A model generated the notes under the pieces. The model ran no database searches. It had not been told where the DNA came from and saw nothing but the letters and a program-made list of their open reading frames with translations. Both the position numbers and the translations under genes were made by a program. 64,000 nt of DNA from Rhizobium sp. GN54 (GTDB lineage: Bacteria > Pseudomonadota > Alphaproteobacteria > Rhizobiales > Rhizobiaceae): assembly GCF_021026345.1 (NCBI RefSeq), contig NZ_JAJNCZ010000006.1:1-64000 (forward strand), in the 5' to 3' direction. Below are positions 1 through 64,000 of this stretch, in pieces. Each line of letters begins with the position of its first letter. Position 1 is the stretch's first letter.

Positions 1-1
1 C

Positions 2-115
2 GCCATCGCCCGCGTCCCCATCGGGACCGTCGTCAAGGAACTCTGGCCCTTCTACCTCGTCGCATTCACCGTCCTCGTCCTCATCTCATACGTTCCAGCC
101 TTCACACTCTACTGA
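2..115 (+). CDS. TRAP transporter large permease (DctM family), C-terminal fragment
   Basis: Only the last 37 codons are in the window; the start lies upstream. The fragment reads as a short polar stretch with IGTVVKEL, then one hydrophobic helix ending in YVPAFTLY. This ending (KELWPFY followed by a hydrophobic segment and YVPA) is characteristic of the DctM subunit, the 12-helix, Na+-driven channel of DctPQM TRAP importers in the inner membrane. It is probably the last gene of a separate DctPQM operon, because the next genes encode an unrelated TAXI-type TRAP system 271 bases downstream. That gap holds no gene I can support. The substrate cannot be told from this fragment. Confidence 0.75.
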   Translation, partial: AIARVPIGTVVKELWPFYLVAFTVLVLISYVPAFTLY

Positions 116-386
116 GACCGAAAGGGGTTCTTCCGCACCTTGGTGAGGTGGGGCCAACATTCGCGCCCTCAGCAGTTCCGGGCTCGCCCGGCCGTGCATT
201 CTGCGCTTGAGAGTCTCGAGGCGATTGACCTGACATTCGGCCTGCTGCTCCTCGATGGCGTTGTCGACCGTCTCGGGAGCACACCGGCCTCCGTGCGATT
301 TGCGGGTTGTCATTTGCAATCTGCCACCTAAACTGCCGGCCGGATGCCCGGGAGGGCACAGGGGAGCGAGTTGAGGAGGAACATTG

Positions 387-1346
387 ATGCTCAAACTGAA
401 GACGAAGCTTATTGCCGCCGCCGCAGTGGCGCTTACGACCGGCCTCGCCGCTGTCCCTGGCAGGGCGCAGGAATTCGTCAATGTGCTGACAGGCGGCACA
501 TCGGGCGTCTACTATCCCCTCGGCGTCGCGCTATCGGAGATCTATGCCAAGGGCATTTCGGGCGCGCGCACCCAGGTGCAGGCCACCAAGGCTTCCGTCG
601 AAAACCTTAACCTCTTGCAGCAGGGCAAGGGCGAAATTGGCTTCGCCCTCGGTGATTCGGTGAAGTTTGCCGTCGAAGGCAACACCGAAGCCGGTTTCCC
701 GGGCAAGCTGGACAAGCTGCGCGGCATCGCCGCAATTTATCCGAACTACATCCAGATCGTCGCAAGCCAGGAGTCCGGCATCAAGTCGCTCGCCGATCTC
801 AAGGGCAAGAGCCTGTCGGTCGGCGCACCGAAATCCGGCACCGAGCTCAACGCGCGCGCCATCTTCGCGGCCGCCGGCATGTCGTACGAGGATCTCGGCA
901 AGGTGGAGTATCTCCCGTTCGCCGAATCGGTCGAACTGATCAAGAACCGCCAGCTCGATGCCACCCTGCAGTCGGCCGGTCTTGGGGTCGCCTCGATCCG
1001 TGACCTCGCGACTTCGGTGCCGATCAACGTGGTCGCCGTACCGGCTGCCGATGTCGAGAAGATCGGCTCGCCCTACCTGCCGGTTACCATACCGAAGGGC
1101 ACATATGACGGCCAGACCGAGGATGTGCCGACGGCGGCGGTCGGCAACTTCCTCATCACCCACGATGGCGTGTCGGAGGAAACCGCCTACCAGATGACCA
1201 AGCTTCTGTTTGAGAACCTGCCGCAGCTTGTCGCCGCCCACGCCGCCGCCAAGGCGATCGACCCGGCCAAGGCACTCGACGGCATGCCCGTGCCGCTGCA
1301 TCCTGGCGCAGAGCGCTACTACAAGGAAAAGGGTCTGCTGAAGTAG
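387..1346 (+). CDS. TAXI family TRAP transporter solute-binding protein
   Basis: Periplasmic binding protein of a TAXI-type TRAP importer (319 aa). A Sec signal peptide spans about residues 1-28 (KLKTK, hydrophobic core, then GRAQEF). The mature start NVLTGGTSGVYYPLG and the downstream KASVENLNLL and GEIGFALGDS stretches are hallmarks of the TAXI family, whose members bind glutamate, 2-oxoglutarate or other organic acids. The ATG at 387 is preferred over the TTG at 384 because GGAGGA at 375-380 is correctly spaced. It heads a three-gene operon with the fused permease (about 85 bases downstream) and a DUF1850 protein, the standard TAXI-TRAP arrangement. Substrate unknown. Confidence 0.93.
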   Translation: MLKLKTKLIAAAAVALTTGLAAVPGRAQEFVNVLTGGTSGVYYPLGVALSEIYAKGISGARTQVQATKASVENLNLLQQGKGEIGFALGDSVKFAVEGNTEAGFPGKLDKLRGIAAIYPNYIQIVASQESGIKSLADLKGKSLSVGAPKSGTELNARAIFAAAGMSYEDLGKVEYLPFAESVELIKNRQLDATLQSAGLGVASIRDLATSVPINVVAVPAADVEKIGSPYLPVTIPKGTYDGQTEDVPTAAVGNFLITHDGVSEETAYQMTKLLFENLPQLVAAHAAAKAIDPAKALDGMPVPLHPGAERYYKEKGLLK

Positions 1347-1431
1347 GCGCGCTCATAGCCGCCAACAAAGCCGCTGCCGCCGGAGTCCGCGGCAGCGACC
1401 CATGCAGCATTTTCGAGGAAAGAGCGGGTTT

Positions 1432-3546
1432 ATGAGCGAGGCAGCCCAGACCGTTTCGGCGAAGACCGGGACTATTCACATGCCGGTCGTCGAAGAGCAA
1501 GTCGAGGGGCTGCCGCCGGGCTTCGGCGAAGGCATGGCCGGCAAGGCCGCCTTCCTGATCGCCGTCGCCTTCTCTCTCTTTCAGCTCTATAGCGCCGCCT
1601 ATGGCAACCTGCCGAGCCAGGTCGTGAGGGCCATGCATGTCGCATTCCTGCTGCTGCTCGGTTTCGGCCTCTGGGCGAACCTGCGCGCTACGGGCAGGCC
1701 GGCCAAAATCCTGTTCTGGGGCCTCGGCCTGCTCGGCTTCCTCACCGGCGTGTACCACTGGGTGTTCTACCACGACCTCATCATGCGATCGGGCTTCTTG
1801 ACGGTGCCCGACCTCGTGGTGGGCACAATGCTGATCCTTTTGGTATTCGAGGCGACGCGCAGGCTGATGGGGATACCGCTCACCATCATCGCCTTCATCT
1901 TTCTCGCTTATTGCTTCGTCGGCAATTATCTGCCCGCCCCCTTTATCCATCGCGGCTACGACTTTTCCCAGATAGTCGACACCTTCGCCTTCGGGGTCGA
2001 GGGCATCTACGGGACACCGATCTATGTGTCCGCCGCCTACATCTTCATCTTCGTCGTCTTCGCCGCCTTCCTGGAGAAGGCGGGCATGATCGCGCTGTTC
2101 AACGACTTCGCCCTCGGCCTGGTCGGTTCGTGGCGTGGCGGGCCTGCGCAGGTCTGCGTGCTGTCGTCCGCGCTGATGGGCACCATCTCCGGCTCCGGCG
2201 TCGCCAACGTGGTTGCCAGCGGCCAGTTCACCATCCCGCTGATGAAGCGCTTTGGCTTCCGCCCCGCCTTTGCCGGAGCCGTCGAGGCAACGTCATCGAT
2301 GGGCGGCCAGATCATGCCGCCGGTGATGGGGGCGGTCGCCTTCATCATGGCCGAGACGCTGAACGTGCCCTATGCCGCCATCGTCAAGGCAGCGATCATC
2401 CCCGCGACCCTCTATTTCGGCGCCTGCTTCTGGCAGGTTCATCTGGAAGCCGGGAAGGCGGGCCTTTCCGGCATGGACAAGGCGTCGCTGCCCAATCCAT
2501 GGCTGGCGGTCAAGACGCACTGGCCGCTCGTTCTTCCGCTGGCCGCCCTCGTCTATCTGTTGTTCGCCGGCTACACGCCGATCTTTGCCGGCACGATGGG
2601 GCTCGCGCTGACCATCGTCCTGATCCTGGGCACGCCACTGGCGGCGCTAATTGGTCCGTTTGCCTTCCGTGTCGTATTCTGGATTGCGCTCGGCCTTGCC
2701 GCCGCCTCCTTCGTCAAGTACGGCGTCAGCCTGCTGGCGGTCGTCATCGGCGGTCTGATCATCGGCTGCGCACTGTTCAGGGGCGGGCGCGAGACCCTGC
2801 GCATCTGTGTCGACTCGCTGGCCGATGGCGCCAAGAACGCCCTGCCGGTCGGTATAGCCTGCGCCATTGTCGGCATCGTCATCGGCACGCTGACGCTGAC
2901 CGGCATCGCTTCGACCTTCATCGGCTACATCATCTCGGTTGGCGAGAACAACCTGTTCCTGTCGCTCGTGCTCACGATGCTCACCTGCCTGGTGCTCGGA
3001 ATGGGTATCCCGACAATCCCCAACTATATCATCACATCGTCACTCGCCGGTCCGGCCCTGCTGGAACTTGGCGTACCGCTGATCGTCAGCCACATGTTCG
3101 TCTTCTATTTCGGCATCATGGCCGACTTGACGCCGCCCGTGGCGTTGGCGGCCTTCGCTGCCGCACCGATGGCCAAGGAAAGCGGCCTCAAGATCGGGAT
3201 CCAGGCCTCGAAGCTGGCCGTCGCCGGCTTTGTCGTGCCGTTCATGGCAGTCTACACGCCCGCCCTGATGTTGCAGGATCCCGGCCCTATGGCGGCGGCC
3301 TACGGCTATCCGGTCGAGGTTGCCTACATCGTGCTCAAGGCCTGCCTTGGCATCCTGTTGTGGGGGACGGCAGTGGTCGGCTTCTTCATCACCGGCATGC
3401 CAAGATGGGAGCGAATCATCGCGTTTGCGGCTGGCGTGTTTCTTGTACTGGCACTGCCGCTGACCGACGAGATCGGCTGGACGCTCGCCGCGCTGTGGAT
3501 CGGCTGGCACTGGTGGCGGGCGCGCAACATGGCAGCTGTGACGTGA
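1432..3546 (+). CDS. TRAP transporter fused permease (4TM/12TM, DctQ-DctM fusion)
   Basis: Inner-membrane permease of the TAXI-TRAP importer (704 aa), combining the small (DctQ-like, four-helix) and large (DctM-like, about twelve-helix) subunits in one chain, as is usual with TAXI partners. The N-terminal 160 residues carry the DctQ-like helices. The rest shows DctM motifs such as MGTISGSGVANVVASGQFTIP, SSMGGQIMPPVMGA and LGMGIPTIPNYI. An ATG at 1402 would add ten residues. I chose 1432 (MSEAAQTV) because GAGGAA lies just upstream of it and none precedes 1402. The stop overlaps the GTG start of the DUF1850 gene by four bases, implying translational coupling. Confidence 0.93.
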   Translation: MSEAAQTVSAKTGTIHMPVVEEQVEGLPPGFGEGMAGKAAFLIAVAFSLFQLYSAAYGNLPSQVVRAMHVAFLLLLGFGLWANLRATGRPAKILFWGLGLLGFLTGVYHWVFYHDLIMRSGFLTVPDLVVGTMLILLVFEATRRLMGIPLTIIAFIFLAYCFVGNYLPAPFIHRGYDFSQIVDTFAFGVEGIYGTPIYVSAAYIFIFVVFAAFLEKAGMIALFNDFALGLVGSWRGGPAQVCVLSSALMGTISGSGVANVVASGQFTIPLMKRFGFRPAFAGAVEATSSMGGQIMPPVMGAVAFIMAETLNVPYAAIVKAAIIPATLYFGACFWQVHLEAGKAGLSGMDKASLPNPWLAVKTHWPLVLPLAALVYLLFAGYTPIFAGTMGLALTIVLILGTPLAALIGPFAFRVVFWIALGLAAASFVKYGVSLLAVVIGGLIIGCALFRGGRETLRICVDSLADGAKNALPVGIACAIVGIVIGTLTLTGIASTFIGYIISVGENNLFLSLVLTMLTCLVLGMGIPTIPNYIITSSLAGPALLELGVPLIVSHMFVFYFGIMADLTPPVALAAFAAAPMAKESGLKIGIQASKLAVAGFVVPFMAVYTPALMLQDPGPMAAAYGYPVEVAYIVLKACLGILLWGTAVVGFFITGMPRWERIIAFAAGVFLVLALPLTDEIGWTLAALWIGWHWWRARNMAAVT

Positions 3547-3953
3547 GCCTTTGCCTCATCGCAGCCGGGAAGGTCGCCGTCATCGCGGCTTCCGCCTTCA
3601 CGCTGTCTTGGACGCACTCGATCGAGAAGACCCGATGGGAGGAGGACTGGCGCCTCACGCCGGCTGGCCTGGAGATCATCGAAGCGCGGGTGAAGGGGTC
3701 CGGGGCCGGGATGGAGCCACCAGACGGGGCAGTGCTCAAGCGTGGTTGGTGGGTCTATTTGCCCAGATTGCCGATCCAGCGTGAGCTGGTGTTCGCACAG
3801 TCGGGTGCGACGGGGGAGGGCTGGACGCTCTGCGCGGGCGCTCACTGCGAGACCTTCGGCGAGCAAGCGGCAGACCCAGCCGTTCTCAGGACTTGCGACG
3901 CGTCGCCCAACAGCTCCAGTCTGGAGAAGGCAGACGGGAATCAGAAACGATAG
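3543..3953 (+). CDS. DUF1850 domain-containing protein of TAXI-TRAP operon
   Basis: Small protein (136 aa) of the DUF1850 family, which almost always follows fused TAXI-TRAP permeases; its role in transport is undefined. Diagnostic stretches are FTLSWTHSIEKTRWEEDW, IEARVKGSGAGMEPP and GWWVYLP. The N-terminus (LCLIAAGKVAVIAASAF) is weakly hydrophobic. The GTG start at 3543 lies inside the permease stop (GTGA overlap), which fixes both start and operon membership. The C-terminal 25 residues (polar, serine-rich) look less conserved. The gene is convergent with the XRE gene that ends at 4041. Confidence 0.85.
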   Translation: MSLCLIAAGKVAVIAASAFTLSWTHSIEKTRWEEDWRLTPAGLEIIEARVKGSGAGMEPPDGAVLKRGWWVYLPRLPIQRELVFAQSGATGEGWTLCAGAHCETFGEQAADPAVLRTCDASPNSSSLEKADGNQKR

Positions 3954-4040
3954 AAGCGCGCCATTTTACGCGATTTGCCATGTAGGGTTGCCCGATCCAT
4001 CCTCAACCGCCTCCCGGGCATGTTCGATTCCAGACACCCC

Positions 4041-4310
4041 TCAGCCCTCCGCGGGCCCGTTGCCGTGGCCGTCAAGCAACCAGGTGATGCTGACCTGAAG
4101 GATGCGCGCAAGCATGTCGAGGCGGTTGGCGCGTGGCTCGGCCCGATCGTTTTCCCAGTTCTTCCAGGTCTCTGCCGTCACTCCGGCAACCGCCGATGCC
4201 TCTTCGATGGACAGGCCGGCGGCATCGCGGGCAAGAGAAATACGCCCGCCAATCGTGTCATCCGTCGTTTCAACCGCGAACCGAGGTGCCAGGGTGAGAT
4301 CGTGATGCAT
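4041..4310 (-). CDS. Small XRE-type helix-turn-helix regulator
   Basis: Putative DNA-binding protein (89 aa) with one Cro/C1-type helix-turn-helix: ISLARDAAGLSIEEASAVAG, then VTAETWKNWENDRAEP, followed by a helix ending LARILQVSITWLL. There is no sensor domain. The start at 4310 (MHHDLT) is chosen over 4403 because AGAAGGAA precedes it and the longer frame would run into the upstream transporter gene. It is the last gene of the leftward quaternary-amine transport operon, 68 bases after the binding-protein gene. That position suggests feedback control of the operon, but this is inference. Confidence 0.8.
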   Translation of the reverse strand: MHHDLTLAPRFAVETTDDTIGGRISLARDAAGLSIEEASAVAGVTAETWKNWENDRAEPRANRLDMLARILQVSITWLLDGHGNGPAEG

Positions 4311-4378
4311 TGCAATGTTCCTTCTGTGCGCGAGAAAGGCCCCCGCGGCATGTCCCGCGGGGTCGCCAGTTGGCTGCG

Positions 4379-5251
4379 TCAGCCTTCGTTCTTTTCCAGC
4401 CATGCCTTGATCTGGTCGGGATGGTCCGAAATGTACTTGTCGACGGCCGCCTCGTAGGAGGTCTCCTGCGCATCGAACATCGCAGCCTCGAGATCACCGA
4501 CCGGCAGCTTCATGCGCGACAGGAACGCGGCGACCTCGGGATGGTCTTTCTCGAAATCCTTCCGCGCGAGCACATCGACATGCTCCGCCTTGCCGAGCGA
4601 ACCCTTCGGGTCGTCGATGTAGCGCAACTCGTACTTGCCGAACATCCAGTGCGGGCTCCACGAGGTGGCGACGAACCACTCTTCCTTGCGGATCGCTCGA
4701 TCGACCGTCGTCAGCATGCCGGCTTCGCTGGAAATCTGCAGCTTGTAGCCTTCCAGCGCATAGTCCTTGACGGCCTGTTCTGAGAGGCGCGTGAGGCCCG
4801 CACCCGGATCGATGCCCTCGACACGGCCCTTGAGCCGGTCCTTGACGTCGTCCTTCTTCAGGTCCTCGATCGAGGCGATCGCATCCTCGGGCACGTATTT
4901 CGGAACCACCCAGCCCAGCTTTGCGCCGTCATAGACGGTGCCGAGGGTCGTGACCTTGTCCTTCACCTTGGCAAAGTAATCCGCATGCGTCTGCGGCAGC
5001 CACGCCATCATCATGGCGTCGAGGTCGCCGCGGCTGACACCCTGGTACAGCGGAGCGACGTCGGTCTGGACCAGCTCGACCTCCTGACCGAGTTCGTCCT
5101 TGATGAGCTTCGCGGCAAGCTTGGTCACGAATTCGGCGTCCGACCAGGCGGCCCAGCCGATCTTCACCGCCTTGTCTTCCGCCAGCGCCGTGCCGAACGT
5201 TCCGGCGAAAACTCCGGCCGCGAGGCCGATCGTTGCGAGTGTCTTGAACAT
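4379..5251 (-). CDS. Glycine betaine/choline-type ABC transporter substrate-binding protein
   Basis: Periplasmic binding protein (290 aa) of the OpuAC/ProX family. A signal peptide occupies about residues 1-24 (MFKTLATIGL to TALAED). The mature chain has the features expected of quaternary-ammonium binders: GWAAWSDAEF, MMMAWLPQTHADYF and SWSPHWMFGKYELRYIDDP, with tryptophan, tyrosine and histidine residues that could form an aromatic cage. The ATG at 5251 has AAGGAAC just upstream and gives a clean signal peptide; the longer frame from 5278 does not. Third gene of the operon after the ATPase and permease genes. The ligand could be choline, glycine betaine, proline betaine or carnitine. Confidence 0.9.
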   Translation of the reverse strand: MFKTLATIGLAAGVFAGTFGTALAEDKAVKIGWAAWSDAEFVTKLAAKLIKDELGQEVELVQTDVAPLYQGVSRGDLDAMMMAWLPQTHADYFAKVKDKVTTLGTVYDGAKLGWVVPKYVPEDAIASIEDLKKDDVKDRLKGRVEGIDPGAGLTRLSEQAVKDYALEGYKLQISSEAGMLTTVDRAIRKEEWFVATSWSPHWMFGKYELRYIDDPKGSLGKAEHVDVLARKDFEKDHPEVAAFLSRMKLPVGDLEAAMFDAQETSYEAAVDKYISDHPDQIKAWLEKNEG

Positions 5252-5306
5252 TTTTGTTCCTTTTTTGAAGGTTCGCATTCAGCGGCACAGACGCCGCTCT
5301 CTGGCG

Positions 5307-6191
5307 CTAGGCTGTGGCGGCCGAAGCCACCGGCTCCTGCGCCGGTCGACGGAACAGGCTGCGCCAGAAGACGGGGCGCCCCTTTCCAAGGCTCTGCGTG
5401 ATCCGGTCGAGGATCACAGCGAGGATGACGACGGAGATGCCGCCCTCGAATCCGGTGCCGACATCGAGGCGCTGGATACCGGTCAGCACCGTATTGCCGA
5501 TGCCGCCCGCACCGATCATCGAGGCGATCACCACCATCGATAGAGACAACATGATCGTCTGGTTGATGCCGGCCATGATGGAAGGCATGGCATTGGGAAG
5601 CTGCACCTTGAAAAGCAATTGCGCGGCAGTGCAGCCAAAGGCGTTGCCCGCTTCGATGAACTCGGCATGCACTTGGCGGATGCCGAGATTGGTGAGACGC
5701 ACGACGGGCGGCATCGCGAAGATCACGGTCGCGATCGTGCCTGGGACGGCGCCGAGCCCGAAGAACATGGCCGCCGGGATCAGATAGACGAAGGCCGGCA
5801 TGGTCTGCATGAGGTCGAGCCCGGGCCGGACGACGGCCGCCACCCGGTCGCTGCGCGCCATGGCGATGCCGAGCGGCAGGCCGATGACCATGGCAACAAG
5901 CGTCGAGGCCAGGACCAGCGACAGCGTCTCCATCATGGCGGACCACAGGCCCATGTGTTCGACGAGCCAGAGCGAAAGGCCGGTAAAGACGGCAAAGCCC
6001 AATCCGACACGCCAGAGCGAAAGCAACACGAAAATGGCAAGGCCGAGGCCCATCGGCGTTGCGAGCAGCAGCGCCTGGATGCCGTTCGTCACCGTGCCGA
6101 TGGCCGCGGCGATGAGGTCGAGCAGCGGCGCGAAATTGTCGAGGATGTAGTTGACGGCGCTGTCGACGCCGTCACCGATATCGAAAGTCAT
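5307..6191 (-). CDS. Glycine betaine/choline-type ABC transporter permease (ProW family)
   Basis: Inner-membrane permease (294 aa) of the ProW/OpuAB family. The N-terminal 100 residues carry two hydrophobic segments, followed by the five-helix transport core. The ATPase-coupling EAA loop is visible as [59 protein letters not shown] is typical of betaine transporter permeases. It lies 24 bases after the ATPase gene and 55 bases before the binding-protein gene, completing a three-component importer. Confidence 0.93.
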
Positions 6192-6215
6192 GGAATTCTC
6201 TCCGAACTGGCGGGA

Positions 6216-7448
6216 TCAGGCGGCGCGATCGAGCGTTTCGAGAAGCGCGGACTTGCTGATGGAGCCGAGATAGCGGTTGGCTTCGTCGACCACCGGCACC
6301 GGCCAGGCGCTGGCGGCCACCTTGCCGAGCACGTTGGACAGGCTTTCCGCGGCGGGGATCGGTTCGATGTCCGTCAGGAAGGCGCGGCGGTAGGGATCGC
6401 TTGCGCCATCGCGCGCGGTCTCGATCAACGAACTGCGGCTGACCATGCCGTGGTAGGTCTTGTCGCGGCCGAGGATGATGGCGACGTCCCGATCGAAGTG
6501 CTCCATTCGCTCCAGCGCTGCGGCGACCGACACGCCCTGGCGTTCGATGATCGTCACCTGCGTCTTGCGCGCCACGTCGCCGGCGCGGAAGACCTGCGAG
6601 ACATCGACGTTGCGAAAGAAGGAGCGCACGTAGTCGTTGGCGGGCTTGAGAACGATCTCGTCGGGCGTGCCGACCTGAACGACCTCGCCGTTCTGCATGA
6701 TGCAGATGCGATCGCCGATGCGCATCGCCTCGTCCAGATCGTGGCTGACAAAGACGATGGTGCGGCTATGCTCGGCCTGCAGGCGCACCAGTTCGTCTTG
6801 CATCTCCGTGCGGATAAGCGGGTCGAGTGCGGAGAACGCCTCATCCATCAGCAGCACCGTCGGCTCGCTGGCAAGCGCGCGGGCAAGGCCGACACGCTGC
6901 TTCATGCCGCCCGAGAGCTGGTCCGTCCTGCTGTCGTCGTAGCCTTCAAGGCCCACGGACCTCAGTGCATTGCGGGCGCGCTGCTTGCGGTCGGCCTCGC
7001 CGATGCCAGCCACTTCCAGCCCGAAGGCGGCATTGTCGAGAACCGTGCGGTTGGGAAGGAGCGCGAAGGACTGGAAAACCATGCTGATGTCTCGCCGGCG
7101 AAGCGCGATCAACTCGCTGCGCGCCAGCCGGGCCACGTCGCGGCCATCGATCTCGATCGATCCGGATGTGGGCTCGATCAGCCGGTTGATGAGGCGAAGC
7201 ATGGTAGACTTGCCGGAGCCGGACAATCCCATGATGACGAAGATCTCGCCGGCGCGAATATCGAAGGTCGCGTCGTTTACGCCGATGGTGCAACCGGTCG
7301 CGGCATGAATTTCCGCCTTGGTTCTGCCGGCCCTGAGAAGGTCGAGAGCCTTCTCAGGCCGCTCTCCAAACACCTTGAAGACGTTCTTGATACTGATCTT
7401 GACCGGCCGCTCGGTGCTCGGCAGGTCGCTCTCAGTTGCAAAAGCCAT
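6216..7448 (-). CDS. Glycine betaine/choline-type ABC transporter ATP-binding protein (ProV family)
   Basis: Cytoplasmic ATPase (410 aa) of the ProV/OpuAA type. Walker A is GLSGSGKST, the signature is LSGGMKQRVGLARAL and Walker B is VLLMDEAFSALDPLIR. The ProV-specific segment DLLRAGRTKAEIHAATG precedes Walker A, and a C-terminal pair of CBS-like repeats (about residues 275-410) could sense ionic strength as in OpuA. The ATG at 7448 has AGGA five bases upstream; the longer frame starting at 7481 lacks such a site. First gene of the leftward operon, divergent from the GMC oxidoreductase across 461 bases. Confidence 0.93.
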   Translation of the reverse strand: MAFATESDLPSTERPVKISIKNVFKVFGERPEKALDLLRAGRTKAEIHAATGCTIGVNDATFDIRAGEIFVIMGLSGSGKSTMLRLINRLIEPTSGSIEIDGRDVARLARSELIALRRRDISMVFQSFALLPNRTVLDNAAFGLEVAGIGEADRKQRARNALRSVGLEGYDDSRTDQLSGGMKQRVGLARALASEPTVLLMDEAFSALDPLIRTEMQDELVRLQAEHSRTIVFVSHDLDEAMRIGDRICIMQNGEVVQVGTPDEIVLKPANDYVRSFFRNVDVSQVFRAGDVARKTQVTIIERQGVSVAAALERMEHFDRDVAIILGRDKTYHGMVSRSSLIETARDGASDPYRRAFLTDIEPIPAAESLSNVLGKVAASAWPVPVVDEANRYLGSISKSALLETLDRAA

Positions 7449-7909
7449 ATTGTCCTGGGCCCGGCTCCGGAAGCGGGGCACTCTCCTTTGTTTGTTCTTG
7501 GCTGATGAAGGTACCAGCGCGATCGAAAACGCACCTTCTCAAATTTGTCGCAAATGAGATGGCGCGTCGCAAAGTGGACACTTTGTGGCACACTCGTGCG
7601 ATAAAGTCCAGAACGTGAGAAAAAAATTCCAGTCTACAGATCAATTCGGCGGAAAACTCGGAATAAAATGTCCTCGAATCTGCACGGATCCACAGAGGGG
7701 CTTTGGAACCCAGGAAGTCGATTTTGAACGACCCTCGAAGCGATCGGCTGTCTTCCAGACTTCGGCTTTACGAAAACGCGACCGAACCGCTGGAAAATTC
7801 TAAATGGCATTACATCATGCATGAAATGGACCGCGACACGGGACGCAGCAGTACTTAGCTGGCTGAGTGTGTCCTTCGCTGGTGGCTGCAGCAGGTTTGG
7901 TAGTGAAAT
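7449..7909. promoter_or_regulatory. Divergent intergenic region between ProV-type and GMC oxidoreductase genes
   Basis: This 461-base gap is more AT-rich than its surroundings and must hold the promoters of both the leftward transport operon and the rightward oxidoreductase. It contains an inverted repeat at 7570-7585 and short TCGCAAA repeats near 7548 and 7567. No open frame in it has a convincing start, and I see no RNA gene. Confidence 0.6.
7570..7585. promoter_or_regulatory. Perfect inverted repeat, candidate operator
   Basis: CAAAGTGGACACTTTG: two 6-base arms around a 4-base spacer, about 120 bases upstream of the ProV-type start. A related CAAATTTG lies about 30 bases nearer that gene. 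The size and placement fit a repressor site; the XRE protein encoded at the end of the same operon is one possible binder. Confidence 0.45.
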
Positions 7910-9541
7910 ATGGCATCCGATCAGGTTTTTGATTTCATTGTCATCGGAGCGGGTTCGGCCGGTTGCGTTCTCGCCAACCGGCTGAGCGCCGATCCCGCGA
8001 CACGGGTGCTTCTGCTCGAGGCGGGCGGGTCCGACTTCAATTTCTGGATCCGCATGCCGATCGGCTACGGCAAGACTTTCTACCACCCGCAACTCAACTG
8101 GCGCTACCAGACCGAACCCGATGCCGGCACCGGCGGACGACCGGCCTATTGGCCACGCGGTCGCGTCATCGGCGGATCGAGCTCGATCAACGCCATGGTC
8201 TACGTGCGCGGACAACCGGCCGATTTCGACGCGTGGGCGGCGCTTGGCAATCCAGGCTGGTCGGCGGCGGACGTGCTTGCCGTCTACAGGCGGATGGAAG
8301 ACAACCTCGAAGGCGCCGATGGCGGTCGGGGCATCGGGGGACCGCTCACGATCACCAATATGGCGGGCTCCGTCCATCCGCTCGCCAACGACTACCTGAA
8401 AGCCGCTGAGGCGGCCGGAATACCGTTCAACCCGGATTACAACGGCGACACGCAGGAAGGCGCCAGCATCTACCAGGTCACGACGCGCAAGGGCCTGCGC
8501 TGCTCATCCGCCGACGCCTATTTGCACCCCGTGCGCCGGCGCGCCAATCTCGAGGTGCGGACGCATGCCCATGTCACCCGTCTTCTCGTCGAATCCGGGC
8601 GCGTCACCGGCGTCGAATACGTCACGAACGGCGCGAAAACCACGGTACGGACCCGGCGCGAGGTCATCCTGTCGGCCGGCGCCGTCAATTCTCCGCAGAT
8701 CATGATGCTGTCCGGCATCGGCGACGCCCAAAAGCTTGCCGCCCTCGGTATCCCGTCCGTGCTCCACGCGCCGATGGTCGGCCACAATCTGCAGGACCAT
8801 CTCGGTTTCGACTATATCTATGAATCGACCCGTCCGACGCTGAACGACGTTCTGCGTCCGTGGTGGGGACGGTTGGCTGTCGGCCTGCAATATGTGCTGA
8901 CCCGCAAGGGCCCCTTGTCGCTGAGCGTCAATCAGGCCGGCGGTTTCGTCAGGAGCCGGCCCGACCGGCAGCGTCCCAACATTCAACTCTACTTCTCGCC
9001 ACTGAGCTATACGCGCGCGATCCCCGGCAAGCGGGCGCTGATGCGCACCGATCTCTTCTCCGGCTTCATGCTCGGGATTTCGAACTGCCATCCTAAGAGC
9101 CGTGGCACGATCGAGCTCGGCTCCGCCGATCCTTTCGCACCGCCGGTAATTCGCCCGAACTACCTGTCGGACGAGAGCGACCTCGATGAACTGGTGGACG
9201 GCGCCCGCATCCTGCGCCGGATCGCCGCGTTGGACCCGATCGCCACCCTCATCAAGCGCGAGATCGTCCCCGGTCCAGCCACGGACAGCGACGCGGACAT
9301 GGCAGCGGATATTCGCGCTCGCAGCGGCTCCGTCTTTCACGCTTGCGGCACCTGCTCGATGGGGCCGGAGGCGAGCAGATCGGTCGTCGATCCGCGACTG
9401 CGGGTTCACGGGATCGAGGGTTTGCGCGTCGTTGATGCGTCGATCTTCCCGCTGATACCCTCCGGCAACATCAACGCGCCGTCTATCATGGTCGGCGAAC
9501 GGGGTGCGGATTTCATTCTCGAGGACTGGCGCGGGGCCTGA
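7910..9541 (+). CDS. GMC family FAD-dependent oxidoreductase (choline/alcohol dehydrogenase-like)
   Basis: Flavoenzyme of 543 aa in the glucose-methanol-choline family, expected to oxidise an alcohol group and feed the respiratory chain. The N-terminus has the ADP-binding motif FIVIGAGSAGCVLANRLS. GMC signature 1 lies around RGRVIGGSSSINAMVYVRG and signature 2 at SAGAVNSPQIMMLSGIG. The C-terminal catalytic region has VFHACGTCSMG and PSGNINAPSIMVGERGAD. Length and motifs match BetA-type choline dehydrogenases, and its divergent position next to a quaternary-amine importer supports that substrate class. GMC enzymes cannot be assigned from sequence alone, so polyethylene glycol or other alcohols remain possible. 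Confidence 0.88.
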   Translation: MASDQVFDFIVIGAGSAGCVLANRLSADPATRVLLLEAGGSDFNFWIRMPIGYGKTFYHPQLNWRYQTEPDAGTGGRPAYWPRGRVIGGSSSINAMVYVRGQPADFDAWAALGNPGWSAADVLAVYRRMEDNLEGADGGRGIGGPLTITNMAGSVHPLANDYLKAAEAAGIPFNPDYNGDTQEGASIYQVTTRKGLRCSSADAYLHPVRRRANLEVRTHAHVTRLLVESGRVTGVEYVTNGAKTTVRTRREVILSAGAVNSPQIMMLSGIGDAQKLAALGIPSVLHAPMVGHNLQDHLGFDYIYESTRPTLNDVLRPWWGRLAVGLQYVLTRKGPLSLSVNQAGGFVRSRPDRQRPNIQLYFSPLSYTRAIPGKRALMRTDLFSGFMLGISNCHPKSRGTIELGSADPFAPPVIRPNYLSDESDLDELVDGARILRRIAALDPIATLIKREIVPGPATDSDADMAADIRARSGSVFHACGTCSMGPEASRSVVDPRLRVHGIEGLRVVDASIFPLIPSGNINAPSIMVGERGADFILEDWRGA

Positions 9542-9558
9542 CGCCCACGGGCACAAGG

Positions 9559-11052
9559 CTATTGTCGCTTGCGCATAGCCCGCAGGAGTTCGGCCAGATC
9601 CTGAACCGCCGCGACGGTCGCCCTCGAGGGAACCGCGCTGAAGCCGAGAATGAGGCCCTTCTGCGCCGGCGCCAGCGAGAAGCGGCTGAGCGGCGACAGG
9701 ATGATACCCCGCTCAAGGGCGCGGGCTGTGACTTCGTTCTCGTCGAGGTCGTCGGGCAGGTGGCCGATCGTCTGGAAGCCGGTCGTCGTGGGCTGAACCT
9801 CGAGCAATCCGTCCAGGTGTCTCGCGGCGGCATCGACGAGCACAGCCTGCCGCTCGTTGTAGACGCGTCGCATCCGGCGGAGATGCGCGTTGAAGTGGCC
9901 CTGCTCCATGAACGTCGCCATGATCGACTGCAGGCTGGAAGGCGCGCCCTGCATCGTGGCTCCGGCCACCCGGCGAAGCATCTTCGCGACCTCGGGCGGC
10001 GCAACGACGTAACCCAGTCGCAAGGCCGCGAACATGACCTTGGAAAAGGTGCCCACATAGATAACGCGACCGGTGGTATCGACGCTTTTCAGAGTCGGGG
10101 CGGGGTGTCCCGAATAGTAGAATTCACCGTCGTAATCGTCCTCGATCACCCATGCGCCGCAGCCGGCAGCGGCATTCAGCAGTTCGAGGCGACGGCCGAG
10201 TGACATGGTCACGCCAAGGGGATGCTGGCGCGCGGGCGTCACGAAAGCCATCCGGAATTCCGGACAAAGTCTCAGGCCGGCGGTGACATCTATGCCCTGG
10301 TCGTCCACGGGAACCGGCACCAGGCTCGCCCCGCTGGACACGAGGCTGTTGCGGGCACCGATCGGCCCGGGATTTTCGAACCAGACCTTGTCGCCCGGAT
10401 TGAGGAGCATCTGGCCGATCCTGTTGAAGGCGTCCTGCGCCCCATTGAAGACGAACACCTCGTCGGGATCGCAAACCACTCCACGATTGGCCTTGAGATG
10501 GTTCGAGATCGCGCGGCGTAGTTCGTAGAGCCCGACAGGATCGGGATAACCGAGCACCGCATGACGCGACTGCCGCCAGTACTGTGCGGAAAGTCGTGCC
10601 CAGAGCGCCATCGGAAACTCGTCATTGGCAGGCATTCCGGTGGCGAAAGGACGGGGCACCTGCGGGTGGGAAAGACGGGGGAAAAAGTGCTCCGACGCCT
10701 CGATGCTCAACCGCGCGAGCCGCGGAGGCGCGGCATTGTCCGCCTCCTGCACCGTCTGCGGCTGGACCGGACGCTCCGAGAGCAGCGTTTCGCTGACATA
10801 TGCACCGGCTCCGACCCGCGAATAGATCAGTTCCTCCGCCACCAACTGTTCATAAACCGTCACCGCGGTCGTGCGTGAAACACCCTGATCCTTCGCCAGC
10901 GTTCGGCTCGACGGCAGCCGTTCTCCGGGCGCCAGCCGGCCGGAAAGGATCAACTCGCGCAGGCCGCTGGCGAGTTGCGCCGTCAACGAACCTGGATCGT
11001 CCCTGTTGATCTGGATCGGCGGGATCAGTGCCCCACCGGCGTATTTTACCAT
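9559..11052 (-). CDS. MocR family regulator (GntR HTH fused to aminotransferase-like domain)
   Basis: Regulator of 497 aa. Residues about 10-80 form a GntR winged helix-turn-helix (LILSGRLAPGERLPSSRTLAKDQGVSRTTAV). The rest is a class I aminotransferase fold with a PLP site: VFNGAQDAFNRIG, VIEDDYDGEFYY and YVGTFSKVMFAALRLGYV, whose lysine should carry PLP. MocR proteins such as GabR, TauR and PdxR use PLP-amine adducts as signals and normally control adjacent amine or vitamin genes. The gene is divergent from the 11191-19243 operon, its likely target. It converges on the GMC gene with only 17 bases between stops. Confidence 0.93.
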   Translation of the reverse strand: MVKYAGGALIPPIQINRDDPGSLTAQLASGLRELILSGRLAPGERLPSSRTLAKDQGVSRTTAVTVYEQLVAEELIYSRVGAGAYVSETLLSERPVQPQTVQEADNAAPPRLARLSIEASEHFFPRLSHPQVPRPFATGMPANDEFPMALWARLSAQYWRQSRHAVLGYPDPVGLYELRRAISNHLKANRGVVCDPDEVFVFNGAQDAFNRIGQMLLNPGDKVWFENPGPIGARNSLVSSGASLVPVPVDDQGIDVTAGLRLCPEFRMAFVTPARQHPLGVTMSLGRRLELLNAAAGCGAWVIEDDYDGEFYYSGHPAPTLKSVDTTGRVIYVGTFSKVMFAALRLGYVVAPPEVAKMLRRVAGATMQGAPSSLQSIMATFMEQGHFNAHLRRMRRVYNERQAVLVDAAARHLDGLLEVQPTTTGFQTIGHLPDDLDENEVTARALERGIILSPLSRFSLAPAQKGLILGFSAVPSRATVAAVQDLAELLRAMRKRQ

Positions 11053-11097
11053 TCCCGATCCCCGCGCGCCTTTTTTGGCTTTAATCTGGCATGAAAA

Positions 11098-11114
11098 CTA
11101 TTCCAAAATGGACC
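11098..11114. promoter_or_regulatory. Candidate MocR operator (copy 1)
   Basis: CTATTCCAAAATGGACC in the short gap between the divergent MocR gene and its probable target operon, 46 bases upstream of the regulator start. A closely similar block, CTATTCCATGATGGCC, recurs at 15138-15153 before the transporter half of the same locus. Identical positions are CTATTCCA, two variable bases, then ATGG and CC. Recurrence in the two promoter regions is the only evidence. Confidence 0.45.
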
Positions 11115-11190
11115 TTAGTCAAAGACCAGTTTCAGCTCAATGTGAGGCCACTGCCGAGACAGCCAACAAACCGAATTGGAGCGCCAAGTG

Positions 11191-12294
11191 ATGAAGCTGC
11201 GGTCGATCGAGACGTTTTCGACACGTTATGTCGGCTTCGTGCGCATCACCAATGATGCCGGGGAGACGGGATGGGGGCAACTGTCGACGTACAATTCCGA
11301 TATTTCTGCTCAGGTTCTGCACCGCCAGGTCGCCCCCTGGACGCTTGGCGTCGATATCGTCGATCTTGACGACCATCTTGATCTGATCACCGAGCGGGAG
11401 CACAAGTTTCCAGGATCCTATCTGTGTCGCGCCCTGGGCGGGCTGGACACGGCCGTCTGGGACCTCAGGGGAAAGCAGGCGGGCAAGCCTGTCACTTCGC
11501 TGCTCGGCGGCACGCCGGGCCCGCTGCGCGCCTATGCGTCGTCGATGAAGCGGGACATAACGCCGACGGATGAGGTGGAACGCTTCAAGCGTCTCCGCCA
11601 GCAGCATGGCTTCGATGCCTTCAAGTTCCGCGTTGGCGCCGAAGTCGGGCGCAATCAGGATGAATGGCCGGGGCGGACCGAGGAGATCATTCCGGCGGTG
11701 GCACATGCCCTTGGAGCGGAAGCCGCCCTGCTCGCCGACGCCAATTCCTGCTATTCGCCGGCGAGGGCGATCGAGGTCGGACGATTGATGGAAGACCACG
11801 GCATGGTCCATTACGAGGAGCCATGCCCCTACTGGGAACTGGAGCAGACCAGACAGGTGGCCGACGCGCTCGATATTGCCGTCACCGGCGGCGAGCAGGA
11901 TTGGGACCTGACGATCTGGCGCCGCATGATCGAGATGCGGGCGGTCGACATCGTTCAGCCGGACGTCCTCTATCTCGGTGGGATCAGCCGGACGCTCCGG
12001 GTCGCACGGATGGCAGGCGCCGCGGGCCTGCCGGTCACGCCCCATTGCGCAAACCTCTCCCTCGTCACGCTGTTCACCATGCATCTCCTTCGCGCCATCC
12101 CCAACGCAGGCAACTACCTGGAATTCTCGATCGAAGGCGCGGACTACTATCCCTGGCAGTACGGTCTCTTCCGCAACGATCCCTATGCGATCGTCGACGG
12201 CAAGGCTACGGTCACGGACGCACCCGGCTGGGGGATCGAGATCGATCCGGAATGGCTGGCGAAATCCACCTACGAGATCAGCGAGATTGACTGA
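11191..12294 (+). CDS. Enolase-superfamily enzyme (mandelate racemase/muconate lactonizing family)
   Basis: Acid-sugar dehydratase, racemase or cycloisomerase of 367 aa. Visible catalytic elements are K145-x-R147 (AFKFRVG), metal ligands at D183 (LADANSCYSP), E209-E210 (HYEEPCP) and E235 (TGGEQ), and H285 in TPHCAN. This pattern fits the mandelate racemase subgroup with Mg2+ in an alpha/beta barrel. The ATG at 11191 is favoured over the TTG at 11176 because GGAG sits about nine bases before it. It starts the operon under MocR control and is followed two bases later by an aldehyde dehydrogenase. The link to amine oxidation genes is unusual, and I cannot name the substrate. Confidence 0.85.
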   Translation: MKLRSIETFSTRYVGFVRITNDAGETGWGQLSTYNSDISAQVLHRQVAPWTLGVDIVDLDDHLDLITEREHKFPGSYLCRALGGLDTAVWDLRGKQAGKPVTSLLGGTPGPLRAYASSMKRDITPTDEVERFKRLRQQHGFDAFKFRVGAEVGRNQDEWPGRTEEIIPAVAHALGAEAALLADANSCYSPARAIEVGRLMEDHGMVHYEEPCPYWELEQTRQVADALDIAVTGGEQDWDLTIWRRMIEMRAVDIVQPDVLYLGGISRTLRVARMAGAAGLPVTPHCANLSLVTLFTMHLLRAIPNAGNYLEFSIEGADYYPWQYGLFRNDPYAIVDGKATVTDAPGWGIEIDPEWLAKSTYEISEID

Positions 12295-12295
12295 C

Positions 12296-13792
12296 ATGAC
12301 CGCAGAAGCCGATCGCCTCGCAGCCGAATACTTCCAGACCGGAACCCTGAGCGGCCTGCCCAGGGACCACTTCATCGACGGCCGCTGGTCGCCGCCGCAG
12401 TATGGTCGGATGATGGAAACATTCGATCCGGGCCTTGGTCGCGCCTATCACGCTTTTTCCGCCGGCGACGCGGACGATGTCGCGACGGCCGTCGAGGCAG
12501 CAGTTCGCGCAGGCCCCGACTGGGCCAGATCCCGCCCGGCCGCGCGTGGCGCCGTTCTGGCACGCACGGCCGCCCTTCTTCGGGAAGAGGCGCCCCGCCT
12601 CGCGGTGATCGAGAGCCTCGACAGCGGAAAGCCCCTGCAGGAGGCCGAAGGTGACGTCGCTGGCGCCGCGCGCACCTTCGAGTACTACGCCGCCGCCGCC
12701 AACACGCTGCAAGGTGACAGCTTTCCGATCGGACATGAATATCTCGGCTATTCGATCATCGAGCCGGCCGGACTGACGGCCCACATCATCCCGTGGAACT
12801 ACCCGCTGTCGACCGCCGCCCGCGGCATCGCGCCGGCGCTTGCGGCAGGATGCACGGTGATTGCCAAGCCTGCCGAGCAGACGCCGATGACGGCGCTGCT
12901 CCTTGCCGAAATCCTTCATCGCGCGGGCCTGCCGGCCGGCGTCTGCAACGTCGTGACCGGCACCGGCCAGGACGCAGGCGCGCCGCTCGTACGCCACCCC
13001 GCGGTCCGTCACGTATCGTTCACCGGCTCGGTCCAGACCGGCGTCAACGTCATGCGGGAGGCTGCCCCTAACGTGACGCGGGTGCTGCTGGAACTCGGCG
13101 GCAAGTCCCCCGTCGTCGTGCTCGCCGATGCGGACCTGGATGCGGCCGTCGAAGGGATCCTGGGCGCCATATTCGAGAATGCGGGACAGATCTGCTCCGC
13201 GGGTTCCCGTCTCGTGGTCGATCGCGGCATCCATGGCGAGCTCCTGGACCGGCTGGTGAAGCGGGCCGAGGCGCTGCAAATCGGGCACGGGCTCAAGCGG
13301 TCCCAGTTCGGCCCGCTCAACTCCGCCGAACATCTTTCCCGGGTCACCGCCCACGTCGAGAGCGCCCGCAAGCGCGGCCTGTCGATCATCACCGGTGGCA
13401 ACGCGATCGCGGATCCCGCAACCGGCCAGGGGTGGTTCTTCGAACCGACGATCATCGACACCGCTCCCGCCAACGATCCCGCCGTCCAGCAGGAAATCTT
13501 CGGCCCGGTCCTCGTGGTGCAACCTTTCGACGAGGAGGAGGAAGCGTTGATGCTTGCCAACGGAACCGACTATGCGCTGGTCGCCGGCATCTACACGCGC
13601 GATTTCTCCGCAGCCCATCGCCTCGCCCGCGACATCGATGCCGGCCAGGTCTTCATCAACGAGTATTTCGCCGGTGGTATAGAGGTGCCGTTCGGCGGCA
13701 ACAGGATGTCCGGCTTCGGCAGGGAAAAAGGCCTTGCCGCCCTGGAAGCCTATTCACGCGTCAAAAGCGTTGCAGCACGGATCGGAAAATAG
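12296..13792 (+). CDS. NAD(P)-dependent aldehyde dehydrogenase
   Basis: Enzyme of 498 aa oxidising an aldehyde to the acid. Motifs: PWNYPLSTAARGIAPALAAG for cofactor binding, LELGGKSP with the general-base glutamate, and ENAGQICSAGSRL with the catalytic cysteine at about C300. The C-terminal NEYFAGGIEVPFGGNRMSGFGREKG is typical of betaine-aldehyde and gamma-aminobutyraldehyde dehydrogenases. It starts one base after the previous stop and ends three bases before the FAD oxidoreductase start. An amine oxidase followed by this enzyme would convert an amine to an acid. Confidence 0.92.
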   Translation: MTAEADRLAAEYFQTGTLSGLPRDHFIDGRWSPPQYGRMMETFDPGLGRAYHAFSAGDADDVATAVEAAVRAGPDWARSRPAARGAVLARTAALLREEAPRLAVIESLDSGKPLQEAEGDVAGAARTFEYYAAAANTLQGDSFPIGHEYLGYSIIEPAGLTAHIIPWNYPLSTAARGIAPALAAGCTVIAKPAEQTPMTALLLAEILHRAGLPAGVCNVVTGTGQDAGAPLVRHPAVRHVSFTGSVQTGVNVMREAAPNVTRVLLELGGKSPVVVLADADLDAAVEGILGAIFENAGQICSAGSRLVVDRGIHGELLDRLVKRAEALQIGHGLKRSQFGPLNSAEHLSRVTAHVESARKRGLSIITGGNAIADPATGQGWFFEPTIIDTAPANDPAVQQEIFGPVLVVQPFDEEEEALMLANGTDYALVAGIYTRDFSAAHRLARDIDAGQVFINEYFAGGIEVPFGGNRMSGFGREKGLAALEAYSRVKSVAARIGK

Positions 13793-13795
13793 TGC

Positions 13796-15091
13796 ATGGA
13801 GACCGTCTTCACCGCCGATGCCAGGATGACATCCTACTGGTGGGATCGCTCTCCGCCGCAAGCGCTTGCCGAAGCGGGACTGCCGGCGAAGGTCGACGTG
13901 TTGGTCGTCGGCTCCGGCTATACGGGCCTGCATGCAGCGATCGAACTGGCCCGCGGCGGACGCGAGGTGCTCATCTGCGACGCCGAACAGATCGGCTTCG
14001 GGTGTTCCACCCGCAACGGCGGCCAGATCAGCACCAGCGTCAAGCCGGGCTTCGCGACCCTGGCGAAGGCGCACGGAGAAGCGACTGCGCGGCGGATTTT
14101 CACGGACGGTCGGCAATCACTGGCATGGACGGAGGCGTTCATCCGCGTCGAAGGCATCGAATGCGATTTCAAGGTGGTCGGCCGTTTCCACGTCGCCCAT
14201 GACCGCAAATCCTTCTCCGCCTTGACCGCTTCGCTGAAGAACCAGCCGAAAGGGCTCGACGTTCCGGCCCATGTCGTGCCGCGTGCCGAGCAGCGGTCGG
14301 AGCTCGGCACGGACGTCTATCATGGCGGCGTGGTGTTCGAGAAACATGCCTCGCTCGACCCGGGACGCTATCACGCCGGCCTTGTCAGGCTTGCGCGCGC
14401 AGCCGGCGTGCGCCTTGCCGCAAACTGCAAGGTTACCGGGCTAGCGCGGACGGCAAACGGCTTCACGGTGGAAACCGCGCGGGGCCGCGTCGAAGCGCGC
14501 AATGTCGTGCTCGCCACCAACGGCTATTCCGGTCCGCTCTCGCGCTGGCATCAGCGCCGGATCATCCCGATCGGCAGCTACATCGTCGCCACCGAGGAAT
14601 TGCCCGAGACGCTGGTCGATGAACTGATCCCAAGGAACCGTGTCGTTTCCGACACGCGGCGCGTTCTCTATTACTTCCGAGCCTCGCCCGATCGGCGCCG
14701 GATCCTGTTCGGAGGCCGCGTCAGCGTGGCCGAGACAGACCCGCGTCTGAGCGGCCCCCTGCTTCACCGCGAAATGCAGCGCCTCTTTCCGCAACTTGCC
14801 GGCTACCGGGTCAGCCATTCGTGGATGGGCTATGTCGGCTATACATTCGATACCCTGCCGCATGTCGGCGAGCGGGACGGCATTCATTACGCGATGGGCT
14901 ATTGCGGTTCCGGCGTCGGCATGGCCGGCTATTTGGGCATGCGCGTTGGTCAGGCCATCCTCGGAAAGCCCGATGGGCGCACCGGCTATGGCGAGACCGC
15001 GTTTCCATCGCGCTCTTATTACTTCGGCAAGCCTTGGTTCCTGGCACCCGCGGTGCATGTGTACCGGCTAAGGGATCGCTTCGGCCTCTGA
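13796..15091 (+). CDS. FAD-dependent amine oxidoreductase (PuuB-like, DAO family)
   Basis: Flavoprotein of 431 aa in the D-amino-acid-oxidase superfamily. The Rossmann motif is VDVLVVGSGYTGLHAAIELA, followed by the PuuB-type GFGCSTRNGGQIS. The C-terminal FAD-contacting region is MGYCGSGVGMAGYLGMRVGQAILG. PuuB oxidises gamma-glutamylputrescine to an aldehyde, which an aldehyde dehydrogenase then handles. The gene order here (aldehyde dehydrogenase, oxidase, polyamine-type importer) agrees with such a pathway. No gamma-glutamylputrescine synthetase or hydrolase lies nearby, so the free amine or another secondary amine may be the substrate. Confidence 0.88.
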   Translation: METVFTADARMTSYWWDRSPPQALAEAGLPAKVDVLVVGSGYTGLHAAIELARGGREVLICDAEQIGFGCSTRNGGQISTSVKPGFATLAKAHGEATARRIFTDGRQSLAWTEAFIRVEGIECDFKVVGRFHVAHDRKSFSALTASLKNQPKGLDVPAHVVPRAEQRSELGTDVYHGGVVFEKHASLDPGRYHAGLVRLARAAGVRLAANCKVTGLARTANGFTVETARGRVEARNVVLATNGYSGPLSRWHQRRIIPIGSYIVATEELPETLVDELIPRNRVVSDTRRVLYYFRASPDRRRILFGGRVSVAETDPRLSGPLLHREMQRLFPQLAGYRVSHSWMGYVGYTFDTLPHVGERDGIHYAMGYCGSGVGMAGYLGMRVGQAILGKPDGRTGYGETAFPSRSYYFGKPWFLAPAVHVYRLRDRFGL

Positions 15092-15108
15092 TGGAGAGCA
15101 GAAACGGC

Positions 15109-15159
15109 AAACTGGCCTTTAACTATGGAAAGAATGGCTATTCCATGATGGCCAGTTTG
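15109..15159. promoter_or_regulatory. Nested inverted repeats with candidate MocR operator (copy 2)
   Basis: Outer arms CAAACTGGCC (15109-15118) and GGCCAGTTTG (15150-15159) are perfectly complementary. Inner arms ATGGAA (15125-15130) and TTCCAT (15141-15146) sit inside them. The right half contains CTATTCCATGATGGCC (15138-15153), like the block at 11098-11114. The whole could act as an operator, or as a hairpin partly terminating transcription between the enzyme genes and the importer genes. No T-run follows, so an operator role is favoured. Confidence 0.5.
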
Positions 15160-15298
15160 CGTCTCCAGTGCGCAAATGGCGGTAGTGACGGAGCCTCATC
15201 TAAGCGGGCCCACATCAATGTTCGCTGGCCACCGGCCAGCCTGCCAAGAATGACAACGACGAAAATAAACAACGATTGTCAGTACAGAGGAGAGAGCA

Positions 15299-16375
15299 AT
15301 GCGAAAACTGGGAAACAGACTTCTGGGCGCCACCGCGCTTCTACTCTTGGCCGCCGCGCCGGCCGCTCATGCGGAAACACTGCGACTTCTGACCTGGGGC
15401 AGCTACGCGCCGGACGAACTCGTCAAGAAGTTCGAGGCCGAGAATCCCGACATCAAGGTCGAAGTCACCTTCTCGAACAATGAGGAAATGATCGCGAAGC
15501 TGCGCGCCACCGGCGGCACGGGCTACGACCTCGCACAGCCGAGCCACGACCGCATCTACGCGGCGCAGCTTGAATACAACATCTACAAGCCGCTCGACCT
15601 TTCGAAGATCAATGTCGACCAGATGGCGCCCAATCTCGTCGACGGCGTGAAGCAGAACACCACGATCGAGGGCCAGGTCTACGCCGTCCCGCACCAGTGG
15701 GGCACGTCGGGCATCATGGCCAACAAGAAGGAGGCTCCGGACGCCAAGAGCTGGGCCGACCTCTGCGACGCCAAATACAAGGGACGCACCTCGATGCGCC
15801 TGCGCCGCACGATCCTGCTCGGCACCGCCTTCTCGATGGGCATGAACCCCTTCGACCTCTATGCCGACACGGCGGCCTACAAGGACATGTTGGACAAGGT
15901 CACCGAAAAGCTGATCGCCTGCAAGGACAACCTCAAGACCTACTGGACCGGAGGCGACGACCTGTCGGCGCTGATGCTGTCCGGCGAAGTCGTGCTGTCG
16001 GAAACCTGGGATTCGACTGCCTTCAAGCTCTACAGCCAGAATCCGGACATCGTGTTCGTGCCGCCGGAAACCGGCGCGCTCGCCTGGATCGACACCTTCG
16101 CCATGCCGCGCGGCGGCGAGGCCGACGATGCCGCCTACAAGTGGATCAACTTCGTCATCAGGCCCGAAAACGTGAAGGTCATGTCCGCATCGACCGGTTC
16201 GCTCGCGGCCGTGCCGAATGCCGCGGACCTTTTGCCGGACGACAAGAAGGCGGCCGTGCAGGCGGCGTTCACGCAGGCGGACTTGGACAACCTGAAATTC
16301 TTCGCCAATATTCCGCCGGGCATCGAAGACATGGAAGGCATCGCTCTCGAGCGGATCAAGGCAGCGACGAACTGA
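15299..16375 (+). CDS. Polyamine-type ABC transporter substrate-binding protein (PotD/PotF family)
   Basis: Periplasmic protein of 358 aa. Signal peptide about residues 1-25 (KLGNRLLGATALLLL to AHAET). The mature start LRLLTWGSYAPDELVKKFEAENP and the segments GYDLAQPSHDRI and VPHQWGTSGIMANKKEAP are characteristic of the spermidine/putrescine-binding family. Many rhizobial members bind opines, amino acids or other cations rather than polyamines. GAGGAGAG precedes the ATG. It opens a four-gene importer set (15299-19243) in the same direction as the oxidation genes, after a 207-base gap that carries a candidate operator. Confidence 0.9.
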   Translation: MRKLGNRLLGATALLLLAAAPAAHAETLRLLTWGSYAPDELVKKFEAENPDIKVEVTFSNNEEMIAKLRATGGTGYDLAQPSHDRIYAAQLEYNIYKPLDLSKINVDQMAPNLVDGVKQNTTIEGQVYAVPHQWGTSGIMANKKEAPDAKSWADLCDAKYKGRTSMRLRRTILLGTAFSMGMNPFDLYADTAAYKDMLDKVTEKLIACKDNLKTYWTGGDDLSALMLSGEVVLSETWDSTAFKLYSQNPDIVFVPPETGALAWIDTFAMPRGGEADDAAYKWINFVIRPENVKVMSASTGSLAAVPNAADLLPDDKKAAVQAAFTQADLDNLKFFANIPPGIEDMEGIALERIKAATN

Positions 16376-16450
16376 TCGCGTCCACGCCGTAGATACAGCG
16401 ACCGGGGCGTCCCGTCGTCCCGGTCCAGTCCCGCAAATGGATAGAGCGCG

Positions 16451-17521
16451 ATGTATGATCTGAGCTGTGCCAGCATAACCAAGAAGTTTGGCATGTTTAC
16501 CGCCGTGTCGGATGTTTCCCTCGACATTCCCTCCGGTTCCTTCTTCTCCATTCTCGGTCCGTCCGGCTGCGGCAAGACCACGTTGATGCGAATGATCGCC
16601 GGCTTCGAGAGCCCGACATCCGGCGATATCCGGATCAAGGGCCAGAGCGTTGTGAACGTCGCCCCGAACAAGCGGGCGGTCAAAATGGTGTTCCAGCATC
16701 TGGCGCTCTTCCCGATGATGAATGTCGGCGAGAACATCGCCTATGGCCTGCGTTGCCGGGGCGACGCAAAGGCCGACATTCCGCGCAAGGTCGCTCGCGT
16801 GCTCGAACGGGTCGGCCTGCCGGGTGTGGAAAACAAGCAGATCAGCCAGCTGTCGGGCGGCCAGAAGCAGCGTATCGCCATCGCGCGCTGCATGGTGCTG
16901 GAACCGGACGTGCTGCTGCTGGACGAACCGCTCGGCGCGCTGGATCTGAAACTGCGCGAACACATGAAGATCGAGCTGAAGCAGCTTCAGCACCAGTTCG
17001 AGACGACCTTTCTCTACATCACCCATGACCAGTCCGAGGCGCTGGTGATGTCGGACGCTGTCGCCGTGATGAATGCCGGCCGGTTTGAGCAGATCGGCAG
17101 TCCGCGGGAACTCTATGACGCCCCTGTCTCGGGTTTCGTCGCCGGCTTCGTTGGCGATTCCAACTGCCTGCACGGAAAGCTCGTCGAGGTGCGCGGGCAG
17201 GAAGCCGTCGTCGAACTCGATGGCGGCGGTACGGTGCTCGGCCACGTCTTCGATGCCAGCCGGGCCGGCGACGCCGTCGAGGTCTTCCTGCGGCCCGAGG
17301 CACTGGCGATCGGAAGCGGGTCCGACAGTATCAGGCTCGACGGCACCGTCGACAGCCTGCTGTTCAATGGCGCCAGTTCACGCATCCTGGTGCGGACGGA
17401 AAGAGGCCAACTGATCGAGATCGCCGACCCGCTGGCGGCTTCGACCGTCAGCCAGGGCGACGCCGTGGCACTTTCCTGGCGGCCGGAACGCGCGCGTATC
17501 TTCGCCCGGAGGCACGCATGA
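16451..17521 (+). CDS. Polyamine-type ABC transporter ATP-binding protein (PotA family)
   Basis: ATPase of 356 aa. Walker A GPSGCGKTT, signature LSGGQKQRIAIARCM, Walker B VLLLDEPLGALDLKLR, H-loop YITHDQSEA. Residues about 280-350 form the TOBE domain. It energises the importer formed with the two permeases downstream, and its stop overlaps the next start by four bases (ATGA). The gap before it (75 bases) follows the binding-protein gene. Confidence 0.93.
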   Translation: MYDLSCASITKKFGMFTAVSDVSLDIPSGSFFSILGPSGCGKTTLMRMIAGFESPTSGDIRIKGQSVVNVAPNKRAVKMVFQHLALFPMMNVGENIAYGLRCRGDAKADIPRKVARVLERVGLPGVENKQISQLSGGQKQRIAIARCMVLEPDVLLLDEPLGALDLKLREHMKIELKQLQHQFETTFLYITHDQSEALVMSDAVAVMNAGRFEQIGSPRELYDAPVSGFVAGFVGDSNCLHGKLVEVRGQEAVVELDGGGTVLGHVFDASRAGDAVEVFLRPEALAIGSGSDSIRLDGTVDSLLFNGASSRILVRTERGQLIEIADPLAASTVSQGDAVALSWRPERARIFARRHA

Positions 17522-18387
17522 CGGGGCGCGATGCGGGGCGCTTGTCGCTGATTCTGCTGATGACACCTTTCGCCCTGTGGATCGGTCTGCTGATCCTCTT
17601 GCCGCAGATCGGCATCGGCTATGTCTCGCTGCGCGAAAAGGTCGGCTTCAACCAATATGAATACGGCTTTGCGAACTACGCCGCCTTCTTCGGCGAGCCG
17701 ATCTACCGCAACACCTTGCTGCGCACAGCCTGGATCTCGATCCTGGTGACGATCCTGGCGTTGATCATCGGCTTTCCGGTGGCCTACTACATTGCCAAGG
17801 TCGCCCGGCAACGCAGCCGCGCTGCCCTGTTCCTGATGTGCCTCATCCCGCTCTGGGTCAGCGACCTCGTGCGCGCCTACGGGTGGATCGTGCTGTTGCG
17901 CGAGACCGGGGTGATCTCGACCACGCTTGTCAGCCTGGGCGTCATCGCCCAGCCGGTGGAAATGCTCTACAACGACATCACCGTCGTGATGGGCCTCGTC
18001 TACACGGTCATCCTGTTCATGATCGTGCCGCTGGTTTCCACCTTGCAGGGGATGGACGACGCGTTGCTGGAGGCCGGCTACAATCTCGGCGGCTCGCGGT
18101 TCACCGTGTTTCGCCGCATCGTCGTACCCTATGCGATGCCGGGGATCGTCTCGGGCTGCATCATCACCTTCATGCTGGCAGCCGGCAGCTACCTGACGCC
18201 GATCCTGCTGGGCGGCAAGAATTCCAGCTGGTTCACCGAACAGATCTACAACCAGTTCATCACACGCTACAACTGGGAGGCCGGAGCAACCTTCGGCGTG
18301 CTGCTTCTGGGCTTCACCTCCTTCGTCGTCTGGGCGGGCCTGCGGCTCACCGGACAGAGCCTCGCCACCACCGTCGCCAAGGAATGA
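17518..18387 (+). CDS. Polyamine-type ABC transporter permease (PotB family)
   Basis: Inner-membrane permease of 289 aa with about six helices. The EAA coupling loop is LLEAGYNLGGSRFTVFRRIVVPYAMPG. The start overlaps the ATPase stop by four bases, and the next permease starts four bases after its stop. PotB-type features are LCLIPLWVSDLVRAYGW and NDITVVMGLVYTVILFMIVPL. Confidence 0.92.
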   Translation: MTGRDAGRLSLILLMTPFALWIGLLILLPQIGIGYVSLREKVGFNQYEYGFANYAAFFGEPIYRNTLLRTAWISILVTILALIIGFPVAYYIAKVARQRSRAALFLMCLIPLWVSDLVRAYGWIVLLRETGVISTTLVSLGVIAQPVEMLYNDITVVMGLVYTVILFMIVPLVSTLQGMDDALLEAGYNLGGSRFTVFRRIVVPYAMPGIVSGCIITFMLAAGSYLTPILLGGKNSSWFTEQIYNQFITRYNWEAGATFGVLLLGFTSFVVWAGLRLTGQSLATTVAKE

Positions 18388-18391
18388 ACCG

Positions 18392-19243
18392 ATGCGCACC
18401 CCGGCCCATCTCCTGTGGATCTACCGCGCCTATGTGCTGATCTTCTTCCTGTATCTGGTGGCGCCGCTCGTCGCCGCCGGCGCATTCGCCTTCAACGATT
18501 CGCTTTTCCCTGCCTTGCCCTGGCAGGGCTTCACGCTCGACTGGTTCTTCTCGCCGAACGAACCGAAACTCGGCCTGTTCCACGACGACAGGCTCCTGCG
18601 CGGGCTCGGCAATTCCGTCTTTATCGGCGTGATCGTCGCTGTGCTATCCGTCATCGCCGGCACCTGCAACGCGTTCCTGTTCGTGCGCAAGGACTTCCCG
18701 TTCAAGTCGGTCCTCTACATCCTGATGGTCGTGCCCCTGGTCATCCCGGGCGTCATTCTGGGCATTTCCATCCTTGTCTTCGCCTCGATGATCGCCAATT
18801 TCGCCGACCGCGAACTCGGGCTGCTCCTCACCTGGCTGAGGCCGGGTATTCCGCTCGTGCTCCTGGGGCAGTTTTCCTTCCTGACGACGATCACCTCGCT
18901 GGTGATCGCGGCGCGATTGCAGAAGTTCGACGTGTCCATCGAGGAAGCCGCCTTCAATCTCGGCGCCAGCGGCCTGCGCGTGCTGATGACGATCACGCTT
19001 CCCTTTCTGGCTCCGGCGATGTTTTCGGCCTTCGTCGTCGCCTTCCTGGTTTCCTTCGAGAACTTCAACACAACGCTGATGCTGGTCGGCTCGGACGCAC
19101 CCCTGACGGTCACCATGTACGACCGGATGGTAAAGGTCGGCTCGACACCGGTCCTCAACGCCGTGTCGGTGGTGCTGATGCTCGGTTCCGGGATTCTCGC
19201 GCTGATCAGTGTGCTAGCTCAGCGTGAGCGCACCTCGCCATAA
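18392..19243 (+). CDS. Polyamine-type ABC transporter permease (PotC family)
   Basis: Second permease (283 aa) of the importer. The EAA-like loop is IEEAAFNLGASGLRVLMTITLPFLAPA. The N-terminal helix is followed by the expected periplasmic segment (FTLDWFFSPNEPKLGLF). Last gene of the operon: a 161-base gap to the convergent LacI gene follows, in which I see no gene and no clear terminator. Confidence 0.92.
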   Translation: MRTPAHLLWIYRAYVLIFFLYLVAPLVAAGAFAFNDSLFPALPWQGFTLDWFFSPNEPKLGLFHDDRLLRGLGNSVFIGVIVAVLSVIAGTCNAFLFVRKDFPFKSVLYILMVVPLVIPGVILGISILVFASMIANFADRELGLLLTWLRPGIPLVLLGQFSFLTTITSLVIAARLQKFDVSIEEAAFNLGASGLRVLMTITLPFLAPAMFSAFVVAFLVSFENFNTTLMLVGSDAPLTVTMYDRMVKVGSTPVLNAVSVVLMLGSGILALISVLAQRERTSP

Positions 19244-19404
19244 GCGGGGAGACTGGGTGAGCGATTTCATCGATGTGGTTACCTGGTAAGGCGTCTTCCT
19301 CGACGCCTTCGCGCGCCGGATTGCAGCTGGCAGGTGAGCCGGACGGCGCATGCCGGGTTCGTCCTCGACGCCCTGGAGCAGCCCCCTCATGAGCGGCGTC
19401 CCAT

Positions 19405-20421
19405 TCATCGCGGTGCGGTTGATTCGCGGATCACCAGCGAATAGTCCACTTCATAGTGGTTCGGGACCTTGTGTCCCTCGAGACGGGCGAGGATGTATTC
19501 GCCCGCGCCCTTCCATGTGAGATCGGTCGGCACATGGAGCGTGGTCAGCGCCGGGCGCAGATGGCGGCTCCATTCGAGATCATCGAAGCCGACGACGGAC
19601 AGGTCCGAGGGCACATGAAGCCCTCTGCGCTCGGCCTCCAGCATGACGCCATAGGCAAGCACGTCGTTACCGCAGGCAATCGCCGTCGGCACATCCTCGA
19701 CGGAGAAGATCTGCCTTGCCGCCTCGCGCGCGTCGTCGAGCGTGTAGCGAACCTCGACATGCCATTGTGGCGGCAGGTCCATTCCGTTTTCCGCAAGTGC
19801 CCGACGAAAGCCGCGGAGACGCGCACTGGCGCGGTCGTTGTTGCGCTGGAGTGCGCTGACGACACCGATACGGCGATGGCCGATTTCGATGAGGTGCATC
19901 ATGGCGCGATGGGCTGCGGCCTCGTTGTCGACGCCGATGCTCGGATGCGGCTGGTTGGGATTGTAGATGCCGACATTGATGAAGGGGATGTCGCGGCTGA
20001 CCAGCAGATCGCGAAGCATCTGATGATGACAGTCGCCGCGGAGGATAAGCCCGTCGACGCCGCGGCTGATCAGGTTGCGCGCCTGTTCCAGCTCCACGTC
20101 GATGTCATAGCCGTTGGTCGACAGGATGAGCATGTACCCTTGCGAGGACAGGAAGTTCTGCAGGGAGGAAATGCCGCGCGCAAACATCGCGTTGTCGATC
20201 GTCGGAATGATCGCGCCGATCGTGCGGGTGCGGTTGCTGGAAAGGGCGCGGGCCATGCCGTGCGGCACGTAGCCCGTCTGGTCTATGATGGTCTGGATAC
20301 GGGCGCGCAACTCCTCGCTGACACTGTGCGGGTTGTTGAGCGCCCGCGAGACGGTCGCGGTTGAAACGCCGGACAGCTTGGCCACGGCCCGTATGCCGGT
20401 CTTTTCCTTGTCGTTGCCCAT
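19405..20421 (-). CDS. LacI family transcriptional regulator
   Basis: Repressor of 338 aa. The N-terminal helix-turn-helix is RAVAKLSGVSTATVSRALNNPHSVSEELR, followed by the hinge helix region (YVPHGMARALSSNRTRTIGAIIP) and a periplasmic-binding-protein-like effector domain. It is divergent from the 20631-31945 operon. Two TGTAAC-type palindromes lie in the gap, one 13 bases before its own start and one 62 bases before the operon start, so it probably represses both itself and the operon. The effector is presumably the imported sugar or an intermediate. Confidence 0.93.
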   Translation of the reverse strand: MGNDKEKTGIRAVAKLSGVSTATVSRALNNPHSVSEELRARIQTIIDQTGYVPHGMARALSSNRTRTIGAIIPTIDNAMFARGISSLQNFLSSQGYMLILSTNGYDIDVELEQARNLISRGVDGLILRGDCHHQMLRDLLVSRDIPFINVGIYNPNQPHPSIGVDNEAAAHRAMMHLIEIGHRRIGVVSALQRNNDRASARLRGFRRALAENGMDLPPQWHVEVRYTLDDAREAARQIFSVEDVPTAIACGNDVLAYGVMLEAERRGLHVPSDLSVVGFDDLEWSRHLRPALTTLHVPTDLTWKGAGEYILARLEGHKVPNHYEVDYSLVIRESTAPR

Positions 20422-20434
20422 GAGTGCGGCCCAG

Positions 20435-20452
20435 ATATGTAACGTTACATAT
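20435..20452. promoter_or_regulatory. LacI-type operator proximal to the repressor gene
   Basis: Perfect 18-base palindrome ATATGTAACGTTACATAT, 13 bases upstream of the repressor start codon on the opposite strand. TGTAAC half-sites are typical of LacI-family binding. Here the half-sites abut directly. Confidence 0.75.
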
Positions 20453-20552
20453 GTTTGCGCCGTTCATCACGCAATTGTCAAATGGAAAATCCTTGTGTTT
20501 CGGCGCGCTCTTTCTCAGTCAGGCTGGTTGACAGAGAAAAGTGCAATGGGAT

Positions 20553-20568
20553 ATGTAACCGGTTACAT
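20553..20568. promoter_or_regulatory. LacI-type operator proximal to the catabolic operon
   Basis: Perfect 16-base palindrome ATGTAACCGGTTACAT, 62 bases upstream of the binding-protein start. It matches the usual LacI-family 14-base core (TGTAACCGGTTACA) and has two more bases between the half-sites than the site at 20435-20452. Confidence 0.8.
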
Positions 20569-20630
20569 CTTGATCGCGCTCGGGAGGAGCGTTGAAGATG
20601 CCGCCGCCGGCGGCCAAAGTGGAGGAAGCC

Positions 20631-21923
20631 ATGCCGATAAGACATTCAATCCGCTCCGTTGCCGCCTCGCTGCTGTTGTGCGGCGTCGCAACCTCGGCTT
20701 TTGCATTCGATTGGAAGGCGCATGAGGGGGAGACCGTCTCGTTCCTCGCCAACAATAATCCCTGGTCGCAGGCGGTTCTATCCTACAAGGATGAATTCAC
20801 CGCGCTGACCGGCATCAAGCTCAAGGTGGACTCCTATCAGGAGCAGCAGATGCGTCAGCGTCTCGTCACCGTGCTGAATTCCGGCAGCGACGAGGTCGAC
20901 GTCTTCATGACGCTTGCCTCCCGTGAGGGGCAGCAGTTTGCCGCGTCCGGCTGGTATGCGGACCTCTCTGCCTATGCGCAGGACGCCGTGGCGCCGGAAT
21001 ACGATTTCGCGGGCATAAGCCCGGCTCTCGTCAAGGCCGCGACCTTCGACGGCAAGCTGACCAGCGTTCCGCTCAATCTCGAAGGCCCGCTGCTGTATTA
21101 CCGGACCGACATCTTCGAAGCGTGCGGGCTTGCAAAGCCGGCTTCGCTTGACGACGTGCGCGCCGCCGCCGAGAAGATCAAGGAATGCGATTCCGGCGTC
21201 ACGCCCTTCGCTTCGCGCGGCTTGAAGCCCGCGATCGCCTATACGTTCAGCAACGTGCTGCACAATATGGGCGGCACCTATATCGTGGACGGCAAGTCGG
21301 CGCTCTGCTCGCCGGCGGGTCAGAAGGCGATTTCCTACTACGGCGACCTGATGCGCGAATACGGTCCTCCGGGTGCGGCGAACTACAGCTTCTACCAGAT
21401 TTCGGCGCTCTACCGCAGCGGCCGCGCCGCCATGGCGTTCGAATCCTCCAACGAACTGCGCACCATCATGGAAGGCGGCGAACGCCTGAACGACACCGAG
21501 GTCCTGGCGCTGCCGGCCGGCGAGGCGGGAACCGTTCCGACGGCCATCGGATGGGGCCTGGCGATTTCCAGTCACAGTGCGAAGAAGGATGCGGCCTGGT
21601 ACTTCGTGCAATGGGCCTCGAGCCCTGAAATGCAGAAGCGCCTGGCGCTCCAGGGCGTTGCCTCGCCGCGCGCCTCGGTCGCCTCCAATGAGGAGTACAA
21701 GGCCTGGATCGCCGAGGCGCCGGTGCGGGGGAGTTGGCAGGCAGCGCTCGGTGTTCTTGCGTCCGACGGTTCCTCGGAGGTCGGCTACCCGATCGTAGCC
21801 AACCCGGAATCGCGCGACTATATCGGCCAGGCCGTGCAAGACGTGCTTCTCGGTCAACGGTCGGTCGAAGAGGCATGCGCCGCTGCCGACAGCGCGCTCG
21901 ACGGCCTGATCGCCCGCAAGTGA
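20631..21923 (+). CDS. CUT1-type carbohydrate ABC transporter substrate-binding protein
   Basis: Periplasmic sugar-binding protein of 430 aa (family 1 solute-binding proteins). Signal peptide about residues 1-24 (PIRHSIRSVAASLLL to SAFAFD). Typical stretches are VTVLNSGSDEVDVFMTLASREGQQFAASGWYADLS, LNLEGPLLYYRTDIFEACGL and GRAAMAFESSNELRTIM. The ATG at 20631 has GGAGGAAG upstream and yields a proper signal peptide. An ATG at 20598 with its own GGAGGA is possible but would add eleven residues ahead of the signal sequence. First gene of the LacI-controlled operon. The fold suits polyols or monosaccharides; the sequence does not reveal which. Confidence 0.9.
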   Translation: MPIRHSIRSVAASLLLCGVATSAFAFDWKAHEGETVSFLANNNPWSQAVLSYKDEFTALTGIKLKVDSYQEQQMRQRLVTVLNSGSDEVDVFMTLASREGQQFAASGWYADLSAYAQDAVAPEYDFAGISPALVKAATFDGKLTSVPLNLEGPLLYYRTDIFEACGLAKPASLDDVRAAAEKIKECDSGVTPFASRGLKPAIAYTFSNVLHNMGGTYIVDGKSALCSPAGQKAISYYGDLMREYGPPGAANYSFYQISALYRSGRAAMAFESSNELRTIMEGGERLNDTEVLALPAGEAGTVPTAIGWGLAISSHSAKKDAAWYFVQWASSPEMQKRLALQGVASPRASVASNEEYKAWIAEAPVRGSWQAALGVLASDGSSEVGYPIVANPESRDYIGQAVQDVLLGQRSVEEACAAADSALDGLIARK

Positions 21924-21991
21924 TGCATCTGCCGGGCTCTGTTCTGCAGAGCCCGGCATCCTACGAACTCGCCCACTGGAAAGACCTGATC

Positions 21992-22867
21992 ATGACACCA
22001 GGCTCGACCAATAGCCAGGGACGGCAGCTTGCTGCCTTGTCCGCACCGGCGGTCATCTTCACCGTCGCGATGATCGCCTTCCCGGTGGTCTACACGATCT
22101 GGCTCGGTTTCCATTCGTATTCGTCGACGGGCGAGGCGCGCTTTTCGGGCGTCGAGAACTATTCTGCGCTCGTCGCCGACGGCGAGTTCTGGAACGGGCT
22201 CTATGTCACCTTCGCGCTCTATTTCCTGTCCATGATCCTGCAGCTCGTTGCCGGCATCTATCTTGCCATGCTGCTGTTCCATTCCAAGCGGCTGTCGGGC
22301 TTGCTGCGCTCGCTTCTGATCTCGCCCTTCATGATGCCGCCTGTGGTCGCGGGCATGATGTGGCTCGTCATCCTCGACCCCTCGCTCGGCGCGGCGAACT
22401 ACCTTCTGGAATCCCTCGGCCTGCCGGCATCCGAGTGGCTGGCGTCCCCGACCTGGGTGATCCCGACCATCGCTTTGATCGACACGTGGCAGTGGGCGCC
22501 CTATGTCGCGCTGATCGTGCTCGGCGGCCTGCAATCCCTGCCGCCGAGCGTCTACGAGGCCGCACAGATCGACGGTGCCTCGCCGTTCCGCATCTTTCGT
22601 CGCATCACGCTGCCGCTGCTGCTGCCGACCATCGTCACCGCCGCGGTGTTGCGGAGCGTCGACCTGCTGCGCTTCTTCGACATCATCTACATCACAACCC
22701 AGGGCGGGCCGGGCAATGCCTCGAACACGCTCAATATCTATGGTTTCCGGGTCGGCTTCGAGTTCTTCAACATCGGCTATGCCAGCGCGCTCATGATCAC
22801 GCTTTCGGCCATCGTTCTAGCCGCCGTGCTCGTGCTCAATCGCCTGCGCAACGCGGTCGCCTGGTAA
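21992..22867 (+). CDS. CUT1-type sugar ABC transporter permease 1
   Basis: Inner-membrane permease of 291 aa (MalF/UgpA type) with about six helices. The EAA loop is YEAAQIDGASPFRIFRRITLPLLLPT. The start at 21992 is preferred; an in-frame ATG at 21923 overlapping the previous stop would add a non-hydrophobic 23-residue leader. It lies ten bases before the second permease. Its partners are the binding protein, second permease and the ATPase at 24714. Confidence 0.9.
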   Translation: MTPGSTNSQGRQLAALSAPAVIFTVAMIAFPVVYTIWLGFHSYSSTGEARFSGVENYSALVADGEFWNGLYVTFALYFLSMILQLVAGIYLAMLLFHSKRLSGLLRSLLISPFMMPPVVAGMMWLVILDPSLGAANYLLESLGLPASEWLASPTWVIPTIALIDTWQWAPYVALIVLGGLQSLPPSVYEAAQIDGASPFRIFRRITLPLLLPTIVTAAVLRSVDLLRFFDIIYITTQGGPGNASNTLNIYGFRVGFEFFNIGYASALMITLSAIVLAAVLVLNRLRNAVAW

Positions 22868-22877
22868 GGAGACGACG

Positions 22878-23705
22878 ATGAACGATCATTCAAGCTCAGG
22901 CCGCTGGCTGCACTGGCTGAACACGGTTCAGTTGACGATTGCCGGCATCCTCATCCTGGCGCCGACCGTCTGGATGGTGCTTTCCTCCTTCAAGCCTTCC
23001 TTCGAGGTAACGGCCTATCCGCCAACGCTGTTCTTCCAGCCGACTTTCGAAAACTACGTGACGCTCTGGGAGACGACGCCATTCCTCTCCTATGCCGTCA
23101 ACAGCTTCGTCGTGACGATCGGCTCGACACTGCTCGGCCTCGCCTTCGGCATCCCGGCAGCCTTTGCGGTCTCCTGGTCGCGGATCACCTGGCCGGCCGT
23201 TTTGACGCTTGCCGCCCGCATGGCGCCCGGAACGCTCTTCCTGCTGCCCTGGTACATCATGTTCCGCGAGGTCGGCCTGATCGGCTCGTATACGGCGCTG
23301 ATCCTCAGCCACGCGGTCATCACCATGCCGATCGTGATCTGGGTTCTGCTGCCCTTCTTCGACAACATTCCGCGCAGCGTCTTTGAGGCGGCACAGATGG
23401 ACGGTTGTTCGGTGACTCGCATTCTCTGGCGTATCGCGATGCCGCTCGTCGGCTCCGGCATCGCCGTCGCGGCGATCCTCGCCTTCGTCTTTTCGTGGAA
23501 TTTCTTCCTCTTCTCGCTGATCCTGTCGAACTCCGACACGAAGACGCTGATTGCCGCCGCCTTCAACTTCGTCGGTGAAGGCTCGACCCAATGGGGCTCG
23601 CTGATGGCGGCCGCCACACTTATCGCGCTGCCGCCGCTTGCGCTCGCGATCCTTGTCCAGCGTTGGCTCGTTGCAGGGCTGACCCTCGGCGCCGTCAAGG
23701 GATGA
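22878..23705 (+). CDS. CUT1-type sugar ABC transporter permease 2
   Basis: Second permease (275 aa, MalG/UgpE type). The EAA loop is FEAAQMDGCSVTRILWRIAMPLVGSG. N-terminal features VWMVLSSFKPSFEVTAYPP are typical of the family. The stop overlaps the alcohol dehydrogenase start by four bases (ATGA), so transport and catabolism are translationally coupled. Confidence 0.92.
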   Translation: MNDHSSSGRWLHWLNTVQLTIAGILILAPTVWMVLSSFKPSFEVTAYPPTLFFQPTFENYVTLWETTPFLSYAVNSFVVTIGSTLLGLAFGIPAAFAVSWSRITWPAVLTLAARMAPGTLFLLPWYIMFREVGLIGSYTALILSHAVITMPIVIWVLLPFFDNIPRSVFEAAQMDGCSVTRILWRIAMPLVGSGIAVAAILAFVFSWNFFLFSLILSNSDTKTLIAAAFNFVGEGSTQWGSLMAAATLIALPPLALAILVQRWLVAGLTLGAVKG

Positions 23706-24709
23706 CCAGGATGACTGACACAAGAAATGCCCGCATGCGCGCCTCCGTCTTCCACGGCGACCGCAGGATCACCATCGAAACGCAGGACCTGCCGCCCGTC
23801 GGGCAAGGCGAGGTTCTGGTTAAGGTTCTGCGCACCGCACTCTGCGGCTCTGACTTCAAGCTCTGGCACAAGGGGGCGGAGTTCACCGCCGGCCACGAGA
23901 TCTTCGGCGTCGTCGAACAGCCGGGCCATCCACGCCACGGACAGCGATGCGCGGTCTATATCCCGGTGCATTGCGGCCACTGCGACGCCTGTGCTTCGGG
24001 CGACACGCAAATGTGCCTCGAGGTGTCGAGCCTGATCGGCTGGAACCGGCCGGGGGGATATGCCGAATATGTGCCGGTTCCGGAAAACTGCCTGCTGCCC
24101 GTACCGGACGACATCGAGGACGACCTGGCGCCGCTGCTTCTCGATACGATCGGGACGTCGGCACACGCGGTCCGCTTCGCCATGCCCCTGGTTCCTCCCG
24201 AAGGGCCTGCGCCGGTTCTCGTGACCGGTGCGGGCCCGGTCGGGCTCGGCGTGGTGCTGGCGCTCTCGAGCCTCGGCTACACGGACATCCATGTCAGCGA
24301 TCCGAACGAGGAGCGCCTCGCGATTGCGGCCTCCTTCGGCGCCCGGCCGCATCCGGTCGGCGCGCGCGACAAGCGCTTCAAGCTGATCTTCGAATGCTCC
24401 GGCGCCCATGCGGCCCGCAATCTCGGCATCGAACTGGTGCTGCCGCGCGGCGCGTTGATGCTGGTCGGAGAGAACGCGGCGCCCTGGACCATCGAGGAAG
24501 GCAAGATCTTCCGTCGCAAGGACTTTTACATGATCCGCACCTTCTATTTCCCGGTCGGCGACTTCGAGCCGAACGTCGAGTTGCTGCGCGCCAACAAGGA
24601 CCGCTATCGCCGGCTCGTCGACGCCGCCTTCGGCCTCGACGAGTTGCCGGAGAATTTCGCCCGCTTCGCCGAAGGCAAGCTCATCAAGCCCGTCCTTTCG
24701 TTTGGGTGA
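23702..24709 (+). CDS. Zinc-dependent medium-chain alcohol dehydrogenase
   Basis: NAD(P)-dependent polyol or sugar-acid dehydrogenase of 335 aa. The catalytic zinc ligands appear in TALCGSDFK and TAGHEIFG. The structural zinc loop is CGHCDACASGDTQMC. The Rossmann motif is VTGAGPVGLGVVLALSSLG. The closest functional types I recognise are L-idonate 5-dehydrogenase and sorbitol dehydrogenase-like enzymes. The ATGA overlap with the permease favours the start at 23702 over the ATG at 23711. Lying between the permease and ATPase genes, it probably oxidises the imported polyol (or a sugar acid) to a ketose-type product for the kinase at 25787. Confidence 0.88.
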   Translation: MTRMTDTRNARMRASVFHGDRRITIETQDLPPVGQGEVLVKVLRTALCGSDFKLWHKGAEFTAGHEIFGVVEQPGHPRHGQRCAVYIPVHCGHCDACASGDTQMCLEVSSLIGWNRPGGYAEYVPVPENCLLPVPDDIEDDLAPLLLDTIGTSAHAVRFAMPLVPPEGPAPVLVTGAGPVGLGVVLALSSLGYTDIHVSDPNEERLAIAASFGARPHPVGARDKRFKLIFECSGAHAARNLGIELVLPRGALMLVGENAAPWTIEEGKIFRRKDFYMIRTFYFPVGDFEPNVELLRANKDRYRRLVDAAFGLDELPENFARFAEGKLIKPVLSFG

Positions 24710-24713
24710 CATC

Positions 24714-25790
24714 ATGGCCTCGATCAGCATCAGGAACATCGCCAAGAAATTCGGCGAATTCACCATCATCCCGGGTCTCGACCTGGAGGTCGCCGACGAG
24801 GAATTCGTCGTATTCGTCGGCCCGTCGGGTTGCGGCAAGTCCACGCTGTTGCGCATCATTGCCGGCCTCGAGCCGTCCACCTCGGGTGAGCTCTTCATCG
24901 GCGAGACCAGGGTCAACGACGTGCCGGCCGCAAAGCGCGACATCGCCATGGTCTTTCAGGACTACGCGCTCTATCCGCATATGACGGTCTATGACAACAT
25001 GGCTTTTGCGCTCGAACTGCGCGGAATGAGCAAGGCGGAAATCGACCAGCGCGTGCGCCGGGCAGCCGGTCTTCTGCATATCGAGCCCTATCTCGACCGC
25101 AAGCCGAAGGCGCTTTCCGGCGGCCAGCGCCAGCGTGTCGCCATGGGCCGCGCGATCGTACGCGATCCGAAGGTCTTCCTGTTCGACGAACCGCTCTCCA
25201 ACCTCGATGCAAAGCTGCGCGGCCAGGTGCGCACCGAGATCAAGGCGCTGTCGCAGGAGCTGAAGACGACCATGATCTTCGTCACCCACGACCAGGTGGA
25301 GGCGATGACCATGGCCGATCGCATCGTCGTCCTGAAGGGTGGTGAGATCCAGCAGTTCGGGCGACCGGAAGAAGTCTACGAAACACCCGCCAACCAGTTT
25401 GTCGCGGGCTTCATCGGCTCCCCGGCAATGAACTTCTTCAATATCCGCCGAGCGGGCGAAAGCTTCGTCTTCGAAGGCGCTCCGGATCTTGCCGCCCCGG
25501 TGCCGGAGGCGCTGAAGGCCGCACTCGGCGCGAGGACGGAGGCGGTACTCGGCATCAGGCCGGAACATCTCGTTCCCGTCGATGGCGGCACCGGCGTGCT
25601 GCCCGTCACGATCGATCTGGTCGAGCCGCTCGGCTCTGACACGTTGACTCATTTCGATCTCGCAGGCGTGCGCACAGTGGCCCGCGTCAATCCGGAACTC
25701 CGGCCGAAGGCCGGTGACAGGCTGACGCTCGCGGCGCAAGCCGGCAAGGCGCATGTCTTCGACCGCGCGGATGGAAAGGCCATCCGATGA
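24714..25790 (+). CDS. CUT1-type sugar ABC transporter ATP-binding protein (UgpC/MalK family)
   Basis: ATPase of 358 aa. Walker A GPSGCGKST, signature LSGGQRQRVAMGRAIVRDP, Walker B VFLFDEPLSNLDAKLR, H-loop FVTHDQVEAMTMADR, then a C-terminal TOBE/OB regulatory domain (about residues 235-350). It energises the sugar importer. The ATG at 24714 is preferred to the TTG at 24702, which would lie inside the previous gene. The stop overlaps the kinase start by four bases. Confidence 0.93.
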   Translation: MASISIRNIAKKFGEFTIIPGLDLEVADEEFVVFVGPSGCGKSTLLRIIAGLEPSTSGELFIGETRVNDVPAAKRDIAMVFQDYALYPHMTVYDNMAFALELRGMSKAEIDQRVRRAAGLLHIEPYLDRKPKALSGGQRQRVAMGRAIVRDPKVFLFDEPLSNLDAKLRGQVRTEIKALSQELKTTMIFVTHDQVEAMTMADRIVVLKGGEIQQFGRPEEVYETPANQFVAGFIGSPAMNFFNIRRAGESFVFEGAPDLAAPVPEALKAALGARTEAVLGIRPEHLVPVDGGTGVLPVTIDLVEPLGSDTLTHFDLAGVRTVARVNPELRPKAGDRLTLAAQAGKAHVFDRADGKAIR

Positions 25791-26698
25791 TCCGCCCGGC
25801 AAGCATCCCCGAGGGAACTTCGCCTTCGGTCATCTGCCTCGGGCTCTCCGCGCTCGATCGCATCTGGCGGGTGGAGACGCCGTTCTCCGGAGGCAGCGAG
25901 AAGATCCGCGCGCACGAGCATCTGACGGAACCGGGCGGCATGGCGGCGAATGCCGCGGTGGCGGTCGCAAGGCTCGGCGGCACGGCAGCCTTCTGGGGTC
26001 GGGCAGGGGATGACGAGGCCGGCCGCATCATGGCCGACGATTTTGCCGCCGAGGGTGTGGATACAAGCCAGTTCCGCCGCTTCGAGGGCGGGGCATCCTC
26101 CGTCTCCGGGATTATCGTCGACGCCAGCGGCGAGCGGCAGATCGTCAATTTCCGCGGCCGCTATCCGGCCGATCCCGCCTGGTTGCCGCTCGGCGATCTT
26201 GCGGCCGACTGCGTGCTGGCCGACCCGCGCTGGCCGGAAGGCGCCGAGGCACTCTTCATCGAAGCACGTCGGCGCGGCATACCGACTGTTCTCGACGGCG
26301 ACGTTGCCGAGCGCGCTGTCTTCGAGCGCCTGCTTCCGCTGACTGACCACGCCATCTTCTCCGAACCAGGATTGCATGGCTTTGCGGGCAAGGATGTCGA
26401 GGCGGCGCTGGTACGCGTGGCGGATTTCGGTTGCCGGATGGTCGCAGTCACCCGCGGCAGCGACGGGGTCGTTTGGCAGGACGCCTCCGGCAGGCACGAC
26501 ATGCCGGCGCCATCGGTCCGCGCCGTCGATACCACAGCCGCCGGCGATGTGTTCCACGGTGCCTACGCCTTCGCGATCGGCGCCAGGCTCGGCATTGCCG
26601 ACGCGCTCGGCTTCGCCAGTTCCGTTGCCGCTCTCAAATGCACACGCCCGGGTGGCCGCGCTGCGATCCCCACCCTCGATGAATTGAAGTCAGCCTGA
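25787..26698 (+). CDS. PfkB family sugar kinase resembling sulfofructose kinase YihV
   Basis: Ribokinase-fold kinase of 303 aa. The N-terminal GGMAANAAVAVARLGG and the C-terminal DTTAAGDVFHGA, with catalytic D254, define PfkB. Several stretches match what I recall of E. coli YihV: LADPRWPEGA (R148), TVLDGDV, DHAIFSEPGL, and the end FASSVAALKCTRPGGRAAIP, which is almost identical. N121 (IVNFRG) and R148 align with positions thought to contact the sulfonate in YihV. This suggests phosphorylation of sulfofructose or a similar ketose at C1. No sulfoquinovosidase or YihS isomerase gene is present in the window. Start overlaps the ATPase stop; the aldolase follows after 13 bases. Confidence 0.88.
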   Translation: MIRPASIPEGTSPSVICLGLSALDRIWRVETPFSGGSEKIRAHEHLTEPGGMAANAAVAVARLGGTAAFWGRAGDDEAGRIMADDFAAEGVDTSQFRRFEGGASSVSGIIVDASGERQIVNFRGRYPADPAWLPLGDLAADCVLADPRWPEGAEALFIEARRRGIPTVLDGDVAERAVFERLLPLTDHAIFSEPGLHGFAGKDVEAALVRVADFGCRMVAVTRGSDGVVWQDASGRHDMPAPSVRAVDTTAAGDVFHGAYAFAIGARLGIADALGFASSVAALKCTRPGGRAAIPTLDELKSA

Positions 26699-26711
26699 AA
26701 GGAAACTCTGA

Positions 26712-27758
26712 ATGCTCTCCCTTGGTAAAACCCGCGGTCTCGCCCGTCTCGCCAACAAGAACGGCCACTTCTGCATGGTGGCGCTCGACCAGCGCCCGCC
26801 ACTCTTCGAAGCGCTTGCCGCCGCACGCGGCATCGACAAGTCGCAAGTCCCCTTTGCCGACATGATCACGGCAAAGCGCCTTCTCGTCGAGAACCTCGCT
26901 CCCCATTGCAGCTCGATGCTCTTCGACCCGAACTACGCCATTCCCGCAGCCATCGACGTGCTGCCGCCGGAATGCGGGTTGATCGTGACGCTTGAGGACC
27001 ATCGCACGGAAGAGACCGAGGGCGGCCGCAAGTCCAAGGTCATCGCCGACTGGAGCGTCGAGAAGATCCGCCGTCTCGGCGGCGATGCGGTGAAGGTGCT
27101 CGCGTGGTACCGTCCCGACGCATCGGCCGACGTCCTCGAACATCAGAAGGAGTTCGTGCGCAAGATTGGCGAGGATTGCCGTCGCCACGACATTGCCTAC
27201 GTGCTCGAACTGCTCGTCTTCCCCTTCCTCGGCACGGCCGGGCATACGGCGGACTATGTCGAATCCCCGACGAAACTGCCGGAACTCGTCATCGAGAGCG
27301 TGCGCGAATTCGCAAAGCCGGAATATGGCGTCGATCTCCTGAAACTCGAAAGCCCGCTGGCTGCAAACAGCCTGCCGGTGCGTGACGGCAGTGAAGCCGC
27401 CCTCGCGGCCCAGCGGGAATTCGATGCAATCGGCAAGATCTGCGCCGACGCGGGCATTCCGTGGGTGCTGCTTTCGGGCGGCGCGGCAACGGAGAAATTC
27501 GAGCGGGTGCTCGACTATGCCTATGCCGCTGGCGCTGGCGGCTTTCTGGCCGGCCGCACCATCTGGCTCAATGCGATCCGCTCGCATTTCCCGGATACCG
27601 CAGGCGTGTCCAAGGCGTTGAAGGACGAAGGCGTGGCCGTGGTAGAGCGCTTGAGCGCACTCACCTCCGCCAAGGCGCAGCGCTGGACGCCGCTTGCTCC
27701 GGCTTTCCAGGAAATCCGGAACGAAGGCGATTTCGCGACGAGCTACGCCGCGGCCTGA
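26712..27758 (+). CDS. LacD/YihT-family class I aldolase
   Basis: Aldolase of 348 aa related to tagatose-1,6-bisphosphate aldolase (LacD) and sulfofructose-1-phosphate aldolase (YihT). Visible motifs: MVALDQR near the N-terminus, DWSVEKIRRLGGDAVKVLAWYRPD, the Schiff-base lysine at about K211 (DLLKLESPL), WVLLSGG and AGGFLAGRTIW. It is somewhat longer than both reference enzymes, with an extra 40-residue tail. It would cleave the kinase product into dihydroxyacetone phosphate and an aldehyde. If the substrate is sulfonated, the aldehyde is sulfolactaldehyde; if not, a plain three-carbon aldehyde or its phosphate. AAAGGAAA precedes the start. Confidence 0.85.
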   Translation: MLSLGKTRGLARLANKNGHFCMVALDQRPPLFEALAAARGIDKSQVPFADMITAKRLLVENLAPHCSSMLFDPNYAIPAAIDVLPPECGLIVTLEDHRTEETEGGRKSKVIADWSVEKIRRLGGDAVKVLAWYRPDASADVLEHQKEFVRKIGEDCRRHDIAYVLELLVFPFLGTAGHTADYVESPTKLPELVIESVREFAKPEYGVDLLKLESPLAANSLPVRDGSEAALAAQREFDAIGKICADAGIPWVLLSGGAATEKFERVLDYAYAAGAGGFLAGRTIWLNAIRSHFPDTAGVSKALKDEGVAVVERLSALTSAKAQRWTPLAPAFQEIRNEGDFATSYAAA

Positions 27759-27787
27759 GGCACGCATAATACAGAAGGAAAGAGATC

Positions 27788-29266
27788 ATGGACGATCGAT
27801 CGACACGGCCGGTTCCGGCACTGAAGGACAGGTCCCTCCTGACCGACAAGGCATTCGTGGCCGGACGGTGGATCACGGCGGGGGACGGCAAGACCATCAC
27901 GGTCACCGATCCGTTCGACGGTGCGGTCATCGCCCATGTTCCCGATCTCGGCCTGGATGTCGTGCGGCAGGCAATCGATGCTGCCGCACTGGCCCAGGTC
28001 GAATGGGCGACGCGGTCCGCCAAGGAGCGGGCCGCCGTGCTCAAGCGCTGGTATGAACTGATCGTGGAGAACGCCGACGACCTCGCGCAGATCCTGACTG
28101 CCGAGCAGGGAAAACCGCTCGGCGAAGCCAGGGGCGAAATCATCTCCAATGCGGCCTATCTCGAATGGTTCGCCGAGGAGGGCAAGCGCCTCGACGGCGA
28201 CATCATCCCGGGTCCCGGCCGCAATCAGCGCATCATGGTGCTGAAGCAGCCCATCGGCGTCTGCGGGGCCATTACGCCCTGGAATTTTCCGAACGGGATG
28301 ATCACCCGCAAGGCGGGCCCGGCACTCGCGGCCGGCTGCACCCTGATCCTCAAGCCCGCCGCCCAGACGCCGCTTTCGGCCCTGGCGCTCGCCGTGCTGG
28401 CGGAACGTGCCGGCGTGCCGGCCGGCGTCTTCTCGGTCATTACCGGCGAGGCGCGAATGATCGGACACGAATTCTGCCACAACCCCAAAGTGGCCAAGAT
28501 CACCTTCACCGGCTCGACGGCTGTCGGGCGCTGGCTGATGAAGGAAGCGGCAGACGGCATCAAGCGCCTGTCGCTGGAACTTGGCGGCAACGCCCCGTTC
28601 ATCGTCTTCGACGACGCCGACATCGATGCTGCGGTCGAGGGCGCCATGATCTCGAAGTTCCGCAACGCCGGACAGACCTGCGTTTGCGCCAACCGCATCT
28701 ATGTTCAGGAACCGGTGGCGGAAGCATTCACCACCCGGCTTCTGGCGAAGGTCGCGGAACTGAAGCTCGGTCGCGGCACGGAAGCAGGTATCAGCCAAGG
28801 GCCGCTGATCGATGAGCGGGCCGTCGCCAAGATGGAAGAGCATGTCGCCGACGCCCTGTCCAAGGGGGGCAAGGTCCTGACCGGCGGCAAGCGCAGTGCA
28901 CTTGGCGCCACCTTCTACGAGCCGACGGTGATGAGCGGCATCACGCAGGAGATGAAGGTCGCCAGGGAGGAGACTTTTGCACCGCTCGCCCCGATCATCA
29001 CCTTCCGCGACGAGGCGGAAGTCATCGCCATGGCAAACGACAGTGAATTCGGCCTTGCTTCCTATTTCTACTCTCGCGATCTCGGCCGCGTCTGGCGGGT
29101 GGCCGAGGCGCTGGAGGCAGGCATGGTCGGTGTCAACACGGGCATGCTCGCCAACGAGATGGCGCCCTTCGGCGGCGTCAAGCAGTCCGGCATGGGCCGC
29201 GAGGGTTCGTCCTACGGCATCGAAGGCTTCGTCGAGCTGAAATATGTGGCCGTGGCCGGTATCTGA
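27788..29266 (+). CDS. NAD(P)-dependent aldehyde dehydrogenase (GabD / sulfolactaldehyde dehydrogenase type)
   Basis: Enzyme of 492 aa in the succinate-semialdehyde dehydrogenase subgroup. PWNFPNGMITRKAGPALAAG binds the cofactor, LELGGNAPFIVFDDADID holds the general base and RNAGQTCVCANRIYV the catalytic cysteine (about C298, with a second cysteine at 300 as in GabD). Sulfolactaldehyde dehydrogenase SlaB belongs to this subgroup. Coming directly after the aldolase, it most likely oxidises the aldehyde that the aldolase releases. A conventional succinate-semialdehyde role is harder to reconcile with this operon. AAGGAAAGAG precedes the start. Confidence 0.9.
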   Translation: MDDRSTRPVPALKDRSLLTDKAFVAGRWITAGDGKTITVTDPFDGAVIAHVPDLGLDVVRQAIDAAALAQVEWATRSAKERAAVLKRWYELIVENADDLAQILTAEQGKPLGEARGEIISNAAYLEWFAEEGKRLDGDIIPGPGRNQRIMVLKQPIGVCGAITPWNFPNGMITRKAGPALAAGCTLILKPAAQTPLSALALAVLAERAGVPAGVFSVITGEARMIGHEFCHNPKVAKITFTGSTAVGRWLMKEAADGIKRLSLELGGNAPFIVFDDADIDAAVEGAMISKFRNAGQTCVCANRIYVQEPVAEAFTTRLLAKVAELKLGRGTEAGISQGPLIDERAVAKMEEHVADALSKGGKVLTGGKRSALGATFYEPTVMSGITQEMKVAREETFAPLAPIITFRDEAEVIAMANDSEFGLASYFYSRDLGRVWRVAEALEAGMVGVNTGMLANEMAPFGGVKQSGMGREGSSYGIEGFVELKYVAVAGI

Positions 29267-29275
29267 GGGGCTGAA

Positions 29276-30010
29276 ATGCACGATCCCTTTTCCTTTCCGC
29301 CCGGCTTCCACGCGGTCGTCATCGGCGGGGTAGGCGGCATCGGGTCCGCGATCGCTACGCTCTTCCATTTGCGCGGCGTGAAGGTGACGGCGACGGGGCA
29401 CGATCAGGCAGCGCTCGACCGTTCGTCGCTCGCCGCCTACCCGGAAATCGCGCTCGAGATCCTGGATGTGACCTCGGACGAGGCGGTCGGCGCATTCGCC
29501 GGCCGTTTCGACCGGGTCGACACCCTCGTCAATTGCGCTGGCATTCTGGCGCGGGACGAGGAATTCAAGATCGAAACCTTCCAGCGTGTCCTCGACGTCA
29601 ACCTGACGGGCACGTTCCGCACTGCCATGGCGTTCCGTCCGCTTCTGGCGGCAAGCGGAGGCTCGATTGTCAACATCGCCTCGATGAACGCCTATTCCGC
29701 GCTGCCGCGTATCCCCGCCTATTGCGCCAGCAAGGGCGGGGTCGTCATGCTGACCAAAGCGCTGGCGATCGCCTGGGCGGAGGACGGTATCCGCGTCAAC
29801 GCGGTGGCGCCGGGCTTCATCGAGACCGCGATCAATGCCGAGGGGCGCAAGGACACCGCGCATCGTGACCGTATCGCCGCACGCACGGCACTGAAGCGCT
29901 GGGGGACGCCCGACGAGGTGGCCGGATCGGTCGTGTTCCTGGCGATGCCGGCGTCGCGCTATGCCACCGGCACGGTCTATGCCGTCGACGGCGGCTTCCT
30001 CGCGGGCTGA
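29276..30010 (+). CDS. SDR family oxidoreductase
   Basis: Short-chain dehydrogenase of 244 aa. The cofactor motif is VIGGVGGIGSAIATLF, preceded by an unusual Val instead of Thr in the usual TGxxxGIG. Catalytic residues are in NIASMNAYSALPRIPAYCASKGG (Ser, Tyr, Lys). The C-terminus AMPASRYATGTVYAVDGGFLAG is typical. It could oxidise a sugar, polyol or sugar acid ahead of the kinase/aldolase steps. The start follows the aldehyde dehydrogenase stop by nine bases. Confidence 0.9.
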   Translation: MHDPFSFPPGFHAVVIGGVGGIGSAIATLFHLRGVKVTATGHDQAALDRSSLAAYPEIALEILDVTSDEAVGAFAGRFDRVDTLVNCAGILARDEEFKIETFQRVLDVNLTGTFRTAMAFRPLLAASGGSIVNIASMNAYSALPRIPAYCASKGGVVMLTKALAIAWAEDGIRVNAVAPGFIETAINAEGRKDTAHRDRIAARTALKRWGTPDEVAGSVVFLAMPASRYATGTVYAVDGGFLAG

Positions 30011-30014
30011 TGAG

Positions 30015-31187
30015 ATGAACACCATGGAGCATCTTTCCTTGCCGGTTGCGCTCAAAAGTGTGGAAGCTCATGTCTTTCGCGTGCCGCTCGCAAAGCCCGT
30101 CTCCACATCCTTCGGGACGATGCGCGACCGACCGGCCGTGCTCGTCAGGCTCGAGGATACGGACGGTCATGTCGGTTGGGGCGAGATCTGGTGCAACTGG
30201 CCGGCCTGCGGCGCGGAACATCGGGCAAGGTTGCTCGTCTCTGACATCGCGCCGCGCGTGCTGGCCAAGCCGCTCCCGGCGCCTGCCGACCTTTGGGCAG
30301 AGCTGTCGGCCGCAACGGAGATCCTTGCCCTGCAGACGGGCGAGACCGGCCCCTATGCACAGGTCATCGCCGGCTTCGACATGGCCTATTGGGATCTGAC
30401 GGCCCGCCGCTTGGGCGTGCCGCTCGCCGAGGCGCTCTCTCCCGGCGCAGACCGTGGCGTCCGAGCCTATGCCAGCGGCATCCATATCCTCGACGCCGAG
30501 GCGGTCATCGCGCAATCGCGCTCGGTCGGATACCGGGACTTCAAGGTGAAGGTCGGCTTTGACTTCGACCGCGATCTCGCCCTCATCCGCAACCTCTCAG
30601 AAAACCTCCGCATCGGCGAGATGCTCCATGCCGACGCCAACCAGGGCTTTACGCCGCAGGAGGCGGGTGCGTTCCTGCTGGCTGTGGCAGATCTCGGTCT
30701 CGGCTGGATGGAGGAACCGGTTCGCGTGGACGCGGGGCCGACCGTCTGGGCAGAACTTGCGCGGCTGACGGCGATCCCGCTTGCCGGTGGCGAGAACCTG
30801 ATCGGGCTTGCCGCCTTCGACGCCGCGATCGCTGCGGGACATCTCTCGGTCATCCAGCCGGACGCCGCGAAATGGGGTGGGCCGAGCGGTTGTCTCGCCG
30901 TTGCCAGGGCGGCGCTGCGCGCGGGACGGCGCTATTGCCCGCATTTCCTCGGCGCAGGCATTGGCCTCGTCGCGTCCGCCCATATCCTCGCGGCGGCGGG
31001 CGGTGACGGCCTGCTGGAAATCGACGTCAACCCCAACCCTTTGCGGGACGCCATCACGCCTGCCTGGCCAGACTTGGCAGAAGGCCGGGTCGCCTTGCCG
31101 GATGCGCCAGGCATCGGGGTCGAGCCGGATCTCGGCCGGCTGGAGCCGTTTAGAACGGCGCTGCTGCGGGCCGGCGACGCAACATGA
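30015..31187 (+). CDS. Enolase-superfamily enzyme (mandelate racemase family), second copy
   Basis: Enzyme of 390 aa with K177-x-K179 (FKVKVGF), metal ligands D207 (ADANQGF), E233-E234 (MEEPVR) and E260 (GGENL), and H310 (CPHFLGAGIG). The Lys-x-Lys plus His arrangement is that of the mandelate racemase subgroup, which includes acid-sugar dehydratases and D-tartrate or galactarate enzymes. It shares little sequence with the copy at 11191. As part of the LacI operon it probably acts on a sugar acid, giving either a branch for aldonates or a dehydration step parallel to the kinase route. The ATG at 30015 follows the SDR stop by four bases; an ATG at 30024 is also possible. Confidence 0.87.
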   Translation: MNTMEHLSLPVALKSVEAHVFRVPLAKPVSTSFGTMRDRPAVLVRLEDTDGHVGWGEIWCNWPACGAEHRARLLVSDIAPRVLAKPLPAPADLWAELSAATEILALQTGETGPYAQVIAGFDMAYWDLTARRLGVPLAEALSPGADRGVRAYASGIHILDAEAVIAQSRSVGYRDFKVKVGFDFDRDLALIRNLSENLRIGEMLHADANQGFTPQEAGAFLLAVADLGLGWMEEPVRVDAGPTVWAELARLTAIPLAGGENLIGLAAFDAAIAAGHLSVIQPDAAKWGGPSGCLAVARAALRAGRRYCPHFLGAGIGLVASAHILAAAGGDGLLEIDVNPNPLRDAITPAWPDLAEGRVALPDAPGIGVEPDLGRLEPFRTALLRAGDAT

Positions 31188-31945
31188 TCACGGGTGCAGG
31201 CCTTTTCGCCTTCGTCGTCCTGTCCTTCGTAGCTGCGTATGTGCAGACGCTCACCGGTTTCGCCTTCGGGCTGCTATTGATGGGAGCGGTGGCGCTGACG
31301 GGACTGATCCCGTTCCTCGATGCCGCGATCGTCACCAGCCTGCTGACGCTGGTGAATGCCATGGTGGTGCTCGCGCGTGGCTGGCGCGACATTGCCGCAA
31401 GGCCCTTCCTGATGTCGCTTTCCAGCGCCCTGCCGATGATCGTGGCCGGCTACGCGCTGCTGGAGTTGCTCGCCTCGACCTCGCTATCGGTGCTTCGCCT
31501 GACGTTGGGCGCCGTCATCATCGTGTCCAGCCTGCAACTCATACAGCGCCCCGCACCACTCGCCCGACCATCCCGGGGAGCAAGCTTCGCCTTCTTCGGC
31601 GCGCTGGCCGGCCTGATGGGTGGGCTCTTCTCGACGGCTGGCCCCCCGCTTGTCTTCCAGTTCTACCGGCAGCCTCTTTCGCATGTCGTCATTCGCGAGA
31701 CGCTCGTCGCGATCTTTGCCGTCAACTCGCTGTTCCGTCTCGGTCTCGTCGCTGCCAGTGGCGACTGGCAGCATGATGCCCTGATCTGGACGCTTGCGGG
31801 CGTGCCCAGCGTGGTTGTCGCTTCCTATCTCGCGCGGCGTTGGCCGCCGCCGCTGGCTCAGAAGACATTGCGCAGGTTGGCATTCGTCCTGCTGCTCCTC
31901 TCCGGTCTTTCGCTGATGGCGCCCGCGCTGAATTTTGGCGCGTGA
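31184..31945 (+). CDS. TauE/SafE family anion exporter
   Basis: Inner-membrane protein of 253 aa with about eight hydrophobic helices. The start AGLFAFVVLSFVAAYVQTLTGFAFGLLLMG and the middle GALAGLMGGLFSTAGPPLVFQFYRQP are the two family repeats. TauE/SafE proteins export sulfite, sulfoacetate, sulfolactate or related organosulfonates. The start overlaps the previous stop by four bases, tying it to the operon. Export of a sulfonated end product would suit a sulfosugar pathway, although some family members carry other anions. Confidence 0.87.
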   Translation: MITGAGLFAFVVLSFVAAYVQTLTGFAFGLLLMGAVALTGLIPFLDAAIVTSLLTLVNAMVVLARGWRDIAARPFLMSLSSALPMIVAGYALLELLASTSLSVLRLTLGAVIIVSSLQLIQRPAPLARPSRGASFAFFGALAGLMGGLFSTAGPPLVFQFYRQPLSHVVIRETLVAIFAVNSLFRLGLVAASGDWQHDALIWTLAGVPSVVVASYLARRWPPPLAQKTLRRLAFVLLLLSGLSLMAPALNFGA

Positions 31946-31957
31946 CCGACCCGGTCA
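31943..31957 (+). terminator. Small hairpin at the end of the sugar operon
   Basis: TGACCG, a 3-base loop, then CGGTCA: a perfect 6-base stem overlapping the stop codon of the TauE/SafE gene. No T-run follows, so it is a weak candidate for a transcript end. Confidence 0.3.
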
Positions 31958-32100
31958 GGTTGCCCGCACGCGATCGAAGCACATGCATTCCACCGTGCCT
32001 CGCCCGAGGCTGAGTGGGGCCGCCTGCCCAAGCCTTGAGGACATGTGCTATATCAAGTGCAGGGAGGCCGTAGGCCCTTCGTGTCCGGCAGGAGCAGCCG

Positions 32101-34908
32101 ATGATGTCCGTATGGTCTCACCGTCCCGGGTTCTCGCACCTCGGGCTGTTTTTTGCAGCCTATGTCCTCGGCTGCGGATTCGCTGATGCGCTTGCGATCG
32201 TTCCCGGAATAACGGTGTCCATCTGGCCGCCGGCAGGGGTGTTCGTCGCGACGCTGATCCTCACTTCGCCCTACACTTGGCCGTGGTGGATACTGTCCGG
32301 CTGCCTTGCGGAGATGTTCGCGCAGATCGTGTGGTTCCATAGCCCGCCGCTCGTGGGTCTTCTCATCTACGTTGGCAATGCGCTCTGTGCCGCAGTCGGG
32401 GCGACGCTCGTGAACCTGGCCTGCCGCCGGCCGCTCCGGATGGAGACCCTGCGGGACGTTCTGGCATTCGTTGGACTTGGCGCGGGCGTCGCGCCATTGG
32501 CTAGTGCGACGGTGGGAAGTGCTGCGCTTGCGTGGTTCGGGGTCGCGGACCAGACGTTTACCGAAGTTTGGCCGCTCTTCTGGATCGGAGACGCCACCGG
32601 CATTCTTCTCGTCGGCCCCGTGTCGCTGATGGTGATCCAGCAATGGCGCGGCGGGACCCGACTCTCTGCCGCGGGGTGGACGGAAGCCGGGCTTCTGGGG
32701 CTTGTCTTTCTCGCCGTTGCCGCGCTGTCCCTGAGTACGGACTACCTGGCCTCCGCCTATATCATCATGCCGCCGCTTCTTTGGGCTGCCGTGCGCTTCG
32801 AGTTCAAGGGCGTGGCCGTCGCCCTGACCCTCCTTGCCCTGATCACGATGGCGCTCACGATCTCCGGCGGCAGCCATTTTGTCGGCGATCCCGCGACCCA
32901 GCGGGAAAAGCAGGTCATGTTGCAGCTCTTTCTGGCGATCTCGGCCTTCTCTTCCCTTATCGTGGCCGCCATATCCCGACAGAACCAGCAGGCGCTGCTC
33001 GCACTGGGCGAGCGCGAGCGGGAACTCTCGCAACTCGTGGACATGGTTCCGGTTCATATCCGGCGCATGACGGCTGAAGGGGAGCCGATCTTCTTCAACA
33101 AGCGCCTGCTGGACTTCTTTGGCGTGGATGGCCTGAACCATTTGGACCAGCAGGGAGAAAGCCGGCTCGCGGCGGCCATCCAGACGTTCGTTCATGCCGA
33201 CGACGCTGCCGGACTGCTCGCAACGGCCCGCCATTCCTTTGCCACCGGCGAGCCTTTCGCCTGGAGGTACCGCATGCGCCGTGCCGATGGCGCGTACCGA
33301 TGGGTCGATGGCCGGGGCGAGCCATTGCGGGATCAAAACGGCACGATCGTGCAATGGTACGTGATATCCATCGACATCGATGACGAGATGCGAGCGCAGG
33401 AAGCACTGCGGCGCAACGAGCGTCAGCTTCAGCAGATGATCGACGCCGTGCCGGCGCTCATCTGGTGCATGACCCCGGAGGGGATACCCTGTTATCTCAA
33501 CAAGCGAGCATTGGACATTACCGGCCTCACGCTCAAGGATATGGTTTCTCCGGAGGGAGATCGGTCCCTGGCCGTGATCCATCCGGATGACCGGGAAGCG
33601 GTGGAGCGGGTCTTCACACACGCAGTTGCGACGGGAACGCCGATCGTCGCGCGGTATCGCCAGCACCGGGCCAACGGACCTCATCGGTGGGTCGAAAGCC
33701 GCTCGGAGCCACTACGCGACGACACCGGCGCCATCATTCAATGGTACGGGGTGAGTGTCGACATTGACGACCAGGTGAATGCTCAGGAGGCACTGCGCAA
33801 CCGGGAGCGGGAACTCTCGCAGCTTGTCGACATGGTCCCGAGCCTGCTCTGGCGACTGTCTCCGAAGGGGGAACCGACCTTCTTCAGCAAGCGGCTGGTC
33901 GCGTTCTGCGGCCGGGACGTCGGCGACTTCGACGGTGCCGGTACCGGTCGGCTGTCGGCCGCCATCGAGACCCTGTTCCATCCGGAAGACATCGGCAGGC
34001 TAGAGGAGACGCTCAAACACTCGCTTATCACCGGCGAAGGCTTCAATCTCAATTACCGCATGCGCCGGGCGGATGGTGTCTATCGCTGGATGTCCGGCCG
34101 CGCCGAGCCGCTGAGGGATGATGGCGGAAACATCATTCAGTGGTTCGGGCTCTCGCACGACATCGATGACCAGGTTCGTGTCGAGGAAGAGCTGCATCTG
34201 GCGCGGGAGAGCCTTGCAAGAGCGACCCAGGCCGCGAGCCTTGCCGAGCTTTCCGCGGCGATCGCCCATGAAGTGAACCAACCGCTTGCCGCGATCGTCG
34301 CCAATTCCAGCGCGTGCCAGGGTTGGCTCGCAGCGGCGCCTCCCAATCTCGAGCGCGCCCGGAAAACGGTGGAGCGCATCATCGAGAATGCGAACTCGGC
34401 GAGCGACGTCGTGCGCCACATCCGTGCCTTGTTCAAGCCTTCGGTGGAGACGAGGACGAGCACGACGATCGAGAGCGTCATCGGCGGTGCGCGGAACCTC
34501 ATGGCCGAGGAGGCGGCACGGCGACGCATTCGCATGAAGATCGACGTGGAAAGCGACCTTCCGCCGGTCTCGCTCGATCGCGTCCAGGTCCAGCAGGTTC
34601 TCGTCAATCTCATCCGCAACGGCATGGATGCGATGGATTCCGTCACGGATGACAGGGTCCTGGGGGTGCGCGCCCACTATCCGGGGGACGCGATCCGGAT
34701 CGAGATCAGCGATCGTGGCAGAGGGGTCGAGTTCTCCGAGAAAATCTTCGAGCCGTTCTTCACCACAAAGGAACACGGCATGGGCATGGGGCTCGCGATA
34801 TGCCGGTCGATCGTGGAATCGCATGGCGGGCGATTGTGGCTTGAGAACAACGAGCAGGAGGGGGCGACGTTCACCTTCACGCTGCCTGTCGGGGCAGAGA
34901 CGGGATGA
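32101..34908 (+). CDS. MASE1 domain, triple-PAS sensor histidine kinase
   Basis: Membrane sensor kinase of 935 aa. Residues 1-300 form a MASE1 region with about eight helices (PGITVSIWPPAGVFVATL, YIIMPPLLWAAVRFEFKG). Three PAS domains with PAC motifs begin near 303, 438 and 567. PAS1 and PAS3 both open with RERELSQLVDMVP and look like recent duplicates. The HisKA box is IAHEVNQPLAAI with the phospho-accepting H723. The ATPase domain shows NLIRNGMDAM, DRGRGVEF and MGMGLAICRSIV. AGGAG precedes the start. No response regulator adjoins; the FixJ-type regulators at 49300 and 50146 are possible partners. Confidence 0.92.
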   Translation: MMSVWSHRPGFSHLGLFFAAYVLGCGFADALAIVPGITVSIWPPAGVFVATLILTSPYTWPWWILSGCLAEMFAQIVWFHSPPLVGLLIYVGNALCAAVGATLVNLACRRPLRMETLRDVLAFVGLGAGVAPLASATVGSAALAWFGVADQTFTEVWPLFWIGDATGILLVGPVSLMVIQQWRGGTRLSAAGWTEAGLLGLVFLAVAALSLSTDYLASAYIIMPPLLWAAVRFEFKGVAVALTLLALITMALTISGGSHFVGDPATQREKQVMLQLFLAISAFSSLIVAAISRQNQQALLALGERERELSQLVDMVPVHIRRMTAEGEPIFFNKRLLDFFGVDGLNHLDQQGESRLAAAIQTFVHADDAAGLLATARHSFATGEPFAWRYRMRRADGAYRWVDGRGEPLRDQNGTIVQWYVISIDIDDEMRAQEALRRNERQLQQMIDAVPALIWCMTPEGIPCYLNKRALDITGLTLKDMVSPEGDRSLAVIHPDDREAVERVFTHAVATGTPIVARYRQHRANGPHRWVESRSEPLRDDTGAIIQWYGVSVDIDDQVNAQEALRNRERELSQLVDMVPSLLWRLSPKGEPTFFSKRLVAFCGRDVGDFDGAGTGRLSAAIETLFHPEDIGRLEETLKHSLITGEGFNLNYRMRRADGVYRWMSGRAEPLRDDGGNIIQWFGLSHDIDDQVRVEEELHLARESLARATQAASLAELSAAIAHEVNQPLAAIVANSSACQGWLAAAPPNLERARKTVERIIENANSASDVVRHIRALFKPSVETRTSTTIESVIGGARNLMAEEAARRRIRMKIDVESDLPPVSLDRVQVQQVLVNLIRNGMDAMDSVTDDRVLGVRAHYPGDAIRIEISDRGRGVEFSEKIFEPFFTTKEHGMGMGLAICRSIVESHGGRLWLENNEQEGATFTFTLPVGAETG

Positions 34909-34909
34909 T

Positions 34910-34924
34910 GAGATCCCGGATCTC
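34910..34924. terminator. Inverted repeat between convergent kinase and hydrolase genes
   Basis: GAGATCC, one base, then GGATCTC directly after the kinase stop codon. It could terminate transcription, but there is no T-run in either direction. Confidence 0.3.
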
Positions 34925-35028
34925 GGGTATGCACAACGCCTGGCCAGATGCGAAAGGGCAAGAATACGCGGCGACGGCTCAACGTGCCGTCGCACGCATT
35001 GGCTTCATCGGATCGGGCTGACCAGCGG

Positions 35029-35997
35029 TCAGTAGTCCCAGAACACCGGCACCCAGCGAAAGGCATTGCCCTCGACGGCCACGCGGCCGACGGACGGGAA
35101 GGGAAGGTGGGTGGCAATCAACAGGTCGCCGCTTGCCGCCAATTCCCGCAGGAGACGGATCCGGACTCGTGCCGCTTCCTCGGGGTCGTGTTCGAAGCCG
35201 TTGTGCCAGTCGGGCTGGTCGAACCCGACCGCGAACACGGCGTCGCCGGCGAATGTCAGGCCTTCTCCACCGGACGACACGCGGACCACGCTGTGCCCGG
35301 GGGTGTGGCCGCCGGTCCTTCGGGCGGCGACGCCTGGCGCTACTTCCTGCTCCTCCCCGAAGGGGCGAAGATGGCTACGGTATTCATTGGTGAAGCGCTT
35401 GGCGGTGGCACGCAGCGCATCCGGGAACCCCGGCGGCATGGCGGTGTGGGAGAAATCGGGGGCCTCCCAGAATTTCACTTCGGCGGCCGCCACGTGGATC
35501 CGCAAGTCCGGGCGAATCCGGTCCCTCACCCCGTCGACGAGCAGCCCGCCGATATGGTCCATATGCAGGTGCGTCAGCACCACGTCGGTGACGGTCGCAA
35601 GGTCGATGCCGGCGGCCTCCAGTCGCCTGACCAGTTGCCCGGCACGCGGCAGGTTCAAGTCCGGGTCCAGCCCCAGGCCGGCGTCGAGAAGGATGGTCTG
35701 TTCGCCGCTGCGAACCACCACGGCATTCAGCGGCCAGTCGAGGGCGTCCGGCGGCAGGAACATGTCGTCCAGCCATGCTGCGCGTACGGCCGGCTCGGCA
35801 TTGTGTGCCAACATCTCGGTCGGGAGCGGCAGCACTCCGTCGCTGATGACAAGCACGTCGATCTCGCCCACCCGCAACGCATAGCGCGACGGAACGAGCT
35901 CGTCGCGTGCCGGTTTCCCCGCGCCTGGCATGCTCCGAGGACTGATGTCTGCCTGCTGGCTGATCGGCGACGACTTCCTCATTTCTGCCTGTGACAT
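35029..35997 (-). CDS. Metallo-beta-lactamase fold hydrolase
   Basis: Cytoplasmic-looking hydrolase of 322 aa. The metal motif is LTHLHMDHIGG, with further ligands in GGHTPGHSV and FAGDAVF, giving the binuclear zinc site of the family. The N-terminal 45 residues (SQAEMRKSSPISQQ) are polar and disordered-looking, without a signal peptide. The start at 35997 has AGGAGAG upstream; the longer frame from 36153 does not. Family members include lactonases (AHL, N-acyl), sulfatases and MBL-fold regulators, and I cannot choose among them. A TAAAC-N4-GTTTG dyad lies 84 bases upstream, grouping it with the putative stress regulon. Confidence 0.87.
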   Translation of the reverse strand: MSQAEMRKSSPISQQADISPRSMPGAGKPARDELVPSRYALRVGEIDVLVISDGVLPLPTEMLAHNAEPAVRAAWLDDMFLPPDALDWPLNAVVVRSGEQTILLDAGLGLDPDLNLPRAGQLVRRLEAAGIDLATVTDVVLTHLHMDHIGGLLVDGVRDRIRPDLRIHVAAAEVKFWEAPDFSHTAMPPGFPDALRATAKRFTNEYRSHLRPFGEEQEVAPGVAARRTGGHTPGHSVVRVSSGGEGLTFAGDAVFAVGFDQPDWHNGFEHDPEEAARVRIRLLRELAASGDLLIATHLPFPSVGRVAVEGNAFRWVPVFWDY

Positions 35998-36080
35998 GTT
36001 GCTCTCCTGTTTCGCTTGGTAGAGACGTGTGGTCACGAGCCACGCCAGGACTGTATGGGCAAGCGTACCTGCGTTGAACC

Positions 36081-36094
36081 TAAACGGTCGTTTG
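36081..36094. promoter_or_regulatory. AAAC-N4-GTTT dyad, site 1 (hydrolase promoter)
   Basis: TAAACGGTCGTTTG, perfect AAAC/GTTT dyad, 84 bases before the start of the leftward metallo-hydrolase gene. One of eight similar sites between 36081 and 51739. Confidence 0.55.
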
Positions 36095-36189
36095 GCTTGA
36101 TTGCCCTGCTTTCGCCGCTGCGAGACCATGTCCCACGCATCCAGCGAAGCCATGACCGGTCAACGGACAGCCATCGGCCTGCACGTCTC

Positions 36190-36203
36190 TAAACCTTCGT
36201 TTG
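36190..36203. promoter_or_regulatory. AAAC-N4-GTTT dyad, site 2
   Basis: TAAACCTTCGTTTG, 59 bases before the start of the four-helix membrane protein gene at 36263. The spacer CTTC is shared with the sites at 37237 and 47536. Confidence 0.6.
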
Positions 36204-36262
36204 GGGAGCAACCGCCCATCCACGATGGTAACTTCCGAACGCCCTGTTTGAAGGAGGTCGAA

Positions 36263-36703
36263 ATGCAGACGTCGAGACACATCGTCCATGGAATGGTCGG
36301 GTTCAATGTGCTGCTTGCGGCCTGGCTCTCGCTCCACATGCTCTATGACCCGGAGGGCTGGTACTATTTCGTTCCGGGCGTCACGGACACCGGCATGTTC
36401 AATCAGCATTTCGTTCGAGACATCGGCATCATCCAGGGGTTCGTCGCGCTTGCCTTTGCGATCGGACTTTGGAAGCCGCATCGCCGGTTGGAGCTGTGGG
36501 GAGCAGCGACCCTCTGGCTGATTGCGCATGGCGCCTTCCATCTGTGGGAAGTCGCGGTCGGCATCTGCTCGCCATCCGTGATCATGCGCGATTTCCCGGC
36601 CGTGAGCCTTCCGGCGATCTTCGGGATCACGGCGACCATCTGGGCGTACAGGCAGGCGGTGCAGGTGCCGACCCGCCGGGAAGCGGAAGAACTGCCGGCG
36701 TAG
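36263..36703 (+). CDS. Small membrane protein of unknown function, four helices
   Basis: Protein of 146 aa with four hydrophobic segments: HGMVGFNVLLAAWLSLHML, IIQGFVALAFAIGLW, LWGAATLWLIAHGAFHLW and FPAVSLPAIFGITATIWAY. Between the first two lies a polar loop with YDPEGWYYFVPGVTDTGMFN and conserved-looking histidine and aspartate (NQHFVRDIG). I do not recognise a named function. The start is fixed by a perfect AAGGAGGT (36251-36258) close to the ATG; the longer frame from 36101 is not supported. A TAAAC-N4-GTTTG dyad lies 59 bases upstream, so it is probably expressed with the other genes carrying that site. Confidence 0.8.
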   Translation: MQTSRHIVHGMVGFNVLLAAWLSLHMLYDPEGWYYFVPGVTDTGMFNQHFVRDIGIIQGFVALAFAIGLWKPHRRLELWGAATLWLIAHGAFHLWEVAVGICSPSVIMRDFPAVSLPAIFGITATIWAYRQAVQVPTRREAEELPA

Positions 36704-36776
36704 GTGCTAAGTGCGGTGGACGGCAAGGGCCGGATCACCGCCAGCCGGGCAGCCGTCCCGCCTCCGCCGCAAAAGG

Positions 36777-36790
36777 TAAACTCCCGTATA
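36777..36790. promoter_or_regulatory. AAAC-N4-GTWT dyad, site 3
   Basis: TAAACTCCCGTATA, 77 bases before the ATG at 36868 of a small hypothetical gene. Right half is GTAT as at sites 37237, 47536 and 51726. Confidence 0.5.
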
Positions 36791-36867
36791 GGTTCCGCGT
36801 TTGCGGCAAGTCTGTAGGCTTTCAAGTCTTTCATTGGAATTCGTTCGCGGGGGATGAGCTTTTGTCC

Positions 36868-37098
36868 ATGCGAGGCGGCGGCTGCGCATATGTCCACGAA
36901 GGGCGCAAGATGACTTGCAGCGACACCAGATTGCTCGAGGATGCCAAATCGGAGCAGGTATGGGACATTGCCGACTATTGCCGGCAGGCGGGCATATGCC
37001 GGGCCGAGGAAGAGCGCCTGATCCGGATACTCGGAAGATACGCGTCAAGGCACGAGCTGCAGATGAACATCGTCCGCGGACCGTCGCGGGCTCGCTAG
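36868..37098 (+). CDS. Small hypothetical protein
   Basis: Putative protein of 76 aa, or 62 aa if the ATG at 36910 (MTCSDTRLLE) is the true start. I do not recognise the family. The second half is a regular amphipathic sequence, IADYCRQAGICRAEEERLIR, followed by a basic and polar segment, so a small alpha-helical protein is likely. There are three or four cysteines, no signal peptide and no membrane segment. GAAGG precedes the ATG at 36910. Support comes from sensible composition and the dyad site upstream. Confidence 0.5.
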   Translation: MRGGGCAYVHEGRKMTCSDTRLLEDAKSEQVWDIADYCRQAGICRAEEERLIRILGRYASRHELQMNIVRGPSRAR

Positions 37099-37446
37099 CC
37101 GCCGTCATTGCCAAGTGAAATCATTCTGTCGGCTGAAGCAGGCTGGCTCCTTGCGCGGGCCCGGCCCCTTGCTTTGGCCAGGGTGCGTCGACCGGTCAGG
37201 CATCCGGTCTCGAACCACTTCCCGAGCTCACCGCCTCTAACCTTCGTATAGCTGTCCTGAGGCCGGGGAAAAATCCAGAACAACCACGCGTTCACTGCCG
37301 GTGGCGATTTCTTCGGGCAGGAGCGTCTCTCGCCGATGTCCGCCGGAGCGGTCACTCCCAAGGCGAGATGTGAATTTTCTGTGGTTGCGACGTAAGGCCG
37401 TTCGGGCGTCAGGAACGCCCGCATGCGCCGGCTGTTGGAGATCGTA
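37099..37446. promoter_or_regulatory. Intergenic region upstream of the EmrA-like gene
   Basis: A 348-base gap that holds the dyad site at 37237-37250 and a small hairpin, GGGCGT (37404-37409) with ACGCCC (37415-37420), about 27 bases before the EmrA-like start. I see no gene. Confidence 0.5.
37237..37250. promoter_or_regulatory. AAAC-N4-GTWT dyad, site 4 (efflux promoter)
   Basis: CTAACCTTCGTATA, imperfect dyad sharing the CTTC spacer with sites 2 and 5. It lies 196 bases before the EmrA-like start, farther than the other sites. Confidence 0.4.
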
Positions 37447-38598
37447 ATGGTTGGACTACCGCGCAAGGAAGCATTCGAACCCCTCGGCGACAGAGACGAT
37501 GCGGAGGCGGTCGACGAGCCGACGGCTCCCGCTCCCGCTCCCCGACGGAAATCCGCCCTCGGGAAAGGTGTCCTGTCCTTGGCGCTGGTTGCCGGTGCGG
37601 GGTATGGCTTTCACTTCGGCCACCACTACTGGACAGTCGGCCGGTTCATCGAGACGACCGACAATGCCTACGTGAAGGCGGACTACACGACCGTCGCGCC
37701 CAAGGTTGCGGGTTACGTCAAGGACGTGCTCGTCGATGACAACGAGGTCGTTAAGGCGGGACAAGTGCTTGCGCGGATCGACGATCGCGACTTCCAGGTT
37801 GTCCTGAGCCAGGCGCTGGCCGAATTGAAGGCTTCGGAAGCCGCGATCACCAACATCGATGCACAGATCGCGCTGCAACAGTCGGTCATCGGGCAGGCGG
37901 AGGCTTCGGTGGATGCCTCGAACGCCTCCCTCGTCTTTGCGAAGTCAGAGGCGAAACGGGACACACAGCTGAGCAGCACCGGGGCGGGCACGCAGTCACG
38001 TGCCGAACAGAGCCGGTCCCTCATGGATCAGGCGATCGCCGCAGTTCAACGCGACCAGGCTGCGCTGATCGCTGCGCAAGACAAGGTGCCCGTGCTCAGG
38101 AGCCAGCGTGATCATGCGGCCGCTCAACGGGACAGAGCCGCCGCAGCAGTCCAGCAGGCGGAACTGAACCTTTCCTACACCAACATCGTCGCGGCCGTCG
38201 ACGGCACACTCGGGGCACGTTCGATCCGCGTCGGGCAGTATGTCACCGCCGGCACGCAGTTGATGGCGGTCGTCCCCCTCCATTCGGTCTATGTCGTTGC
38301 CAATTTCAAGGAAACGCAACTGACCTACGTCCGGCCGGGGCAGCCCGTGAACATCGAGGTCGACGGTTTTCCGGGACTGGAAGTAAAGGGGCACGTGGAC
38401 AGCGTATCACCCGCGAGCGGCCTCGAATTCTCGCTGCTGCCTCCCGACAACGCGACGGGCAACTTCACGAAGATCGTCCAGCGCATTCCCGTGAAGATCA
38501 TCATCGATGACGAAGCCCGGGCAGCGCAGCTTCGATCCGGAATGTCCGTCGTCCCGAAAATCAACACGAGGATCGCCCGGATTTCGGAACAGGAATGA
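37447..38598 (+). CDS. HlyD/EmrA family membrane fusion protein
   Basis: Periplasmic adaptor of 383 aa. One N-terminal helix (GKGVLSLALVAGAGYGFHFG, about residues 40-60) is followed by the barrel-sandwich start TDNAYVKADYTTVAPKVAGYVKDVLV and a long coiled coil (about residues 110-220). The lipoyl half then closes with NLSYTNIVAAVDGTLGARSIRVGQYV. The first 40 residues are cytoplasmic and proline-rich. The ATG at 37447 has GGAG at a fitting distance; an in-frame ATG at 37423 lacks one. It pairs with the DHA2 pump 75 bases downstream to form an EmrAB-type drug or toxin exporter; no TolC gene is nearby. Confidence 0.9.
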   Translation: MVGLPRKEAFEPLGDRDDAEAVDEPTAPAPAPRRKSALGKGVLSLALVAGAGYGFHFGHHYWTVGRFIETTDNAYVKADYTTVAPKVAGYVKDVLVDDNEVVKAGQVLARIDDRDFQVVLSQALAELKASEAAITNIDAQIALQQSVIGQAEASVDASNASLVFAKSEAKRDTQLSSTGAGTQSRAEQSRSLMDQAIAAVQRDQAALIAAQDKVPVLRSQRDHAAAQRDRAAAAVQQAELNLSYTNIVAAVDGTLGARSIRVGQYVTAGTQLMAVVPLHSVYVVANFKETQLTYVRPGQPVNIEVDGFPGLEVKGHVDSVSPASGLEFSLLPPDNATGNFTKIVQRIPVKIIIDDEARAAQLRSGMSVVPKINTRIARISEQE

Positions 38599-38673
38599 CG
38601 GCATCTGGCGGATCCGCGCCTTCCCCCGACCACCTGGACAGCACAGCAAAGGTTCCGCGCCTGCGGAAGACGC

Positions 38674-40296
38674 ATGATGATTGCTCATAAACTCGTTGCC
38701 GCCAACGGACAGCATCCGCCTCGTGCCGAGGCGCTCGCGTCGGGGAACGGCATGGGTGCCGCCCGGATGTGGTGCGCCGTCGTCGGATCGACCCTGGGCG
38801 CTTTCATGGCGGTCCTCAACATCCAGATCGTCAACGCGTCGCTCGCGGATATTCAAGGGGCGATCGGTGCCGGCAAGGACGACGGCGGCTGGATTTCGAC
38901 CTCCTATCTCATCGCGGAAATCGTGGTCATTCCGCTCAGCGGCTGGCTCTCGCAGGTGTTCTCGGTCCGAAAATACCTGCTGGCGAACGCCATCCTGTTT
39001 CTGGTGTTCTCGATCGCCTGCGCCTTTGCGACAAACCTGGAACAGATGATCGTTCTGCGTGCGATCCAGGGCTTTGCCGGCGGGGTCCTCATACCCATGG
39101 CCTTCACGATCATCATCACCCTGCTGCCAAAATCGAAACAGCCGGTCGGGCTGGCGCTCTTCGCGCTCTCGGCGACGTTCGCTCCCGCCATCGGGCCGAC
39201 CATTGGTGGCTATCTGACAGAGAATTACGGCTGGGAATTCATCTTCTACGTGAACCTGGTCCCCGGCCTGTTGATGGTTGGGCTGCTCTGGATTTCGCTC
39301 GACAAGGCTCCGATGAACCTGGCCTTGCTTGCAAAAGGCGACTGGGCCGGGATCGCCACCCTGGCGATCGGCCTTGCCTGCCTGCAGACGGTGTTGGAGG
39401 AGGGGAACAAGGAGGACTGGTTCGGATCGGAACACATCCTTCACCTCTTCATCGTCGCCGTGATTTCCCTGACGCTGTTCCTGGTCATCGAGTTCAGAAT
39501 AGAGAACCCGCTGTTGAACTTGAGGCTTCTCGCCCGACGCAACTTCGCCTTCGGCATTCTGGCCAACACATTGCTCGGGATCGCCCTATACGGATCGGCC
39601 TTCGTGCTGCCCATCTATCTGGCGCGCATCCAGGGCTACAATTCCGAGCAGATCGGCATGGTGCTTGCCTGGACCGGCATCCCGCAACTGGTCCTCATCC
39701 CGCTTGTTCCGAAGCTCATGAAACTTGTCGATGTTCGCATCATCATCGCCCTGGGCTTTGCCTTGTTCGCCGCCTCGAACTTCATGAACGTCAACATCAC
39801 CGGCGACTATGCGGCCGACCAGCTTTTCTGGCCCAACGTCATCCGCGCCATCGGGCAGGCCCTTGTCTTCGCCCCGCTTTCGGTTGTCGCGACGGCAGGG
39901 ATCGAACAGGAAAACGCAGGCTCCGCATCCGCGCTCTTCAACATGATGCGCAACCTCGGTGGCGCGGTCGGAATTGCCCTGCTCCAGACGCTGCTGACGA
40001 AACGGGAGCAGTTCCATTCGAACATCCTGACCAATTCGATCAGCCTTTTCGACGAGGCAACGCGAGACCGGATTGCCAGGCTGACGTCGTACTTCATGGA
40101 ACAGGGTGTGAGCGATCCGGCCGTCGCTGCCCACAAGGCCGTCGTGGCCATCGCGTCCGGCGTCCGCAAGCAGGCGGACATCATGGCATTCAGCGATGCG
40201 TTCTTTCTGCTTGGGGCCGGTCTCGTCGTCGCCTTGTTCGCAACCCTTCTCCTGAAGAAGCCTGACGGCCAGATGGCAGGTGGCGGTGCACATTGA
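38674..40296 (+). CDS. DHA2 family MFS efflux pump (EmrB-like)
   Basis: Inner-membrane proton antiporter of 540 aa with about fourteen helices. EmrB-type motifs include VLNIQIVNASLADIQGAIGAG, WISTSYLIAEIVVIPLSGWL (motif A/B area) and the motif C-like LFALSATFAPAIGPTIGGYL. It works with the adaptor encoded just upstream to move hydrophobic toxicants. The gene is convergent with the EF-hand gene, with 91 bases between stops and no clear hairpin. Confidence 0.93.
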   Translation: MMIAHKLVAANGQHPPRAEALASGNGMGAARMWCAVVGSTLGAFMAVLNIQIVNASLADIQGAIGAGKDDGGWISTSYLIAEIVVIPLSGWLSQVFSVRKYLLANAILFLVFSIACAFATNLEQMIVLRAIQGFAGGVLIPMAFTIIITLLPKSKQPVGLALFALSATFAPAIGPTIGGYLTENYGWEFIFYVNLVPGLLMVGLLWISLDKAPMNLALLAKGDWAGIATLAIGLACLQTVLEEGNKEDWFGSEHILHLFIVAVISLTLFLVIEFRIENPLLNLRLLARRNFAFGILANTLLGIALYGSAFVLPIYLARIQGYNSEQIGMVLAWTGIPQLVLIPLVPKLMKLVDVRIIIALGFALFAASNFMNVNITGDYAADQLFWPNVIRAIGQALVFAPLSVVATAGIEQENAGSASALFNMMRNLGGAVGIALLQTLLTKREQFHSNILTNSISLFDEATRDRIARLTSYFMEQGVSDPAVAAHKAVVAIASGVRKQADIMAFSDAFFLLGAGLVVALFATLLLKKPDGQMAGGGAH

Positions 40297-40387
40297 CCGG
40301 CCTGCTCGCGAACGCCACAGCGCGGCGCCGCAAGCCTGCCTGTCGCCAGGGCCTGCGGCGCTCAATTATTCGAACAATCGCGAGGTC

Positions 40388-40822
40388 TCAATCCGACGTC
40401 TGACGTCTGCGAAGGCGTTCGGCGAAGTTCGCATCCAGACGGCCCACTCCGACAGGCAGGAGCTTTTCCAGACCGTCTTGAAGCTCGTTTGCGTCAAGCG
40501 CGCCTTTGCCGTCAGGATCGAGCTTCGCCCAGTGCGCGTTGCTGCGCGCGCTGTCGAACTCCTGATCATTCATTTCAGCCAGCCGCTTCTGGCCGTCCAT
40601 GTACTCGTCTTTCGTCACCTTGCCGTCCTTGTTGGCATCCGACCAATCAAGCTGCTGCTTGCTCATCCTGGCGTAGAAGTCGTCGATCCGTTGAGCGTCA
40701 GAGCGAACCGAGGGCGTCCTCGCAGGCGGCGACGACAAGACGCCAAGTCCTTCTTCGGCGGTCGATGGAGCCTTTCGTGTCCGCGGGGTCATCAGGCTAA
40801 GAATGGAACTCTCGATCTTCAT
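40388..40822 (-). CDS. EF-hand domain protein
   Basis: Protein of 144 aa with two canonical calcium-binding loops: DANKDGKVTKDE (residues 62-73) and DPDGKGALDANE (102-113), each with acidic residues at positions 1, 3 or 5 and 12. The spacing of 40 residues is that of a paired EF-hand unit. No signal peptide is visible, so it appears cytoplasmic, unlike most small EF-hand proteins of this class in proteobacteria, which are exported. GAGGAG precedes the start at 40822, which is better than the longer frame from 40951. Role unknown: calcium buffering or sensing is plausible. Confidence 0.82.
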   Translation of the reverse strand: MKIESSILSLMTPRTRKAPSTAEEGLGVLSSPPARTPSVRSDAQRIDDFYARMSKQQLDWSDANKDGKVTKDEYMDGQKRLAEMNDQEFDSARSNAHWAKLDPDGKGALDANELQDGLEKLLPVGVGRLDANFAERLRRRQTSD

Positions 40823-41142
40823 GAAATCTCCTCGGCTTTGCGTGGATGGATCAGCGTCTCTGCAACTCAGAATTTTGTCGCTCGGGAGATTCGCCCCTTC
40901 ATCGACAACCGATCCGTGTCCTTCGCCACCGATCGCGTCAACGCATACCAACGTTGGCCTAGCAGACAGCGCCGGTTCGGTTGCTTAGTGGGCTTTGGGC
41001 CTTGCGACGCGAAGGCTGGAAAAGTCGCGTTGCGCGACAGAGCACAGCGGGTTCTCGACCTGAGTGCGGCGGAAAGCCGGATTGCCGACAGCGATACACG
41101 CTTTCTCCCTTGCCGCGGCGGGGTCCTGCACAGGAGACGAAC
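40823..41142. promoter_or_regulatory. Divergent intergenic region (EF-hand gene and ABC exporter operon)
   Basis: A 320-base gap that must carry promoters for both sides. The only notable element is the 10-base palindrome CCAACGTTGG (40949-40958). No AAAC-N4-GTTT dyad and no gene are seen. Confidence 0.5.
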
Positions 41143-42153
41143 ATGAACAAGGCAATACCGATCGCGATCGCGTTGGCGGCCCTGGGCGCTGCCGGTTGGA
41201 AATACGACGTGCTCGCGAGCCTGGGCATTGCGCGCAACGTGGGCGAGGAGATGGTCCTCTACGGCAATATCGACATCCGTCAGGTCTCGCTCGCGTTCCG
41301 CGTCGACGGCCGCATCATGGAAGCCATGGTCGACGAGGGCGATGTGATCAAGCGAGGCGACCTTCTGGCCCGGCTCGACAAGGATACCTACGAGCACGCC
41401 GTGATTTCAGGGGAGGCGAACGTCGCGGCACTGCGGGCAACGCACGAGAAGCTGGTCGCCGGTCCACGGCAGACCGAGATCGCGCAGGCGAGGGCGACGC
41501 ATGAAGCCAGCGTCGCCGACCTCGAGAAAGCCCGGCTTGCCTATGACAGGGCATATCTGTTGCGGGCGCGGGGAACGATTTCCGAGGCCGGCGTGGACGA
41601 GGCGACCGCAGCTAGGGCCATGGCTGCGGCACGCTCGGACATGACGAAGGAGGCGCTTGCATTTCTGGAGGAGGGAAGCCGTTCGGAAGACATCGCGACG
41701 GCGGCTGCACAGGTGAAGGCGGCAGAGGCGGCGCTGCTGACCGCACGCACCTCCCTGTCCGACACCGAGCTGCGTGCGCCGAACGATGGCGTGATCCTTT
41801 CCCGGATCAAGGAGCCTGGCGCAATCGTGTCGTCCTCCGATCCTGTTTACGTCCTGTCGCTGACGGCTCCCGTATGGGTTCGCAGCTATATCGGCGAGGT
41901 CGATCTCGGACGGATCTATCCCGGAATGAAGGTCAAGGTCGCATCCGATACGCATCCCGGCAAAAGCTATGATGGAACGATCGGCTTCATATCGCCGGTT
42001 GCGGAGTTCACGCCGAAATCCGTCGAAACGCCCGAGCTTCGCACCGATCTCGTCTATCGGATTCGCGTCGTCATCGGCGCTCCGGGCCAGGATCTCCGCC
42101 AGGGAATGCCGGTGACATTGCGCTTTCCGGACATAGAGGCGGCAGGGAAATGA
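41143..42153 (+). CDS. HlyD family membrane fusion protein (YbhG-like)
   Basis: Adaptor of 336 aa for the ABC exporter downstream. The N-terminal signal anchor ([14 protein letters not shown]) is followed by [33 protein letters not shown], a coiled-coil hairpin (about 85-195) with repeats of [16 protein letters not shown] type, and [25 protein letters not shown]. This matches YbhG and its relatives. AGGAGAC precedes the ATG at 41143. The stop overlaps the ATPase start by four bases. Confidence 0.9.
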
Positions 42154-43892
42154 CTGTCGCAGCCGAACACGTCGCGACAGCCGACTTCGTCCGCCTGGAC
42201 GACGTGACCAAGCGCTTCGGGCCGGGAAAACCGGCGCTGGACCAGGTCTCGGGCATCATCCGTGGCGGCGAGATCACCGGACTTGTCGGGCCTGACGGCG
42301 CCGGCAAGACGACACTGATCCGCCTGATGACCGGGCTGATGTCCCCCGATGGGGGCAGGGTCGACGTCCTTGGCTTCAGCACCCGCGACCGGTCTGCCGA
42401 TATCCAGGCAGCCATCGGCTACATGCCGCAGCGCTTCGGTCTCTACGAGGACCTGTCCGTGCTGGAGAACCTCGAGCTCTATGCGGACCTGCGGGGACTT
42501 CCGAAGCCCGACAGGGCGGGGATCTTCGACGAGCTCCTCACCTTCACCGATCTGAAGCGCTTTTCGGCCCGCCTTTCCGGAAAGCTGTCCGGGGGCATGA
42601 AGCAGAAGCTCGGCCTTGCCTGCGCGCTTCTGAAGAAGCCGCGGTTGCTGCTTCTCGACGAACCCGGCGTCGGCGTCGATCCCATCTCCCGGCGCGATCT
42701 CTGGAAGATGGTCGAAGTGCTGATCAAGGAGGGCATCGGCGTCGTCTGGTCGACTGCCTATCTCGATGAGGCCGAGGCCTGCGATCGCGTTCTCCTGCTG
42801 AACGAGGGCAAGCTCATGTTCTCGGGCAGGCCGCAGGAACTGACCGACCGGGTGAAGGAACGTGTGTACCGGGTGACCGGTGTCGCCGGGCGAAGGCGCT
42901 CGACATTGGCAAAGCTTCTCGATGAAGACGGCATCGTCGACGGCGGGATCCAGGGGGAGGCGATCAGGCTGGTGACGACGCCGGGCCGCGAGGCACGGTT
43001 TGCGGCGAGCGGCGAAGCGAAGGTGAGTGCCACCGATCCGCGCTTCGAGGATGCCTTCGTGGACATGCTGGGCGGAGGGCCGGGCGGACGCTCCAGGCTG
43101 GCGGAGGCGCAGGCGTCCATGGCGTCCAGACAGGAAGGCCCCGTCATCGAGGCGAAAGGGCTGGTCAAGCGCTTCGGCGATTTCACCGCTGCCGACAACA
43201 TCACCTTCGATATTCCCGGCGGCGAGATCTTCGGGCTGCTCGGGCCGAACGGCGCCGGCAAGTCGACGACGTTCAAGATGCTCTGCGGCCTGCTGAAGCC
43301 GACGGAAGGCGAGGGGCGCGTGGCGGGCTTCGATCTTCGCCGGGATGCCGCCGAGGCACGCAACCGGCTCGGCTACATGGCGCAGAAGTTCTCGCTCTAC
43401 GGCGACCTGAGCGTCCGGCAGAACCTGCAGTTCTTCGCCGGGGTCTACGGTCTCACGGGCAGCAGGAAGCGCGAGCGCATCGAGCTGATGACGTCGATCT
43501 TCGATTTCGGGCCGCGGCTGTCGATGTCGGCCAAGGATCTCCCGCTCGGCCTGAAGCAGCGGCTGGCGCTCGCCTGCGCTGTCATGCACGAGCCGCAGGC
43601 ATTGTTTCTCGACGAGCCCACCTCCGGCGTCGATCCGATCACGAGGCGCGAATTCTGGACGCATATCAACGGGCTGGTGGAGAAGGGCGTGACCGTGCTC
43701 GTCACGACGCATTTCATGGACGAGGCCGAATACTGCGATCGCATCTCGCTGATCTATCGCGGCAAATCGATCGCGCTCGGCTCTCCCGACGAGCTCAAGG
43801 CCAGCGTCGTCACGGAGGAGAACCCCGATCCGACGATGGAGGACGCCTTCATCGCGCTCGTCCAGGGCTCGGACCAGGAGGGTGCCAGATGA
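42150..43892 (+). CDS. ABC exporter ATPase with two nucleotide-binding domains (YbhF-like)
   Basis: Cytoplasmic protein of 580 aa with two tandem ATPase domains. The first has Walker [10 protein letters not shown], signature [15 protein letters not shown] and Walker [15 protein letters not shown]. The second (from about residue 330) has GPNGAGKST, a degenerate signature [15 protein letters not shown] and [13 protein letters not shown]. The degenerate second signature matches YbhF relatives, where one composite site is often less active. It powers the two ABC-2 permeases that follow; start and stop both overlap neighbours by four bases. Confidence 0.92.
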
Positions 43893-45034
43893 CGGATCCC
43901 GGGAACAGCACAAGAATGGGCGGCCGCGGCGTTCGGTTTCTGGCGCTCGTTCGCAAGGAGAGCCTTCAGGTCGCCCGCGATCCCAGCAGCATCCTGATCG
44001 CCTTCGTGCTGCCGCTGATCCTGCTCTTCCTGTTCGGCTACGGCATTTCGCTGGACACGAAGGAAACCCGCGTCGGCGTCGTCATCGAGGATGTGACCCC
44101 CGTCACCAGCGACCTCGCGGCGAGCTTTCAGGCCTCGCGCTATTTCTCGGTCACGACCGGACGGGACCGTCGCGAATTCGAGGAGGACCTGGTCCTTGCG
44201 AATATTCGCGGCATCATCGTCATCCCCGCGGATTTCATGGACAGATACACGTCCGGAAACCACCCCCAGGTGCAGGTGATCGTCGACGGGTCCGATCCCA
44301 ACACAGCGAACTTCGTGCAGGGCTATGTCCAGGGCGCGGTGGCGACGTGGCAGCAGCTCCGGCAGTCGGAGACGGCCGCGACGGGAGCGCCGATCCGGGT
44401 CGAACAGCGCTTCTGGTTCAATCCGGAGCTGACGAGCCGTTCCTTCCTCGTTCCCGGGTCGATCGCGATCATCATGACGCTCGTCGGGACACTGCTGACG
44501 TCGCTGGTCGTCGCCCGCGAGTGGGAGCGCGGCACGATGGAGGCGATCATGGCGACGCCGGTCACGGCCATCGAGCTTCTCGCCGGCAAGGTCCTTCCCT
44601 ATTTCATCCTCGCGCTCGCCTCTATGACGCTCTGCGTGCTGCTCGCCGTCTTCGTGTTCGGCGTCCCGTTCCGCGGTTCGGTGGCAGCGCTCTACGTGCT
44701 CTCCGCCGTCTTCCTCGTTCCGGCGCTCGGCCAGGGGCTGCTGATCTCGGCGGCGACCAAGAACCAGTTCCTGGCCTCGCAGATGGCGCTGATCACGGCC
44801 TTTCTTCCGTCCTTTCTGCTGTCCGGATTTCTGTTCGAGATCAATTCGATGCCGGAGGTCATCCAATGGATCACCTTCGTCGTGCCGACGCGCTACCTGA
44901 TCCCCTGCCTGCAGAGCGTCTTCCTCGCTGGCGACATCTGGCCGATGTTCCTGCGCTCCATCGCAGCGATGTTCCTGATCGGCTTCGTCTTCTTCATGCT
45001 CGCCGCCCGCAGCACGCGCAAAAGGATTGCCTGA
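43889..45034 (+). CDS. ABC-2 type exporter permease (YbhS-like)
   Basis: Permease of 381 aa: one N-terminal helix (ILIAFVLPLILLFLFGYGIS), a large extracytoplasmic domain (residues about 55-180) and five C-terminal helices. The signature VAREWERGTMEAIMATPVTAIELLAGKVLPY is typical of the ABC-2 family. It forms a heterodimer with the next permease. Exported compound unknown; YbhFSR relatives are linked to export of drugs, cations or lipids. Confidence 0.9.
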   Translation: MTDPGNSTRMGGRGVRFLALVRKESLQVARDPSSILIAFVLPLILLFLFGYGISLDTKETRVGVVIEDVTPVTSDLAASFQASRYFSVTTGRDRREFEEDLVLANIRGIIVIPADFMDRYTSGNHPQVQVIVDGSDPNTANFVQGYVQGAVATWQQLRQSETAATGAPIRVEQRFWFNPELTSRSFLVPGSIAIIMTLVGTLLTSLVVAREWERGTMEAIMATPVTAIELLAGKVLPYFILALASMTLCVLLAVFVFGVPFRGSVAALYVLSAVFLVPALGQGLLISAATKNQFLASQMALITAFLPSFLLSGFLFEINSMPEVIQWITFVVPTRYLIPCLQSVFLAGDIWPMFLRSIAAMFLIGFVFFMLAARSTRKRIA

Positions 45035-45035
45035 G

Positions 45036-46148
45036 ATGTGGTGGTCGAGATTGCTGGCCCTCGTGCTGAAGGAACTGCTGACGGTGCTTCGTGATCCGAA
45101 GGGGCGGACCATCCTGATCGGCCCGCCGATCGTGCAGCTTGTGGTCTTCTCGTATGCCGCAACGCTCGAAGTCCGCAACGTCGACATCATGCTGCTCAAC
45201 CGGGATGCGGGGCACTGGGGGGAGGAACTCGTCGCACGCATCGATGGCTCGCCTCGGTTCCGGCATGTCAGCCTCACGGACAATCCGCAGGAGGCACGTG
45301 CGGCGATCGACCGCCAGCGGGTGACCGCCGCGATCACGATCGGCCCGGACTTCTCCCGCAACATCGAGGCCGGCAAGCCGGCGGACCTGCAGATCCTGCT
45401 GGATGGGCGTCGGTCGAACGCGGCCCAGATCGTCTCCGGCTATATTTCCCAGATCGTCAGGGGATTGGGCGTCGAGACGCCGGCGGGCAGGCGGAACGTG
45501 ACGACGGCGATCGAAGTCGTCCCGCGCTACTGGTTCAACCCCAACCTGATCTACCAGTGGTTCATGGTGCCGAACCTGATCGCGAACATTGCGCTTCTGA
45601 TCGGGCTCATCGTGACCGCGCTGTCGATCGCCCGGGAGCGCGAGCTCGGCACGTTCGACCAGTTGATGGTGTCGCCGCTCCGCACGCATGAGATCGTGAT
45701 CGGCAAGCTCACGCCGCCGATGCTGATCGGCCTGTTCCACATGACTGTCTACGTGCTCGCGGCGGTCTTCGTCTTCGCCGTTCCCTTGCGGGGGTCTCTC
45801 GTCCTGCTCTATGCGAGTTCGCTCTTCTATCTCGCCTCGATTGCGGGCGTGGGACTGTTCATCTCGGCGCTGTCGATGACGCAGCAGCAGGCGATCCTCG
45901 GCGCGTTCCTCTTTCTTGTCCCCGCGACGCTCCTGTCCGGCTTCGCGACGCCGATCGAAAACATGCCCTCCTGGCTGCAACCCATCACCGCCGTCAATCC
46001 GCTGCGGTATTTTCTCGTCGTCGTGAAAGGCATCTTCCTCAAGGACATTCCTGCATCCGAGGTCCTGAGGCAGACGGTACCGCTGTTGATCATCGCGATC
46101 GTCACGCTTTCGGCCGCCTCCTGGCTCTTCCGGCGTCGCCTCGAGTGA
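45036..46148 (+). CDS. ABC-2 type exporter permease (YbhR-like)
   Basis: Second permease (370 aa), built like its partner: helix near residue 25, an extracytoplasmic domain with FNPNLIYQWFMVPNLIANI, then IARERELGTFDQLMVSPLRTHEIVIGKLTPP and C-terminal helices. The ATG at 45036 is one base past the previous stop; the frame could extend to 45027 but inside the preceding gene. End of the four-gene exporter operon 41143-46148. Confidence 0.9.
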   Translation: MWWSRLLALVLKELLTVLRDPKGRTILIGPPIVQLVVFSYAATLEVRNVDIMLLNRDAGHWGEELVARIDGSPRFRHVSLTDNPQEARAAIDRQRVTAAITIGPDFSRNIEAGKPADLQILLDGRRSNAAQIVSGYISQIVRGLGVETPAGRRNVTTAIEVVPRYWFNPNLIYQWFMVPNLIANIALLIGLIVTALSIARERELGTFDQLMVSPLRTHEIVIGKLTPPMLIGLFHMTVYVLAAVFVFAVPLRGSLVLLYASSLFYLASIAGVGLFISALSMTQQQAILGAFLFLVPATLLSGFATPIENMPSWLQPITAVNPLRYFLVVVKGIFLKDIPASEVLRQTVPLLIIAIVTLSAASWLFRRRLE

Positions 46149-46230
46149 GCCCGGCCTCTGCCGCAACGACGGACGAAGAACGCCAATACCAGCCTCGGCG
46201 TTGTTCTAGACAGTCAGTTCGAGAACTATC

Positions 46231-47520
46231 ATGAAGAGCGCTCGTCGCCGCAACAGCCAAACGCCCGCAGCGGACAGCGAAAGCAGCACCGCTGCCCCGG
46301 CCGCCCCCCGGGTTTACCGGGAACTGAAGGCGAGCGAAGCGCGCTATCGCAACCTCATCGACAACGTGCCGTTGCCGCTCTGGCAGGTCGATGCCCGAAG
46401 CATGACAAGGCTTGTCGACGAACAGGGGCTTTTCGCCGGCGGCTCCGGGGGCGGCTGCGGGCGCACATCGGACCTTCTCGCACTCGTCAACGGTTCGGTG
46501 GTCGTGACCGGCGTCAATGAGAGTGCTACCGAACTCCTGCGCGCGGCGAACAGTGAAGACCTTCTGGGACCTGTCGGGTACCTGTTTGCAGCCAGTCCGG
46601 ATACTGCCGCGCGCATCGTGGAGGCTCGCTTTGCGGAGCGGCGCAATCACGTCGAGGAAATGAAGCTCCGCGCCTTCGATGGCCAGCTTCTCGATGTCCT
46701 GCTCTTTGCGACATTTCCGCAAACGCCCGACTGCGCCGATCTCGCCCTGATCATGATGGTCGACGTGACCGTGCAACGGAAAACCGAACAGCAGCTTCAG
46801 AAGGTCCAGGCAGACCTTGCCCATGCGTCGCGCCTTTCGGCCCTTGGCGAGCTTGTCGCCACCATCGCACACGAGGTGCGGCAGCCGCTCTCGGTGATCG
46901 CGACCGATGCGGACACCGCAACGCGATGGCTGGACCGGACGGAACCAAACCTGCCCAAGGCGAGAGAACTCATGACCAGGCTTGCGGAGAACGCGCACCG
47001 TGCCAGCAGAGTGATCGGCCGCATCCAGGACATGACGGCCAAACGCGATCCGGTGCGAGCGCCGGTGGATCTCAACGCGATCGTCGATGAGACGATCGCG
47101 TTCATTTCGACCGAAGCCCGTCTCCATGCAGTCGTCCTTTCCCAGCAGTTGCAGGAGGGGTTGCCGGCCGTCATGGGTGACCGCATCCAGCTTCAGCAGG
47201 TCGTCGTGAACCTGTTGTTGAACAGCATCCAGGCCATTGCGGCCGCCGGCGCGGAGAGGCGGGAAATCGCGGTCGGGACATCATACGGCGCCGGCGACAC
47301 GATCTCGCTCAGCGTGCACGACACGGGAGGAGGGATCGCACCCGAACACCTGGGACGGATCTTCGACGGATTCTTCTCGACGAAGGCGGACGGAATCGGG
47401 ATCGGCCTGGCCATATGCCGGTCGATCGTGGCCGAGCATGAAGGAACCATCCATGTCTATAATACGGAAGGCGAGGGGGCTCGCTTCGTCGTGTCGCTTC
47501 CCATCCGCCCGGGTACCTGA
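46231..47520 (+). CDS. PAS domain sensor histidine kinase
   Basis: Kinase of 429 aa without membrane segments. A PAS domain (about residues 35-185) begins at SEARYRNLIDNVPLPLWQVD and is interrupted by a glycine-rich stretch (FAGGSGGGCGRTSD). It ends with MMVDVTVQRKTEQQLQK, leading into a coiled linker. The HisKA box is TIAHEVRQPLSVI with H214. The ATPase region has NLLLNSIQAI, DTGGGIAPEHLG, FFSTKADGIGIGLAICRSIV. This is the FixL-like soluble type. It is the most likely partner of the FixJ-type regulators at 49300 and 50146. Confidence 0.9.
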   Translation: MKSARRRNSQTPAADSESSTAAPAAPRVYRELKASEARYRNLIDNVPLPLWQVDARSMTRLVDEQGLFAGGSGGGCGRTSDLLALVNGSVVVTGVNESATELLRAANSEDLLGPVGYLFAASPDTAARIVEARFAERRNHVEEMKLRAFDGQLLDVLLFATFPQTPDCADLALIMMVDVTVQRKTEQQLQKVQADLAHASRLSALGELVATIAHEVRQPLSVIATDADTATRWLDRTEPNLPKARELMTRLAENAHRASRVIGRIQDMTAKRDPVRAPVDLNAIVDETIAFISTEARLHAVVLSQQLQEGLPAVMGDRIQLQQVVVNLLLNSIQAIAAAGAERREIAVGTSYGAGDTISLSVHDTGGGIAPEHLGRIFDGFFSTKADGIGIGLAICRSIVAEHEGTIHVYNTEGEGARFVVSLPIRPGT

Positions 47521-47535
47521 TCGGCAGGGGAAGGG

Positions 47536-47549
47536 CAAACCTTCGTATG
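47536..47549. promoter_or_regulatory. AAAC-N4-GTWT dyad, site 5 (channel promoter)
   Basis: CAAACCTTCGTATG, within a larger inverted repeat GCAAACC (47535-47541) and GGTTTGC (47552-47558). Lies 159 bases before the start of the mechanosensitive channel gene. Confidence 0.55.
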
Positions 47550-47708
47550 ATGGTTTGCAACGCTTTTGTTGACTATCCTTCGTCCATGCGCGGCTGCACC
47601 GGAGCCTGCAACCGCCCGATTGGGTTGCCGTAGCGAAACGGCAGCGCCGTATCTTCCCGCCGCCATCCGGCTCAAATGCGCGAGCTCCTGCTCCCCGTGA
47701 GGTTTGAC

Positions 47709-49211
47709 ATGGGTCATGACGTCCCCCTTCTGCCGCTGACCATCAGCCTGCTCGGGATCGCCGGAATCGTCGTATGGCACCTGCAAGGCCGGTCGCGGCC
47801 CACCGTCCGGCTGATTGTCCAGATCGCGTTCTTTGCGGCAATGACGGCGGTGCTGGGCTATGCCCGGGCCTCGCCCATCCGCTACGATCCGAGCAGCCTC
47901 GACGGCGCGAGCGCGTTGCTCCTTCTGGCGAAGGTCCTCTGGTGGACCCATCTGGCCTGGGCCCTGATCGGCTTCGTTCGCATCTACATCGTTCTCGACC
48001 ATCGGCCGAGAGAGGCGAGGCTGATCCAGGACCTGATCGTCGCGACGGTCTATCTCGGCGTGGCGCTGTCGATCATGGCCTTCGTTTTCGGCGTTCCCAT
48101 CGGCACGCTGATGGCCACATCCGGTGTCATTGCGATCATCCTCGGCCTGGCGCTCCAGAACACGCTGAGCGACATGTTCTCCGGCATCGCGCTGACCCTG
48201 GGACGTCCCTTCGTCATCGGGGACTGGATCTCCTTGTCTGACGGCACGGAGGGAAGGGTCGTGGCGAGCAACTGGCGCTCGACACATCTTCTGACCGCCG
48301 CCCACAACGTCGTGGTTCTGCCCAACAGCGTCCTGGCAAAGCTCGGGCTGACGAACGTGAGCCAGCCGGACGAGAACCATCAGCTCACGCTTCCCGTCCG
48401 GGTGGCTCCCACACGCATGCCCCGCACGATCGTCGACGTCATGCGCGACGTGCTCGACAGCAGCAACGTCATCGTCAAGCAACCGAGCCCCTATGTCGTC
48501 CTGACAGGCATCGACGCGAGCGCGGTCACCGTGGAACTGCAGTTCCGTGTCACCAGTCCCGCACAGCGGGGCGAGGCGCGCAACGAGGTCATCGATCTTG
48601 TCTATCGCCACTGCAAGGCCAGCGGTCTGGAGCTGGCGATGCCGCCGGGTGCCGTGCTCGTTTCCAAGGATAACGTCCAGATCGCCGAGCGCGCGACGTC
48701 GGAGGCGCTGGGGCTTGTCGAGGCGGTATCGACGTTTGCCATCCTCAGCAGGGAAGAGCGCATCTCTCTTGCGAGCCTTGCAACGCAACGGACGTTCCCA
48801 GCCGGGGCGGAAATCGTTCGCGCCGGCGAAGCGCTGACGAGCCTCATGATCGTCCGGTCAGGTATCGTCGCCATCAGGACGCACAATGACGAACTCGCGA
48901 GACTGGCTCCGGGGGACTTCTTCGGCGAGCAGGGTCTGCTTGCCGGCGTAGAGGAGACGCACACGCTGCAGGCCGTCACGCGTGTCGTCGTCTGCGAGAT
49001 CGACAAGGATGCGTTCGCGCCGTTGCTCATCGAGCGCCCCGAGCTTGCCGAAGATCTGGCGGCGAATTTGGCCTCCCGGAACCGTCTTGGCGAAAGGCGT
49101 CCGGATCCGGCCAACATGGAAGATGGCAGGGCGTCGGACCTTCTGAAGCGGATACGATCGATGTTTCGACTGAATCGAAGCCATGGGGAGGCGGCACGAT
49201 CGCGACACTGA
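47709..49211 (+). CDS. MscS-type mechanosensitive channel with cyclic-nucleotide-binding domain
   Basis: Membrane protein of 500 aa. Residues 1-160 carry about four helices. The MscS pore and beta region follow: LATSGVIAIILGLALQNTLSDMFSGIALTLGRPFVIGDWI (pore helix rich in Gly and Ala), then VVASNWRSTHLLT and VVLPNSVLAKLGLTN. A cNMP-binding domain occupies about residues 350-470: FPAGAEIVRAGEALTSLMIVRSG and LAPGDFFGEQGLLAG. I chose the ATG at 47709 because GAGG sits at the right distance; the frame runs to 47676 without a binding site. Could gate solute release in response to a nucleotide signal as well as tension. Confidence 0.9.
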   Translation: MGHDVPLLPLTISLLGIAGIVVWHLQGRSRPTVRLIVQIAFFAAMTAVLGYARASPIRYDPSSLDGASALLLLAKVLWWTHLAWALIGFVRIYIVLDHRPREARLIQDLIVATVYLGVALSIMAFVFGVPIGTLMATSGVIAIILGLALQNTLSDMFSGIALTLGRPFVIGDWISLSDGTEGRVVASNWRSTHLLTAAHNVVVLPNSVLAKLGLTNVSQPDENHQLTLPVRVAPTRMPRTIVDVMRDVLDSSNVIVKQPSPYVVLTGIDASAVTVELQFRVTSPAQRGEARNEVIDLVYRHCKASGLELAMPPGAVLVSKDNVQIAERATSEALGLVEAVSTFAILSREERISLASLATQRTFPAGAEIVRAGEALTSLMIVRSGIVAIRTHNDELARLAPGDFFGEQGLLAGVEETHTLQAVTRVVVCEIDKDAFAPLLIERPELAEDLAANLASRNRLGERRPDPANMEDGRASDLLKRIRSMFRLNRSHGEAARSRH

Positions 49212-49299
49212 TCGCACGCGACCGGCAGGTGTCCGTCTCGCGACGACGACCGGTCGATCACCTCGTGGTAATGTTTCCCTGTAGAACCGAGAACGCCGA

Positions 49300-49938
49300 A
49301 TGCCTGAGGCCGCAGACCCACAGCAGTCCGTCCCGACGATCCATATCATCGACGATGATACCGACCTGCGGACCTCGCTTGTCGATTTCTTCGAATCCGC
49401 CGGGATGCAGGCGGCAGGCTTCGAAAGTGCCGGTGCATTCCTTGAGCATGCCGATCTCTCGCAGCCCGGCTGTATCCTCCTCGACATCAGGATGCCGGGC
49501 ATGACCGGGCTCGAACTGCAGGCGAAGCTGATCGGGCTCGGATATCCGCTGCCGATCATTTTCATGACGGGAAACGCCAGCGTGGCGAGCAGTGTATCCG
49601 CGATGAAAGCGGGCGCGCTTGACTATCTGGTGAAGCCGTTCAGCCCGGAAAGCCTGATGCAGGCGACGAAGCAGGCGGTCGAACGCAACGCCGAACTTCG
49701 CGCCAGGGATGCGGCGAACCTGCAGGTGAAGACCCTGGTGGAGAGGCTCACTCCGCGCGAGAGGGAGGTGTTCGGATACGTCTCCAAGGGCTTGATGAAC
49801 AAGCAGATCGCGCATGAGATGAAGATCAGCGAGATCATGGTCAAGCTCCACAGGGGCCGCATGATGAAGAAGCTGGACGCCCGATCCGTCGCCGATGTCG
49901 TGCGCATCTTCGACGAGGTCCACCGTGGCGTTCTGTGA
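49300..49938 (+). CDS. FixJ-type response regulator 1 (REC-LuxR HTH)
   Basis: DNA-binding response regulator of 212 aa. The receiver has D20-type acidic residues (IIDDDTD), phospho-acceptor D62 (LLDIRMPG), T90 (IFMTGNAS) and K112 (LVKPF). The LuxR helix-turn-helix spans about residues 149-205: LTPREREVFGYVSKGLMNKQ, then SEIMVKLHRGRMM. It lacks a strong ribosome site. The gene lies 88 bases after the channel gene and 207 before a sister regulator, with which it shares domain layout and HTH sequence. Likely phosphorylated by the PAS kinase at 46231. Confidence 0.92.
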   Translation: MPEAADPQQSVPTIHIIDDDTDLRTSLVDFFESAGMQAAGFESAGAFLEHADLSQPGCILLDIRMPGMTGLELQAKLIGLGYPLPIIFMTGNASVASSVSAMKAGALDYLVKPFSPESLMQATKQAVERNAELRARDAANLQVKTLVERLTPREREVFGYVSKGLMNKQIAHEMKISEIMVKLHRGRMMKKLDARSVADVVRIFDEVHRGVL

Positions 49939-50011
49939 GGTCTACCGGCGGCCTCGGCTTGCCAGGCCGGTCGGCGTATTGGCCATGCAAGACCCGCCGA
50001 CCCCTGCGGTG

Positions 50012-50025
50012 TAAACCAAGGTCTA
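50012..50025. promoter_or_regulatory. AAAC-N4-GTYT dyad, site 6 (regulator promoter)
   Basis: TAAACCAAGGTCTA, 120 bases before the start of response regulator 2. On the opposite strand it reads TAGACCTTGGTTTA, sharing CTTG and GTTTA with the other sites. Confidence 0.45.
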
Positions 50026-50145
50026 CCGTCCCAGCGCCGGGGACCCGTGATAGATTTCTTCCGCGGCCGCCGCAGTCCATCCGCGAGGTTCGCCCGCCAC
50101 ATTCCCCGGACTGCACGCAGGGCCGGATCGCGCGGAGGATCAGCC

Positions 50146-50784
50146 ATGGAAAGCCTTGAGACGGAGATTGAGCGAGTGGCGGAGCCGGTGGTCTACGTCA
50201 TCGATGACGACAAGCACATGCGGGACGCCTTGCTTGATCTTTTCCTGGTCACGCATCGGCAGGCTTCGGCCTATGCGAGCGGATCCGAGTTCCTCGCCGC
50301 CGTCGACACGACGGGCCCCGGCTGCATCGTGATCGATCTCCGGATGCCGGGCGAGACCGGCCTGGACGTGCAGAGCCGGCTGATTTCGACAGGAAGCCGG
50401 ATGCCCGTCATCTTCCTCACAGCACATGCGGACGTTGCCGCCAGTGTCAGGGCGATGAAGGCCGGCGCGTGCGATTTCCTGACCAAGCCGTTCGTTGCCC
50501 ATGATCTGCTGGCCGCCGTCGAAAACGCCATCCGGATGGACGGCGAGAGGCGGAAGCTGGAAGCCGAGCGCGATCATGTCGAAGCCCTCGCACACACGTT
50601 GACGCCGAGAGAACAGCAGGTGATGTTCGGTGTGGTCAGCGGGTTGATGAACAAGCAGGTCGCCTATGAACTCGGGATCAGCGAGATGACGGTGAAGCTG
50701 CATCGGATGAGCGTCATGCGCAAGATGCACAGCCGATCCCTTGCCGACCTCGTGCGAAAGGTCGAAAAGCTCCGAAAGAACTGA
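50146..50784 (+). CDS. FixJ-type response regulator 2 (REC-LuxR HTH)
   Basis: Response regulator of 212 aa, similar in layout to the protein encoded just upstream. Receiver: VIDDDKHM, D64 (VIDLRMPGE), T92 (FLTAHAD), K114 (LTKPF). LuxR HTH about residues 151-207: LTPREQQVMFGVVSGLMNKQ and SEMTVKLHRMSVM. GGAGGAT precedes the ATG at 50146, and the longer frame from 50047 is rejected. It sits behind one of the dyad sites, consistent with autoregulation by a LuxR-type dimer. Confidence 0.92.
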   Translation: MESLETEIERVAEPVVYVIDDDKHMRDALLDLFLVTHRQASAYASGSEFLAAVDTTGPGCIVIDLRMPGETGLDVQSRLISTGSRMPVIFLTAHADVAASVRAMKAGACDFLTKPFVAHDLLAAVENAIRMDGERRKLEAERDHVEALAHTLTPREQQVMFGVVSGLMNKQVAYELGISEMTVKLHRMSVMRKMHSRSLADLVRKVEKLRKN

Positions 50785-50857
50785 GCATGCGGGGCTTGAG
50801 ACGCCTCTGCGTCGAGGCCGGTGCGGCAGGCTGCCGGGCGATGCCGCCACCCGAGGC

Positions 50858-51232
50858 TCAGACAGGGGCCGTTCGGATCGCCTTCTCGATGGCCGTACGC
50901 AACTCGCCGCCGGCAAATGGCTTGAACAGGCACGTGCCGGCCTGCTTCGCTTCGCGAACCAGCGCATCCTGGGCGTGACCCGTCATGAACACGACAGGTA
51001 TTCTGACGTCCCGGCGTGTCAGCTCCCTGTAGAGATCGATCCCGGTCATTCCCGGCATCGAGATGTCCAGGAGGAGACATCGCGTCTCCGCGATCCGCGG
51101 CGAACTCAGAAATTCCGGTGCGGATGCAAAGGTCTCGACGGCGTATCCGAACATCTCCACCAGATCGAGCAGTGACACCCGAACCGCCTCGTCGTCATCA
51201 ATTATGGCAATCAGCATCGGATGCATTTCCAT
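50858..51232 (-). CDS. Single-domain response regulator (receiver only)
   Basis: Receiver protein of about 124 aa without an output domain. IIDDDEAVRVS, phospho-acceptor D56 (LLLDISMPG), T83 (FMTGHAQ) and K103 (LFKPF) are intact. The start is uncertain among three in-frame ATGs (51232, 51226, 51217); the longer frame to 51382 has no support. It is convergent with response regulator 2. Such proteins act as phosphate sinks or phosphotransfer shuttles for neighbouring kinases. A perfect CAAAC-N4-GTTTG dyad lies 152 bases upstream. Confidence 0.87.
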   Translation of the reverse strand: MEMHPMLIAIIDDDEAVRVSLLDLVEMFGYAVETFASAPEFLSSPRIAETRCLLLDISMPGMTGIDLYRELTRRDVRIPVVFMTGHAQDALVREAKQAGTCLFKPFAGGELRTAIEKAIRTAPV

Positions 51233-51384
51233 GTGAGGTCGGTGATGAGCTTCTCTTCCCGGTTGCACCGGTGCCCATCGGCGACACGGTGGTGAGGCGA
51301 AAGGCTGGACTTCCGGCAGAGATACCTTTCCCCGCATGTTGAAGACAACGCAATTGTCGGCCTTCGGCGGTGCTGGCGTCAATG

Positions 51385-51398
51385 CAAACTAAGGTTTG
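51385..51398. promoter_or_regulatory. AAAC-N4-GTTT dyad, site 7 (receiver promoter)
   Basis: CAAACTAAGGTTTG, the most symmetrical of the eight sites: arms extend to GCAAAC (51384-51389) and GTTTGC (51394-51399). Lies 152 bases before the receiver gene. Confidence 0.6.
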
Positions 51399-51413
51399 CC
51401 GGCGGCAGGGTTA

Positions 51414-51681
51414 TACCAACCTGCACTGATATTGACCGATTGCGCCGGAGCGATTTTGGTCTGCGACCAGGAGAAAACCGCAGTCGGACCTGTCGGTCCG
51501 GCGAGGATTTTCGACGCCGTCCGCAGTCCAAAAGCGCCCGGCCCTCCGGGTGGGCCGCCTGTCGGCCACCGGCAGCGTCGCAATCCTCGACCGATGCCCA
51601 GGCATCGCTCTGCGGTATGCTCCTTGCCGGATGACCGCAGGCGGTCCCACGCAATCGGTCAATATCAGTGCAGGTTGGTAT
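51414..51681. mobile_element. MITE-like element with 31-base terminal inverted repeats
   Basis: A 268-base segment bounded by perfect inverted repeats of 31 bases: left 51414-51444 beginning TACCAACCTGCACTG, right 51651-51681 ending with its complement. TTA occurs directly outside both ends (51411-51413 and 51682-51684), as expected of a 3-base target-site duplication. There is no transposase frame, so mobilisation would need an enzyme elsewhere. It separates the two dyad sites of the divergent promoters. A 3-base TNA duplication suggests an IS5-type parent, but this is only a guess. Confidence 0.75.
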
Positions 51682-51725
51682 TACGCGTCGCCTGCCGCTT
51701 CGCAACGGAGGCGCGGCGCGGTCGC

Positions 51726-51739
51726 GAAACCTACGTATA
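51726..51739. promoter_or_regulatory. AAAC-N4-GTWT dyad, site 8 (cupin promoter)
   Basis: GAAACCTACGTATA, 69 bases before the cupin start, immediately right of the MITE-like element. Confidence 0.5.
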
Positions 51740-51808
51740 CCTATGCCCGTCCCGCAGGCGCCGTATAGCATCGAGGCCTCATCCAACAGGTAAAGAAGGA
51801 GAGATGCC

Positions 51809-52219
51809 ATGCGAATGCTGGCGAATGGCTTGCTCGGGCTGGCGATGCTCGCGCTTCCCGCGGCGGCGGCAGAAGAGCCCTATAATGCCAAGGTCACGCT
51901 GGTATTCGACCACGCGCTTCCGAATGTGCCCGGCAAGAGCGTACGCGGCGTCCTGGTCGAATACGGACCGGGAGGCCACAACCCATCGCATACCCATCCG
52001 AAGAGCGCGTTCATCAGCGCGACGGTGATCGAAGGCAGCATCAAGAGCCAGATCAACGATGGACCGGTCAAGGTCTACGAGACCGGCGAGAACTGGATCG
52101 AGGTGCCCGGCGACCACCACCGGGTGAGCGCGAACGCCAGCGAAACGGAGCCGGCAAAGCTGCTGGCGGTCTTCGTGGTCGACACGGACGAAACGGAACT
52201 GACGACTTTCGACGATTGA
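51809..52219 (+). CDS. Exported cupin domain protein
   Basis: Periplasmic protein of 136 aa. The signal peptide is about residues 1-21 (MRMLANGLLGLAMLAL to AAAEE). The cupin motif is GGHNPSHTHPKSAFISATVIEG, with histidines and a later His pair (PGDHHRVSAN) as possible metal ligands. Cupin folds of this small type act as metal-dependent enzymes or sensors; the function is unknown. AAGGAG precedes the start. The next gene follows after 101 bases and may be cotranscribed. A dyad site lies upstream. Confidence 0.85.
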   Translation: MRMLANGLLGLAMLALPAAAAEEPYNAKVTLVFDHALPNVPGKSVRGVLVEYGPGGHNPSHTHPKSAFISATVIEGSIKSQINDGPVKVYETGENWIEVPGDHHRVSANASETEPAKLLAVFVVDTDETELTTFDD

Positions 52220-52273
52220 GAAAGTCGATGCGACCGACGGCGGAATGATCGCCGTCATCACCTTTCCCCAGGA

Positions 52274-52288
52274 GCAGGACTGTCCTGC
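52274..52288. promoter_or_regulatory. Inverted repeat before the NAD(P)-binding protein gene
   Basis: GCAGGAC, one base, then GTCCTGC: 7-base arms in the gap between the cupin and NAD(P)-binding protein genes. It could be an attenuator or an operator; no T-run follows. Confidence 0.4.
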
Positions 52289-52320
52289 CGGTAGAATTCT
52301 CTCAAAGAAGGAGCTTAGCC

Positions 52321-53079
52321 ATGCGCGTCGTCATCATCGGAGGCACCGGCCTGATCGGAACCAAGGTTGCCGCACTTCTGAGGCGGGAAGGGCACGACGT
52401 CCTGCAGGCGTCGCCTGCGACGGGCGTGAACGCGCTGACGGGCGAAGGCCTGGCCGGCGCGCTCAAGGGCGCCGAGGTGGTCGTTGATCTCGCCAACTCG
52501 CCATCGTTCGAGCCGAGTGCCGTTCTTTCGTTCTTCGAGCAGGCGACGTCGAACCTGATCGAGGCGGAAAAGGCTGCTGCCGTTCCCCATCACGTGGCCC
52601 TCTCCATCGTGGGTATCGAGCGGTCGCCCGACAACGGCTATTTCCCGGGCAAGGTTGCGCAGGAAGCTGTCGTGAAGAGGGGCGGTGTTCCCTACACCAT
52701 CATCCGGTCGACCCAGTTCATGGAATTCATGAGCGGCATCGTCGATGGCGCGACGACCGGCCAGACCGTTCACGCTTCGCCCGGCGCGTTCCAGCCGATC
52801 GCCGCCGACGACGTCGCGGCCTTCGTGGCCGAAGCTGCAGTCTCGGCCCCCTTGAACCGGACTATCGAAATCGCCGGTCCCGAGAAGAAGCCGATGAGCG
52901 AATTCCTCTCGGGCTATCTTGCCGCCACCCATGATGCGCGCACCGTCGTCATCGACAAGGACGCGCGGTATTTCGGCTCCCTCGTCGACGACCAGTCCCT
53001 GGTTCCGCTCGGGCCGGCAAAACTCGGCAAGCTGGACGTCAAGACCTGGTTCAGGCAACGCACCCAAACCGCTGCCTGA
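52321..53079 (+). CDS. NAD(P)-binding protein (NmrA-like atypical SDR)
   Basis: Protein of 252 aa. The N-terminus MRVVIIGGTGLIGTKVAALLRREGHDV is a Rossmann motif of the GGTGxxG form. It lacks the Tyr-x-x-x-Lys pair of classical SDRs but has GVPYTIIRSTQFMEFM, as in NmrA/quinone-reductase-like proteins (TIIRxxxFM). Such proteins sense or use NAD(P)H in redox stress. AAGGAG precedes the ATG. It follows the cupin gene and could be the second gene of that unit. Confidence 0.85.
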   Translation: MRVVIIGGTGLIGTKVAALLRREGHDVLQASPATGVNALTGEGLAGALKGAEVVVDLANSPSFEPSAVLSFFEQATSNLIEAEKAAAVPHHVALSIVGIERSPDNGYFPGKVAQEAVVKRGGVPYTIIRSTQFMEFMSGIVDGATTGQTVHASPGAFQPIAADDVAAFVAEAAVSAPLNRTIEIAGPEKKPMSEFLSGYLAATHDARTVVIDKDARYFGSLVDDQSLVPLGPAKLGKLDVKTWFRQRTQTAA

Positions 53080-53170
53080 CTTCAGGAACGCTGGCGGTCG
53101 GGGACGCTCTTGCCCCCGGCCGATTTCGCTTTCGAGCGACCCCTTGTCGTTGGTGTTCGTGTGATGGGCC

Positions 53171-53208
53171 GATGGCGGCCTCCGTACATTGCCTGATGGC
53201 CTCCGTAC
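53171..53208. repeat. Short direct repeats upstream of the copper genes
   Basis: GATGGCGGCCTCCGTAC (53171-53187) and GATGGCCTCCGTAC (53195-53208) repeat the same block with a 3-base difference, centred about two helical turns apart. Such pairs suit binding of a regulator such as a MerR- or OmpR-type protein, although no known copper box is evident. Confidence 0.4.
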
Positions 53209-53346
53209 GACGATTCGAGCCATTTACGGTGCCCGCCCATTTCTCGCTTTCCTGATTGCTGAAACGCAAACATGCGACAATTAGGCGTGGCGGGGAGGCT
53301 GGTCATGCCGGGGCGTGCTTGGTAAGGCTCGCCTCGAGAGGGATCG

Positions 53347-53739
53347 ATGAAGAGACGGATGCAACAGCGCAGGAGCGGAATGGTGGCCTTGGCCGCCGTC
53401 GTGCTGTTTTCGTTGCAGGCCCTTCTCGGCACGTTCGCTTTTGCAGCCGGCGCCGGCCCGTCGATGGTCGATGCGTTCGGCAACCCGCTCTGCATCACCC
53501 ACACCGAAGAACAGCAGCCGGCGTCCGCGCCGGGCACGGACCGGTCGCTTGCGCCGGACTGCTGCACGCTTGCCTGTGGTGTGGCGACAGGCTTTGTTCC
53601 GACCGACCGCGCCGTTGCGGTCCTCTTCAATCCGCTCGCGCAGCCTTCGCAGCGGATGTTCTATGGCACCTCCGAGCCCATCGGTCCGGCCTATGACGAT
53701 CTTCCCGGCCATCCTCGCGGGCCCCCTGCGGCTGCCTGA
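53347..53739 (+). CDS. DUF2946 family protein (probable copper-related)
   Basis: Exported protein of 130 aa. Residues 1-32 form a signal peptide (RRSGMVALAAVVLFSLQALL to FAFAAG). The mature part has a cysteine in NPLCITHTEE, with a histidine two residues after it, and APDCCTLACG: four cysteines and one histidine arranged as in DUF2946 proteins, which occur next to copper genes. It probably binds metal in the periplasm. It is followed by YcnI- and CopCD-type genes. The C-terminus is proline-rich. Confidence 0.7.
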   Translation: MKRRMQQRRSGMVALAAVVLFSLQALLGTFAFAAGAGPSMVDAFGNPLCITHTEEQQPASAPGTDRSLAPDCCTLACGVATGFVPTDRAVAVLFNPLAQPSQRMFYGTSEPIGPAYDDLPGHPRGPPAAA

Positions 53740-53870
53740 TCGCGGGCCGGTACCTGACAAGACCGACATGACACGATGAACCCCGCGCGCCTGCGGTCGG
53801 GGAGGGGGGCGCCGCAGGGCTTCCTCCGGCAGCAGACGCCATCTGACCTGTCATCGGTCGCGCCCCCCGG

Positions 53871-53888
53871 CCCCCCCCCCCCCCCCCC
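53871..53888. repeat. Run of 18 cytosines
   Basis: An 18-base C tract 75 bases before the YcnI-type start, preceded by CCCCCC and two G residues. It lies outside coding sequence. Its length makes it a candidate for slippage, or an artefact of sequencing or assembly. Confidence 0.6.
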
Positions 53889-53962
53889 GCGATCCCGCTA
53901 TCGTTTCCTTTTTCCTTTCCGAACCTTGCCGGCAGGATGACCGGCTCTATTGGAGACTGACC

Positions 53963-54493
53963 ATGTTCAAGAGAACACTTGCCACCGCTGCCGTCCTCGC
54001 GCTCGGTGCGGGAACTGCCTTCGCCCATGTTTCGCTGCAACTGAAGGAGGCGCCGGTCGGCTCGACCTACCGGGCGATCTTCCAGGTGCCGCACGGCTGC
54101 GAAGGCAAGCCGACGCTCACGGTGCGCGTGCAGATCCCCGAGGGCGTGATCGCGGTCAAGCCGCAGCCGAAGGCCGGCTGGACGCTGGAGAAGGTCAAGG
54201 GCGCCTATGCGAATTCCTACGATTACTATGGCACGCCGACCAGCGAAGGGGTGAAGGAGGTCGTCTGGAGCGGCGGTAACCTCGCCGACGACGAATATGA
54301 CGAGTTCGTCGTCCGGGCCTATCTGACGAAGGATCTGAAGGCCGGCGAAACGCTTTATTTCCCGGTCGTGCAGGAGTGCCCGGACGGCATGGCCGAACGC
54401 TGGATCGAGATCCCGGCCGAAGGCCAGTCGGCAGACGATCTCGAACTTCCCGCGCCGGGCGTAAAGCTGCTCGAGGCGGCTGGCGGCCATTAA
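53963..54493 (+). CDS. YcnI-family (DUF1775) copper-binding protein
   Basis: Exported protein of 176 aa. Signal peptide about 1-21 (FKRTLATAAVLALGAGTAFA), with the mature N-terminus HVSLQLKEAPVGS, an N-terminal histidine typical of YcnI that binds Cu(II). VPHGCEGKPTLTVRVQIPEG and AGWTLEKVKG are family motifs. It lies 58 bases before the CopC-CopD fusion gene, a common pairing in proteobacteria. Role: periplasmic copper chaperone for cuproenzymes; nitrous oxide reductase downstream is an attractive client. Confidence 0.88.
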   Translation: MFKRTLATAAVLALGAGTAFAHVSLQLKEAPVGSTYRAIFQVPHGCEGKPTLTVRVQIPEGVIAVKPQPKAGWTLEKVKGAYANSYDYYGTPTSEGVKEVVWSGGNLADDEYDEFVVRAYLTKDLKAGETLYFPVVQECPDGMAERWIEIPAEGQSADDLELPAPGVKLLEAAGGH

Positions 54494-54551
54494 CATCCAG
54501 TCGGCCGGCGCCTCTCGGGCGCCGGCCATTCCCGTCACGCGGAGATTGTTC

Positions 54552-56162
54552 GTGCTCATTCCCAACCGCAGCCTTGGTCGGCCCGGCATCGTGGCATTCC
54601 TGGCCGGCATCCTCTGGTGCTGCCTGGCCGGCATGGCGCTGGCGCATGCGTCGCTGACGGCGGCGGTCCCGCCGGACGGGGCGGTCGTGGGGGCACCACC
54701 GAAAACGCTCTCGCTGTCCTTCAGCGAGCCGGTTTCGCCGCTGGTGCTGAAGCTCATCCTGCCCGACGGGCAGGCGAGGGCACTCGACGGGTTCGTCCTT
54801 CGCGACACAACGCTGGAGATCGCCGCGCCCGACGATCTCGGGCCGGGGACCCATGTGCTGACCTGGCGCGTCGTGTCAGAGGACGGGCATCCGGTCGCGG
54901 GGTCGACGATCTTTTCGATCGGCGCGCCGGGCACCGCGCCGCAGGCGGCAGCAGAAGCGATCGATTGGCCGGTGCGCTCCGCGCTGTGGCTGGCCAAGGT
55001 CGTGACGTATGCCGGCCTTTGCTTCGGCATCGGCGGCGTCTTCGCCGCGCGCTGGCTGATCGTCAATGAGGGCGGCGGCCCCCGGCTTGTCGGAGCGGCG
55101 ACGTGGACCGGTCTCGGCGCGACCGTCCTCTCCCTCGGTCTGCAGGGCCTCGATGCCCTCGGTGCGCCGCTTGCCGGCCTCCTTGATCCGGCCGTGTGGA
55201 AGGCCGGCTTCGCAACGAGCTTCGGCGCGACCGTCGCGGTCCTGTCGGTGGCCTTCTGCCTCGCCGTCGTGGCGGGGCGATCCGGATCGGCGGTGCTGAA
55301 CCGGACGGCGTCCCTTGCCGCGCTCGTTGCCGGGTGCGTTGCGCTGGCCTTGAGCGGACATGCGAGCGCGGCCGCTCCACAATGGCTGACGCGACCGGCG
55401 GTGTTCGTCCATGCGTTGACGATCGCGATCTGGGTCGGCGCGCTTCTGCCGCTGGCGTCCGCCCTGCGACGCGACAAGGATGCCGGCCGGCGGGCGCTCG
55501 GCCGGTTCTCCCGGCTGATCCCGTTCTGTGTCGCCCTTCTCGTTCTGGCGGGCCTGCTGCTGGCCGTGATCCAGGTCCGCGAGCCCGCTGCACTCCTTTC
55601 CACAGCCTATGGCAACGTGCTCCTGGCGAAGACCGGATTGCTGGCGGTTCTGTTCGGCCTCGTCGCCGTCAATCGCTGGATGCTCACCGGGCCTGCGGCG
55701 CGGGGGGGGCGCAAGGCCGTGCGCCGGCTTTTCCGGGCCGTCGTCGTCGAGACCCTGATCGTCGTTGCGATCTTCGCGGTCGCCGCGACCTGGCGGTTCA
55801 CGCCGCCGCCGCGCGCGCTTGCCGTCGCGGCCGCCCAACCGGCCACCGTCCATATCCATTCCGACAAGGCGATGGTGGAGGTGACGGTCGCTCCGGGGCG
55901 TGCCGGGCCGGTCGAGATTTCGGCTGTGCTCCTTGGCGCCGACTTCAACCCGCTCAATGCCAAGGAGGTCACCTTCGTTCTTTCGAACGCGCAGGCAGGC
56001 GTCGAGCCGATGCGCAGGAAAGCCCAATTGCAGACGGACGGTACGTGGAAGGCCCGGGATGTCGTCATCCCCCTGGCCGGTCAATGGCAGGTGCGGATCG
56101 ACGTTCTGGTCGGCGACTTCGAACTCCTGCGGCTGCAGGAAGCCATCGAGGTGCAGCCATGA
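54552..56162 (+). CDS. CopC-CopD fusion copper import protein
   Basis: Protein of 536 aa. A signal peptide ends near residue 31, and the mature CopC domain starts HASLTAAVPPDGA with the N-terminal copper-ligand histidine and EDGHPVAGSTIFSI. The CopD membrane region (about residues 140-430, eight helices) carries ALSGHASAAAPQWL and FVHALTIAIWVGALLPL. A C-terminal soluble YtkA/FixH-like domain (about 430-536, VHIHSDKAMVEVTVAPGRAG) follows. The GTG at 54552 is favoured because GGAG precedes it; the TTG at 54546 is too close. It moves copper across the inner membrane. Confidence 0.85.
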   Translation: MLIPNRSLGRPGIVAFLAGILWCCLAGMALAHASLTAAVPPDGAVVGAPPKTLSLSFSEPVSPLVLKLILPDGQARALDGFVLRDTTLEIAAPDDLGPGTHVLTWRVVSEDGHPVAGSTIFSIGAPGTAPQAAAEAIDWPVRSALWLAKVVTYAGLCFGIGGVFAARWLIVNEGGGPRLVGAATWTGLGATVLSLGLQGLDALGAPLAGLLDPAVWKAGFATSFGATVAVLSVAFCLAVVAGRSGSAVLNRTASLAALVAGCVALALSGHASAAAPQWLTRPAVFVHALTIAIWVGALLPLASALRRDKDAGRRALGRFSRLIPFCVALLVLAGLLLAVIQVREPAALLSTAYGNVLLAKTGLLAVLFGLVAVNRWMLTGPAARGGRKAVRRLFRAVVVETLIVVAIFAVAATWRFTPPPRALAVAAAQPATVHIHSDKAMVEVTVAPGRAGPVEISAVLLGADFNPLNAKEVTFVLSNAQAGVEPMRRKAQLQTDGTWKARDVVIPLAGQWQVRIDVLVGDFELLRLQEAIEVQP

Positions 56163-56247
56163 CCTGACGGCCAGGATGATCGAGATCGACGTTCCCGTGG
56201 CCACGCCCGGTTCCGCAAGCGTGGCCTGGGCGCAAATGTCGCAGGTC

Positions 56248-56261
56248 TTGTCAAACGTCAA
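56248..56261. promoter_or_regulatory. Candidate FNR/NnrR-type box
   Basis: TTGTCAAACGTCAA fits TTG-N8-CAA with near-symmetric arms. Position is 380 bases before the nosR start, so the promoter would be far upstream. Confidence 0.35.
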
Positions 56262-56373
56262 TTGAGATCGAGAACAACGCTCAAAGCCCGGCCGATGCAG
56301 CCACGTTGCGGTCCAGAACAGATCCGTAATCGTTTCTTGCGTCGGCGATGCGCGCCATGAACCGTCCCGGTCC

Positions 56374-56387
56374 TTGATCTCGCGCAA
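56374..56387. promoter_or_regulatory. Candidate FNR/NnrR-type box near nosR
   Basis: TTGATCTCGCGCAA fits TTG-N8-CAA; the left half is FNR-type (TTGAT), the right half NnrR-type (CGCAA). It lies 253 bases before nosR. Confidence 0.4.
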
Positions 56388-56640
56388 ACCCTTCCGGCTT
56401 CGCCCCGCTAAGTTCCGGCCACGAATTGGTCGGGACATTGGAAAGGGACAGCGGGGCTATGAAGGGTAGGGAGTTCTTTCGGCATCCTGGAAGGGACAGC
56501 GGACCGGAGCCGTTGCGCGGCGCCTATTCCGTTCGCGGCGCAGCGATGCTGTTCAGGACTGGGCATCCTTTCCTGTCGGCGCCCTGCCCGTCGCGCAAGC
56601 GCGCCGACAGTGCGACCGCGATTTGCAGGAACGTCCTGCA

Positions 56641-58797
56641 ATGAAGCTCGTCCGTCTCCTTCTTCTGCTCTGCGCAAGCCTGTGCTTCACGGCCTCCGCC
56701 AGCGCGCGATCCGTGCTGCAGGAGTATCTGCCCACCGTGACGGCTGCCGATATCGTGCCGGGCGCCGAAGGCTTCGGGCCGGTGCGCGAAGACCTGGCGG
56801 TGGCGCCGGTGCTGAAGGACGGAAAGACGGCGGCCTGGGTCTTCGTCACCTCGGATTTCGTGGGAACGACGGGCTATTCCGGCAAGCCGATCCATACGCT
56901 CGTGGCCGTGGGCCAGGATGCGAAGATCGTCGGCGTCCGTCTGGTCAAGCACTCCGAGCCGATCGTCCTGATAGGCATCCCGGAGGCGAAGGTCAAGGCG
57001 CTGGTCGAAGGCTATGCCGGCCTTGATCTCCTCGCCGAGGCGAAATCCGGTGGCACGGCACACGAGGTGGACATCATCTCGGGCGCGACGGTGACGGTGA
57101 TGGTGATCGACGATTCGATCGTCCGGTCCGGGCTGAAGGTTGCGCGGGCGCTCGGCCTTGGCGGGCTCGCCCCGGAAGCGGCCAATGCCGGCCCGCGCTT
57201 CGAGATCGATCCCGAAGCCGCCCCGCCGACCGACTGGGTCGAGGCCGAAGGTGACGGGACGCTGCGCCGGCTGTCGCTGGACGTGGCACAGGTCAATGCC
57301 GCTTTCGCCGACCATCCCGACGAGCGCAGCCGCGAGCGGGCGATTGCGGAAGCACCGCAAACCACCTTCATCGACATGCAGGCGGCGCTGGTCTCGGTGC
57401 CCTCCATCGGCGCGGCCCTGCTCGGCAAGGCCGAGGAAGCCAACCTGCGCGGCTGGCTGGGCGCGGGAGAGAACGCCGTCGCCCTGTTCGGACGCGGGCT
57501 CTATTCCTTGAAGGGGTCCGGCTACGTGCGCGGCGGCATCTTCGACCGCATCGTGCTGATCCAGGACGATATCTCCGTACGCTTCCGCGACCGTGACCAT
57601 CGCCGCCTCGGAGGCATCGCCCTTGCGGGCGCGCCGGAATTCTCCGAGATGGACCTGTTTCGCATCCCCGCCAATGTCGGCTTTGATCCGGCAAAGCCCT
57701 TTCGCATCCAGCTCCTGGCGCATCGCGAGGTCGGGCCGATCGAGAAGGTCTTCCATACGTTCGATCTCGCCTACCAACTGCCGCAGAAATACCTGCGCGC
57801 CGTCGCCCCGCCGGTAAAGGAAGTCGCTGCCGTCGCCGATCGTGACGAGGGGAGTGCGCAGACAGACCTGTGGAGGCGCATCTGGCAGGATTCGAAGCTG
57901 AAGATCGGGGTTCTGGCGTCGATGCTCGTCGTGCTTACGGGCGTGTTCTTCTTCCAGACCTATGCGGTTCGGAGCGCCCGCGGCTTCTACATCTTCCGCA
58001 TGACCTTCCTGACGGCGACGCTGGTCTTCCTCGGCTGGTACGCCAATGCGCAGCTCTCCGTCGTCAACCTGATGGCGTTGTTCGGCAGCCTCGTGAACGG
58101 CTTCAGCTGGCAGGCCTTCCTGCTCGACCCGCTGACCTTCATCCTGTGGTTCGCCGTCGCCGCCGCGCTGCTGTTCTGGGGGCGGGGCGCCTATTGCGGC
58201 TGGCTCTGCCCCTTCGGCGCCCTGCAGGAACTGACCAACCAGATCGCGCGCAAGCTGCGCATCCCGCAATGGACGCTGCCCTGGGGTCTGCACGAGCGCC
58301 TCTGGCCGATCAAGTACATGATCTTCCTCGGCCTCTTCGGGGTGTCCCTGATCAGCGTCGAGCAGGCCGAGCATCTGGCCGAGATCGAGCCGTTCAAGAC
58401 GGCGATCATCCTGAAGTTCATCCGCGCCTGGCCATTCGTCGCCTATGCCGCAGCCCTGCTGGTCGCCGGGCTCTTCGTCGAGCGGTTCTATTGCCGCTAC
58501 CTCTGCCCGCTGGGTGCCGCGCTCGCGATCCCCGCACGGATCCGCATGTTCGACTGGCTCAAGCGCTACCACGAATGCGGAAACCCCTGCCAGACCTGCT
58601 CCAACCAGTGCCCGGTGCAGGCGATCCACCGCACCGGCGAGATCAACCCGAACGAGTGCATCAACTGTCTGCACTGCCAGGTGCTCTACCAGTCCGAAAC
58701 CGTCTGCCCCGTCGTGATCAAGAAGATGAAATCGCGGGCCAAGCTAGCGGCGAGCCCTGGTGGCGCTCCGATCCACCAACCTGCAGCCAAGGTTTAA
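56641..58797 (+). CDS. nosR: Nitrous oxide reductase regulator/electron donor NosR
   Basis: Membrane flavo-iron-sulfur protein of 718 aa needed for nosZ expression and for sustained electron flow to NosZ. A signal segment (residues 1-24) is followed by a periplasmic FMN domain with [18 protein letters not shown], where the threonine attaches FMN. Six-helix region from about residue 420 includes [15 protein letters not shown] and [14 protein letters not shown]. Two 4Fe-4S motifs follow: [17 protein letters not shown] and [18 protein letters not shown]. The ATG at 56641 is preferred over a TTG at 56623. nosZ begins 20 bases downstream. Confidence 0.95.
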
Positions 58798-58817
58798 CAA
58801 AGGAAGGAAAGCCGATC

Positions 58818-60743
58818 ATGGAATCGAAGGACAACAAGGGGCTGAGCCGCCGTGCTCTCTTCAGCGCCACGGCAGGCACTGCCGTTCTGGCGGGCACGAT
58901 GGGCCCGGCGGCGCTCGGCCTCGGAGCTGCGGGCCTGGCCACGCCTGCCCGTGCCGCCGGGGCCGACGGTTCGGTCGCGCCCGGCAAGCTGGACGACTAC
59001 TACGGCTTCTGGTCCTCGGGCCAGACCGGCGAGATGCGCATTCTCGGCATCCCCTCGATGCGTGAGTTGATGCGGGTGCCGGTGTTCAACCGTTGCTCGG
59101 CCACCGGCTGGGGGCAGACCAACGAATCGATCCGCATCCACCAGCGCACGATGTCGGAGAAGACGAAGAAGCAGCTCGCCGCCAACGGCAAGCAGATCCA
59201 CGACAACGGCGATCTGCACCATGTCCACATGTCCTTCACCGAGGGCAAGTACGACGGTCGCTTCCTGTTCATGAACGACAAGGCCAACACCCGTGTGGCG
59301 CGCGTGCGCTGCGATGTGATGAAGACCGACGCCATCCTGGAAATTCCCAATGCCAAGGGGATTCACGGCATGCGCCCGCAGAAATGGCCGCGTTCGAACT
59401 ACGTGTTCTGCAACGGCGAGGACGAGGCGCCGCTCGTCAATGACGGCTCGACCATGACGGACGTCTCGACCTACGTGAACATCTTCACCGCCGTCGATGC
59501 CGACAAATGGGATGTGGCCTGGCAGGTGAAGGTTTCGGGCAACCTCGACAATTGCGAAGCCGACTACGAGGGCAAGTGGGCGTTTTCGACCAGCTACAAC
59601 TCGGAAATGGGGATGACGCTGGAGGAGATGACGAAGTCCGAGATGGATCATGTCGTCGTCTTCAACCTCGCCGAGATCGAGAAGGCCATCGCAGCGGGCC
59701 AGTACGAGGAGATCAACGGCGTCAAGGTGCTGGACGGCCGCAAGGAGGCCAAGTCGCTCTTCACCCGCTATATCCCGATCGCGAACAACCCGCACGGCTG
59801 CAACATGGCGCCGGACAAGAAGCACCTGTGCGTTGCCGGCAAGCTCTCGCCCACCGTCACCGTGCTGGACGTGACGAAGTTCGACGCGCTGTTCTACGAC
59901 AATGCCGAACCGCGCAGCGCGGTGGTGGCGGAGCCGGAACTGGGCCTCGGACCGTTGCACACCGCCTTCGACGGGCGCGGCAACGCCTATACGTCGCTCT
60001 TCCTCGACAGCCAGGTGGTGAAGTGGAACATCGAGGAGGCCATCCGCGCCTATGCCGGCGAGAAGATCGACCCGATCAAGGACAAGCTCGACGTCCAGTA
60101 CCAGCCGGGCCACCTGAAGACGGTCATGGGCGAGACGCTGGATGCCGCCAACGACTGGCTGGTGTGCCTTTGCAAGTTCTCCAAGGACCGGTTCCTGAAC
60201 GTCGGTCCGCTGAAGCCGGAGAACGACCAGCTCATCGATATCTCGGGCGACAAGATGGTGCTGGTGCATGACGGCCCGAATTTCGCCGAGCCGCATGACG
60301 CGATCGCCGTCGCGCCTTCGATCCTGCCGAACATCCGCTCGGTCTGGGACCGGAACGACCCGCTCTGGGCCGAAACCCGCAAGCAGGCCGACGCCGATGG
60401 CGTCAATATCGACGAATGGGCCGATGCCGTGATCCGCGACGGCAACAAGGTGCGCGTCTACATGACCTCGGTCGCGCCGAGTTTCAGCCTTGAGAGCTTC
60501 ACGGTGAAGGAAGGCGACGAGGTCACGGTGATCGTCACCAACCTCGACGAGATCGACGACCTGACGCATGGCTTCACCATGGGCAACCATGGCGTGGCGA
60601 TGGAGATCGGGCCGCAGCAGACGAGCTCGGTCACCTTCGTTGCGGCCAACCCCGGCGTCTACTGGTACTATTGCCAGTGGTTCTGCCATGCCCTGCACAT
60701 GGAAATGCGCGGCCGCATGTTCGTGGAACCGAAGGAAGCCTGA
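58818..60743 (+). CDS. nosZ: Nitrous-oxide reductase NosZ, clade I
   Basis: Periplasmic copper enzyme of 641 aa reducing N2O to N2. The Tat signal [17 protein letters not shown] with twin arginines assigns it to clade I. The N-terminal propeller contributes CuZ histidines, beginning [16 protein letters not shown] and [14 protein letters not shown]. The C-terminal cupredoxin has the CuA site [12 protein letters not shown] with C619 and C623. Length and motifs are complete, so it should be active. AAGGAAGG precedes the ATG. It is the second gene of the nos operon; NosD follows after 3 bases. Confidence 0.97.
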
Positions 60744-60746
60744 TCG

Positions 60747-62075
60747 ATGCGCCTGCTCGCCCTTTTGATCGGCCTTCTTCTCGCCTCGCCGCTTGCCGCG
60801 GCGGAGCGCGAGGTCATGCCGGGAGAGGGCAGCCTTGCGGCTGCCATCGCCGGGGCTCTGCCCGGCGATGTGCTGAAACTGGGTGACGGGACCTATGCCG
60901 GCCCCGTCACCATCGACCGGCCGCTCACCATCGCCGGCCCGCGCGGGGCGGTGGTGGACGGGCAGGGCCAGGGCAGCGTAGTGACGATCTCCGCGCCGGA
61001 CGTGACCCTCACGGGCTTTGCCGTCACCGGGTCGGGCCGCGTGAACCAGGACCTCGACGCAGGGGTGAAGATCCTCCAGGGCGCCGACCGCGCCCGCATC
61101 GAGAGGCTGCTCGTCACCGGCAACATGCACGGCATCGACGTGCATGGCGGCCGTGACGCCATCGTCAGGGAAAACGAGATCGTCGGCCTGAACAGCCGGC
61201 ACATGAACGAACGCGGCAACGGCATCTATGTCTGGAACAGCCCCGGCACGCTGCTGGAGGGCAACGTCATCCGCTACGGCCGCGACGGCATCTTTTCCAA
61301 CGCCAGCGCCGACAGCGTCTATCGCGGCAACATCATGCGCGACCTGCGTTTCGGCGTGCACTTCATGTACACCCGCAACACCGAGGTCTCCGGCAATGTC
61401 TCGGTCGGGAATCATCTCGGCTTCGCCATCATGTTCTCCAACCGGGCGAAGATCCTCAACAATCTCAGCCTCGGCGACCGCGAGCACGGGCTGATGCTGA
61501 ACTATGCCAACAATGCCGACGTCACCGGCAATCTGGTGCGCGGGGGCACGAAGAAATGCCTGTTTATCTACAACGCCCACAAGAACCTCATCTGGGACAA
61601 CCGTTTCGAGGGTTGCGGCATCGGCATTCATTTCACCGCCGGCTCGGAGAAGAACGTGCTGACCGGCAACGCCTTCATCGCCAATCGCGAGCAGGTGAGA
61701 TATGTCGGCACCCGCAACATGGAGTGGAGCCATGAGGGGAAGGGCAATTTCTGGTCCGACCACCCGGCCTTCGACCTCAACGGCGACGGCATCGCCGACA
61801 GCTTCTACCGACCCAACGACCTGATGGACCAGATCCTCTGGTCGCAACCGGCCGCAAGCCTGCTCATCGGCTCGCCCGCCGTGCAGCTCGTGCGCTGGAG
61901 CCAGCGGGACTTTCCCGCCACCCTGCCCGGAGGCGTGCGCGACAGCGCGCCGCTGATGCGCCCCCTGACCATCTCCGTCCCGCCCGAAATCCTCGCCCAT
62001 GAGGCAGAGGCCGCCGGCCGCTGGACCGAAGGAAATGACGATGACACCGACCCTGACGATCTCTCGACTCACTAA
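60747..62075 (+). CDS. nosD: Periplasmic copper maturation protein NosD
   Basis: Exported protein of 442 aa built of right-handed beta-helix repeats (CASH), seen as recurrent ITIVREN/GNxI patterns such as LLEGNVIRYGRDGIFSNAS and NTEVSGNVSVGNHLG. Signal peptide about residues 1-18 (RLLALLIGLLLASPLAAAE). NosD works with NosFY to place copper and sulfide in the CuZ site. The gene overlaps nosF by 35 bases. Confidence 0.93.
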   Translation: MRLLALLIGLLLASPLAAAEREVMPGEGSLAAAIAGALPGDVLKLGDGTYAGPVTIDRPLTIAGPRGAVVDGQGQGSVVTISAPDVTLTGFAVTGSGRVNQDLDAGVKILQGADRARIERLLVTGNMHGIDVHGGRDAIVRENEIVGLNSRHMNERGNGIYVWNSPGTLLEGNVIRYGRDGIFSNASADSVYRGNIMRDLRFGVHFMYTRNTEVSGNVSVGNHLGFAIMFSNRAKILNNLSLGDREHGLMLNYANNADVTGNLVRGGTKKCLFIYNAHKNLIWDNRFEGCGIGIHFTAGSEKNVLTGNAFIANREQVRYVGTRNMEWSHEGKGNFWSDHPAFDLNGDGIADSFYRPNDLMDQILWSQPAASLLIGSPAVQLVRWSQRDFPATLPGGVRDSAPLMRPLTISVPPEILAHEAEAAGRWTEGNDDDTDPDDLSTH

Positions 62076-62994
62076 GGCCTTTCCGGGGAGGGCCGAAGCC
62101 GGCTTTCCGTTCGGAAAGGCACGAAGGCAGCGCATTCAGGCCGTAGAGGCGCTGAAGCAGGTCTCGCTGACGCTGGAGGCGGGAAAGCGCGCGGCCCTGC
62201 TCGGCCATAACGGCGCAGGCAAATCGACGATGATGAAAATCGTCCTCGGACTCATCCCGTTCGACAGCGGCGAGGTTTCGGTCTGCGGCGCGCGCCCCGG
62301 CTCGCCCGCCGCCCGGACGAGCGTCGCCTACCTGCCGGAAAACGTCGCCTTCCACCCGGCGCTCACCGGCGAGGAGCAGGTCCGCCACTATCTTTCGCTG
62401 CGGGGCGAAGATCCGCGCCAGGCGATGGAGATCCTGGCGCGCGTGGGTCTTGCGTCTGCCGCGCGGCGGCGGATCGGCACCTATTCCAAGGGCATGCGCC
62501 AGCGGGTGGGTCTCGCCCAGACACTGATCGGCCGCCCCCGCCTCCTGGTGCTGGACGAGCCGACCTCCGGCCTCGATCCAGTGTCGCGGCGCGACTTCTA
62601 CGATCTGCTCGACGGGCTTGCCGCCGAGGGAACCGCCATCCTGCTTTCCTCCCACGTGCTGACCGAGGTGGAGGCGCGAACCGACCGCATCCTCATTCTT
62701 TCCGGCGGCGCACTGGTGGCGGAAGGCACGCTCGCCGAACTTCGCGCCCGCGCCGCACTCCCCGTCAGCCTTCTCGTCCGCCCCGCGCCCGGGCATGCGG
62801 CACGGCTGGCGATGGCCTTTCCCGAAGGCTCGCAGGACGGGGACGGTCTCCTGCGCCTTGCCTGCACGCAGGCCGAAAAGCTGCCGCTCCTCGCCCGCAT
62901 CGCCACGCTCGGGACCGCGGTCGCCGACCTCGACGTGATCCCGCCGAGCCTTGAGGATATCTACAGCCATTTCAGCCGGAGGGACGGGCAATGA
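62041..62994 (+). CDS. nosF: NosF, ATPase of the nos maturation ABC transporter
   Basis: ATP-binding protein of 317 aa. Walker A GHNGAGKST, the signature around TYSKGMRQRVGLAQTL, Walker B LLVLDEPTSGLDPVSRR, H-loop LLSSHVL. It powers NosY. Starts at 62041 with AAGGAA upstream; an ATG at 62035 is also in frame. Start lies within nosD and stop overlaps nosY by four bases. Confidence 0.93.
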   Translation: MTPTLTISRLTKAFPGRAEAGFPFGKARRQRIQAVEALKQVSLTLEAGKRAALLGHNGAGKSTMMKIVLGLIPFDSGEVSVCGARPGSPAARTSVAYLPENVAFHPALTGEEQVRHYLSLRGEDPRQAMEILARVGLASAARRRIGTYSKGMRQRVGLAQTLIGRPRLLVLDEPTSGLDPVSRRDFYDLLDGLAAEGTAILLSSHVLTEVEARTDRILILSGGALVAEGTLAELRARAALPVSLLVRPAPGHAARLAMAFPEGSQDGDGLLRLACTQAEKLPLLARIATLGTAVADLDVIPPSLEDIYSHFSRRDGQ

Positions 62995-63812
62995 GCGGCG
63001 TTCTCGCCACGGCGATCTGCGAGTTCCGCATCGCGCTCCGCAACCGCTGGGTCTCCATCGCCACCGGCATGATGGTGCTCTTCGCGCTGGTGCTGGCCGC
63101 CGCCGGTTCCGCGCCGACCGGCGATGTCAGCGTGGACCGGCTGTCGGTGACCGTCGCCTCGCTCACCTCGCTCGCGGTCTATCTGGTGCCGCTCCTGGCA
63201 CTCCTGATGAGCTTCGACGCGGTGGCCGGCGAGGTGGAGCGCGGCACGCTGCCGTTGCTGCTGACCTATCCGGTCTCGCGGCTGCAGATCCTGCTCGGCA
63301 AGCTCGTTGCGCATCTCGCCATCCTCGGCCTTGCGGCCGCCCTCGGCTATGGCGCGGCAGCGCTCGTCGCTGTCTGGTCCGATCCCGGCGCGCTTCAGGG
63401 CCTGGGCTCGCTCTGGCGCCTGATCTGGTCCTCGGTCCTGCTGGGTGCGACCTTCCTCGGTGCCGGCTACGCGCTCTCCTCGCTGGCGCGGCGGCCCTCC
63501 GGGGCGGCAGGGCTCGCCATAGCCCTCTGGTTGGTGGCGGTGGTTCTCTACGATCTCGCCTTGCTGGCGCTGATCGTCTCCGATGGCGGCGGGACCTTCA
63601 CCACGCAGGCGCTGCCCCTGGCCCTGCTTGCCAATCCGGCCGATGCCTTCCGCGTCTTCAATCTCTCGGCGGCCGAGGCGGTCGCTGCGGCCGGCGGCAT
63701 CGGCGGGGCGGCCGGGGCGATCCCGCTCTGGCAATCGGCCGCCTCGCTTCTCGTCTGGCCGCTCGCCGCCATCGCGCTTGCCGTCGCCGCTTTCCGGAGA
63801 GTCACTCCATGA
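62991..63812 (+). CDS. nosY: NosY, permease of the nos maturation ABC transporter
   Basis: Membrane protein of 273 aa with about six helices. VSIATGMMVLFALVLAAAGSAPTGDVSVD and VAGEVERGTLPLLLTYPVSRLQILLGKLVAH are typical of NosY. It forms NosFY with the preceding ATPase and interacts with NosD. Its stop overlaps the nosL start by four bases. Confidence 0.93.
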   Translation: MSGVLATAICEFRIALRNRWVSIATGMMVLFALVLAAAGSAPTGDVSVDRLSVTVASLTSLAVYLVPLLALLMSFDAVAGEVERGTLPLLLTYPVSRLQILLGKLVAHLAILGLAAALGYGAAALVAVWSDPGALQGLGSLWRLIWSSVLLGATFLGAGYALSSLARRPSGAAGLAIALWLVAVVLYDLALLALIVSDGGGTFTTQALPLALLANPADAFRVFNLSAAEAVAAAGGIGGAAGAIPLWQSAASLLVWPLAAIALAVAAFRRVTP

Positions 63813-64000
63813 GGAAACGCCTTCGCCACGCCCTGCTCCTTGCCGCGCTGGCGCTGATCTCCGCCTGCAAGGAGGAAGTGAGCCGCAACCTCACGCCGCA
63901 GGACATGACGCCCGACACGCTTGGCCACTACTGCCAGATGAACCTTCTGGAGCATCCCGGCCCCAAGGCGCAGGTCTTTCTGGATGGCTATCCCGCCCCG
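63809..64000 (+). CDS. nosL: NosL copper chaperone lipoprotein, N-terminal part
   Basis: The window ends within the gene after 64 codons. The lipoprotein signal is RHALLLAALALISACKEE with the lipobox cysteine C20 (LISAC). After it DTLGHYCQMNLLEHPGPKAQVFLDGYP matches NosL, which binds Cu(I) through a Cys-x-Met pair (CQM here) and delivers copper to NosZ via NosD. Length of the family is about 170-200 aa, so roughly two-thirds is missing. Confidence 0.92.
   Translation, partial: MRKRLRHALLLAALALISACKEEVSRNLTPQDMTPDTLGHYCQMNLLEHPGPKAQVFLDGYPAP

What the first reader, a model, noticed from the sequence alone, without database searches (positions are those of the whole stretch)
20421..31945. LacI-controlled sugar locus with a YihV-like kinase, LacD/YihT-type aldolase, GabD-type dehydrogenase and TauE/SafE exporter: possible new sulfosugar or ketose pathway
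The kinase at 25787 carries LADPRWPEGA, TVLDGDV, DHAIFSEPGL and AALKCTRPGGRAAIP, which agree closely with E. coli sulfofructose kinase YihV as I recall it. It is followed by a LacD/YihT-family aldolase, then an aldehyde dehydrogenase of the subgroup containing sulfolactaldehyde dehydrogenase, and finally a TauE/SafE exporter. This order resembles sulfo-EMP variants that end in sulfolactate. However, the operon has no YihS isomerase and no sulfoquinovosidase. It has a zinc dehydrogenase, an SDR and an enolase-superfamily enzyme instead. A substrate entering as a polyol or acid (for example a sulfonated alditol or aldonate) would explain the dehydrogenases. Galactitol/tagatose-type catabolism is the main alternative.
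Basis: partly seen in the sequence, partly recalled or inferred. Interest (0 to 1): 0.8.

Follow-up and report, generated by a model that had tools for sequence, protein, structure and literature searches.

The report
Unassigned bacterial sulfosugar-breakdown operon
A Shinella-like bacterium carries a shared set of genes that most likely imports an unidentified sulfonated sugar, cuts it in two and exports one half as sulfolactate; relatives of these genes have appeared in print but their substrate is not known.

Summary
The operon is real: a LacI regulator (19405-20421, minus) faces eleven plus-strand genes (20631-31945). The kinase's nearest solved relative is sulfofructose kinase YihV. The aldehyde dehydrogenase is 82% identical to 8c54, which I take to be RlGabD, a tested sulfolactaldehyde dehydrogenase. 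The aldolase is LacD-class but shares one arginine with YihT. Zinc dehydrogenase and aldolase accompany the kinase in 46 of 87 loci; no YihS isomerase or YihQ sulfoquinovosidase was detected in 47 loci. SuyB, a sulfolactate lyase part, is in 13 of 16 other operon genomes searched outside Bradyrhizobiaceae, but in 0 of 22 Bradyrhizobiaceae.

A Paracoccus copy lies beside the published sulfofucose pathway (PMC12421959), where kinase and aldolase were not induced on sulfofucose and the strain did not grow on sulfoquinovose. PDB 8TNF is 99% identical to that Paracoccus aldolase.

Best reading: an isomerase-free sulfo-EMP-type pathway. A sulfonated sugar, perhaps a sugar alcohol, is oxidised to a ketose, phosphorylated, and cleaved to DHAP and sulfolactaldehyde, which becomes exported sulfolactate. 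Substrate and the roles of SDR and enolase are unresolved.

The parts
19405..20421 (-). LacI-family repressor, presumed regulator
   Evidence: PF00356/PF13377; a LacI match in 45 of 47 operon loci
20436..20451 (.). second palindrome TATGTAACGTTACATA, candidate operator
   Evidence: perfect inverted repeat; its core GTAACGTTAC recurs in 4 of 12 other gaps compared
20553..20568 (.). palindrome ATGTAACCGGTTACAT, candidate LacI operator
   Evidence: perfect inverted repeat, core in 12 of 13 gaps compared; the only TGTAACCGGTTACA site in this genome at up to 1 mismatch
20631..21923 (+). ABC solute-binding protein (SBP_bac_1)
   Evidence: PF01547; nearest solved 5iai and 4rya (named sorbitol), then a trehalose/maltose protein, then SmoF
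21992..22867 (+). ABC permease A
   Evidence: match in 45 of 47 loci
22878..23705 (+). ABC permease B
   Evidence: match in 45 of 47 loci
23702..24709 (+). zinc-dependent MDR dehydrogenase; proposed sulfo-polyol/ketose oxidoreductase
   Evidence: PF08240/PF00107; C48, H65, E66, C91, C94, C97, C105 kept in at least 97% of 47 copies; nearest solved Thr-DH 92.8 bits and S-DHPS dehydrogenase HpsP 8wwd 89.4 bits
24714..25790 (+). ABC ATPase (UgpC type)
   Evidence: NF008653 486.7 bits over a 432 cut-off
25787..26698 (+). PfkB kinase, proposed sulfo-ketose 1-kinase
   Evidence: 7ag6 YihV 220 bits; superclade with YihV 100/99; K39/N121/R148 align with YihV K27/N109/R138
26712..27758 (+). class I LacD-type aldolase, proposed sulfo-ketose-1-phosphate aldolase
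   Evidence: NF009498 364 bits over a 184 cut-off; K211 aligns with YihT K193, R134 shared with YihT and not LacD; 8tnf 491.6 bits
27788..29266 (+). sulfolactaldehyde dehydrogenase (GabD/SlaB type)
   Evidence: 82% identity to 8c54 (taken as RlGabD), clade support 1.000, genome paralogues 64% and 57%
29276..30010 (+). SDR dehydrogenase, role unresolved
   Evidence: PF13561; match in 44 of 47 loci
30015..31187 (+). enolase-superfamily enzyme of mandelate-racemase type, role unresolved
   Evidence: PF13378/PF02746; K176, K178, D206, E232, E259, D282, H309 (numbered from codon 30018) each kept in 29-31 of 31 copies; match in 29 of 47 loci
31184..31945 (+). TauE/SafE-family exporter, proposed sulfolactate export
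   Evidence: PF01925 65.3 bits; match in 8 of 47 loci

Best explanation
The operon encodes a sulfo-EMP-type pathway that does without an aldose-ketose isomerase. A small sulfonated sugar (my first guess is a sulfonated sugar alcohol) enters through the ABC transporter. The zinc dehydrogenase, with or without the SDR, turns it into a 6-sulfo-ketose. The YihV-type kinase phosphorylates C1. The LacD-class aldolase splits the product into DHAP and sulfolactaldehyde. The RlGabD-type dehydrogenase oxidises sulfolactaldehyde to sulfolactate, which leaves through the TauE-type exporter; relatives that carry SuyAB degrade it further. The LacI protein represses the operon through the ATGTAACCGGTTACAT palindrome. 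No step is shown by experiment here. Well supported by sequence: the dehydrogenase's substrate class and the link to sulfolactate. Inferred: kinase and aldolase acting on a sulfo-ketose, export, repression. Conjecture: the polyol nature of the substrate and the roles of SDR and enolase.
For: ALDH is 82% identical to 8c54; all 13 in-operon ALDHs with 66% or more identity to it group with it and with 8c54, support 1.000, apart from the genome's two GabD-like paralogues. The PDB listing calls 8c54 a succinate semialdehyde dehydrogenase; that it is RlGabD is recalled, and the eight residues checked from the paper's numbering fall on the right letters. RlGabD oxidises sulfolactaldehyde (PMC10599462, abstract start and passages). 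Kinase nearest to YihV, superclade 100/99; the three YihV contacts recalled from memory are in 47 of 47 operon kinases. Aldolase keeps the YihT K193, R253 and R130 equivalents; R130's position is Arg in 4 of 4 YihT and 47 of 47 operon aldolases, Asp in both LacD chains. ALDH, SuyB, SlcC, ComC or HpsN-like genes are in 16 of 25 loci outside Bradyrhizobiaceae. SuyB in 13 of 38 other operon genomes against 27 of 289 in a class sample. A Cereibacter plasmid operon joins permeases of the same family (57-59%) to a YihT (43%), a YihV-like kinase (48%), a GabD-like ALDH (55%) and a zinc ADH, no isomerase annotated in the stretch read. No YihS or YihQ detected in 47 loci.
Against: All 22 Bradyrhizobiaceae loci lack an RlGabD-type ALDH, TauE and SuyB near the operon, and their genomes lack SuyB; 21 of the 22 have a GabD-like protein elsewhere, at 55-61%. 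L030 has kinase, aldolase and enolase without zinc dehydrogenase, SDR or transporter. Kinases of the same superclade occur alone, without sulfo genes, and share K27 (39 of 40) and R138 (38 of 40); the operon kinase of L071 falls outside the operon clade. The proposed sulfonate arginines of RlGabD are also in E. coli GabD. The YihV contacts are from memory; no paper was found to check them. The SBP margin is small: 134 and 113 bits for 5iai and 4rya, 105 for a trehalose/maltose protein, 90 for SmoF, and fold scores do not separate them. The zinc dehydrogenase that I equate with MDP0926266 rose on sulfofucose while kinase and aldolase did not (PMC12421959). No sulfonated alditol is known to me as a natural nutrient.
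Confidence: 0.65

Rival explanations
1. Polyol-pathway style isomerisation of an ordinary sulfo-aldose: the SDR reduces imported sulfoquinovose, sulfofucose or another sulfo-aldose to its alditol and the zinc enzyme re-oxidises it at C2, replacing YihS.
For: Both dehydrogenases are near-constant (ZnDH in 46, SDR in 44 of 47 loci) while no isomerase was detected.
Against: Strain Merri, whose gene numbers fit the operon of P. onubensis, did not grow on sulfoquinovose, and used SfcH/D/F/E for sulfofucose (PMC12421959).
Confidence: 0.15
2. Sulfoquinovose degradation by sulfo-EMP with an isomerase encoded elsewhere in the genome.
For: One YihS homologue (36% over residues 2-400) lies on the same contig, about 205 kb away; kinase and ALDH fit.
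Against: Its best named model is D-mannose isomerase, 374 bits, under the 600 cut-off; the operon palindrome was found nowhere else in the genome; no GH31 match; strain Merri did not grow on sulfoquinovose (PMC12421959).
Confidence: 0.1
3. Catabolism of a plain polyol or ketose (galactitol, tagatose and the like) with a LacD aldolase; the ALDH oxidises glyceraldehyde.
For: Aldolase model is tagatose 1,6-diphosphate aldolase; SBP nearest to 5iai and a sorbitol protein; 22 Bradyrhizobiaceae copies have no sulfonate gene near.
Against: ALDH belongs to the 8c54/RlGabD clade; SuyB, SlcC, ComC or HpsN-like genes lie near copies in five loci (L027, L031, L041, L049, L071); kinase falls outside the RbsK and KdgK groups.
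Confidence: 0.1

Closest known systems
Sulfo-EMP pathway of Arthrobacter spp. (PMC8873060, one of four parts read)
   Same: YihV-type kinase, class I aldolase, GabD-type sulfolactaldehyde dehydrogenase, ABC import, TauE permease in AK04, sulfolactate as end product
   Different: No YihS detected; aldolase is LacD-class and not YihT; extra zinc dehydrogenase, SDR and enolase
Unassigned kinase/aldolase group in cluster 2 of Paracoccus wurundjeri strain Merri (PMC12421959)
   Same: By gene order in P. onubensis (L049) probably the same operon: SuyB, SlcC, ComC, LacI, SBP, SDR, two permeases, ZnDH, ATPase, kinase, LacD fit MDP0926258-269 in number and order; the Merri sequences themselves were not compared
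   Different: The window copy carries an in-operon sulfolactaldehyde dehydrogenase and TauE; its genome has no SuyB match above 32%; the authors left the substrate open
Sulfofucolytic ED pathway SfcH/SfcD/SfcF/SfcE (PMC12421959)
   Same: An SDR and an enolase-superfamily enzyme beside an ABC transporter
   Different: Window SDR and enolase match the other SDR and enolase of L049 (66% and 54%), not the pair I label SfcH and SfcF by order; no match to the SfcE-like protein in the window
Cereibacter sphaeroides plasmid operon (L133)
   Same: Same permease family, YihV-like kinase, GabD-like ALDH, a zinc ADH, no isomerase annotated in the stretch read
   Different: YihT-type aldolase, distant zinc ADH (26%), tartrate-dehydrogenase-type gene
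PDB 8TNF, 'DUF2090 domain-containing protein'
   Same: 66% identical to the window aldolase and 99.1% to the L049 aldolase
   Different: No paper on it was found; the tool does not show its organism

Membership tests
Sulfo-EMP (E. coli/Arthrobacter type) | SQ-sulfofructose isomerase YihS in the cluster | tested here: not met
   0 of 47 operon loci, none in the window; one distant homologue about 205 kb away
Sulfo-EMP (E. coli/Arthrobacter type) | sulfofructose kinase YihV | tested here: inconclusive
   Same superclade 100/99; inside it the nearest group is solitary kinases (87/84) and not YihV, whose own place is weak (82/71)
Sulfo-EMP (E. coli/Arthrobacter type) | class I SFP aldolase YihT | tested here: not met
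   LacD-class: PRK12858 364 bits; YihT about 69 bits in the PDB search
Sulfo-EMP (E. coli/Arthrobacter type) | SLA reductase or dehydrogenase | tested here: met
   82% to 8c54, taken as RlGabD, clade 1.000
Sulfo-EMP (E. coli/Arthrobacter type) | growth on sulfoquinovose | not testable with these tools
   Strain Merri, with a probable copy, did not grow on it (PMC12421959)
Sulfofucolytic ED (Sfc) | SfcH, SfcF, SfcE orthologues | tested here: not met
   Using the L049 proteins that I label by order: SfcF and SfcE have no match in the operon, SfcH 43% over 115 aa only
Sulfo-ED | PF00920 sulfogluconate dehydratase and KDSG aldolase in the cluster | tested here: not met
   Neither among the Pfam hits of the ten operon proteins scanned
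Tagatose/galactitol catabolism (LacC-LacD) | LacD-family aldolase | tested here: met
   NF009498 364 bits, cut-off 184; but lacD equivalog TIGR01232 126.8 under 432
Tagatose/galactitol catabolism (LacC-LacD) | tagatose-type kinase | tested here: not met
   tagatose kinase NF049991 57.7 bits under 420; YihV superclade; no tagatose kinase was in the tree
GabD/SlaB sulfolactaldehyde dehydrogenase | proposed sulfonate arginines R171/R289 and Cys295/Glu261 | tested here: met
   All present, but also in E. coli GabD, so not diagnostic

The most novel reading that the evidence does not exclude
The operon is a dedicated pathway for a sulfonated sugar alcohol: a polyol-type transporter and polyol-type dehydrogenases feed a sulfo-ketose kinase and a LacD-class sulfo-ketose-1-phosphate aldolase. 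This would be a substrate class not known to me as a nutrient, used by members of the Hyphomicrobiales, Rhodobacterales and Burkholderiales.
Probability: 0.35. Interest if true: 0.8.

Novelty: new variant of a known kind. Interest (0 to 1): 0.6.

Why it matters
The sulfosugar routes described in the papers I saw start from sulfoquinovose or sulfofucose. Here is a recurrent operon that probably ends at sulfolactaldehyde but lacks the entry enzymes of the three routes I checked (sulfo-EMP, sulfo-ED, sulfofucolytic ED), so it may point to a further sulfosugar in nature. It also offers a home for two loose ends: the uninduced kinase and aldolase of strain Merri with its SLA-inactive 'threonine dehydrogenase', and the structure 8TNF. 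Its LacI regulator, single genomic operator and binding protein make the substrate findable by direct binding tests.

Tried and rejected
Rejected: sulfofucose ED by SfcH/F (window SDR and enolase are orthologous to the other pair of L049). Rejected as proof: YihV likeness and the K27/R138 contacts (shared by solitary kinases); the ALDH arginines (shared with E. coli GabD). Considered: enolase as a sulfolactate racemase, since it keeps the KxK and Asp-His residues (the motif's meaning is recalled); set aside because this genome shows no SuyB to need R-sulfolactate. Considered: sulfate-ester substrate, since sulfatase genes lie beside the operon in 4 of 47 loci; set aside because 43 show none. 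Led nowhere: Rfam (0 hits), tRNA (0), paper searches for 8TNF and for sulfonated alditols, print source for the YihV contacts. A search for further operator sites that could reveal a distant isomerase found only the operon's own site in this genome.

Dropped or partial rows: the kinase tree used 84 of 105 kinases; 15 Bradyrhizobium rows and 6 solitary rows were left out, and the tree program warned of long branches, YihV and 2rbc among the long rows. Of 15 other PfkB matches in this genome I used 11; 4 partial ones were left out. The ALDH tree also held a 55% gene from L006 and a partial one from L038, both outside the clade. Operator comparison used the window and 12 of 47 loci. The operator genome search covered 24 of 39 genomes: 15 had a match, 14 of them exact, 9 none; its reversed-pattern control gave 0-2 sites per genome, so single-mismatch sites carry no weight. 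L031 could not be searched. The SuyB base-rate sample is not matched for genome size, the operon genomes were chosen by kinase likeness, and I counted genera from record titles, with unnamed taxa as one genus each. Several loci are cut by contig ends, so absences may be overstated.
Full report
What is there. The window holds a LacI gene on the minus strand and, facing it, eleven plus-strand genes with small gaps or overlaps: binding protein, two permeases, zinc dehydrogenase, ATPase, PfkB kinase, LacD-class aldolase, aldehyde dehydrogenase, SDR, enolase-superfamily enzyme and a TauE-family exporter. The window has no tRNA or Rfam hits. The genome is 5.57 Mb in 28 contigs and the window is the start of contig 25, 322 kb long. 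The closest plasmid relatives of the kinase are in Shinella (83-84% identity), and the best-scoring matches to window 1-20000 are also Shinella plasmids, so the host is probably a member of the Rhizobiaceae near Shinella; I did not establish the genus.

Kinase. The best solved match is sulfofructose kinase YihV, 220 bits, ahead of 2rbc (174.6) and ribokinases near 99. In a tree of 84 of 105 kinases, window and operon kinases share a superclade with YihV and 2rbc (100/99), apart from RbsK, KdgK, FruK, PsuK and 11 other PfkB proteins of this genome. Inside it 32 operon rows plus L026, a contig that ends after the kinase, form one clade (99/96); the Burkholderiales copy L071 lies outside. At modest support (87/84) their sister is a set of solitary kinases, mostly betaproteobacterial, rather than YihV. 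Such solitary kinases had no sulfo genes near them in the loci I read. Of three YihV sulfonate contacts that I recall from memory and could not check in print, K27 and R138 are in 47 of 47 operon kinases but also in 39 and 38 of 40 solitary ones, whereas N109 is in 47 of 47 against 9 of 40; none is in the 11 other PfkB proteins of this genome. So the kinase is YihV-like, and this alone does not prove a sulfosugar.

Aldolase. The protein passes the PRK12858 tagatose 1,6-diphosphate aldolase model (364 bits over 184) and fails the lacD equivalog (126.8 under 432). Solved LacD proteins score up to 129 bits and YihT about 69. K211 aligns with YihT K193. One position separates the groups: R134 is Arg in 47 of 47 operon aldolases and 4 of 4 YihT, and Asp in both LacD chains compared. 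PDB 8tnf, named only 'DUF2090 domain-containing protein', is 66% identical to the window protein and 99.1% to the aldolase of Paracoccus onubensis L049, so a structure of this operon's aldolase exists; a search for its code found no paper on it.

Aldehyde dehydrogenase. It is 82% identical to 8c54. The PDB listing calls that entry a succinate semialdehyde dehydrogenase; I recall it as RlGabD, and the eight residues I checked from the RlGabD paper's numbering fall on the right letters in it. RlGabD oxidises sulfolactaldehyde in Rhizobium leguminosarum (PMC10599462; listing with abstract start, and passages). Thirteen in-operon dehydrogenases (67-72% to 8c54 in nine of them, 82-83% in the four from Shinella and Sinorhizobium) group with it at support 1.000, while two GabD-like proteins elsewhere in this genome, 64% and 57% identical to the window enzyme, lie outside. 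The proposed sulfonate arginines are not diagnostic, since E. coli GabD has them too.

Conservation and company. Of 87 loci examined (80 best kinase loci from genome contigs, 7 from plasmids), 46 hold both the zinc dehydrogenase and the LacD aldolase with the kinase. With L030 added, 47 loci give: LacI 45, SBP 44, permeases 45 each, ATPase 45, ZnDH 46, SDR 44, enolase 29, RlGabD-type ALDH 13, TauE 8, TctA 4, SuyB 3 (plus a piece in L049 cut by the locus end), SlcC 3, ComC 3, HpsN-like 2, sulfatase 4, YihS 0, YihQ 0; the one YihT match, in L071, is its LacD aldolase. Outside Bradyrhizobiaceae, 16 of 25 loci carry ALDH, SuyB, SlcC, ComC or HpsN-like genes nearby; inside, 0 of 22. In Sagittula L041 a small ORF of SuyA look precedes SuyB, followed by SlcC- and ComC-like genes; these names rest on family and order. 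SuyB at 67% or more is in 13 of 38 operon genomes other than the window's; all 13 are among the 16 outside Bradyrhizobiaceae, and none of the 22 Bradyrhizobiaceae has it. A class sample gave 27 of 289. Counted by genus, 10 of 14 against 21 of 218, with the caveats in the field on rejected ideas. The window genome itself has only a 32% match to SuyB, so sulfolactate would be exported, as proposed for TauE in Arthrobacter AK04 (PMC8873060, part 2 of 4 read).

The Paracoccus link. In L049 the order SuyB, SlcC, ComC, LacI, SBP, SDR, two permeases, ZnDH, ATPase, kinase, LacD, enolase, a GntR-like gene, a second binding protein and permeases, SDR, ATPase, enolase, aldolase fits the numbering MDP0926258-278 of cluster 2 in P. 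wurundjeri strain Merri, where 275, 277 and 278 are SfcH, SfcF and SfcE (PMC12421959; outline with abstract, three of nine parts, the first part of the discussion, and passages read). That fit is my inference; I did not have the Merri sequences. The authors report that kinase MDP0926268 and aldolase MDP0926269 were not significantly raised on sulfofucose, that MDP0926266 (the zinc dehydrogenase, by my mapping) was raised but did not oxidise sulfolactaldehyde, and that the strain did not grow on sulfoquinovose. They suggested sulfotagatose as a possible substrate. The operon's own substrate therefore seems to be neither sulfoquinovose nor, by need, sulfofucose.

Entry steps. The zinc dehydrogenase keeps its zinc-ligand residues (ligand roles recalled) and its nearest solved relatives are threonine dehydrogenase and HpsP, the S-DHPS dehydrogenase. 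By profile the binding protein ranks 5iai and the sorbitol protein 4rya first (134 and 113 bits), then a trehalose/maltose protein (105) and the sulfoquinovosyl protein SmoF (90); a predicted model (mean pLDDT 75) ranks 4rya and 5iai first too, but fold scores hardly separate them from SmoF. A Cereibacter plasmid operon with permeases of the same family pairs a YihT (43%) and a YihV-like kinase (48%) with a GabD-like enzyme and a different zinc ADH, with no isomerase annotated in the stretch read. Two sets thus have a zinc dehydrogenase and no isomerase, which is why I favour a polyol or other reduced sulfosugar. Against it, no sulfonated alditol is known to me in nature, and the one term search for it found no paper.

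Regulation and spread. The palindrome ATGTAACCGGTTACAT at 20553-20568 has its core in 12 of 13 regulator gaps compared and is the only site in this genome at up to one mismatch, so no distant isomerase appears to share the regulator. Of 24 genomes searched, 14 have an exact site; six Bradyrhizobium genomes and three others have none. The operon aldolase is patchy: 3 of 60 relatives besides the own genome, none of six congeners, and only the own genome among 289 of the class.

Verdict. The sulfosugar reading is well supported by the dehydrogenase and by the sulfolactate genes of many relatives, with the Bradyrhizobiaceae as the main exception; the substrate is open. I rate it a new variant of sulfoglycolysis rather than a new kind of system, already glimpsed but not explained in the papers I found.

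Noticed in passing
L133 (Cereibacter sphaeroides plasmid d), 1-8888: Operon with YihT (43%), YihV-like kinase (48%), GabD-like ALDH (55%), zinc ADH and a tartrate-dehydrogenase-type gene, no isomerase annotated: a probable second isomerase-free sulfosugar set.
   Followed up: partly
L033, L036, L038, L040, L042, L053, L061, L064: Solitary YihV-superclade kinases in Noviherbaspirillum, Roseomonas and others, without sulfo genes nearby in the loci read; function unknown.
   Followed up: partly
L006, L029, L086, L087: Sulfatase genes, and in L086/L087 a sulfatase-modifying factor and a sulfonate ABC transporter, beside the operon.
   Followed up: no
L045, L046 (Paracoccus MAGs): These copies keep an in-operon sulfolactaldehyde dehydrogenase that P. 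onubensis L049 lacks, which may bear on the missing SLA oxidation step reported for strain Merri (PMC12421959).
   Followed up: no
L071: Burkholderiales copy with the zinc dehydrogenase, kinase and LacD next to an HpsN-like gene, an SDR and a second zinc dehydrogenase, and SuyB upstream; no match to the ABC set.
   Followed up: no
window 11206-13774: A second enolase-superfamily gene and an aldehyde dehydrogenase upstream, followed by another ABC transporter.
   Followed up: no
window 32101-34908: MASE1-PAS-HisKA sensor histidine kinase just downstream of the operon.
   Followed up: no
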